Source: a virus
Reading direction: 5' to 3' (one strand)
Length of the DNA stretch: 33,348 nt
IMG/VR virus record: IMGVR_UViG_3300043411_001923
Location: 1 to 33,348 of that record
Shown: positions 1-33,348 of the stretch, piece after piece
Position numbering within the stretch: position 1 is the stretch's first letter
Layout: each line of letters starts with the position of its first letter
Notes under the pieces: model-generated
What the model saw: the letters and a program-made list of their open reading frames with translations, nothing else
What the model was told of the DNA's origin: nothing
Database searches by the model: none
Made by a program: the position numbers and the translations under genes

Positions 1-3000
1 CATCGCCGGAGCATTCGCTGGAGCCAACGTGCTGGCGGCAGGCAACCAGCGCCTGACCCGCATCGAGGACTCGACGGCGGCACTGGAGATCCAGCTCGGC
101 GGCGCCGCCAAGGCTGCCGACCTCGTAGCGGACATCCTGAAGACCGTGAACGGCACCCCGTTCACGCTCGACCAGTTCGTGGAGGCTGGCCGTACCCTGG
201 TCACCTTCGGCACCGCTGCCGAGAAGATCCCGACCTACCTGACCGCCATCGGTGAAGCTGCCGCTGGATCCGGTCAGGGCATCGAGGCCGTGGGCACCAT
301 CACCGACGTCTTCGCCAAGATGCAGATCGCCGGTCGAGCCACGACCGACGACTGGCAGCGTCTCGGGTTCGTGGGCGTCAACGCTCTGAAGATCTGGGGC
401 AACGCCTCGGGCAAGACCACGGCCGAGATGCAGAAGCTGGTCACCGACGGCGCCGTTCCCGCCGAGCAGGCCATCAATCAGCTCATCGAGGGCATCACCA
501 ACGGCAGCGACGGCGTAGCGGGCAAGGTCAACAAGCTCGGCGGCTCCATGGAGAAGCTGCGCAACACCTTCTCTGGCGCCGCTGGTGGTCTGTCTGCAGC
601 TTCCGCCCGTCTCGGTGTGGCCTTCCTGGAGCCGTTCCGCCCCACCACGGTGGCACTCCTACAGACCGCTACCGATGCCCTGGATGCACTCGCCCCGGTG
701 GTGCGCAACGTCCTGACCAGCGTCACGGACACCTCGGCAGTGAAGAACTTCATCGAGGCTGTGAGCGGCGTCCCCGCCACCTTCGACAGCATCAGCGCTG
801 CCCTGAAGAGTGGTGGTATCGAGGGTGCCCTGAACAGGATCATCGATCTGAGTGGCCCTCTGAAGGGGACCCTCGGGTCGATCTTCAGCAACGTGCAGAC
901 CAGCATCGCTCCGCTCGGCAGGGTGCTGCAGGAGATTGCTGCTGGCTTCGGCGATGCCGCCAAGGTCCTCGGTACCGGCTTCTTCGCCGCTCTGCGGTTG
1001 GCCGTCAACGTGATCGCTCGGGTGGTGCAGCTCCTCGACAAGATGAAGCCCCTCGTCAAGGCTGTTGCTACCGCCTTCGCAGTGCTCTTCGTGGTGAAGC
1101 GCTTCGAGGCATTCAACTCCGTGATCCAGCGACTGAACGGACTCACCGGGGCCGCTGCCGAGGCCGCTCGGGAGAGCGCTTCGGCACAGCTCAAAGAGGC
1201 TGCCGCCACCAACGTCAACACCGCATCGAAGGCTCGGCTCATCCGAGCGCAGCAAGCGGCCAACGCACAGGCGGAGGTCGTAACTGCATCCCTCGCTGCA
1301 CAGTCACGTGCGGCACAGGCTGGGGCACCGGCATTCCCTGGTCTCGCCAACGCCCCGATCACCCTGACCCCACAGTTCGATGAAGCCACACGCTCGGCCA
1401 GCAGGGTCGGCCCGGCGCTGAGCCGTGGCATCACTCGGGCCAAGACAGCCATCACCGACTTCGCTACCGCATTCAAGGCAGAGATCCTCACCGCCATCGC
1501 AATCATCGTTGTGACGCTGGCGAACGATCTTGCGGTCAGTGTACGAGAGACCGGCAAGAAGATCGGCCGTGACCAGGTTCGAGACTCCCAGGTCGGCAAG
1601 AACGCTCGTGAGGTTACGAAAGCCTTCCAGGACAACCCCAACGACGGTATCGCTGACGCCATCACCAGCATGGACGACAGCTTCAGGCGATTCCAGGAGT
1701 CACGCGCCGGGTTGCGGAGTGAGATCGCCGCCCAGCAGGACATCCTCAACTCCAAGGACGGTCTAGCTGGACTCGGCAGGAAGTTCGCTGGTGGCGTTGA
1801 CACTGTTGGCCTGGCGATCGGCGACGCCCTGGGGGTCCCCGGGGTCGAGAACGGGTCCTTCGACGGCTGGATCCGTGAGATGACGGTGGCCGCTGGCAAG
1901 AAGGAAGAGCTGAACGCACAGAACCGGGAACTGACGGAGTCCTTCGTCGCCGAGACCCGAGGCTGGGGCACACTGTCCACTGCCATCAAGGCGACCGGCA
2001 ACGACATCGAGAAGTTGGGCGCCAAGCGAGTTAGTCCGGAGAACGCCGAAGCGAACATCGAGGCCGTCCGCCAGCGCCTGGTACAGAGCAAGCGGGCAGC
2101 CAACGCTCTCACCGGCAAGGACACCACACCAGACGAACTGGCCGCCATCAGTAAGCAGGCAGCGATCCTCGGGCAGTACGACCTACCCACCCTGGAGGCC
2201 GCCCTGGAGGCCGCTGGGCTGGACCTGGCAACCGTCGACATTAACTCCAAGGAGTTCACCGACGCCATTCAGCAGGCCGCCGCAGCGTCCATCCAGGCCG
2301 CCGCAGCATCTGTCGGTCTCGGTAGCTCGATGGGCGTCATCGCCAAGGCATACGACGATGCCAAGAAAGCTGCCGAGTCGTATATCTCGATCGCCTACGC
2401 TCAGCAGAACTCGTGGATCTCCGGACAGGTGGCTGCAGACAACTTTGACCAGGCACTGGCGGGGCTGCAGTACAGCACGGACTTCACTGCGTCGAATATG
2501 GAGAACATCTCCCAGTCACTGCAGGCGCAGGTTGGTAAGGCGTATGAGGCGGCCACAGCACATGCGATCTTGTCCGGATCCACCGATGTCTCCGGTGATG
2601 CAGCGAAGGCAGCAGCGGCCAAGGAGGCCGAGCTGCGTGACAAGCTCATCGCTACCGAGGTTGCTGCCGGGAAGACCGCTGAGCAGGCGCGTATCCTCGC
2701 TGATGGACTCCTCGGCATCCCTGGCACCGTCACCGTCAGCATCCTGATCGAGGTCCAGGACGGTGAACTGGCCGCCGCCGAGAAGCGCCTCGCCGACCTT
2801 CAGGCCGGGAACAGCCTGTTCAAGGGGGTCTTGCTGCCTGGAGCGAAGGCCAACGTCGACCGTGAGCGTGATGAGAGCCAGGCCCTGAAGTTCTATCGAG
2901 GAATCCTTCAGCGGGACTCCGAGGCCGCTCAGCGGGCGGCAGAGGAGCAGCTCAACTCGACCGCCACACAGCAGGCAGCGGAGCAGGCCCGGGAGGACGC

Positions 3001-3712
3001 CAAGCGTGCCGCCGAAGAGGCTGAGCGTGAGGCCAAGCGTGCCGCAGAGGAGGCCAAGCGCCTGGCTGAAGAGGCCGCACGTGAGGCTGAGCGGGCTGCC
3101 GAGGAGGCGCGTCGCAAGCAGGAGGCCGAGTTGGCGGCATTCCTCCAGATGGTGCAGGGGATCCGGAACGCCTCGGAGCAGATGACCACCTCGTTCGAGA
3201 AGCTGATCGACACCTTCCGGGACAAGCGTCGAGAGCTGATCGGCGACATCACGAAGCGGGTCGAGTTCGGGCAGACCACCTCGGTGGCCCGCCTGATCAG
3301 GAACGCCGACCAGCGCAACGCCACCCTGGCCGAGTCCCAGAAGGGACTCGCTGACCTGCGCAAGCGGGGCCTCTCCGAGGACGCCATCCAGTCGATCGGA
3401 CTCACCGGCAAGTCAGAGGACGCCAGGGCCATCAGGCGGCTCCTGAAGGCGTCTCCGGAGGAGCTGAAGGCACTCAGCTCCTCGGTCGGCAAGCTCGGCG
3501 AGACGGCCACACAGGCGGCCTACAGGGAACAGGGGCAGATCATCGGTCGCGAGATCCGTGACGTGCTCGAAGCCTGGACCGAGACGCCGGGCGTCAGGAA
3601 CCCGAACGTGAGCGTCACCGAGATCCTGAACCTGATCAGGGATGCACGTGGCGACAGCGAGGTTGCGGCCACTCGGATCTCCACACGGCTCGGCGGAACA
3701 GTCAAGCGCTGA
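1..3712 (+). CDS. Tail tape measure protein (5' partial)
   Basis: This is the long structural ruler that sets tail length in siphoviruses and leaves with the DNA at infection. The frame is open to the window edge and reads through the GTG at 29, so the true start lies upstream; at least 1236 residues are present. Visible features are an Ala/Gly-rich helical body, a hydrophobic segment encoded near 1485-1540 (ILTAIAIIVVTLAND), and a long Ala/Glu/Arg/Lys coiled coil encoded at about 2925-3140 built from degenerate AAEEA and REA units. Its length, helix-rich composition, hydrophobic patch and position directly before tail-tip genes are typical of tape measures. It is followed after 16 nt by the distal tail gene. 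I see no lytic domain (NlpC/P60 or transglycosylase) in the visible part. The large open frames on the opposite strand are composition shadows. Confidence 0.93.
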   Translation, partial: IAGAFAGANVLAAGNQRLTRIEDSTAALEIQLGGAAKAADLVADILKTVNGTPFTLDQFVEAGRTLVTFGTAAEKIPTYLTAIGEAAAGSGQGIEAVGTITDVFAKMQIAGRATTDDWQRLGFVGVNALKIWGNASGKTTAEMQKLVTDGAVPAEQAINQLIEGITNGSDGVAGKVNKLGGSMEKLRNTFSGAAGGLSAASARLGVAFLEPFRPTTVALLQTATDALDALAPVVRNVLTSVTDTSAVKNFIEAVSGVPATFDSISAALKSGGIEGALNRIIDLSGPLKGTLGSIFSNVQTSIAPLGRVLQEIAAGFGDAAKVLGTGFFAALRLAVNVIARVVQLLDKMKPLVKAVATAFAVLFVVKRFEAFNSVIQRLNGLTGAAAEAARESASAQLKEAAATNVNTASKARLIRAQQAANAQAEVVTASLAAQSRAAQAGAPAFPGLANAPITLTPQFDEATRSASRVGPALSRGITRAKTAITDFATAFKAEILTAIAIIVVTLANDLAVSVRETGKKIGRDQVRDSQVGKNAREVTKAFQDNPNDGIADAITSMDDSFRRFQESRAGLRSEIAAQQDILNSKDGLAGLGRKFAGGVDTVGLAIGDALGVPGVENGSFDGWIREMTVAAGKKEELNAQNRELTESFVAETRGWGTLSTAIKATGNDIEKLGAKRVSPENAEANIEAVRQRLVQSKRAANALTGKDTTPDELAAISKQAAILGQYDLPTLEAALEAAGLDLATVDINSKEFTDAIQQAAAASIQAAAASVGLGSSMGVIAKAYDDAKKAAESYISIAYAQQNSWISGQVAADNFDQALAGLQYSTDFTASNMENISQSLQAQVGKAYEAATAHAILSGSTDVSGDAAKAAAAKEAELRDKLIATEVAAGKTAEQARILADGLLGIPGTVTVSILIEVQDGELAAAEKRLADLQAGNSLFKGVLLPGAKANVDRERDESQALKFYRGILQRDSEAAQRAAEEQLNSTATQQAAEQAREDAKRAAEEAEREAKRAAEEAKRLAEEAAREAERAAEEARRKQEAELAAFLQMVQGIRNASEQMTTSFEKLIDTFRDKRRELIGDITKRVEFGQTTSVARLIRNADQRNATLAESQKGLADLRKRGLSEDAIQSIGLTGKSEDARAIRRLLKASPEELKALSSSVGKLGETATQAAYREQGQIIGREIRDVLEAWTETPGVRNPNVSVTEILNLIRDARGDSEVAATRISTRLGGTVKR

Positions 3713-3716
3713 CCCG

Positions 3717-3722
3717 TAGACT
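3717..3722 (+). promoter_or_regulatory. Putative -10 box of a leaderless promoter (TAGACT)
   Basis: TAGACT lies in the 16-nt gap after the tape measure stop and exactly 6 nt before the ATG at 3729. There is no Shine-Dalgarno-like purine tract between. An actinobacterial -10 box (TAnnnT) at this distance would start transcription at or next to the A of ATG, giving a leaderless mRNA. The same arrangement recurs at 12298 and 13852. No good -35 is visible. This is inference from pattern. Confidence 0.5.
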
Positions 3723-3728
3723 GGACCC

Positions 3729-5921
3729 ATGCCTGCGTACGGATACCTGCAGTGGGGTGACTGCGGCACCATCATCAATCCCCAGATGACGGTGGACTAC
3801 CTGACCGGCTCGGCGGCGTCCCTGGCGGTGGAGTACCCGCTGGAGGTCACCCTGCTGGATGCCGTACCCTGTGCAGCGGCCTACACCCCGGCCACGTCCG
3901 GCTCCGGGTACCAGGCCCCACACCTCGATCCTGCGCCCTGGTACGACCCCTCGCTGGGTGACGACCCCCTGACCAACCCCTCGGCGCAGTTCCTGGGCGT
4001 CATCATCTCCTCCGTGGAGGGCCTGGACAGCACCGTAGAGCGCAGCATGGAGACCCGGGCGGTAGGTGTGGGCGGAGGCGCCTTCGGCCCGCAGAGGGCG
4101 CTACAGCGTGAGCTGAGGTTCACAGGGACCCTCTACGCCTCGACGTGTCGTGGCATGGAGTACGGAATGACCTGGCTGACCCACACGATGCAGTCCCAGG
4201 GCTGTAGCACCGAGGGCCTGGCGACTCTGGAGCTGTGGACCGGCTGCCCGGACGGCGGCACGAACGACATCGAGCTGCAGGACAGCAGGCTCCAGTTCCG
4301 AGACACCTCTCTCATGAGCGGCCCCAAGTACACCGACGGCCCGTGGGAGACCAGGGCCTGCTTCCTTCGCCAGGTCGAGTGGACGATCGGGTCCGAGTCC
4401 CCGTACCGCTACAAGTGCCCCTACGACAAGGTCGCCGTCTCCGCCCTCAGCGTGGCCCCATCTGGCGACATCCCCATCTGCAACTGGCTGTCGGACTCCA
4501 CCCGTGTGGCCGTTCGTGGGTACCCGTCGTCACGGATGGGTGAGGACGTCCTGAACGTCGAACTGACGGCGGGTAATCGGCCCTTGAACTGTGACATCAG
4601 TGCCTGGGTCAGCCCGTTCGTGGACGCCGACTGTCGCAGCTTCAGCACCCCCCAACTGCGAGCAGAGACCGTCGATGAGGTCGTGAACTACTCGTGGGTG
4701 TACGAGGTCGGTCCAGACGGTTCCTGGACCAGGTACGACATGGCGGACGACGGCAGTTATCGAGGGCTTCCCAGCTACGGTACCGGGATCATGCTCGGCA
4801 CGACCGAGGGACCCGATGACGAAGAGACCTTCAGGGACATCAAGATCATCGCCACCGATGTCTCACCGGCCACCTACTCGTCTCGGCAGGTGAACGGCCT
4901 GCTCTACGCAGCGTCGTTCCGCAACTGCGCCATCATCGGTGCCGACCTGGACGTCAGCTACGTGGTCGACCCGACCACATCGTCGGGCAATCTGCGGCAC
5001 ACCCGTCATCGGGCGATCCGACTCAGCAACTTCACCGGCACCGCTCACATCGAGGGGGTGCGGATTCACGGCAGCACCTTGTACGAGGGCATCGATGCCG
5101 GATCCAAGTACCCCAGCGCTCAGCTCCACCTCCGTGACGTCCTGATCGAGGACGTGCAGATCTCCGGAGCCGACGGCGGCAACGCCGTACTCGTCAACGA
5201 CGGCCTCTACAGCTTCGAGACCGACGGAGTGACCGTGCTGCGCACTCGCAAGAACGGCATCGTGCTCCGACCGACCGACGTCGCTGAGGGTGGCACCGGC
5301 ATCATGCAGGAGGCCACGGTACGGCGGTTCAATGCGACGTCGAACGTAGCGTCGGGTGCGTCGCGTACGATGCTCTACTTCGGCAACCAGACGGCAGGCG
5401 ACCGGAGGACACAGGTTCGGCTGGTCGACTGCTGGAGCGGCTACGACGGGGGCGACAACGCCATCGTGGTAGCGGCAGCCTCGACCGGCGACATCCCTTG
5501 GACAGCCGGGGTGGACGACTACTTCCGAGACTACGCCGAATGGCTCTCTGGATCAGGTGCCGCAGTGTACGGCAGGTTCTACCGAGAGGACCCCACCGCT
5601 GACTTCGTGACTGCGGGGATGGTCGGTGCGGGGCGCTCTGACTTCGACGGTGCTTTCGGCGAAGCCTGCGCCAACTTCATGGTCCGTGATCTGCCGATCG
5701 GGTACCGGCTCGTGATTGACTCCGCCAAGGAGTTGATCAGCGTCTACGACCGAGCGGGCGTGTTGCGTGACGGGTCCCCGTACGTGGCGACCACCATCGC
5801 CACCGGATACCAGTGGCTGATCTTCGACCGGAACCCGATGTGTCTACTCATCAATCAGAGGCACGCCTTCGACGGTGACGGCGCCACCGTGCACGTCACG
5901 CAGACTCACAGGGATCTCTGA
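3729..5921 (+). CDS. Distal-tail-like minor tail protein with inserted beta-helix-like domain
   Basis: This is probably the distal tail or first minor tail protein, at the junction of tail tube and tip. It comes directly after the tape measure, where Dit-type proteins sit. Residues 1 to about 300 look like the tail scaffold, with several cysteines. Residues of roughly 310-590 are a repetitive stretch rich in short beta-strand patterns (for example AIIGADLDVSY, VLIEDVQISG, DGVTVLRTRKNGIVLRP), which resembles a right-handed parallel beta-helix of pectate-lyase type. The C-terminus, from about residue 645 (FMVRDLPIGYRLVIDSAKEL), again looks like tail scaffold. At 730 aa it is much longer than a plain Dit (about 250-350 aa), consistent with a host-recognition or polysaccharide-acting insert. 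I see no obvious catalytic site, so binding and enzyme activity cannot be separated. Its start is a gap gene with no Shine-Dalgarno. The stop overlaps the next start (TGATG). Confidence 0.75.
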   Translation: MPAYGYLQWGDCGTIINPQMTVDYLTGSAASLAVEYPLEVTLLDAVPCAAAYTPATSGSGYQAPHLDPAPWYDPSLGDDPLTNPSAQFLGVIISSVEGLDSTVERSMETRAVGVGGGAFGPQRALQRELRFTGTLYASTCRGMEYGMTWLTHTMQSQGCSTEGLATLELWTGCPDGGTNDIELQDSRLQFRDTSLMSGPKYTDGPWETRACFLRQVEWTIGSESPYRYKCPYDKVAVSALSVAPSGDIPICNWLSDSTRVAVRGYPSSRMGEDVLNVELTAGNRPLNCDISAWVSPFVDADCRSFSTPQLRAETVDEVVNYSWVYEVGPDGSWTRYDMADDGSYRGLPSYGTGIMLGTTEGPDDEETFRDIKIIATDVSPATYSSRQVNGLLYAASFRNCAIIGADLDVSYVVDPTTSSGNLRHTRHRAIRLSNFTGTAHIEGVRIHGSTLYEGIDAGSKYPSAQLHLRDVLIEDVQISGADGGNAVLVNDGLYSFETDGVTVLRTRKNGIVLRPTDVAEGGTGIMQEATVRRFNATSNVASGASRTMLYFGNQTAGDRRTQVRLVDCWSGYDGGDNAIVVAAASTGDIPWTAGVDDYFRDYAEWLSGSGAAVYGRFYREDPTADFVTAGMVGAGRSDFDGAFGEACANFMVRDLPIGYRLVIDSAKELISVYDRAGVLRDGSPYVATTIATGYQWLIFDRNPMCLLINQRHAFDGDGATVHVTQTHRDL

Positions 5922-8272
5922 TGCCTCAGTTCGAGACACCTCCGCATCGTCCAGATAGGTCTACGTTCTGGCGAGAGTCGATCTACTACGCCCGCGTCGA
6001 CGAGCTGCCCGCCAAGCCGGACTCGGCGACGACGATGGCCGCTGCGGCATCCACACAACTGACAGGGTCTCCGGCGGGAGGCGGGCCGCCTCTCGGCACC
6101 TCCCACATCCGGGTTCACGCCGCCAGCCAGGAGGAGTGGGACGGCGGGTACGCCACGTACTACTTCTCCGACACGCTCCCGGCCGGAACACGGGCCGCCG
6201 ACTGGTACACGACGTGGGATGAGAGCCTGGCGTACTTCGGCGGCGACATCAATTTCGTGCAGGGGCGTGACCACGTCTACTTCCCGGATCTCCGCCAGGA
6301 GGGGGCTGTCAAGCAGATCGACCCGTTCCTCGGCACCCTCTTTGGGAACTATCTCCAGTACGTCCCCGTCAACTTCGGCGACCGTCACGCCGTGTGTTGG
6401 TGTGAGGAGGACAGAGAGCTGTTCGAGTGCATCGGCTACTCCGGTCTCGGACCGCAGAGCCAGCGTGGAGCTACCTACAGCTTGGACAGCTACGACCTTC
6501 CGGTCGGGGCGAACGGGACAACACCCGTATCGACCATCGTCATCGGGATTCCAGCAGCCCCGTTCATGTTCACCTACCAGGACCTTCTTGACTGCGGGTC
6601 CACAGGCGATCTGGGGCACATGCTCGGGTTCAGCCTGACGAACTACAAGACTGGATCTCAGTGGCCTGCCCGTAACGGTGACGGACTTCTGGCCTCCGGT
6701 CCTGTCGGCGGCGAGGTCATCCGGCTCCCGGCCGACTACGACCTAGCAGCGCTGCCGAATGACCAGTCGCGTGCCATTGCCCGCACGCTGATGAAGTACG
6801 GGGCGATGCTGTACGACACGGGCGGCATACCCTCGTTCCTGTCACCGAACGATCCGCAGTGGCCGCTGTCGTTCACGAACTCAGTGGGCGACATCTTCCA
6901 GCTCACCGATTTCGAGACGGTCGACATCTCATCGATCTCCGGGGCGCCCAACTCCATCCAGATCGTCGGCGCCACCCCACCGCCAGTCCCACCCACTGCC
7001 GCCGCTAGTTGGACTGCGGACGACAGCCTCACCGTCGCAGTCAGCGCTTCGGCAAGTACCGCTGGTGACGCTGCGATCACCAGCTACTCGTGGGATTGGG
7101 GCGACGGCAGTGCGGATAGCACAGGCGTCACCTCCAGCCACACGTATGCGGCTGCGGGCACCTACACCGTGACCCTGACGGTCACCGATGCTGATGACCT
7201 CACCGATGCAGTTGTCATCGCCGTCGAGACGCCTGCCTTCGTCATCCCCGTCATCCCTGACTGCCCCGAGTATCCGGAGGGGGTCGGTGAACCAGTTGCG
7301 GTCACCACGTACGAGCCGGGCGTCGTTGGTGCCGCTCTCGGCGACGTGTCGACACTGTTCACGACCGGTTGGGTAGAGAACTCCGGGCTGGACGACTCTG
7401 TCGTCCCTGGCCGTCTGTGTGCAGTGCCGATCACGTTGCCGACCGATGCCGCCGAAGTGGTCGTGTCCGGGTCGGCGCGATTCACGTTGACCGACATCTC
7501 TGGCTCATTCGGATCGAGCAACAGCGTGTCGGTGGCACTGTTCCGTGGCCCCATCGGGACCCCCACCCCAGAGGCACTTGCGTTCGACTTCTACCCGGCT
7601 AGCTCGTTCGTCGAGGGCGTCCCCAAGATCCTTTCGTTCACCGTCCCTGTGACGGGTTCGTTCGACGACTTGAATGTGGCGTTCACCGTGCCGTCGAACG
7701 AGGACGGCGCCCAGGGGGCATGGCTGGTCGACGACGCTGTCGTCACTGTCAACGTCTGCGTCGAAGCGCCGGATCCGTGCATCGGACTGGTGCAGGTGGA
7801 GGCAACGCTCGCTGACAGCAGCCGGTCGTTCACTATCACCGAGGGCGAGATCGTGGTGCCGATCGTCTCACAAGGCTTGATGGGCGCCGGATCGATCTAC
7901 AACCCAGCCGGGTCCGGACTTCTGCTCGACGGTGCGCTCTACGGATCGGTCCCCGTCCTACCAGGCGACTCGGTCATCAACTTCGTCGTATCGTTCGGGT
8001 ACGTCGCCGTTGGCGAGGCCGTCCACTTCGCTGTCACCACAACTCCCCCTGCTGCAGCCGTCGACTGCCCCGACGGGCCGACGACCGGCTCGGCTGCTGC
8101 GTATCTCATCGGCATGAACGGTAGCGACGGGACTCTCCTCGGCATGTCGAACCCGCCGGTCGTAGTGGGGGCCGCCCGACCACTAGCGTTCGACGAGACG
8201 ATTCTCGGCACGTACGACGAGGTGATCGTCATGGTCGCTGCGCCCGGCGCTTGCACCACAGGGCCGTCCTGA
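5921..8272 (+). CDS. Minor tail protein with secreted-protein-like domain and PKD domain
   Basis: This is a 783-aa tail-tip protein. Residues of about 100-330 contain FLGTLFGNYLQYVPVNFG, GHMLGFSLTN and RAIARTLMKYGAMLYDTGG. I recognise this pattern from secreted actinobacterial proteins with the form HALR(F/V)xx...RLKADFD...ILRALKxYG; the family's function is unclear to me. Residues of about 350-440 form a PKD-like Ig domain (YSWDWGDGS ... HTYAAAGTYTVTLTVTD). After residue 440 come beta-rich segments, including a possible carbohydrate-binding-like sandwich with paired cysteines (PDC, DPCIG, VDCPDG). The likely role is surface binding at the tail tip. The start overlaps the previous stop by one base (TGATG). 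The domain set suggests acquisition from a bacterial secreted protein. I am confident it is a tail protein from context, but the specific ligand is unknown. Confidence 0.72.
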   Translation: MPQFETPPHRPDRSTFWRESIYYARVDELPAKPDSATTMAAAASTQLTGSPAGGGPPLGTSHIRVHAASQEEWDGGYATYYFSDTLPAGTRAADWYTTWDESLAYFGGDINFVQGRDHVYFPDLRQEGAVKQIDPFLGTLFGNYLQYVPVNFGDRHAVCWCEEDRELFECIGYSGLGPQSQRGATYSLDSYDLPVGANGTTPVSTIVIGIPAAPFMFTYQDLLDCGSTGDLGHMLGFSLTNYKTGSQWPARNGDGLLASGPVGGEVIRLPADYDLAALPNDQSRAIARTLMKYGAMLYDTGGIPSFLSPNDPQWPLSFTNSVGDIFQLTDFETVDISSISGAPNSIQIVGATPPPVPPTAAASWTADDSLTVAVSASASTAGDAAITSYSWDWGDGSADSTGVTSSHTYAAAGTYTVTLTVTDADDLTDAVVIAVETPAFVIPVIPDCPEYPEGVGEPVAVTTYEPGVVGAALGDVSTLFTTGWVENSGLDDSVVPGRLCAVPITLPTDAAEVVVSGSARFTLTDISGSFGSSNSVSVALFRGPIGTPTPEALAFDFYPASSFVEGVPKILSFTVPVTGSFDDLNVAFTVPSNEDGAQGAWLVDDAVVTVNVCVEAPDPCIGLVQVEATLADSSRSFTITEGEIVVPIVSQGLMGAGSIYNPAGSGLLLDGALYGSVPVLPGDSVINFVVSFGYVAVGEAVHFAVTTTPPAAAVDCPDGPTTGSAAAYLIGMNGSDGTLLGMSNPPVVVGAARPLAFDETILGTYDEVIVMVAAPGACTTGPS

Positions 8273-8289
8273 TGGTTCGGAGTCGATAG

Positions 8290-11200
8290 ATGGCAACTCT
8301 CCAGAAGATCAAGCTGATCGGCGTAGAGCGCAACGACCTACCGTTCGGTGCCGGTATCACCGGCCGGACCGACATCAACACGTTCAGCGCCGAGTACGCC
8401 TCACCACAGTGGGGCAATGCCGGGCAGACCGAGGCCGTTCCACACGCCCGTATCGGTGGCAACACGGCTTCGTTCGGCTTCCATCCCGACGTCCGGTATG
8501 TCGCCCTGCACGACTTCGCCGGGAGCACGGCGACGCTCGGCCCCGACCCGGCCAAGGCGTTCCTCGGCGCCCCTTCCGGACCGTTCACGACGTGGTCCGC
8601 CCGCTACTACTTCAACTTCAACGGGATGCCCCTGGGAGATACCTTCTTCGGTCTCTTCCCGGAGTTCGTATCGACCCTCGCCATCATGAACGGGGGCACG
8701 AAGCTCGACCCACTCGTCTGCCTGGACAACAAGTTCCCGCGCACCAACTACGGCAAGCTGCTGATCCCGGGCCGCACCGGGTACACGTCGACCGACCGCT
8801 CGAACCAGTGGGTACGTGTCGAGGTGCAGTTCAACGACGCCTTCGACCCGAACATGGTCGTCAGGTTGTATCAGGCGGACGACCTGTCCCCGTTCCAGAC
8901 CTGGACCTACAACGTCCCCTGGTCCGCTGCGACCGGTTTGGCACTCACCTCTGGCGACAACGGCCAAGTGACGACCGGCTTCCCAGGACCGGTGTCGATC
9001 GCCTACCTGGAGTTCTGCAACACCTACAACCTCGACGACCAGTTTCCTGGTGACGGCACCGCTGTAGCGACCGCCCTCGGCCAGAATCCGGACGGTGCGG
9101 GTACCCCGGAAACGGAGGTGATCGACTACACGTACCCCGCCGATCAGGCGGTTCGGTTCGCACCGGTCACCCTCACGCACACACCTATCTCCGCTGGATT
9201 CCAGTACGCCAACGATCCGGTACGGACCGCCGACGTCTACATCCCTGGCGGACCGGCGCCGGAGGGTGGGTTCCCGGTCATCTTCTGGACGCATGGCGGC
9301 TACTTCGTTGGCGGCAGCAGACTCGACATCCCACTGCAGTGGCGGAACGCCCTGCTCAACGCCGGGTACGCCGTCATCAGTGTCGACTATGTCAACTCGA
9401 CACTCACGAACAACTCCTACGGGAACTACGGCGACCCGAACGGGCTACTCCCCGGCCCCGCATGGGGCCGGTACCCGAGCTGGTTCGTTGACGTCAAGTT
9501 GTGTGCCGCCCGGTTCCCCGCCAAGGCGGCCTCCGAGGGCTGGGACATCAACCTCGACAGCTTCTTCACCAGCGGGCACTCCGCTGGCGGCTTCATCGCT
9601 GCGGCGGCAGCGGCCTCCGAGGGTGTCACGGACGACGGCGGTGGGCGAGACCTGACGATCGCTGGCAACCCGGACTACGCCGACGGCTACACCGGCCCCG
9701 ATCCGACATTCAGCGGCTCCATCATCTACTCCGGCGTGCTCGATATGCAGGCCGCCGCTGACTACGACCTGAATGATCCAGGTCTCCCCCCGTTCGGTCT
9801 TCCGATTCTCGGATGGGCAACCGATCGCGGTGCGGTGGCGATGACGACCCGCCCCTTCATCGGTGTACCGGCGACCAGAGTGGCCGACCCAGACCTGTCG
9901 TTCACGTCGGTGCCCGAGATCGTCAACGCCAGAAGCGCCATCGGAGAAGTCCCACCGGTCCTGGCGTTCTGGGGGACGGGCGATCAGCTCATCAACAAGT
10001 GGTCCCACGACCCGCAGATGGCGGCGGCGATGTCCGCCGCTGGGTCCACGTACATCTCGGATGACGTGTCGACGATCCACGACTGGATCAATGAAGAGTT
10101 CAAGCTCGCACCCATGTTGGAGTTCCTCGAATCCAACACCTACGTCCCCGTCATCCCACCCTTCGAGTGGGAGTTCTCCGACGCTGAATGGTGGGCGTGT
10201 CGAGAGCCGGTCGTCTCCCCTGAGCCGTACCCGTCTCCGCCCACCGTCAGCGACAGCACGGTCCCGGCGCAGCCCCGACTCGACATCGGGCACTACCAGG
10301 TCGGCGTGTACTCACGAGGCGGTGAGCATCGCCTCACGATGCTGCCTCGGGTCAGCGCCCTGAACTTCAAGAGGACCCTCGACGACACGTCGTCAGCGTC
10401 GGTCACGTGCGTCTCCGAGGAGTGGGCCGATCTGATCCACCCGTGGCAGCACGAGATCCACATCTTCCGGAACAACCGGCTCGCCTGGTGCGGCCCGGTC
10501 CGTGACAAGGAGTACGACCCCGAGACCGGCACGATCGTGCTCGACTGTCGAGACCTGTTCGCCTGGATGGACTTCCGGAGGGCGCACAACGAGATCGATC
10601 TCCTGGAGACCGACGTCGCCGACGTGTTCGTCGCCCTGATGGAGTCGGCCCTGTCGGCGGACCCGTCGCCCAACATCCTGATCGACAAGACGGCCGTCGG
10701 CTCGACGATCGACTTCTACTACGACCCAGAGATCCCGAAGATCGTCGCCGAGGACCTGCGTCAGATGGCCGAGTCCGGGGTCGACTACACGACGTACCTG
10801 CGCACCGTCATCGTCCGTGGTGAGTACCTGGACAAGGCCCCGATCGGCACCATGCTGCGTGCGCACCTGGCGAAGATGCCGCTGGTCAAGGAGTCGGGTG
10901 AGATGGCGACGCAGCTCCTCCTCACCGGAGCTGGGGGTGACCTGCACTCGCACCCCGACGTGGCGCTGACCCCGGCGCAGTGGGACCTGCACCCGTACGG
11001 CCTCCTGGAGCAGATCTACGACGGCGACAAGCTCTTCGACTCGGACGACGTCTCGGCGATCGAGAAGGCGGCCAAGTCTCGATACGAGCTGATGAAGGAG
11101 CCTCGTCTCTTCCTGAGTGAGATGCAGCTCAACGCCTCGGCACCGGTCGAGATGGAGGACCTGATCCCGGGCCGCCGGATCGACGTGAAGATGGATGTCG

Positions 11201-11325
11201 GGGCCATCCCGCTCATCTCGATGTACCGTCTGCAGACGCTCTCGGTCGATGTCGACGGCACGTCCGAGACGATCAAGTTGGAGGTCACCTCACTCGGTGA
11301 CTACGACAAGGACACGCCGATATGA
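8290..11325 (+). CDS. Tail hub (Tal/gp27-like) protein fused to an alpha/beta-hydrolase
   Basis: This is a 1011-aa fusion. Residues of about 90-250 are beta-rich and LamG-like (WSARYYFNFNGMPLGD, WVRVEVQFND). Residues of about 285-625 are an alpha/beta-hydrolase of the esterase/lipase kind, with an oxyanion motif WTHGGYFVGG (His335), nucleophile elbow GHSAGG (Ser431), acid GTGDQL (Asp565) and histidine STIHDW (His597), in the correct order and spacing. Residues of about 660-1011 resemble the conserved minor tail or hub protein of actinophages (NFKRTLDDTSSASVTC, IFRNNRLAWCGPV, LEVTSLGDYDKDTPI). The enzyme would thus be carried at the tail tip, and could cleave ester groups on the host envelope such as acylated glycans or lipids. 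A weak CGGAG lies before the ATG, 17 nt after the previous stop. The end overlaps the next gene (ATGA). Confidence 0.85.
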   Translation: MATLQKIKLIGVERNDLPFGAGITGRTDINTFSAEYASPQWGNAGQTEAVPHARIGGNTASFGFHPDVRYVALHDFAGSTATLGPDPAKAFLGAPSGPFTTWSARYYFNFNGMPLGDTFFGLFPEFVSTLAIMNGGTKLDPLVCLDNKFPRTNYGKLLIPGRTGYTSTDRSNQWVRVEVQFNDAFDPNMVVRLYQADDLSPFQTWTYNVPWSAATGLALTSGDNGQVTTGFPGPVSIAYLEFCNTYNLDDQFPGDGTAVATALGQNPDGAGTPETEVIDYTYPADQAVRFAPVTLTHTPISAGFQYANDPVRTADVYIPGGPAPEGGFPVIFWTHGGYFVGGSRLDIPLQWRNALLNAGYAVISVDYVNSTLTNNSYGNYGDPNGLLPGPAWGRYPSWFVDVKLCAARFPAKAASEGWDINLDSFFTSGHSAGGFIAAAAAASEGVTDDGGGRDLTIAGNPDYADGYTGPDPTFSGSIIYSGVLDMQAAADYDLNDPGLPPFGLPILGWATDRGAVAMTTRPFIGVPATRVADPDLSFTSVPEIVNARSAIGEVPPVLAFWGTGDQLINKWSHDPQMAAAMSAAGSTYISDDVSTIHDWINEEFKLAPMLEFLESNTYVPVIPPFEWEFSDAEWWACREPVVSPEPYPSPPTVSDSTVPAQPRLDIGHYQVGVYSRGGEHRLTMLPRVSALNFKRTLDDTSSASVTCVSEEWADLIHPWQHEIHIFRNNRLAWCGPVRDKEYDPETGTIVLDCRDLFAWMDFRRAHNEIDLLETDVADVFVALMESALSADPSPNILIDKTAVGSTIDFYYDPEIPKIVAEDLRQMAESGVDYTTYLRTVIVRGEYLDKAPIGTMLRAHLAKMPLVKESGEMATQLLLTGAGGDLHSHPDVALTPAQWDLHPYGLLEQIYDGDKLFDSDDVSAIEKAAKSRYELMKEPRLFLSEMQLNASAPVEMEDLIPGRRIDVKMDVGAIPLISMYRLQTLSVDVDGTSETIKLEVTSLGDYDKDTPI

Positions 11326-12287
11326 GACAGGGTGACCCCGACTCCGAGGTCAACTTCTTCCGACAGATCGAGGACCGGATGCGCAAGCTGGAGGCTCGCT
11401 CGGTCGAGCAGCCGCGCACCTCGGTCAAGGAGCTGCGGCTCCGTGGCCAGAAGCGTCTCTCCTCGATGATGGTCATCGGCGACAGCATCAGCCAGTTCGA
11501 CCGCTGCAACCAGTTCGTGCCCTCACTGGGCTGGGTGAAGCAGGACAACTCCACGCAGTACCGGTGGCAGGACCGAGTGTCGGACTCCCTGGCCGGGACC
11601 AGTGGTCTGACCCGCATCGCACCGACACAGATCGGTCCGTTCAGCGACACCTCGCTGGTAGGGACGCCGAAGATGGAGGTCATCGGTACCGGGCCATTCG
11701 TGCACTGGGACTACTCCATCCCGGGAGCTTGGTCCACCTGGTGGCTGGAGCAGGCACTGCCCAAGTACGCCCCACCGGCTGAGCCGGTCGACCTACTGTG
11801 CGTGCTCCTCGGTGCCAACGACTACTACGTCGGCACCGACCCGGAGGCGTATCAGCATGCCATCGCCACGATCCTCAACGAGTACCCGCACAACTACGCT
11901 TGTGTGACCGTCCCGTGGCAGAACGGAATCGTCAATCCAGAGACTGCAGCATTCCCGTGGTCCGAGTACGTCACGGCACTGGAGAGCCTCTCCAGTGCGA
12001 AGGTCGTCGTGGTTGAGCCTGTCGCAGGGGTGCCGGACGCATCCCTGGCCGCCGACCTGCTCCACCCGACCCAGGACGGCCACAACCTCATCGCCAGCTC
12101 GGTGCTGACAGCAGTTTCGACACTCGACAAGGCTCCGGCGGCTCAGGTGTCGATCACAGCGTCACGTATGGGTGCCGTGGTGGATGGCGGAATCGTGATC
12201 GGGAATTGGCGTATCAGCGTCAACGAGGCTGGACAGTTGGTCGGCACCAACATCCTCACGAACCAGTCCACCGTCCTAGCCTCCTGA
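11322..12287 (+). CDS. Tail-associated SGNH/GDSL hydrolase
   Basis: The protein has 321 aa. Residues 1-45 are charged and helix-prone (FFRQIEDRMRKLEARSV), a short coil that may oligomerise or dock to the hub. The rest is an SGNH hydrolase: block I VIGDSIS (Ser55), block III LLGANDYY (Gly164, Asn166) and block V DLLHPTQDGH (Asp245, His248), so the Ser-Asp-His triad is complete. The C-terminal 60 residues (VVDGGIVIGNWRISVNE) look like a beta-rich tail-protein end. The family acts as esterases or deacetylases on glycans and lipids. Here the protein follows the hydrolase-hub fusion with an ATGA overlap, so a virion-bound deacetylase or esterase is likely. Substrate is unknown. Confidence 0.85.
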   Translation: MRQGDPDSEVNFFRQIEDRMRKLEARSVEQPRTSVKELRLRGQKRLSSMMVIGDSISQFDRCNQFVPSLGWVKQDNSTQYRWQDRVSDSLAGTSGLTRIAPTQIGPFSDTSLVGTPKMEVIGTGPFVHWDYSIPGAWSTWWLEQALPKYAPPAEPVDLLCVLLGANDYYVGTDPEAYQHAIATILNEYPHNYACVTVPWQNGIVNPETAAFPWSEYVTALESLSSAKVVVVEPVAGVPDASLAADLLHPTQDGHNLIASSVLTAVSTLDKAPAAQVSITASRMGAVVDGGIVIGNWRISVNEAGQLVGTNILTNQSTVLAS

Positions 12288-12297
12288 CCCCCTCTCC

Positions 12298-12303
12298 TAG
12301 ACT
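12298..12303 (+). promoter_or_regulatory. Putative -10 box of a leaderless promoter (TAGACT)
   Basis: TAGACT occurs in the 22-nt gap after the SGNH gene, 6 nt before the ATG at 12310. The box and spacing are identical to those at 3717. The gap is pyrimidine-rich with no Shine-Dalgarno. Confidence 0.5.
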
Positions 12304-12309
12304 CGTCAC

Positions 12310-13128
12310 ATGGCATCACCCTGTCTCGGTTGCGGCACCACCACGGATGCGAACGGTGACCTGACCATCCTCGGTGCCCGGTCCTCTGCCTGGAAGACCC
12401 GCTACGGACCCGACATCGACGCATCCAACGGCCTCCGCTGTGATCCCGCCACCGGCAAGCTGTGGGTCGCCCCGCCGAACAAGATCAACACCTGGACGAT
12501 CGGCCCCGGTACGTGGGACTCCGACATCGTCGACACTTCGAGTTTCGAGGCACGTTCCGTGTGGGTCGGCGAGGCCCGTGCAATCGGACGTGTTCCGGCC
12601 GGGGGCGAGCCTACGGGTCCGTCAGCCACCATCACACCGTCGCGTCGAGATCCGGACGTCTGGTCGACCCGACAGTACGTCTCCACTGGCTCGACGCTCA
12701 ACTGGACGAACAGCACTGCCGAAGAGCAGTTGATCACTGTCACCACGACAGCACGACTGGGTGCGGGGACCCTGTACGCAGGTGGGATTCTCGTCCCCGC
12801 CCGAGGCATGGCAGGGATCGAGACCCGGGTCAACATCAACAACGCCGGATTCGTGTACCGCACGATCGAGCATGGGGTGTACCACGGCAGCACGTTGGAT
12901 GAGACACTGCAGAACCATCTCCCGTTCTACTCCACCTTCTCGAACTGCAGCCGCACCGACATCTTCACGGTGGAGGCGGGGCAGACCCTGCAGGTCGTCA
13001 TGAAGCCCTACTTCCGTAGCCAGTTCGGCGACACGGGCGCCATGATCTTCATGTTCGATCGCAGCCCGCTCATCACGGTCCGTGCTGAGTCCCTGTTCCG
13101 CCACGCCGACAATCTGGATGCCGCATGA
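12310..13128 (+). CDS. Minor tail protein, Cys-motif N-terminus
   Basis: This 272-aa protein begins MASPCLGCGTTT, followed by a segment resembling minor tail proteins (WKTRYGPDIDASNGLRCDPATGKLWVAPP). The remainder is beta-rich, with TARLGAGTLYAGGILVPARGMAGIETRVNINN. I recognise no enzymatic motif. Its position among tail-tip genes and its strand-rich composition support a virion role, perhaps a tail fibre or spike component. The N-terminal CxxC-like motif is echoed in the next protein. The start is preceded by TAGACT at 6 nt and no Shine-Dalgarno. Its stop overlaps the next start (ATGA). Confidence 0.7.
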   Translation: MASPCLGCGTTTDANGDLTILGARSSAWKTRYGPDIDASNGLRCDPATGKLWVAPPNKINTWTIGPGTWDSDIVDTSSFEARSVWVGEARAIGRVPAGGEPTGPSATITPSRRDPDVWSTRQYVSTGSTLNWTNSTAEEQLITVTTTARLGAGTLYAGGILVPARGMAGIETRVNINNAGFVYRTIEHGVYHGSTLDETLQNHLPFYSTFSNCSRTDIFTVEAGQTLQVVMKPYFRSQFGDTGAMIFMFDRSPLITVRAESLFRHADNLDAA

Positions 13129-13841
13129 GTTGCCAGGACTGCTCCGACACCTGTGGGTGCGCCGTTGGCGCCGGGGACGGCTCCATCGCCGTGACCGGCA
13201 ACGGCTCTGCCGCCACCCCGTACGCCGTGCGCACTCGACTCTCGGGCCAGCCCGACAACGCCCTGTCGATCCTGGGAGACGGCCTCTACATCTCCAGCGT
13301 GACCGCCATGGCGTCCGGCGGTACCATCGTCTGCACGTCGAGCACCCGCCCTGCTGGCAGTGACGGCCGACGGATCTTCGAGACCGACACCGACCGCACG
13401 CTCGTCTACAACAACAGCGCTTGGCGTGGTGAGCGGGCCTTCTCACAGCCGCCGAACCAGTTCCGAGGACTGTACTTCGACAGCCCCGGTGACGCCGCCA
13501 CGGTGCCGACCGTCATCGACACGGCGGCCAGCTTGCTGACCGCCCCCTACCCACTCCGCATGGTGGTCCGAGCCAATGGCTTCGGAGGCTACCCGGCGGC
13601 CAATCGACAGGGCGCTCTGCTAGAGCTGCTGGACAGTGCCGGTGCCGACCTCAGCCCCGAGTGGGGCGCCAAGTGTCGGGTGGACGCCGAGGCGTTCGAG
13701 TACGGTGCATTCGCCATGATCGGCTACAAGGACTACGCCGCTGGGGCGGTCTGCGGGTTCAAGCTCCAGTACACCGCCACTGCCGGTGACGAGAGGCTCT
13801 GGCTCAGGGGCGGCTACGAGATCGAGTTCATCCCGACCTGA
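13125..13841 (+). CDS. Minor tail protein, Cys-rich N-terminus
   Basis: The protein has 238 aa. It starts MSCQDCSDTCGCAVGAGDG, six residues of which could form disulfides or a metal site (five cysteines in the first 14 residues), followed by GSIAVTGNGSAATPYAVR. This GDG-x-VxGxG-x-xxPYxV pattern is frequent in actinophage minor tail proteins. The rest (LLTAPYPLRMVVRANGFGGY, GFKLQYTATAGDERLWLRGGY) is beta-rich with no catalytic motif. It is translationally coupled to the preceding gene by ATGA, so the two Cys-motif proteins may be partners. The exact role is unknown. Confidence 0.72.
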   Translation: MSCQDCSDTCGCAVGAGDGSIAVTGNGSAATPYAVRTRLSGQPDNALSILGDGLYISSVTAMASGGTIVCTSSTRPAGSDGRRIFETDTDRTLVYNNSAWRGERAFSQPPNQFRGLYFDSPGDAATVPTVIDTAASLLTAPYPLRMVVRANGFGGYPAANRQGALLELLDSAGADLSPEWGAKCRVDAEAFEYGAFAMIGYKDYAAGAVCGFKLQYTATAGDERLWLRGGYEIEFIPT

Positions 13842-13851
13842 CGCTGGGGCG

Positions 13852-13857
13852 TACGCT
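13852..13857 (+). promoter_or_regulatory. Putative -10 box of a leaderless promoter (TACGCT)
   Basis: TACGCT lies in the 22-nt gap after the last tail gene, 6 nt before the ATG at 13864, with no Shine-Dalgarno. This is the third occurrence of the TAnnnT-6-ATG arrangement in the late region. Confidence 0.45.
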
Positions 13858-13863
13858 GTTGTC

Positions 13864-14175
13864 ATGGACAGCATCACCACCTTCGTCAACGAGAACCTCT
13901 ACACGATCGCCTTCTTCCTCCCGATCGTGATCGGCCTGGTCGTGAAGGCTTCCCTGCCCAAGGGCGCCAAGTCCGTGGTCATGATCCTGCTGACCGGAGT
14001 CACGGCGCTCCTGGCAGAGATCGGCTCGACGGCGACCGGCCTACTGACTCCCGATCTCTTCGAGGCGTGGGTCAAGACCATGATCGTCACCATCGCCAGC
14101 TACTACGGCATCTACCAGAACATCGGCAGCCTCGGCAACCTGGCGCCGTCGAAGGGCATCGGCCCCTCCGCCTGA
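13864..14175 (+). CDS. Small membrane protein, holin candidate
   Basis: The protein has 103 aa and at least two, probably three, hydrophobic segments: residues of about 12-28 (LYTIAFFLPIVIGLVV), 38-52 (SVVMILLTGVTALLA) and 68-85 (WVKTMIVTIASYYGIYQ). The C-terminus is short and polar. Size, topology and position at the end of the tail cassette fit a holin, but no endolysin is adjacent in the window, so a membrane protein of other function is possible. It ends at a convergent junction, with its stop abutting the stop of the minus-strand phosphoesterase (TGATCA, no gap). Confidence 0.6.
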   Translation: MDSITTFVNENLYTIAFFLPIVIGLVVKASLPKGAKSVVMILLTGVTALLAEIGSTATGLLTPDLFEAWVKTMIVTIASYYGIYQNIGSLGNLAPSKGIGPSA

Positions 14176-15360
14176 TCAGAAGACCGGCCGGTCATCCCGG
14201 TCGGTCGTCCAGGTCCCGGTGTAGACCTTGTCCCGGTAGTACGCCGCCCCGTCCACGATCGGGATGTGCTCCCAGCGGGGCATGACGCTCGGGTCGTCTG
14301 GGCTGTAGGTCACCATGGCCAGGCCCTGGTGCCAGTTCTGCGCCTTGTCGACGGACCGGCGCGTCCTCGGGTCGGTACCGCTGGAGACGCCCGGCACCTG
14401 GCCGTCTGTGCGCACCAGACAGCCCGGAGAGCCGACCCAGGACTCGATGGGGCCGTCGTACCCCTGGTGCCTGAAGTGCTGGTAGTTGACCCTGTGGGTG
14501 TGTCCGTGGACCACGCAGCGGGCACGGCCCTCGTCGGCGTGGATCCCGGTCTCCTTGACCTTGGCGCCGTGCACGGCCCGCAGGCGTGGTCCGTAGTCGA
14601 CGTACCCGGCCGGGTAGCCGGTGACGTAGTTGACGTCCAACTCGTCCAGGGAGAGCAGGAACGGCACCGTCATGGTCGGCCAGGACCCGTGGGGGTCCTT
14701 GGCCCGCTTGATCCCGTACGACTGCCTGGCGTTCGTGAGCGCCCAGGTGGACATACGCAGGTCGTGGTTCCCCTCGATGTAGTCGACAGGCGATACGCCA
14801 CGGAGCGCCGCCAGGAAGGCGTGCATGTCCTCCAGTCCGGCGTTGAAGCCCTCGGCTGCTGACGCCTCCTGCATGTACTTGCCGAACTGCGGCAGGTCCA
14901 TGCCGTCACCGACCATGCAGATGTGATCGGGCCGCTCTTCCCGGGCCAGGAACACCGTGGTGGCCATGGCGCCCAGGTCATGGAACGGGTCCAGGTCCCA
15001 GGACCTGGTACCGGTCGAGACCATGCGGTAGTGAACCTGAGTGTCCGGCACGACCAGAAGCCGCTCCAGACCGTCCGTACGGCCCCGTGAGAGCCGCTGG
15101 CCGCCGTAGGTGACACGTACCCTGCGGGGGCTGGGCGGCTCCCAGGCGGGTCCCTCGGCCCACTGAGGGGACACCAGGAGTGACGTGGCGTGCAGATCGA
15201 TGACCTGCGCCTCGCCGTCGTCATTCTTGATCATGGACTGGTAGTCCGAGAGGCGGACCGACTCGACCTTCCCGATCTCGTCCAGGGTCAGTCCCGACCG
15301 GTCCAACAGCGCCTGCAGCGCTTCCTTGGGGTCCCGACTGGCACGTTCGGACAGGCTCAC
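14176..15360 (-). CDS. Calcineurin-like metallophosphoesterase
   Basis: The protein is 394 aa from the GTG at 15360, chosen because it overlaps the previous stop as GTGA. The N-terminal 120 residues are a separate, possibly nucleic-acid-binding segment (DRSGLTLDEIGKVESVRLSDYQ). The core carries the family's metal-binding motifs in order: VVPDTQVH (D-x-x-x-H form), MVGDGMD, IEGNHDLR, VHGAK and VVHGHTHR. Such enzymes hydrolyse phosphodiesters with a two-metal centre. In phage replication operons they are candidates for DNA end processing or nucleotide hydrolysis. This is the last gene of the minus-strand DNA-metabolism operon. The N-terminal addition is longer than in minimal phosphoesterases. 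Confidence 0.85.
   Translation of the reverse strand: MSLSERASRDPKEALQALLDRSGLTLDEIGKVESVRLSDYQSMIKNDDGEAQVIDLHATSLLVSPQWAEGPAWEPPSPRRVRVTYGGQRLSRGRTDGLERLLVVPDTQVHYRMVSTGTRSWDLDPFHDLGAMATTVFLAREERPDHICMVGDGMDLPQFGKYMQEASAAEGFNAGLEDMHAFLAALRGVSPVDYIEGNHDLRMSTWALTNARQSYGIKRAKDPHGSWPTMTVPFLLSLDELDVNYVTGYPAGYVDYGPRLRAVHGAKVKETGIHADEGRARCVVHGHTHRVNYQHFRHQGYDGPIESWVGSPGCLVRTDGQVPGVSSGTDPRTRRSVDKAQNWHQGLAMVTYSPDDPSVMPRWEHIPIVDGAAYYRDKVYTGTWTTDRDDRPVF
14182..14206. terminator. Hairpin at the convergent gene junction
   Basis: GACCGGCCGG, a 5-nt loop and CCGGTCGGTC form a 10-bp stem with one mismatch. It lies 7 nt after the plus-strand stop, inside the last codons of the minus-strand gene. There is no T-tract, so intrinsic termination is uncertain. 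Placement between converging operons is the main support. Confidence 0.4.
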
Positions 15361-15605
15361 ATCGTCTCCTGGTACTCGGGCTGCTTCGGCCACCAGACAC
15401 GGAGCACTTCGTTGGTCAGGGTGGTCGGCGCACCATCCACCCGCAGCTCTCTGGCGAGGCTGGCGAATGAACACTGTGCCCGAGGGAGGCGCAGCGCCTC
15501 GACGAGTTCGGACCGGTACTGATCGGGGTCGGGCCTAGAAGCGATGAAGAGGTCGACGATCGCCGACCCCTTCACCGCTCCGGCACGCTCAGCGAGCGTA
15601 GCCAT
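15357..15605 (-). CDS. Small protein of unknown function
   Basis: This is an 82-aa soluble protein with two helical halves. LARELRVDGAPTTLTNEVLRVWWPKQ suggests a helix-turn-helix-like pattern, but this is weak. I do not recognise the family. It starts with ATG 6 nt after the upstream gene and overlaps the phosphoesterase start (GTGA). The arrangement suggests translation as a pair with the phosphoesterase. Confidence 0.7.
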   Translation of the reverse strand: MATLAERAGAVKGSAIVDLFIASRPDPDQYRSELVEALRLPRAQCSFASLARELRVDGAPTTLTNEVLRVWWPKQPEYQETM

Positions 15606-15611
15606 GGCTTG

Positions 15612-16241
15612 TCACTGCTCCCAGAAGGGCTTCTCCGGGGCGCTGGCGCCCGGCAGGACCGGTGCCGCCGCTGCACCCGGCAGGGTCGGCACGGGGGCGC
15701 TGGGGGCCGCTGAGGGGCTGCTGGGTGCGCCGCTGCGCTTGTCGGTGACCTTCACCGCCGAGGTGTTGGTCTCCTCCAGCTTCGGGCACTCCAGGAGCGT
15801 GAAGTTCGACACGCTCAGGTTGTCGTAGCCGTTGTTCCGGTAGTTCTTGAAGTAGCCCTTCATCGTCGCCTGCTGCATGCGGGCGGCGACCACGGCCGGG
15901 TCCTCCGTGCGGAACGCCGTCAGGAGCTTCACGAACTCCTTCAGGCCGATCGGCGAGCCGGTGAACCAGGAGATGAAGGAGCTGTACTTCACCCCGCCCA
16001 GCTCCACGATGGCCGGGACGCTGACTGAGACGTCGTACGGGCGGCTGCCCGGCTTGTCGGCGGCACGATCCTGGAGCCGGACCGAGCCGCGGCCCAGGCG
16101 CACGGTGTACTCCTTCGGCAGACCCATCTCGTCGATGGGCCACGCCTCCAGGTTCCCCTGCCGCTCGCGGTCCGGGTACTCCTTCTGGACCGCATCGATG
16201 TCCTCGGTGAAGTCAGCGAGGTTGAAGCTGTAGTTGCTCAT
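15612..16241 (-). CDS. Candidate single-stranded DNA-binding protein
   Basis: The protein has 209 aa. Residues of about 1-150 form a mixed beta-rich domain (EYTVRLGRGSVRL, YDVSVSVPAIVELGGVKYSSFISWF, YDNLSVSNFTLLECPKL). Residues 160-200 are a flexible Pro/Ala/Ser linker, and the tail is EKPFWEQ with an aromatic tip. A beta-rich core plus a disordered linker and short aromatic tip is the layout of SSB proteins, although the typical acidic DDDIPF tip is absent. The position directly after the Sak4-like ATPase is where phages often carry an SSB partner. The start has a good Shine-Dalgarno (GAAGGAG), which overlaps the upstream stop. This is a functional inference, not family recognition. Confidence 0.6.
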   Translation of the reverse strand: MSNYSFNLADFTEDIDAVQKEYPDRERQGNLEAWPIDEMGLPKEYTVRLGRGSVRLQDRAADKPGSRPYDVSVSVPAIVELGGVKYSSFISWFTGSPIGLKEFVKLLTAFRTEDPAVVAARMQQATMKGYFKNYRNNGYDNLSVSNFTLLECPKLEETNTSAVKVTDKRSGAPSSPSAAPSAPVPTLPGAAAAPVLPGASAPEKPFWEQ

Positions 16242-16258
16242 GTTGTGGTTGTTCTCCT

Positions 16259-16987
16259 TCAGTCGAACAGGTGCTGGATGGTATCCAGGATGGTGGGCAA
16301 GGTGGGTGATGGTATCGCCGGACCGTAGGTCTCTGTCAAGATCCCGGTGCGATCTTTCGCCTCGAACTCAGCCGTGGGCTGGATCAGGAGCATGCGATCG
16401 GTACTGCCGTCGGCGGACGGCTGAGTGTACAGGTACCCGACCAGGTCCACGAAGGCGGGCAGGCTCAGCTCCAGGGACCCCTTCACGAAGGGCCGGAACA
16501 CGTTGTCACGCTTGTGCGTCAGGCACAGGAAGATGACGGCCTTCAGGGGCTTGGTCGGGTGGAAGGTCATGTCCCGCAGCTTGCGGATGAAGTCCTCCAT
16601 CGAGCGCAGGATCTGACCCCACTGCTGCTGGGTCGGCTGCTCGACGCCCGACACGTTGTCCACCAGGCGCTTCTGGATCTCCGTGAGGCTGTCCAGCACG
16701 ACCGAGTTGAACGGGTGCTGGCCGGACTGCAGGACCTTGTAGGCGGCCGCCACGGTGCTCCACTCGACGGTGGAGACGATGCAGTAATCCCAGTCGCCCG
16801 CCTCGGGCACCGGCTCGGTGTTGGGGTCCCAGCGGATCTTGCGGCCCCGGATGAAGCGGAAGCCGCCCTCGGCGTCGAGCACGAGCACCGGCCCTGGGGC
16901 GGTGGCGGCGAAGGTCGACTTGCCGACCCCCGGCTCCCCGTGGATCACGGCGCACAGGTTCGCCTCGTCGGTGATGACCTCGGTCAT
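16259..16987 (-). CDS. Sak4-like RecA-fold ATPase (recombination)
   Basis: The protein is 242 aa from the ATG at 16987, which overlaps the nuclease stop as ATGA. Walker A is HGEPGVGKST near residue 16 and Walker B is NSVVLDSLTE near residue 98. Further conserved segments are MEDFIRKLRDM and VIFLCLTHKRDN. The short RecA-core layout matches Sak4-type single-strand annealing or recombination ATPases of phages. In this family the protein works with an SSB and a nuclease, and both candidates flank it here. It probably promotes homologous annealing during replication or repair. The start chosen removes 17 residues of open frame upstream that lie inside the nuclease gene. Confidence 0.85.
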   Translation of the reverse strand: MTEVITDEANLCAVIHGEPGVGKSTFAATAPGPVLVLDAEGGFRFIRGRKIRWDPNTEPVPEAGDWDYCIVSTVEWSTVAAAYKVLQSGQHPFNSVVLDSLTEIQKRLVDNVSGVEQPTQQQWGQILRSMEDFIRKLRDMTFHPTKPLKAVIFLCLTHKRDNVFRPFVKGSLELSLPAFVDLVGYLYTQPSADGSTDRMLLIQPTAEFEAKDRTGILTETYGPAIPSPTLPTILDTIQHLFD

Positions 16988-18876
16988 GTGGTGGTCTCCT
17001 CGTTGTCGGGGTTGTCGTAGCGTTCGAGCGGGTTCCACTGGACGTACATGACGTCGATCAGGGACTCACTGTCGGTGCGGGGGTCGTCCATGTGGGGGCA
17101 GACAGCGTAGAACGGGCACCGCCAGGTGCAGTCGTTGCTCGGCGTCGGGTACGCCACCTCCTGGTGGTCGGCACCGGCATCGAGGGCGGCCTGCAGCTCC
17201 AGCAGGACGGTGATCTCCCCGTGCAGCCGGTGCCAGAACACGGTGAGCTGCTTGTCGCTCCAGGCGATGTCGGAGCGAAGGTAGAAGGGCGGCTTGGCCG
17301 TGGCGCTCCGCTTCACCTTGCGCAGCATGTTCCAGATGGAACCCTGGATCGGGCGGTCCGGGTTGTTGCGGCGCTGGATCACGGCGTAGTGCCGGGACTG
17401 CTCGTTCATCGGCAGCAGGGAGATGACCGAGTCGAAGCCCTGCACCGTGTTGTGGGTGACCTTGTAGTCGTCGGTGATGTAGTGGTGGCCGGGGGACACC
17501 TCGATGCACTGCGTCTCGGCAACGCCGTCAGGCTCGACGGCGACGATCACGTGCCGCAGCTCCCTACGCTCGAAGCCCAGGTACCGCTCGACCTTCATGC
17601 TCAGTCGGAACGGCGGACCCAGTTCGTCTGGGATTCGGATCGACACGTGCCAAGTGGGGTTACCGGCAACGTTCTCGAACTCGGATGTCGTAGCGGTTCC
17701 GCCGAGCGAGCGCACCAGGTCCTCGATGCCCGAGCGCAGCTCGGGGGTCACAGTGATGAAGCGCACACGTCCGTGCGTGTCACAGTGTCCATCCGAGTCG
17801 AGGAGGCCGCGCAGCAACTCCATGCGCTGTTCGATGGATCCCTGCAGGTACTGCTCGGGGATGTGCTTGCACTTGCTGCCGATCAAGTCGAGTGCCGAGA
17901 GGAGCCACCGAGTCTTGCGGAGGTGCAGCTTCTGCGGATCCTTGTACCCGGTCGAGACTGGGGTGCCCGCATCGACCAGGTGCTGGACCATCTCCGGCTG
18001 ATCAGCCTCTCCACACGTGACCGTGGTTCCGTGGTTCGACCCGTCACCCAGCCAGACTCCCAGCACGTAGGGCGGCAGCAGCAGGTCGGTACGCTCGGGG
18101 AACTCGATGATCGGCACTGGTGTTGAGTAGCGGTACCGCTTACCTGTGGCGAGCCGTTCGAGGATCTCTACCGTCGTCTTCGGAGCGGTCTCCCCGGAGA
18201 TCACGTCGGTGACCGTCCAGAGGTGTCCCGCCCCGGCACGTGCCGATGAGCCGTCCTTGAACTTGACCCGGTAGACCGGCTGCTCGCCCTTCGGGAAGAC
18301 CCCGGTCACGAGACCGTTGCCGCCCTCTGGGGTGCTGACGATCTCGCCAACCTTCAGGTCACCGTTACTCTTCCACCCAAACGGCGTGAGCACCTTCGAG
18401 TCGAGCGGCTGGTCCTTGTGGTCGAGGGTGTACAGGATCCCGTCACGCTCGGCCACCAGGTCGAGCTTGCCCAGCAGCTCCACGCCCATCTCGTCGAAGG
18501 GTGCCGGGGCCGGGCAGGTGATCTTGCCCTCGACCGAGGTGATGATCAGGTCCTGGTCGGCGCCGGTCACCGACAGCCACTCGAAGTACCCGTCGATCAT
18601 GGCGTCCGCCAGGGCGTACTCCTTGGCGTACGTGTCCGCCTCGGGGTCGGTGATGCGGCGCTTGCGGAAGTCCACCAGGACCTTGCTGGCGTCCCGTGCA
18701 GGGTCCTTGTAGTACTGCTCCAGGGCATCGTGCACCAGGGTGCCGGTCTGGGCGGCCTTGCCGGACCCGTCGTTGCGGCGCTTGGCCAGGCGCCGGTAGT
18801 ACCCGAGGTACCACTGGCGGCGGCACTGCTTCAGCGCCTGCAGCTCCGAGTTCGTGACGTACCTCGGCTCAACCAT
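16984..18876 (-). CDS. Cas4/RecB-like 4Fe-4S exonuclease, interrupted by an intein
   Basis: The precursor is 630 aa; removing the 322-residue intein gives a 308-aa nuclease, normal for the family. The PD-(D/E)xK core is visible: GTLVHDALEQ (His49), GKLDLVAERDG (Asp139) and YTLDHK (Asp152, Lys154), with the intein inserted right after Lys154 and before the conserved Thr of LDHKT. The four cluster cysteines are Cys18 (LKQCRRQW) and Cys583, Cys587, Cys593 (DCTWRCPFYAVCP), as in Cas4/AddB-type enzymes. It likely resects DNA ends for the Sak4-like ATPase downstream. The ATG at 18876 was preferred to an upstream in-frame start because the N-terminal Cys motif follows directly and the gene overlaps the previous stop by 8 nt. 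Activity should depend on splicing. Confidence 0.93.
   Translation of the reverse strand: MVEPRYVTNSELQALKQCRRQWYLGYYRRLAKRRNDGSGKAAQTGTLVHDALEQYYKDPARDASKVLVDFRKRRITDPEADTYAKEYALADAMIDGYFEWLSVTGADQDLIITSVEGKITCPAPAPFDEMGVELLGKLDLVAERDGILYTLDHKDQPLDSKVLTPFGWKSNGDLKVGEIVSTPEGGNGLVTGVFPKGEQPVYRVKFKDGSSARAGAGHLWTVTDVISGETAPKTTVEILERLATGKRYRYSTPVPIIEFPERTDLLLPPYVLGVWLGDGSNHGTTVTCGEADQPEMVQHLVDAGTPVSTGYKDPQKLHLRKTRWLLSALDLIGSKCKHIPEQYLQGSIEQRMELLRGLLDSDGHCDTHGRVRFITVTPELRSGIEDLVRSLGGTATTSEFENVAGNPTWHVSIRIPDELGPPFRLSMKVERYLGFERRELRHVIVAVEPDGVAETQCIEVSPGHHYITDDYKVTHNTVQGFDSVISLLPMNEQSRHYAVIQRRNNPDRPIQGSIWNMLRKVKRSATAKPPFYLRSDIAWSDKQLTVFWHRLHGEITVLLELQAALDAGADHQEVAYPTPSNDCTWRCPFYAVCPHMDDPRTDSESLIDVMYVQWNPLERYDNPDNEETTT
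17449..18414 (-). other. Intein, class-3-type (WCT), with LAGLIDADG endonuclease
   Basis: These 322 codons lie within the nuclease. The first residue is Asp155 (DQPLDSKVLTPFGW), not Cys or Ser, and the last are VTHN (Asn476) followed by Thr477. The block A, B, F and G patterns are present. Class 3 inteins lack an N-terminal nucleophile and use a Trp in block B, a Cys in block F and a Thr in block G. Here these are Trp220 (GHLWTV), Cys457 (TQCIEV) and Thr474 (VTHN). The homing endonuclease has two LAGLIDADG helices, VLGVWLGDGS and LRGLLDSDGH, both with the acidic residue, so it may still cut. A class 1 intein with a lost Cys1 is the alternative, but the complete WCT set argues against it. Confidence 0.9.
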
Positions 18877-19060
18877 TCGGATGCTCCCTGATCCACAACC
18901 GGGCCGTGGAGACGAGTGCCAGGACCTGAAGCTCTGCGTAGGACATCCCGTCCATGGAGTTGGCGAGTGCGACTGGATCCTCACTGGCGAGGATCTCGTC
19001 GAGCTTGTCCCGACCCCACTGATGCCGCTGAGCGTTGGTCATCTTCAGGACGTTGGTCAC
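18869..19060 (-). CDS. Small protein of unknown function
   Basis: The protein is 63 aa from the GTG at 19060, which overlaps the helicase stop (GTGA). An internal ATG at 19042 is an alternative start. It is helical with a conserved-looking C-terminal half (SYAELQVLALVSTARLWIREHP). I do not recognise it. It lies between helicase and nuclease, coupled to both (its stop overlaps the nuclease ATG by 8 nt), so it may be a small cofactor of one of them. Confidence 0.7.
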   Translation of the reverse strand: MTNVLKMTNAQRHQWGRDKLDEILASEDPVALANSMDGMSYAELQVLALVSTARLWIREHPNG

Positions 19061-20844
19061 CGGAGCACCCTCAGCAGGGCCTCACGGTCACGGACGACCT
19101 CTTCCAGGCCCTCGGCCTTCAGGTCCAGCACCTCGTGCAGCCTCTCTTCCACGGTCCCCTCGGCGATCAGGTCGATGATGGTCACCTTGTCGGCGGTCTG
19201 GCCGGGCCGGTGCAGGCGGTCCTGGGACTGCAGGTCGTCGATCAGGCTCCAGGTCCGCTGCACGTACACCTGGGTGGCGGCCCTGGTCAGCGTGATGCCT
19301 TCCTTGCCCGCCCCGATGGTCAGGAGCATAATCCGCACGTTGCCCGCCTGGAACATCTGCTCGGCGGTGGCACGCTCGGCGTCGGCCATCTGGCCGTGGA
19401 AGGAGACGAACGGCGTGCCCGCCTTCTCCAACCGGTCCTCGGCCAAGTGCAGGAGCTTGCGGTGGGCGAACCACACCACGACCGACTCCTCCTCGGGAAT
19501 CTCGTCGAGCACCTCGTCCAGCAGGTTGAGCTTGGTCGACGGCTCGGTCGGTGTCGGCGCCCCGCTGATGGGGTCGGCGATCATCGTGGAGTTGGCGAGC
19601 TGCAGCAGGCGGCCGACCTGGACCATCGGGTTGAACGCCATCAGGTCGGTGCCGTCCTCCAGGGTGGTGATCAGCTCGTCCCGCATCTCGGCGTACGCCT
19701 TGAACTCCTTCGGCGTCAGCTCGCACGTGCGCGTCAGGCGCAGCTTCGGCGGCAGGTCCGGCAGGACCATGGCCTTGGTCCGGCGCAGGATGTACGGGTC
19801 CACCAGGGCGTGGAACTCCTCGATGCGATCAGGCTTGATCCCGAGCACCTGGGTGCCGCCCCACGGGTTCGGCACGACGTCCATCCAGCGGTCCAGGAAG
19901 GTCGTCTTCGAGGGCCAGGCGACCGGGTCCAGGAGGTGCAGGATCGACCAGATGTCGGTCGCCTCGTTGGCGACCGGCGTGCCGGTCAGTGCCCAGCGGT
20001 AGCGGACCGACGGCTGGTGGGCGACCCACCACACGGCCCGGGTCTGCAGGGCTTTGGCGTCCTTCGTGCGGTGCGCCTCGTCCAGCACGACAGCAACCCA
20101 CGGGATCTCGTTCGCTTCCTTCAGGTGCGTCTCGCACCGGGTCTCGGTGATCTCGCCCGGCAGACCACCACAGGCGTCGCAGCGCTTCAGCCGGATCGAG
20201 CCGTACGGGGCGAGCCGGGTGTGCGAGCGCAGGGCCTCGTACCCGATCAGGAGCGTGTTGGCCTCACCCTCGGCGACGGCCTTGAACGCCTTGCGGCGCT
20301 TCGCCACACTCCCGGACGCCACGACCGGCACGATGCTCTCGGACCACATGGCGATCTCACGCTGCCAGGTCCAGAGGACCGACTTCGGGCAGACGATCAG
20401 GAACGGCCCCTTCTCGGGCATGGCCTCCAGGGCCGACACCACCTGGGCCGTCTTGCCCGCACCCATCTCGTCACCGAGCAGGCCGGTCTCGGCCACCAGG
20501 AGCCAGTCGACCCCCAGGCGCTGGTACGGCCGCAGACGCTCGTCTCCCGGGGCGGTGGGCACGTACCCGTCGGCCATCGGGTTGCGGGCGAGAGAAAGCG
20601 CCTCGATGCGGCTGGAGGCGATCTGACGGATCGCCTCGGTCACGCTGTCGTCGGCAGTGAGCCGGTCCCCGAACTCGGCGTTCAGGATCGTGGCGGAGGT
20701 GAGGCTCAGCGGCACCTGCCAGACCGAGTCTCCTGCGTTCCAGCGTGCGCCCGGCACGCCCTTGATGCGCTCCTTGTCGACGTACCCGGCACGGATGACG
20801 ATCCGGTCACCTGCGGGGTTCAGTTCCAGCGCTACACCGCTCAC
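19057..20844 (-). CDS. SNF2-family DNA helicase/translocase
   Basis: The protein is 595 aa from the GTG at 20844, which overlaps the upstream stop; longer in-frame starts lie inside the previous gene. N-terminal residues of about 10-60 (KGVPGARWNAGDSVWQVPLS) are the small domain seen before phage SNF2 cores and related to HARP-type domains. Helicase motifs are GDEMGAGKTAQ (I), VVLDEAHRTKD (II, DEAH), ALTGTPVAN (III), LLTIGAGKEGITLT (V) and QSQDRLHRPGQT (VI). A CxxC...C cluster (CDACGG ... TRCE) lies between motifs Ia and II and could bind zinc. The family translocates on double-stranded DNA using ATP, remodelling replication or recombination intermediates. It fits with the RuvC-like and Cas4-like neighbours. 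Confidence 0.95.
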   Translation of the reverse strand: MSGVALELNPAGDRIVIRAGYVDKERIKGVPGARWNAGDSVWQVPLSLTSATILNAEFGDRLTADDSVTEAIRQIASSRIEALSLARNPMADGYVPTAPGDERLRPYQRLGVDWLLVAETGLLGDEMGAGKTAQVVSALEAMPEKGPFLIVCPKSVLWTWQREIAMWSESIVPVVASGSVAKRRKAFKAVAEGEANTLLIGYEALRSHTRLAPYGSIRLKRCDACGGLPGEITETRCETHLKEANEIPWVAVVLDEAHRTKDAKALQTRAVWWVAHQPSVRYRWALTGTPVANEATDIWSILHLLDPVAWPSKTTFLDRWMDVVPNPWGGTQVLGIKPDRIEEFHALVDPYILRRTKAMVLPDLPPKLRLTRTCELTPKEFKAYAEMRDELITTLEDGTDLMAFNPMVQVGRLLQLANSTMIADPISGAPTPTEPSTKLNLLDEVLDEIPEEESVVVWFAHRKLLHLAEDRLEKAGTPFVSFHGQMADAERATAEQMFQAGNVRIMLLTIGAGKEGITLTRAATQVYVQRTWSLIDDLQSQDRLHRPGQTADKVTIIDLIAEGTVEERLHEVLDLKAEGLEEVVRDREALLRVLR

Positions 20845-21281
20845 TCGGGGTGGATGTCCTTTCGACTGATGCGGCCCTGCTTCAGGGACCACACAGCGAG
20901 GTGTCGGAGGGCGTCGTTGGCGTGGCCCTTACCTCGGGCGTACCAACCTAGGTTCCGCAGTGCGGCGTTGTCAACCATGCGCATCACGTCGGCGGGGAGT
21001 TGGTACACCGGGGTCGGCCACCCGTTCTCCCGGGCCAGGAACTCCAGCACGCCGATCGTCTGGATGGCGTCGTGCATCCCCTCACGTGACTTGCGGATGG
21101 ATCCGGCGTTGAGCACGAACCGCTCGATCACGAGCTGCACGTCGATCCGGTCTCCGAACTGCTCGGAGACCCGGTGCTGGAAGACCTTGAACTCGGCCTG
21201 GTCCGCCGTCGGCGCCTCCTCGGTCGTATCGAGGACGGCGTAGCCGGTCATGGTGCCCGGGTCGACAGAGAGGACGATCAC
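20841..21281 (-). CDS. RuvC-like Holliday junction resolvase
   Basis: The protein is 146 aa with an RNase H-fold start, VLSVDPGTMTGYAV (Asp7). The other catalytic acids are Glu53 (LVIERF) and Asp123 (GHANDALRH), in the spacing expected of RuvC-family resolvases. It would cut four-way junctions formed in recombination or before packaging. The start is GTG, 15 nt after the previous stop, with TACGAT 7 nt upstream and no Shine-Dalgarno. The stop overlaps the helicase GTG. It is slightly shorter than bacterial RuvC (about 170 aa), as is usual in phages. Confidence 0.9.
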   Translation of the reverse strand: MIVLSVDPGTMTGYAVLDTTEEAPTADQAEFKVFQHRVSEQFGDRIDVQLVIERFVLNAGSIRKSREGMHDAIQTIGVLEFLARENGWPTPVYQLPADVMRMVDNAALRNLGWYARGKGHANDALRHLAVWSLKQGRISRKDIHPE

Positions 21282-21288
21282 GGGGACG

Positions 21289-21294
21289 ATCGTA
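21289..21294 (-). promoter_or_regulatory. Putative -10 box of a leaderless promoter (TACGAT)
   Basis: On the minus strand TACGATCGTCCCC runs straight into the GTG of the resolvase gene, a 7-nt spacing with no Shine-Dalgarno. It sits in a 15-nt gap in an operon where most other genes overlap. Almost the same string, TACGATCGTCACC, precedes the ATG at 24873. Confidence 0.45.
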
Positions 21295-21296
21295 GG

Positions 21297-21452
21297 TCAC
21301 GGACCCCCTACACCGTCCCGGGTCTCGGCCTCCTTGACAGCGTGCTCGGCGTACGTGCCCGGGTGCTTCGTCAGCACGTGGTCGGCCAGACGCCTCGGTG
21401 TCTCGAACTCCCTCTGGCAGTAGAGGCAGAAGGTCTCGTCGAGGATGCTCAC
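21297..21452 (-). CDS. Small C2H2-like zinc finger protein
   Basis: The protein is 51 aa from the GTG at 21452 (GTGA overlap with the previous stop). FCLYCQREFETPRRLADHVLTKH has the C-x2-C-x12-H-x4-H layout of a C2H2 finger and fills most of the protein. It may bind DNA or act as an adaptor. A longer open frame extends upstream but lies inside the previous gene, so the short form is preferred. Confidence 0.75.
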   Translation of the reverse strand: MSILDETFCLYCQREFETPRRLADHVLTKHPGTYAEHAVKEAETRDGVGGP

Positions 21453-21745
21453 AGCACCTCCCGGTTGGCATCGTAGACGGTGCCGTCCGGGCCGACGAAG
21501 TGGGCGCCACGGGGAGCGGGGTCGCCCTCCCACAGCACGATGGCGGGCTGTGGGCCGTAGAGGCGGACGGCGAACTGACCGACCTTGTCGTCCCACGACA
21601 GCGGCTGGCTGTCGTTCACCGAAACGCACAGCTCATGCTCTCGGCAGTACCGGATCAGGCGGACGAGGTCGTCGAAGTCGGGGCCGTCGGCCCGCTCGGT
21701 GATGAGGTGCAGGTCGACGGTGTCGAACTCGGGCATGAGGCTCAC
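21449..21745 (-). CDS. Small protein of unknown function
   Basis: The protein is 98 aa from the GTG at 21745 (GTGA overlap); an ATG three codons in (21736) is also possible. DFDDLVRLIRYCREHELCVSVND and GQFAVRLYGPQPAIVLWEGD suggest a compact alpha/beta protein. I do not recognise the family. It is one of four overlapped small genes at the head of this operon. Confidence 0.75.
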   Translation of the reverse strand: MSLMPEFDTVDLHLITERADGPDFDDLVRLIRYCREHELCVSVNDSQPLSWDDKVGQFAVRLYGPQPAIVLWEGDPAPRGAHFVGPDGTVYDANREVL

Positions 21746-22134
21746 TGCGCTGCCCTCCAGGCGGAGCGGTCGCCCCGGTAGATGATCTCGAAGTTCTGAC
21801 CGGCGACGTCCAGCTCGCCGTGCTCCAGCACGATGCGGGTGATGTTCATGAAGTCGGTGCCGACCAGGGTGAGCACGTCGCCGTCGAAGACGTTGAGCTT
21901 GGTGATGCCCGGCACGCTGGCGGTGTGTGACATCGAGACGACCTCGCCGACCTTGACCGGCCAGGTCTCGGCCTCGGTGTGCCCGTTGTACTTGACCGTG
22001 GCCTCGCCGGGGTTGACGATCAGCTCGATCTCGATCGGCTCCGGCTCCGGGAACGTGTGGTCCTGGTCCTCCAGACCGCACGTGGCGCAGCGGAAGCTGC
22101 CGTGGGTCGGCTCGAAGATGCAGGTGGTGCTCAT
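21742..22134 (-). CDS. Protein with N-terminal Cys/His motif and Ig/TIG-like C-terminus
   Basis: The protein is 130 aa. The first 27 residues carry C-x6-H and CATCGLEDQDH, a possible zinc ribbon. The second half, SVPGITKLNVFDGDVLTLVGTD, is beta-rich and resembles an IPT/TIG-type fold, but this is a weak call. Function is unknown. Its ATG shares one base with the previous stop (TGATG), so it is translated with its neighbours. Confidence 0.75.
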   Translation of the reverse strand: MSTTCIFEPTHGSFRCATCGLEDQDHTFPEPEPIEIELIVNPGEATVKYNGHTEAETWPVKVGEVVSMSHTASVPGITKLNVFDGDVLTLVGTDFMNITRIVLEHGELDVAGQNFEIIYRGDRSAWRAAQ

Positions 22135-22364
22135 CAGAAAGGCTCCTCAGTGGCGGGGGCGGTGGGGGTGGCGATGACCGTGGCCATGATTGCGGCCTGC
22201 TCGGCCTCGGCCTCGGCGAACTCATCCTCGAAGTCGAAGGGGTCGAACGCCTCGGTGTGGACGCAGGCGCCGAGCTGGAAGGCGGCGCAACAGACGTCGG
22301 GGTCAGCGTCCCAGAGTCGGGGGGTGTCTCGCATCTCCAGCTCTTCGATCAGGTGTGGGTGCAT
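22134..22364 (-). CDS. Small acidic protein, first gene of the replication operon
   Basis: The protein is 76 aa and strongly acidic (FDPFDFEDEFAEAEAEQAA), with paired cysteines (DVCCAAFQLGACVH) and a Thr/Pro/Ala tail. It has no recognised family. It has a strong Shine-Dalgarno (GAGGAGGAG) and lies about 35 nt downstream of a predicted transcription start from the promoter at 22404-22432. A small, acidic, first-gene product would suit an early host-interaction protein, but that is speculation. Confidence 0.75.
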   Translation of the reverse strand: MHPHLIEELEMRDTPRLWDADPDVCCAAFQLGACVHTEAFDPFDFEDEFAEAEAEQAAIMATVIATPTAPATEEPF

Positions 22365-22403
22365 CTGGTCTCCTCCTCGGGGGCCTCTCCCCCTCGGACA
22401 CCT

Positions 22404-22432
22404 AATTTAGTCGACCTCTTGCCGCTGCGCAA
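22404..22432 (-). promoter_or_regulatory. Promoter TTGCGC-17-TAAATT driving the replication operon
   Basis: Reading the minus strand, TTGCGC (22432-22427), a 17-nt spacer ending GTCGAC, and TAAATT (22409-22404) form a canonical sigma-70 layout. The element is shared with two promoters near 23607-23914, including ACTTGCG and GTCGACTA. A degenerate inverted repeat CTTGC-N6-GCAAG covers the -35 region. The short leader contains a GGGGG/CCCCC hairpin before the Shine-Dalgarno. Confidence 0.75.
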
Positions 22433-22433
22433 G

Positions 22434-22856
22434 TCAGACGCTCAGGTTCCTGCGGTACTCGGCCTCCAGCTCGACGGCGGCGTAGAACCCCATCTCCCGG
22501 CGGACCAGGGCGATCATGGCGGACCGGAAGATCGGCCCGTGCCCGTCGGCCTGCACCGTGGCGACGTGCGCCAGCTCGTGCAGGATGGTGGCCAGGGAGC
22601 GGCCCCACGGGTTGTTGGGGATGGAGACCAGGCCCTCCGCCCCGTGTCCCAGGGCGAAGCTCGCCGAGCTGGAGCGGGCCTCCACTTCGATCCCGGTGTG
22701 GGCGGCCCGGTACTGGTGCTGCCACCAGTCGGACGTGGTGAGGTGCGCAACGTAGTCCCGCACCTCGGCCATCGTGGCGAACCGCCGGGTGACCGGGCCG
22801 AGGACGGTGTCCTCAGCCCGGTACACGGCGTCAGGAAGCGAGCGAACCACGGACAC
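22434..22856 (-). CDS. HExxH zinc metallopeptidase-like protein
   Basis: The protein is 140 aa from the GTG at 22856, which has an AAGGGGG Shine-Dalgarno and overlaps the DUF2786 gene by 26 nt. ATILHELAHVATVQADGHGPIFR gives HExxH plus a third His 11 residues later, as in SprT-like or related small zincins. It is cytoplasmic, with no signal peptide. SprT-type proteins cleave DNA-protein crosslinks, but in phages these small forms are uncharacterised. The overlap with the DUF2786 gene indicates linked expression. Confidence 0.82.
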   Translation of the reverse strand: MSVVRSLPDAVYRAEDTVLGPVTRRFATMAEVRDYVAHLTTSDWWQHQYRAAHTGIEVEARSSSASFALGHGAEGLVSIPNNPWGRSLATILHELAHVATVQADGHGPIFRSAMIALVRREMGFYAAVELEAEYRRNLSV

Positions 22857-23568
22857 CGGACACCCCCTTCGTGCCGATGTCGGCCTTGGCCCCGGCAGCC
22901 GACCCCGCAGCGTAGGCGTCGTAGCGGGAGCTGCCCCGGGAGCTGCGGGTGTACCGCGGCTTCCGGTTGTAGAACTCCTGGTACTTGTCGGCCACCACGT
23001 CCCGGCGCTCGGCAAGGACCAGGGCGACCGACGAGCTGGCGTCCTCGGCCTCAGCCTCGGCGACGGCGGTGTCGACGGCGCTGGCCAGGTGGGCCTTGAT
23101 GCGGTTGCCGACCTTGCGGACCCAGCCGTTGGCGAAGCTGGTCCGCCGGGCACGGGTGTCGCCCGAGCTGTAGCCCGAGACCTTGTGCAGCTCACGGTCG
23201 AGCTGCAGCTCCAGGCTGGTCATCAACGCCTCGAAGGTGGCCAGGTCGGACACGTGCCCGACGATCGCCAGGCGCTTGCTGCCCTGGGGTCCGCCGTGCG
23301 CCCAGAGGACGTGGCAGTCGAGGGCCTCGGCCAGGTGGACGGCCAGGCGCCCCTTCGGGCTGTGGTAGCCCGACAAGTCGATGAAGGCCCGGTCGACCGG
23401 GTCGTTGGCGGCCTTGCCTGCAGCGGCGAGGACTGCCTCGTCCACCCGGTACTTGGCCATCAGGTCGGTGGCCTTGTCGAGGAAGGCCGCAGCCTCCTCC
23501 TCGAACTCGGAGGACTCGGCCTTGGCCAGCAGTCCACGGATGCGGTCGATGATCTTCTCTTCGGTCAC
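22831..23568 (-). CDS. DUF2786-type protein
   Basis: The protein is 245 aa from the GTG at 23568, with AGGAGG 5 nt upstream. The N-terminus KIIDRIRGLLAKAESSEFEEEA ... FLDKATDLMAKYRVDE is the DUF2786 signature (IxxLLxxAxxT...EAxxAxxKAxxLMxKY). The middle (HVLWAHGGPQG, LAIVGHVSDLATFEALMTSLELQL) matches the domain that usually follows it. The C-terminus is Ser/Arg/Gly-rich and probably disordered. Function is unknown; the family is widespread in phages and often adjacent to small zincins, as here. It is the first gene from the minus-strand half of the divergent promoter. Confidence 0.88.
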   Translation of the reverse strand: MTEEKIIDRIRGLLAKAESSEFEEEAAAFLDKATDLMAKYRVDEAVLAAAGKAANDPVDRAFIDLSGYHSPKGRLAVHLAEALDCHVLWAHGGPQGSKRLAIVGHVSDLATFEALMTSLELQLDRELHKVSGYSSGDTRARRTSFANGWVRKVGNRIKAHLASAVDTAVAEAEAEDASSSVALVLAERRDVVADKYQEFYNRKPRYTRSSRGSSRYDAYAAGSAAGAKADIGTKGVSGVRGSLAS

Positions 23569-23606
23569 GCTGCCTCCTCTGCCGGGGCCGTTCCCCGACG
23601 AGCACC

Positions 23607-23651
23607 ACCTTAGTCGACAACTTGCGACGGCGCAAGTTCATGGAGTACAGT
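23607..23651. promoter_or_regulatory. Divergent promoter pair over a perfect palindrome
   Basis: AACTTGCG-ACGG-CGCAAGTT (23619-23638) is a perfect 8-bp inverted repeat. It supplies both -35 boxes. On the minus strand, TTGCGC (23635-23630), 17 nt and TAAGGT (23612-23607) face the DUF2786 gene. On the plus strand, TTGCGA (23622-23627), 18 nt and TACAGT (23646-23651) face the gene at 23678. Overlapping -35 boxes on one palindrome suggest a shared operator. Confidence 0.8.
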
Positions 23652-23677
23652 GGTGCTCCACCGACAAGGGAGAGCGC

Positions 23678-23884
23678 ATGGCAGAGCTGCTGGCAGGGAA
23701 GATCGAGCCGGGCATGGTGCTGCGGGTCGACGGCCGAGAGGTCACCGTCCTGCGGCGGTACGCCCTGCGGAAGCAGGGCAAGGGCAACCCGGTCGCCCTG
23801 GTCGGGTTCGACGTCCAGACCGCCAAGGGCGTGGCGTACGGCCACGTCCCAGACACCTACCGCTTCGAGGTCGTGAGCAAGTGA
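23678..23884 (+). CDS. Small beta-rich protein of unknown function
   Basis: The protein is 68 aa from the ATG at 23678, with AAGGGAG upstream, about 20 nt from the predicted transcription start. The sequence EPGMVLRVDGREVTVLRRYA ... PVALVGFDVQTAKGVAYGHV suggests a small SH3-like or OB-like barrel and is basic in the middle. I do not recognise a family. It is an early gene, the first of the plus-strand arm, and is followed by another copy of the same promoter type. Confidence 0.75.
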   Translation: MAELLAGKIEPGMVLRVDGREVTVLRRYALRKQGKGNPVALVGFDVQTAKGVAYGHVPDTYRFEVVSK

Positions 23885-23885
23885 C

Positions 23886-23914
23886 TTGCGACGGCGCTAG
23901 CCGTCGACTAGTAT
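23886..23914 (+). promoter_or_regulatory. Promoter TTGCGA-17-TAGTAT before the 285-aa gene
   Basis: ACTTGCGACGGCGC (23884-23897) repeats the left half of the divergent operator, and GTCGACTA repeats the element seen before the -10 boxes of the two minus promoters. TTGCGA (23886-23891) and TAGTAT (23909-23914) are 17 nt apart. The right half of the palindrome is degraded here. Confidence 0.75.
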
Positions 23915-23945
23915 CAGTGGTGAAGCGAGACAGAGGAGCACACGG

Positions 23946-24803
23946 ATGACCAACCCAGCCGCCGAGTACGCCGCAGCGATCGACACGCAGATCGCCGAGC
24001 TGGAGACGGCTGCGGCCCGGACCCGCAGCCAGATGAGCCGAGTCGCCGATCACATCATGCGGCTGGCTGGCGCCACGCCCGAGCAGGACCGTCGGGGCAA
24101 CATCGTCTCCTGGTCCATGAGCTTCGTGGACGCCACGGACGCCCTGCGGATCGACCACCCCTCGCTCGCCGAGTGGGAGGCCCTGAGCGAGACCCTCGAC
24201 CACCAGGTCGACGGCCTGGTCGAGCTGCGGGCCATCTACGCCGAGCACCAGTGGAGCCGCTTCTTCCTGGTCAACAACTCAAACGGCCACATCCACTCCA
24301 GCATGTCCTGCGGGACCTGCTTCCCCACCACCCAGTACCGCTGGGTGACCAGCCTGTCGGGCCAGACCGAGGCCGAGGCCGTCGCCGAGCTGGGCGAGAT
24401 CCTGTGCTCGGTCTGCTACCCCTCGGCGCCGTCGGCCTGGACCGACGGTGAGTCCCGGGCCACGGTCGAGGCCCGTGCCGCACGTGAGGCCAAGAAGGCC
24501 GCCGCCGCAGCGAAGAAGATCGAGAAGGCCCTCGTCCCCGAGGACCCGACCGGTGGCTACACGACGGTCGGCAAGGCCAACGGCGGCTGGCAGGACACGA
24601 TCACCACCACCCACGCCGCCAAGCAGTGGCTGACCAACTACTTCGAGTGGAAGGGTTACCGGGGCGGTGAGGATCACGTCAGCTACCAGACCATAGATGC
24701 CGAGGCCATCGCCGCCCTGCTGGTCGGTCGGCCCGGCGTGAAGGAAGAGACCCCGGAGGCCGTCCTGGCCGCCGCCGAGAAGAGAGCAGCGAAGCGCTCA
24801 TGA
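23946..24803 (+). CDS. Conserved actinophage protein with Cys-pair (zinc ribbon-like) motifs
   Basis: The protein is 285 aa with an AGAGGAG Shine-Dalgarno. Residues of about 1-90 are helical. The centre, FFLVNNSNGHIHSSMSCGTC and EILCSVCYPSAP, has CxxC pairs and a His and is a pattern I recognise from many actinophage proteins of unknown role. A Lys/Ala-rich coil (AREAKKAAAAAKKIEKAL) follows, then a C-terminal region. The two CxxC pairs could bind one zinc. It is probably an early cytoplasmic protein. Its stop overlaps a tiny ORF (ATGA). Confidence 0.82.
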   Translation: MTNPAAEYAAAIDTQIAELETAAARTRSQMSRVADHIMRLAGATPEQDRRGNIVSWSMSFVDATDALRIDHPSLAEWEALSETLDHQVDGLVELRAIYAEHQWSRFFLVNNSNGHIHSSMSCGTCFPTTQYRWVTSLSGQTEAEAVAELGEILCSVCYPSAPSAWTDGESRATVEARAAREAKKAAAAAKKIEKALVPEDPTGGYTTVGKANGGWQDTITTTHAAKQWLTNYFEWKGYRGGEDHVSYQTIDAEAIAALLVGRPGVKEETPEAVLAAAEKRAAKRS

Positions 24804-24898
24804 GGCTGCTCGTCGAGCTGCTGCTGTACGACCTGTTGGAGATCGGCGTGCTGCTGTACTACGATCGTCACCATGTCCCGATGGCCCGAACGCCCTGA
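24800..24898 (+). CDS. Tiny ORF coupled to the 285-aa gene
   Basis: This is a 32-codon ORF starting with an ATGA overlap. The product is Leu-rich (RLLVELLLYDLLEIGVLLYY), amphipathic, then a short polar end. The overlap type is the same as at real junctions in this genome, but its length is too short for certainty. It overlaps the alternative tiny ORF at 24873. Confidence 0.3.
   Translation: MRLLVELLLYDLLEIGVLLYYDRHHVPMARTP
24860..24865 (+). promoter_or_regulatory. Putative -10 box (TACGAT) before the tRNA cluster
   Basis: TACGATCGTCACC precedes an ATG at 24873 by 7 nt, nearly matching the sequence before the resolvase gene on the other strand. It could serve a leaderless mini-ORF and also drive the tRNA genes that begin about 100 nt downstream. 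No clear -35 is visible. Confidence 0.4.
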
Positions 24899-24941
24899 GC
24901 CGAATCAGGTCCCGCTCCGACAGCGAAAGCCCCAAGGCTGA
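24873..24941 (+). CDS. Tiny leaderless ORF upstream of tRNA genes
   Basis: This is a 22-codon ORF (MSRWPERPEPNQVPLRQRKP...), basic and Pro-rich, with no Shine-Dalgarno. The only support is the TACGAT box 7 nt before the ATG. It may be a leader peptide or chance. Confidence 0.2.
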   Translation: MSRWPERPEPNQVPLRQRKPQG

Positions 24942-24971
24942 GCTGATCGTTGAGCGGGGCCTGCATCACTT

Positions 24972-25047
24972 CGGGGTGTGGCCAAGCTGGTATGGCGCCT
25001 GGTTTGGGACCAGGAGATCGGACGTTCGAGTCGTCCCACCCCGACCA
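24972..25047 (+). tRNA. tRNA-Pro(TGG)
   Basis: The acceptor stem is CGGGGTG/CACCCCG, the D stem GCCA/TGGC, the anticodon stem CCTGG/CCAGG with loop TTTGGGA, and the T arm GGACG-TTCGAGT-CGTCC. All stems pair fully. CCA is encoded at 25045-25047. Pro CCG/CCA codons are frequent in this genome. Confidence 0.95.
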
Positions 25048-25048
25048 A

Positions 25049-25119
25049 GCGGTCGTGGTGTAGCGGTAACACGCTGGACTCTCAATCCGGTATCGAGGGT
25101 TCGACCCCCTCCGATCGCA
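25049..25119 (+). tRNA. tRNA-Glu(CTC)
   Basis: The acceptor stem is GCGGTCG/CGATCGC with one G-T pair, the D stem GTGT/ACAC, the anticodon loop CTCTCAA, and the T arm GAGGG-TTCGACC-CCCTC. The anticodon CTC reads GAG, the dominant Glu codon here. CCA is not encoded. One base separates it from tRNA-Pro. Confidence 0.93.
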
Positions 25120-25139
25120 CTAGCCACCACCTCGATCAA

Positions 25140-25214
25140 GCAGGTGTAGCTCAACTGGTAGAGCGGCGGCTTCCAAACCCGTGTCTGCTGGGGGTTCGAG
25201 TCCTCCCGCCTGCG
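25140..25214 (+). tRNA. tRNA-Trp(CCA), irregular anticodon arm
   Basis: The acceptor stem is GCAGGTG/CGCCTGC, the D stem GCTC/GAGC, and the T arm GGGGG-TTCGAGT-CCTCC, all well formed. The anticodon loop TTCCAAA gives CCA with T33. The anticodon stem GCGGC/CCCGT has a C-C mismatch next to the loop, and the variable region is 7 nt rather than 4-5. It may be functional but atypical. Confidence 0.8.
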
Positions 25215-25242
25215 CTCAACGATCAGCTCGGCCCCCTCCCCG

Positions 25243-25318
25243 GGACCTGTAGCTCAGTGGCCAGAGCAGCGAACTCTTAATTCGATGGTCGGGAGTTCGA
25301 CTCTCCCCAGGTCCACCA
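25243..25318 (+). tRNA. tRNA-Lys(CTT)
   Basis: The acceptor stem is GGACCTG/CAGGTCC, the D stem GCTC/GAGC, the anticodon loop CTCTTAA (CTT), and the T arm GGGAG-TTCGACT-CTCCC. There is one G-A mismatch at the top of the anticodon stem. CCA is encoded at 25316-25318. Confidence 0.93.
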
Positions 25319-25319
25319 T

Positions 25320-25394
25320 TCCCCGGTAGTTCAAGCAGGCGAGAACGTCGGATTGTTACTCCGAATGTTGGAGGTTCGAGTCCTCCCCGGGGAG
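25320..25394 (+). tRNA. tRNA-Asn(GTT)
   Basis: The acceptor stem is TCCCCGG/CCGGGGA, the D stem GTTC/GAAC, the anticodon stem TCGGA/TCCGA with loop TTGTTAC (GTT), and the T arm GGAGG-TTCGAGT-CCTCC. CCA is not encoded. It starts 2 nt after tRNA-Lys. Confidence 0.93.
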
Positions 25395-25420
25395 CTGACA
25401 CAGCGAGTAGTGTTAAGTCC

Positions 25421-25846
25421 ATGACCGACATGGCTGCGTACATGAGACGGAGGCGAGAGGGTAGACGACAGATGGCACGAGATCGTTTGGGGGGTGTGTG
25501 TATCGAGTGTGGCACGTCTGAGCATCTCGACTTCGATCACATCGACCCGACCACTAAGCGTCTCAACGTCTCATCTGCCAAGTGTCTCGACGGTCCGCTG
25601 GAGCGACTGCTGACAGAGGTCGACAAGTGCCAGCTCCTCTGCAGGGATCACCACGTAGAGCGCTCGCGACGAGAGGGGCACCTGAGGGGAGGACAGAACA
25701 AGATCATCGATCCGCAACACGGCACGTGGGCGATGTATGAGCGTGAGGGATGTAAGTGCAGCGTCTGCCGTACGTGGCGGCGCCAGTACCGTGCCGGTGC
25801 CGTGGACGCTCGGGGCAACCCGAGAACTCATTCCAGTGTGGTGTAG
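25421..25846 (+). CDS. HNH endonuclease embedded in the tRNA cluster
   Basis: The protein is 141 aa. A zinc-binding CIECG, then LDFDHID (the HNH D-H pair), an Asn segment (RLNVSS) and CQLLCRDHH form a complete HNH motif at residues of about 27-78. A second Cys pair, GCKCSVC, follows near residue 107, and the flanks are very basic. Such free-standing HNH enzymes often act as homing endonucleases. TAGTGT lies 7 nt before the ATG with no Shine-Dalgarno. Codon use is less GC-biased than its neighbours, which suggests separate origin. Its last 15 nt, including the TAG stop, lie inside tRNA-Gln. Confidence 0.9.
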   Translation: MTDMAAYMRRRREGRRQMARDRLGGVCIECGTSEHLDFDHIDPTTKRLNVSSAKCLDGPLERLLTEVDKCQLLCRDHHVERSRREGHLRGGQNKIIDPQHGTWAMYEREGCKCSVCRTWRRQYRAGAVDARGNPRTHSSVV

Positions 25847-25902
25847 AGGCAACACGCCAGGCCCTGGACCTGGAGTCGGGGGTTCGAGACCTCCCGCTGG
25901 AT
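25832..25902 (+). tRNA. tRNA-Gln(CTG), with C33
   Basis: The acceptor stem is TCCAGTG/CGCTGGA, the D stem GTGT/ACAC, the anticodon stem CCAGG/CCTGG, and the T arm GGGGG-TTCGAGA-CCTCC, all paired. The loop CCCTGGA gives the anticodon CTG but has C where U33 is nearly universal. CCA is not encoded. The 5' end overlaps the HNH gene. The 3' end is 1 nt from the converging glycosyltransferase stop. Confidence 0.85.
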
Positions 25903-25903
25903 C

Positions 25904-26650
25904 TCAGTCCTTCAGCAGGGGGGCCACGTCGTCGGGGAACCGGTACGTGTCCCTCCAGTGCCGGAGGCCCGCCTGGATCCGCTCCGAGCGCATCAGCTCG
26001 TCCTCGGTGCCAGTCACGTGGGTGGACGCTGCAAGCAGCTCCACGATGTGATCGGCGCTGAAGCGCACGTCCGGCCAGCGGCGCCACCCGGCGCCCGGCA
26101 TGAACAGCCCGGAGTCGGCGATGATCATCGAGTGCACCACGTGCTCCCAGCAGTTCTGGAACTCGGTGTCGAACAGCCCGGCGTACTCGACGGCGGCCCG
26201 GGAGTAGTAGACCCAGGAGCCGACGCACTCGTAGTGGTATGTGAAGGCGTGGTCGGTGTCGACCTGGAAGTTCCGCTCCCCGGCGTGGGCGTACATCGAG
26301 TGCTGCATGCCCCAGCGCTCGGACGCCTTGATGTAGCTCCGGAACGCCTTCGGGTCCTGGGGGGTCATGTCGTCCTCGACCAGGAAGATGTGCTCGGCGC
26401 CGTCGTTCATGGCGGCGTCGAGCAGGCGGTTCTTCGAGGTGGCCACGTTGGCGTGCTCGCCCCGGAGGATCGTGAATCCCATCTCACGCTCGGCGTGGTC
26501 CAGGATCTCGTGCACCTCGGGATCGGTGGACCCGTCGTCGCTGACCATGAGCCTGGCGCCCAACGGTGCGCACTGGAGCACCGACGACAGGCAGTCCCCG
26601 AGTGCGTCGGGCCGGTTGTAGCTCGTGACGCCGATCGCTACGTCGATCAT
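25904..26650 (-). CDS. Family 2-like glycosyltransferase
   Basis: The protein is 248 aa from an ATG overlapping the previous stop (ATGA). The GT-A nucleotide-binding start IGVTSYNRPDALGDCLSSVL, MVSDDGSTD and the metal-binding IFLVEDDMTP (DxD-like) are in the right order and spacing for GT2 enzymes. TSKNRLLDAA is also typical. It transfers a sugar from a nucleotide donor. There is no membrane segment, so it acts in the cytoplasm. Targets could be phage DNA, a virion protein or a host surface precursor; the sequence does not say. It is the last gene of the right-hand minus-strand operon. Confidence 0.9.
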   Translation of the reverse strand: MIDVAIGVTSYNRPDALGDCLSSVLQCAPLGARLMVSDDGSTDPEVHEILDHAEREMGFTILRGEHANVATSKNRLLDAAMNDGAEHIFLVEDDMTPQDPKAFRSYIKASERWGMQHSMYAHAGERNFQVDTDHAFTYHYECVGSWVYYSRAAVEYAGLFDTEFQNCWEHVVHSMIIADSGLFMPGAGWRRWPDVRFSADHIVELLAASTHVTGTEDELMRSERIQAGLRHWRDTYRFPDDVAPLLKD

Positions 26651-26874
26651 GGGAGCAGGTGCTCGGCAGCTTCGGTCTCCGACAACGGGGTGACCGGCAG
26701 AGCTGCCGGTGACGCCCCCAAGCCACGGTCGAGACGACCGGGGAACAGCGGCTCGTCGTCGAGCTGGTCAGCGAGCTGCGCACGCTCCTCGTTGCCACGG
26801 CCCCGGAGACGGGCCTCCTCCTTGCGAGCCTTCGACCCCCACTCCAGCAGTCGGCGCATCCGGTGCACGGCCAT
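26647..26874 (-). CDS. Small basic protein of unknown function
   Basis: The protein is 75 aa from the ATG at 26874, sharing one base with the previous stop (TGATG). The N-terminal half is basic and helical (RMRRLLEWGSKARKEEARLRGRGNEE), and the rest is acidic and Pro/Leu-rich. No family is recognised. It may bind nucleic acid or pair with the acidic protein upstream. Confidence 0.7.
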   Translation of the reverse strand: MAVHRMRRLLEWGSKARKEEARLRGRGNEERAQLADQLDDEPLFPGRLDRGLGASPAALPVTPLSETEAAEHLLP

Positions 26875-27251
26875 CAGGCGGTCTCCTCCAGGCGCAGCTC
26901 CGGGGTCGGGGGCAGCTCGGGCAGCGACACCTCTTCCGGCTCTTCCTCGGCCCAGAGCCAGCGTGCGCTGAGCAGCAGCTCGGCCGGGAGGGTGCGGGAC
27001 AGCTCGTCGTCGTCCAGGCCGAGGGCGGCAGCGAACCAGCGGCACAGGTGCCGCAGACCGGCGATCTCCTGCGTGCTGGCCTCGTCGGCGGTCGGTGTCG
27101 TCTGCAGTTCGGTGTACGCCTTGCGGAGCACCCTGACGCCCTCTGAGAGCACCTTGCGCCGCACGGGCACCGGGTCGCCGAGGATGTCGTCGGCGTCGGC
27201 GATGCGCTCCAGCTTGCGGGCGATCTCCAGGATCTCCGTGGTGTCAGCCAT
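26874..27251 (-). CDS. Acidic protein of unknown function
   Basis: The protein is 125 aa, helical at the N-terminus (EILEIARKLERIADADDIL, KVLSEGVRVLRKAYTEL), with a C-terminal acidic Pro/Glu/Leu segment (EEEPEEVSLPELPPTPELRLEE). No motif is recognised. Its ATG overlaps the upstream stop by 8 nt. Confidence 0.72.
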   Translation of the reverse strand: MADTTEILEIARKLERIADADDILGDPVPVRRKVLSEGVRVLRKAYTELQTTPTADEASTQEIAGLRHLCRWFAAALGLDDDELSRTLPAELLLSARWLWAEEEPEEVSLPELPPTPELRLEETA

Positions 27252-27591
27252 CGATCAGGCCCCCGTTGTAGTCGACGAGTGCAGCGAAGACGATCTCGGA
27301 CAGCTCCGAGCGCATCGGGGCATTCTTGCCCTCACGCCGGAACGTGAGCACCGGGTCCATGCCGCAGTTCGTGGACGACACGCCGATCCGGACGCGCCGG
27401 TCGTAGTCGTCGCCGATCTTCGAGGCGATGTCGGCCGCCAGGATGTAGCCCATCGCCAGGGTCAGGAATCGGGCCTCGGTGGTGTTCGGGTCACCTTCGA
27501 CGGTGATCGGCAGCGTGACGCTGTAGACGTTCCGCTCCCGGGTGGGTTCCAGCTTCACGAGCCGGTCGTTGACGGACACTTCGGTGGTCAT
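27244..27591 (-). CDS. Protein of unknown function
   Basis: The protein is 115 aa with an alpha/beta pattern (RNVYSVTLPITVEGD, RFLTLAMGYILAADIASKIGDDY, RRVRIGVSSTNCG). I do not recognise it. There is no Shine-Dalgarno. TACCGT (27605-27600) lies 8 nt upstream of the ATG in the 28-nt gap and is a possible leaderless promoter. Confidence 0.72.
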   Translation of the reverse strand: MTTEVSVNDRLVKLEPTRERNVYSVTLPITVEGDPNTTEARFLTLAMGYILAADIASKIGDDYDRRVRIGVSSTNCGMDPVLTFRREGKNAPMRSELSEIVFAALVDYNGGLIDG

Positions 27592-27619
27592 ACCGGGAGA
27601 CGGTAGCCCCCGGTTGGCG

Positions 27620-28021
27620 TCAGGTCAACACGGAGAGCGCTGAGCGCACCTGGTGGCCCCTGTACGGGCTGGGCGGCCAGTTCCCGGGGAGGTGGGGGTA
27701 CACCGGCCCATCGACCAGCAGCGTGCCGCTGGTGGTCTCTGTGAGGGTCCAGAAGTAGTGCTTCGCCTCGGTCAATCCGGCCAGGCCGTCCGGCGTGAAC
27801 GTGATCTCGACCCCACCTGTGCTGTAGGAGACCACTGAGACGTCCCCAGACGCCGCCTGCGTGCGTGCCAGACGCTCGTAGACCACGGCGGTGTACGTGC
27901 CACCGGAGATGAGCTGCGTCGCTCCTGAGGCATCCTGGAGCGTCAGGGGGATGACCACCGACCCGCTGATCGGCAGGCTCAGGGCCGAGGACGTAACCGA
28001 CGGGGCGATGTGGAGCGACAT
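27620..28021 (-). CDS. Beta-sandwich (tail/neck-like) protein
   Basis: The protein is 133 aa. The pattern ISGSVVIPLTLQDASGATQLISGGTYTAVVYERL ... ITFTPDGLAGLTEAKHYFWTLTET resembles the Ig-like N-terminal domain of phage baseplate proteins (BppU type) and related accessory virion proteins. This is a fold-level impression. It lies next to the large tagged protein on the same strand, away from the tail genes, which is odd if it is structural. An AGAGGG sequence lies just before the ATG. Confidence 0.65.
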   Translation of the reverse strand: MSLHIAPSVTSSALSLPISGSVVIPLTLQDASGATQLISGGTYTAVVYERLARTQAASGDVSVVSYSTGGVEITFTPDGLAGLTEAKHYFWTLTETTSGTLLVDGPVYPHLPGNWPPSPYRGHQVRSALSVLT

Positions 28022-28026
28022 GCCCT

Positions 28027-28200
28027 CTAGTGTCGCACCCAGTCCGGGTCGAAGGTGAAGCCCCCCTGGCTCATGGCGAGGACCGACCCGAGCGGCCGGG
28101 ACTGGCCCGGCTCGGATTCGGGATGCACGAGGAGCGGCTCATGTGTCGGATCGTCGGTGACCCAGACGGTGCGGCCGGTGCGGCCGACGACGGTGCTCAC
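28027..28200 (-). CDS. Small protein of unknown function
   Basis: The protein is 57 aa from the GTG at 28200, which overlaps the stop of the 1420-aa gene as GTGA. The sequence includes GRTVWVTDDPTHEPLLVHPES and ends FTFDPDWVRH. No family is recognised. The overlap and the gap of only 5 nt to the next gene support it as real. Confidence 0.65.
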   Translation of the reverse strand: MSTVVGRTGRTVWVTDDPTHEPLLVHPESEPGQSRPLGSVLAMSQGGFTFDPDWVRH

Positions 28201-31200
28201 GAGATCTCCTCCAGGGCCTTCACTGCGTTCTTCATGCTCATCTGGATCCCGTCGTCCTCGATGGTGACGAGTGTATCGGGCATCCGCTCGGCGAGCACGT
28301 GAGCCACGTCCTGGAGGTAGTGCAGGTCCGGGACCCGGACCTCCTTGACGTGCTTCGAGGACAGCTCGATCGGCGACCGGAGCTGCACCTCGACGTAGTC
28401 CCGACCCATCTGGAACGGGTGCACCCCGTTGAGCGCAGCGGCCCGAGGATCGATCGGACCCTCTACCGGCAGCGGCACGGACCCGGAGTTGAGCGAGTCG
28501 GCGATCGTGAAGGTGGCGTCGTCACGGGCCTCATCACTCATGACCAACTGGATCTCGCCGTACCAGGTAGCGGCCAGTGGCGAGACCCGGTGATTGATGT
28601 CGGTCGAGCCGTCAACGATCGGCTCCAGGGAGAACTCGGCCTCGGAGTACCCGTGCACCACGTAGCCCATGTCGAGGCCCACGGCAGCGTCGTACAGGTC
28701 ACGGTGCTTCAGGTACTCCTCACCACGCAGCGAGCGCCCCACCTCGTTCTCGGGATCGTGCATGGACCGCAGCTCCCAGTCCTCCGGCTCGCTGTAGTTG
28801 ACGATGTCCGACAGACGGTCCGCCGAGATGCGGACCACGACCTCGGCGTCCTGGACCTGCTGCTGGGCGTAGGCGGCGGACTCGACGTCCAGGAGCCGGA
28901 TGTTGCTGGTCGTCTCACGGTACTGGTCGTACGCCTCCTGGTCGGCGATGCCCGGGATGCCGTCGTCGGCGCCCGGTGTGCTGCCGCCAGTGCCGATGGG
29001 CGGCGGAGCGCAGGATGCATCGTGGCATGCGGCCAGCAGGCTCTCGGGCATGTCCGGCAGGTCGTCGGTCTCGGCGTCCCGGGCGGCGCCCATGTAGAAC
29101 GCTGCAATGGCGTCGAGGCGTGCCTGGCGGCTCGGGCTGGCGGCGGCCGTGGTCGCTGGCGGAGTCAGCGTCTTCACACCGTGCCACCCGATGTTGTCGG
29201 TGTACCGGAAGGCGTCCAGCTCGAAGACCTCGGCGGGCGTCGGGTCGTCATCTCGGAGAGTGTACGGCTCACCCACTCGCCGTGCCTCCTGGATGCGATC
29301 AGCGAACTCCATGAAGCGCTTCGACCCGTCGGACTGCTTCCGGCTGTACTCCAAACCGGCCTCACCGATGGTGTACGACGGCGACAGGCGGCGACTTTCC
29401 TTGCTGCGCAGCTCAAGCACGTCCCCTAGGTGGCGCTGGTCCCAGTCGTATCCGAACCGGCCCCAGTTCGATGCGCCACGGAGGTAGCCGAGCTGATGAC
29501 CGCTGTTGTTGGCGGCGTGCAGCTCGATCCTGTTGAACCCGGCGTTGCGCAGACCCTCCTCGGTGCGCACATAGAACCGACCACCGATGCCCTTGCCGAT
29601 GTAGTCACGCTTCAGGACGACGATGTCGAAGTCGGCCCACGTCCCGCTGCTGTCCTTGAACAGCACGAACTTGAACTCACCGATCCGCTTGCCCTTCTTC
29701 GAGAGGAGGTCGCCGTGCACACTGATCGCATTGCCCCCCATCGGTGACGCGTAGCTGACCTCGGACCGGTACCCGTACTTGATGCTGTGGTTGAAGATCA
29801 GCCCGGCCTGGCGCTTCAGCTCACGCCTCGCATCAGTGCCGTACGCCTTGCGGGGGTCTGCCTCGTGCTCGGCGGCCAGAGCGAACAGCGCCTCGGCGCT
29901 CGTGCCGACACCGGGGGAGGATCCACCCTTCCCGACCGGTGGCGGAGCGCACTCCTTGGACCGGCAGGCGAACCCGTAGACCTCCAGCCCGGCGAACGGG
30001 TCGGCGGATGCAGCGAGAGCTGCGTTCGCTTCGTCGGACGGCTCGCCGTTGAGGAGGCGCTGGACGAGTCCCGGACGCCCGACGATGACCTCACCCTGCA
30101 TGACCATGTCACGGTTGGCCAGCTCCAGGACCCGCTTCCCGGCAGCCGAGTCGGGATCGAAGACCGGCAGCGTCCCCTCGATCTCGTAGCCGTCAACCCA
30201 GTCGACCACGCCGGGCATGTACGGCCGCCCCTCGACGCGAAGCTCCTTGCGCTCGTCGGTGGTGACGGGGCGCATCCCCGGGTACTTCGACGACGAGGCG
30301 TAGCCCAGCTCGCCCGGAGCGTCGACCGTCGCGAACGGGTTGGGCTTCGGGCGCATTTGGACGACGGTGATGTCGTCCTCGCCATCCCGCACGAATCGGT
30401 GAAGTCGGTGCCACCCGTCGATGATGAACTCGTCCGAGTAAGGCGATGTGATGACCCCCCAGCGCTCGCCGGGAGGGTTGACCATCCGGGGATCGTCCGG
30501 CACCAGAGCCATGTACGCAGCGTGGTACGCGGCCCAGTCGTCACCGAAGTCAGCAGCGATGTCGGGGACCTGCATCGCCCGACGCTTCGCCTCCTCGATC
30601 GGGAGCACCTCCACGTCGTACACGAACTTGTTGACGTGCTCTGCGGGGTCGATGACATCCCCCTCGCTCACCCACTGGAGAACGGCGCCCTTGGCGGATG
30701 ACGGAAGGTCGGCGAACGGCACCCCGACGACGGCCTCACCGGAGTCACCCTCCGGCTCCGTCGCGGTGAACGGGTTGTTGAGCCGGGCGTCGGCCTCGTC
30801 GAGGCGGTCCTTGTCGTTGCCCGGCTTGCTGCCGCCTGTCCCGGTCGGGGGTGGTGCACAGTCGGCGGACTGGCAGCCTGCGGCGGTCAGGTCCTCGTCG
30901 GCCAGCGGCTCGTACCAGGTCTCGTCCTCGGCCAGGGTGAAGGTGATCGCCCGCTCAACCCAATCCGTGAAGATCGATGCGGCCAGCGCAGCCTCGGTGC
31001 GCAGGTCGGAGATGTTCATCTGCAGCTCCATCTGGACGGCGTTGCCACCCTCAGGCATACCGCCGAGGGCCTGCTTGGCGACCGGGCTGGCGAGCAGGTC
31101 GGCAGTGCTGACCGGGTTGCGGCCGCGCAGTCGGGTGGCCAACGTGTCGTCACCTGCCGTCCGGTAACGGGCGCCGAGCTTGTTCCGTGTCGTACGGGCG

Positions 31201-32459
31201 GTGACCATTCCGGTGGGTGTGTCGAAGCCTGCACGGAGCCAGGTGTAGACCCCGTTGCTCGTCTTGGTCGAGAGCGCCGAGGTGCTGACCAGGGTCACGC
31301 CCTCATCGGCGGCACGGCGCATGGACTCGGCGATGAAGGCCGAGCCGATGCCCTTGCCCTGGTGCTGCGGCATGACCGACAGGCTGTCGTGGTGCATGCG
31401 CCAGCCGTCGACCTGGCGAGTGAAGTAGCCGACGGCGTGTTGGCGGAGCCGACCGCCGCCGATTGGGACGGGGGCGAAGATGGTGCCCTCGATCGTCACG
31501 ACCCCGGCGTCGCTCTCTTCGACCTCGTTGGTCTTGGCGATGAACTTGCGCCCCTCCCTGTCGGTGAACTCGAACTCGAAGACCCGCTTGGCGGCATCCT
31601 CGCCGTCGGTGACGAAGCCCTCGGGCAGGTCCTCGACGTCATCGAGCGCACCGTCGGGTGAGCTGCCCCCGGTGCCCGTGGGTGGTGGTGCGCACTCGGC
31701 CGTGTGGCACGCCAGCTCGATGAGGCTGGACACCAGGTTCTCGGGTGGCACGATCGGGAAGGTCCCGGACTTCAGGCGAGCGACGACGTCGGGGCTGTTG
31801 GCCACCAGGACCTCACCCTTCACGTTCATGTCGCCGATGCGGCCCAGGACCCGGTCAGCACCGACGTCGACCGTGACCATGTCGTCGTAGTAGCTCTGCC
31901 ACGCCTCGGTCATCCCCGCAGAGCGGGGGGTCCACCAGGAGGTGACACCGGTGCCGCCGCCCTCGGTCTTGCGCAGGAACGAGTACGGCCCGTCGGTCGG
32001 ATGGAAGGGGTCGACGCCGCTCTCGGTGGCTCGCATGCGGCGGCTGAAGGTCCAGGTCTCCCCGGCCATCTCCCGCTCGATCTCCTCGTGCTTGATGCGC
32101 AGCATCTCGACCATGAACGGGAGCGGCTTCGGGTCCCGCAACGTGCGGGAGACTCCGGAGCGGCCGTCGACCGACATGACGAGGTACTGCCATGCCCCGG
32201 CCGGACGATCCTCGAACCCCAGCTCCGTGCCGACGGCGCCGAGGTGCTTGGTCAGCTTGTTGCGGCCGGTCTTGGTCTTGGCCAGCGCCACGATCTCCTG
32301 GCCGACGGCGATGGCTCGGGCCTGCAGGTCGGCGTGCTTCTTGGGTATCCCCCGATACAGCCCCTCAGGGATCCCGCCGCCGGACGGCTTCGAGCCGCCG
32401 GTCCCGATGGGGGGCGGGGCGCAGGATGCATCGTGGCACGCCAGCTCGATCAGGGACAT
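28197..32459 (-). CDS. 1420-aa modular protein with five Cys/Pro tags and GNAT and ParB-like domains
   Basis: Five tags of the form C-x4-C-A-P-P-P-x-G-x-G-G-S divide the protein into five segments of about 230-300 residues. Segment 1 (24-250) is unrecognised. Segment 2 (267-528) holds a GNAT acetyltransferase motif (MPQHQGKGIGSAFI, near 366). Segment 3 (545-831) has a ParB/sulfiredoxin-like motif (FIIDGWHRLHRF, near 680). Segment 4 (848-1144) has a second GNAT motif (YIGKGIGGRFYV, near 954). Segment 5 (1161-1420) is unrecognised. Segments 1 and 3 end alike (NVKGEVLVANSPDVVARL and VMQGEVIVGRPGLVQRL). No signal peptide or membrane segment is seen. GAGGGG abuts the ATG directly, an unusually short spacing. 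It may be a cargo polyprotein whose modules are processed or carried together; this is inference. Confidence 0.85.
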   Translation of the reverse strand: MSLIELACHDASCAPPPIGTGGSKPSGGGIPEGLYRGIPKKHADLQARAIAVGQEIVALAKTKTGRNKLTKHLGAVGTELGFEDRPAGAWQYLVMSVDGRSGVSRTLRDPKPLPFMVEMLRIKHEEIEREMAGETWTFSRRMRATESGVDPFHPTDGPYSFLRKTEGGGTGVTSWWTPRSAGMTEAWQSYYDDMVTVDVGADRVLGRIGDMNVKGEVLVANSPDVVARLKSGTFPIVPPENLVSSLIELACHTAECAPPPTGTGGSSPDGALDDVEDLPEGFVTDGEDAAKRVFEFEFTDREGRKFIAKTNEVEESDAGVVTIEGTIFAPVPIGGGRLRQHAVGYFTRQVDGWRMHHDSLSVMPQHQGKGIGSAFIAESMRRAADEGVTLVSTSALSTKTSNGVYTWLRAGFDTPTGMVTARTTRNKLGARYRTAGDDTLATRLRGRNPVSTADLLASPVAKQALGGMPEGGNAVQMELQMNISDLRTEAALAASIFTDWVERAITFTLAEDETWYEPLADEDLTAAGCQSADCAPPPTGTGGSKPGNDKDRLDEADARLNNPFTATEPEGDSGEAVVGVPFADLPSSAKGAVLQWVSEGDVIDPAEHVNKFVYDVEVLPIEEAKRRAMQVPDIAADFGDDWAAYHAAYMALVPDDPRMVNPPGERWGVITSPYSDEFIIDGWHRLHRFVRDGEDDITVVQMRPKPNPFATVDAPGELGYASSSKYPGMRPVTTDERKELRVEGRPYMPGVVDWVDGYEIEGTLPVFDPDSAAGKRVLELANRDMVMQGEVIVGRPGLVQRLLNGEPSDEANAALAASADPFAGLEVYGFACRSKECAPPPVGKGGSSPGVGTSAEALFALAAEHEADPRKAYGTDARRELKRQAGLIFNHSIKYGYRSEVSYASPMGGNAISVHGDLLSKKGKRIGEFKFVLFKDSSGTWADFDIVVLKRDYIGKGIGGRFYVRTEEGLRNAGFNRIELHAANNSGHQLGYLRGASNWGRFGYDWDQRHLGDVLELRSKESRRLSPSYTIGEAGLEYSRKQSDGSKRFMEFADRIQEARRVGEPYTLRDDDPTPAEVFELDAFRYTDNIGWHGVKTLTPPATTAAASPSRQARLDAIAAFYMGAARDAETDDLPDMPESLLAACHDASCAPPPIGTGGSTPGADDGIPGIADQEAYDQYRETTSNIRLLDVESAAYAQQQVQDAEVVVRISADRLSDIVNYSEPEDWELRSMHDPENEVGRSLRGEEYLKHRDLYDAAVGLDMGYVVHGYSEAEFSLEPIVDGSTDINHRVSPLAATWYGEIQLVMSDEARDDATFTIADSLNSGSVPLPVEGPIDPRAAALNGVHPFQMGRDYVEVQLRSPIELSSKHVKEVRVPDLHYLQDVAHVLAERMPDTLVTIEDDGIQMSMKNAVKALEEIS
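28980..32438 (-). repeat. Five copies of the CxxxxCAPPPxGxGGS tag
   Basis: 48-nt copies lie at 32438-32391 (CHDASCAPPPIGTGGS), 31709-31662 (CHTAECAPPPTGTGGS), 30875-30828 (CQSADCAPPPTGTGGS), 29966-29919 (CRSKECAPPPVGKGGS) and 29027-28980 (CHDASCAPPPIGTGGS). Copies 1 and 5 encode the same peptide and are nearly identical in DNA. Copies 1 and 2 also share the preceding SLIELA coding sequence. Spacing between copies is 729-939 nt. Confidence 0.95.
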
Positions 32460-32463
32460 CCCC

Positions 32464-32877
32464 TCAGGCTACCGGCTGGGGCACCTCGTCCCGGATCCAC
32501 TGCTTCAGCTTCTCCAGGGGCGGGAAGCTGTAGGCGGCGTAGTGCTTCGGGATCTCGAAGACCGGCAGGCCGTGGGCGTGGGCCGTGGCGATCTCAGCGT
32601 CGGCGCCGGAGCTGGCGCCCGGGAACCGGACGACACCCTGGGTGCGGAGCATGACGGCGATGTCCAGCTCGTACCAGTCCTCGACCGGGCGAGGGGTGAT
32701 GGCGTGCCACAGCAGGGTCGTGTGCGGCACCACCGGGTAGCAGAGCTTGAAGTCCATCAGCCGGTTGGCGAACTGGATGATCCGGTGCGTGTTCTCCACC
32801 GGGTCCGGGTTCGTGTACGGCCCGGCGATGTAGAGCACGGGCCGGTGCTTCGGCGGTGCGATGGCCATCTCGTTCAC
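32464..32877 (-). CDS. DUF4406 / nucleoside deoxyribosyltransferase-like protein
   Basis: The protein is 137 aa from the GTG at 32877 (GTGA overlap); an ATG three codons in (32868) is an alternative. VLYIAGPYTNPDPVENTHRI at the N-terminus and VVRFPGASSGADAEIATAHAHGLPVF are the two conserved segments of the DUF4406/deoxyribosyltransferase-like fold, which binds nucleotides. With thyX two genes upstream it may act in nucleotide salvage or modification. The catalytic role is not certain. Confidence 0.82.
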   Translation of the reverse strand: MNEMAIAPPKHRPVLYIAGPYTNPDPVENTHRIIQFANRLMDFKLCYPVVPHTTLLWHAITPRPVEDWYELDIAVMLRTQGVVRFPGASSGADAEIATAHAHGLPVFEIPKHYAAYSFPPLEKLKQWIRDEVPQPVA

Positions 32878-33068
32878 AGCTTGTCTCCGATCTTGAACCA
32901 GCGGAGCTTGTCCAGGTTGACGGTCACCCGGTCGCCCGAGTTGCTGTTGCGGTAGCTGAGGTAGCGGTGCTTGTGATCCGAGTGGATCTCGGTGGCGAGC
33001 ACCTCCCAGGAGGTCCCGTCGGAGAAGGACACCTTCAGGGTCCGGACGGTGTGCACGGACTCGCTCAC
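32874..33068 (-). CDS. Small protein of unknown function
   Basis: The protein is 64 aa from the GTG at 33068, which overlaps the thyX stop as GTGA. It is mostly beta (RTLKVSFSDGTSWEVLATE, RVTVNLDKLRWFKIGD) with a His/Lys/Arg centre (HSDHKHRYLSYRNSN). No family is recognised. Confidence 0.72.
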   Translation of the reverse strand: MSESVHTVRTLKVSFSDGTSWEVLATEIHSDHKHRYLSYRNSNSGDRVTVNLDKLRWFKIGDKL

Positions 33069-33348
33069 GGGCCGACCCTCCCGAACTCCTCGAAGGCGGC
33101 CCAGGTGATCGGCATCGTCTCGGAGAAGATGCGCTCCATCTCCTCCGACGCCATGGCGATCTCCCGCATCGGCTTGGACGGATACGCAGCATCGCTGCGT
33201 TCCGTCCGCAGGCTGAGGAAGGACATCAGGCTCCGGGCGTTGCACGTGGCGTACATGGCGGAGTACACGTTGACCGGCAGCGTCATGCGGGCCACCTCCT
33301 TGGCGTAGCCACGCCAGAGGCGGTCCTGGTACCTCGTGTAGAGGTTGG
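33065..33348 (-). CDS. thyX: Flavin-dependent thymidylate synthase ThyX (N-terminus outside window)
   Basis: Only the C-terminal 94 or so residues are present, reading in from the window end (NLYTRYQDRLWRGYAKEVAR). LPVNVYSAMYATCNARSLMSFLSLRT matches the ThyX core (LPxxxYTxxxxxxNxRxLxHFLxLR), followed by PMREIAMASEEM (the usual EIR segment) and ITWAAFEEFGR. ThyX methylates dUMP using folate and FAD. The signature RHRxxSxNExSxRY should lie upstream, outside the window. The segment after LRT carries a short insertion (ERSDAAYPSK) relative to the common D-x-x-AQxEIR form. It is first of the overlapped genes in view. Confidence 0.9.
   Translation of the reverse strand, partial: NLYTRYQDRLWRGYAKEVARMTLPVNVYSAMYATCNARSLMSFLSLRTERSDAAYPSKPMREIAMASEEMERIFSETMPITWAAFEEFGRVGP

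Follow-up and report, generated by a model that had tools for sequence, protein, structure and literature searches.

A repeated cysteine-bearing tag in a modular phage protein and its possible role in addressing proteins to the virus head

The locus analyzed here raises the question of what a short cysteine-bearing peptide does that recurs five times within a single phage protein. The window, by which we mean the whole stretch of viral DNA of 33,348 nucleotides that was analyzed (IMG/VR record IMGVR_UViG_3300043411_001923), encodes this protein of 1420 aa on its minus strand, in a reading frame which is open throughout from an ATG at position 32459 to position 28197. The original prediction described five evenly spaced tags, and pattern matching confirmed five exact copies of C-x4-C-A-P-P-P-x-G-x-G-G-S with start-to-start distances of 243, 278, 303 and 313 aa (Table 1). 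The full tag is about 22 residues long, and in 20,000 shuffles of the protein it did not appear once. Since the codons vary synonymously among the copies (GCC CCG CCC CCC, GCA CCA CCA CCC and GCT CCG CCA CCG), it is the peptide that is conserved, and reading the copies as a DNA repeat was rejected. A lipoprotein signal with an LxAC lipobox was rejected as well because MSLIELAC has no charged and hydrophobic region and four of the copies are internal.

Table 1. Tags and modules of the 1420-aa protein and their positions in the window.
Feature	Sequence	Residues	Position	Strand	Remarks
Whole reading frame, five tag-module units		1420 aa	28197..32459	-	
Tag 1	CHDASCAPPPIGTGGSK	aa 8-24	32388..32438	-	Seven residues past start; pattern match
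Module 1		aa 25-244	31728..32387	-	ADP-ribosyltransferase-like by eye only (YRG...SWW...GEVLV)
Tag 2	CHTAECAPPPTGTGGSS	aa 251-267	31659..31709	-	Pattern match
Module 2		aa 268-522	30894..31658	-	GNAT acetyltransferase, PF00583 E=1e-7, acetyl-CoA loop QGKGIG intact
Tag 3	CQSADCAPPPTGTGGSK	aa 529-545	30825..30875	-	Pattern match
Module 3		aa 546-826	29982..30824	-	Possibly ParB/sulfiredoxin-like (DGWHRL)
Tag 4	CRSKECAPPPVGKGGSS	aa 832-848	29916..29966	-	Pattern match
Module 4		aa 849-1138	29046..29915	-	Second GNAT, loop IGKGIG; kin to Jera gp5 C-terminal GNAT
Tag 5	CHDASCAPPPIGTGGST	aa 1145-1161	28977..29027	-	Pattern match
Module 5		aa 1162-1420	28200..28976	-	Weakly DUF3626-like

A domain-sized unit follows every tag, and the proposed head-to-tail joining of five tag-plus-domain units is supported. 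That each tag precedes a new domain holds only in part, as the domains of units 2 and 4 come from a single family. Both are GNATs, as had been predicted: unit 2 was assigned by its Pfam match and unit 4, a diverged member with an equally intact acetyl-CoA loop, by its homology with unit 2 and further GNATs. In a tblastn search against named phages, unit 4 matched the C-terminal GNAT of Microbacterium phage Jera gp5 (E=3e-4). The predicted ParB-like module has its motif, but the family match that goes with it, of aa 625-704 to PHROG 17560, is weak (E=0.016). Module 5 gave a weak tblastn match to DUF3626 proteins of Nodularia phages (E=2) and is locally similar to the DUF3626 protein of the phage DSL-LC01 in a small search space. 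For module 1 the family search returned no significant match, and its ADP-ribosyltransferase (ART) identity was not confirmed by any search. With the whole protein as query, tblastn against the named phages gave no match at 1e-5; at E<=2 the matches were limited to the Jera GNAT and the weak ones to DUF3626 proteins. Searches for related loci with the whole protein, unit 1 and unit 5 did not find close relatives. Single-sequence AlphaFold2 models reached a mean pLDDT of 36 (aa 1-826) and 35 (aa 827-1420), which is too poor for fold searches.

The tag itself proved to be more widespread than the protein. IMG/VR was scanned with a degenerate DNA pattern, and a second variant that was seen on inspection was extended by a further scan. 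The two main variants are CAPPPxGxGGS and CRPPxSGGxGGS, the latter in full C-x4-C-R-P-P-x-S-G-G-x-G-G-S. The total came to 32 tags, borne by 25 proteins of nine contigs, namely the window and eight other phage contigs; the 32nd tag lies at aa 45 of the protein encoded at 88813-90615 of contig G004. Pattern matches in L007 and on contigs G008 and G009 were rejected as chance matches. The typical bearer is a separate gene with a single tag within the first ~60 residues, so that the single tag-domain units for which the original prediction had proposed to search do exist on related contigs. Contigs G001, G003 and G004 encode six or seven tagged genes apiece with mostly unrelated downstream segments, and some of their copies are internal. 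Several tags per protein were found at G001 681-3374 (two Cys tags and one motif of a second type, see below), at G004 3652-5220, which reads tag-GNAT-tag-YunG-like, and at G004 88813-90615 (two tags). The downstream segments fall into three small families and about nineteen singletons. As about twenty of them are mutually unrelated, the tag is not a property of one fold family, nor is it the structural linker of a single-fold family that the original prediction had set against itself. In GTDB, 20 strict DNA matches included no convincing in-frame tag (two in-frame matches were unrelated), and a prophage copy was thus not found. The tag was also not found in named phages, where short-peptide tblastn with either tag is insensitive and the direct look covered the fetched head regions. 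One of the Cys-tagged proteins, a member of the phrog_3842 family (G003 21223-23598, minus strand), holds an intein-like insertion (CFDTETELL...) that is missing from its homologues on G001 and G010.

A second motif, FY-x(2-5)-[RH]-D-x-x-G-[RKQ]-[FW], is placed ahead of modules in the same way as the Cys tag, and both occur together in single proteins of G001, G005 and G006. The module EPDSGFT...TGGTGGDR carries the Cys tag on G004, G006 and G007 and the tag FYxxxHDxxGRF on G003. Because this module is found under either of them, the tags are exchangeable. The second tag forms a concatemer of its own at G003 67398-69257 (L021:7398-9257, minus strand), where three copies precede a MazF/PemK-like module (PF02452, above the cut-off), a phrog_3170 module and a ParB-like module; two more copies are present in the adjoining gene at 66050-67219 (L021:6050-7219, minus strand). 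Taken together, the FYNKxHDxxGRF-tagged modules of these two genes include a MazF/PemK-like toxin domain as well as GNAT-like and ParB-like modules. The GNAT family of units 2 and 4 is Cys-tagged in the window and on G001, G003 and G004. A GNAT of the same family directly follows a MuF-like domain in Jera gp5, and another stands under a third tag in a protein of Exiguobacterium phage vB_EalM-132. The gene for this GNAT and its tagged neighbor lie just upstream of the portal, prohead protease and capsid genes. Jera gp5 (PP405127, L071:3004-5007) is annotated as a capsid maturation protease and reads as a MuF-like head protein (HPNCRC) with a C-terminal GNAT. In vB_EalM-132 (MH884511, L083:7541-12111), two adjacent and otherwise differing proteins beside the head genes have the N-terminal sequence VQV(R/K)GKNG(K/R)xF(T/S)RMQWVDP in common. 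This motif occurs at four places in the genome and looks like a phage-specific tag of similar logic.

The eight related contigs have portal, head protease and capsid proteins in common with Arthrobacter phage Atuin, Actinomycetia phage DSL-LC01, Gordonia phage Phendrix and Microbacterium phage Pumpernickel, among which DSL-LC01 is a metagenome assembly with Actinomycetia as predicted host (PMC10611076). The three contigs of ~100 kb encode 19 tagged genes, of which 13 are found no more than 10 kb from the terminase gene, where 3.8 would be expected (binomial p=6e-6, the genes not being fully independent). Moreover, a tagged gene is located between portal and protease on G005, the head maturation protease of G002 is itself tagged C-terminally of its protease domain, and the N-terminal domain of a tagged G001 protein is part of a protease-containing head protein in Pumpernickel gp84. 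Two observations run against a link to the head, namely a tagged GNAT gene of G003 which lies ~50 kb from the head genes, and the 33-kb window itself, a fragment with tail and replication genes in which no head genes were recognized. Unlike most of its tagged relatives near head genes, the tagged gene of the window adjoins genes of nucleotide metabolism. Directly upstream of it, an overlapping, operon-like run (32464-33348, minus strand) encodes the C-terminus of ThyX, a 64-aa reading frame and a nucleoside deoxyribosyltransferase, and the tagged frame starts four bases past the last of these genes. Elsewhere in the window (16984-18984, minus strand) a PD-(D/E)XK nuclease-like protein is split by an intein-like insertion that harbors a LAGLIDADG homing endonuclease (PF12705, PF14528).

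We consider it rather probable that the 1420-aa protein is a polyvalent effector protein packaged into the head of a tailed, actinophage-like phage, and that its tags act like the capsid-targeting sequence (CTS) of phage T4. The tag may serve its bearers as an address label for entry into the virus head, a function which fits the exchangeability of the tags, their N-terminal placement, the neighborhood of head genes and the MuF fusion. A packaging or delivery role had been among the original suggestions. It is favored by the gene neighborhood of the tagged relatives and by the MuF-GNAT fusion of Jera, whereas the position of the window copy away from head genes speaks against it. Besides, four of the five copies in the protein are situated mid-protein, unlike the N-terminal CTSs known so far, and one tag (G001 13469-13924) lies close to the C-terminus. 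For the tagged proteins we infer a virion location, a binding partner, ejection and an effector role, which could be connected as follows. The ~22-residue tag would bind some constituent of the core or the inner shell of the prohead in the manner of the T4 sequence, and the tagged protein would be enclosed in the prohead ahead of DNA packaging, be ejected with the DNA and modify host targets early in infection. The recognition element would be the Cys pair together with the Pro-Gly stretch, forming a small loop held by a disulfide or a metal. Such a site at the tag pair is suggested by the scarcity of cysteine in the rest of most tagged proteins (figures below). Fusion of five units would allow their one-to-one co-packaging, where relatives encode tagged units as separate genes. 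The fivefold repeat might confer a higher affinity for the prohead or reflect the fusion of formerly separate genes.

Another explanation, which we regard as unlikely, is that the tag is a processing site at or near which the prohead protease or another protease cuts, so that five effectors are freed from the polyprotein. In its favor, the fused units have equivalents among separate single-unit genes, and a Gly/Ser-rich stretch follows each tag. In addition, the tag of G002 lies just C-terminal of the protease domain, the place where another prohead protease has a self-cleaved propeptide (PMC10052503). However, the capsid proteins of the tag-bearing phages, which are the main substrates of a prohead protease, carry no tag. 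An HMM built from the tags found matched no capsid, portal or terminase gene. A general cleavage motif of the prohead protease was therefore rejected, given that capsid and portal proteins of these phages are free of the tag. Moreover, most tags of single-unit proteins lie near the N-terminus, where a cut would release only the tag, and the two invariant cysteines are not obviously needed for cutting. By analogy with the T4 CTS, targeting and cutting could also be combined in the tag.

Slightly less probable still is a structural or oligomerization element, linked by disulfides or metal, which connects tagged proteins with one another or with a shared partner outside the head, for example in an intracellular complex. 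This explanation draws on the cysteines, which count for the address-label reading as well. All 10 cysteines of the 1420-aa protein belong to the tags and none occurs in the ~1390 other residues; at the 1.04% Cys of the other window proteins, the chance of this is about 5e-7. The tape measure protein of the window is likewise free of cysteine, and the absence as such is thus not unique. Among all tagged proteins, cysteines outside the tags amount to 29 in 9770 residues and are scarce in most; seven of the 29 sit in one tagged protein which holds an intein-like insertion. For comparison, cysteine makes up 1.18% of the capsid proteins, 1.44% of the proteases and 0.38% of the portals. A scan without the requirement for the first Cys returned only Cys-bearing tags apart from out-of-frame or unrelated matches, and the pair and its spacing hence look fixed. 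On the other hand, the tagged genes cluster near terminase, portal and protease genes, and the same module family is also found under a Cys-free tag, which suggests that the cysteine chemistry is not required for the service that the tag renders to its module. Finally, it is very improbable that the tag is a neutral, recombination-favored Pro/Gly-rich linker which late-gene shuffling has spread and which binds nothing. For such a linker speak its richness in Pro, Gly and Ser, its recurrence at domain joints and its occurrence together with the second joint motif in single proteins (G001, G005, G006). Against it, the peptide is kept despite synonymous codon variation, and phages whose modules are only distantly related agree in both Cys, in the CxPP core and in the GG. 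Many single-domain proteins, moreover, have the tag at their very N-terminus, a position that does not call for a linker.

The address-label reading can be extended beyond this locus, albeit tentatively and with chances that we put a little below even. Tailed phages might load arbitrary effector modules into the head by means of a small set of exchangeable peptide tags and string the tagged modules into polyproteins with one tag per module. Together with C-x4-CxPP...GGS, such a set would comprise FYxxxxxDxxGRF/W and, in the Exiguobacterium phage, the VQVRGKNGKxFxRMQWV type. The Cys tag would add to the known recognition elements a new one, distinct in its chemistry. In the literature we did not find a repeated, exchangeable tag of this kind described. 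To our knowledge, little has been learned beyond T4 and P1 about the way in which phages select the proteins that travel in the head. With a tag recognizable from sequence, such cargo could be listed directly, dozens of hypothetical proteins would at once become candidates for delivery, and the polyvalent-protein idea could be tested gene by gene. The tag would also be a short peptide with which proteins of choice could be loaded into the heads of actinophages.

The original statement that no known system comes to mind was too strong, as polyvalent proteins and the capsid-targeting sequences of T4 and P1 are close functional precedents. Another likeness is seen in DSL-LC01 (L049), Atuin (L050) and Pumpernickel (L074), where proteins encoded between portal and capsid, some of them giant (2200-3290 aa), have RDxxG[RK][FW] near the N-terminus or at their joints. 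As with the tag, this motif, more fully [QKR]xRDxxG[RK][FW], recurs at such places in diverse head-region proteins. It differs from the Cys tag in sequence and has no cysteines, although a related motif stands beside the Cys tag on G001, G005 and G006; a paper describing it as a tag was not found. Effector delivery with the DNA has been proposed for MuF-ART fusions (PMC9503650). The MuF-effector fusion Jera gp5 has a GNAT homologous to ours attached to a head protein, with MuF in place of a tag and a single effector instead of five tagged units. Polyvalent proteins, as presented in the sections of Iyer et al. 2017 that we draw on (PMC5512222), combine several effector-type domains in one phage polypeptide and are presumed to reach the host together with the DNA. 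The 1420-aa protein resembles them in having at least two such domains, the two GNATs, besides three further domain-sized units. Its ParB-like and ART-like domains, which belong to the polyvalent class, are weak assignments, and no MPTase, MTase-helicase or primase parts typical of that class were detected in it. A repeated tag ahead of each domain, which is present here, is not described in those sections. In T4, a 10-residue CTS directs an internal protein to the prohead (PMC9026906), and in P1 the N-terminal 30 aa of DarB suffice for packaging, while no common consensus was found among the Dar proteins (PMC9024508). Like T4 IPI, IPII and IPIII and P1 DarB, the tag bearers have a short sequence in common within one phage lineage and are otherwise unrelated; on G001, G003 and G004 this sequence is N-terminal on several unrelated proteins of one phage. 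The T4 and P1 proteins are loaded into the prohead and ejected, as the tag bearers may be. In contrast to the T4 and P1 sequences, the tag has a Cys pair and a CxPP core, may stand internally and is repeated up to five times. It is common to up to seven genes per phage, and the comparison with the T4 CTS is one of layout.
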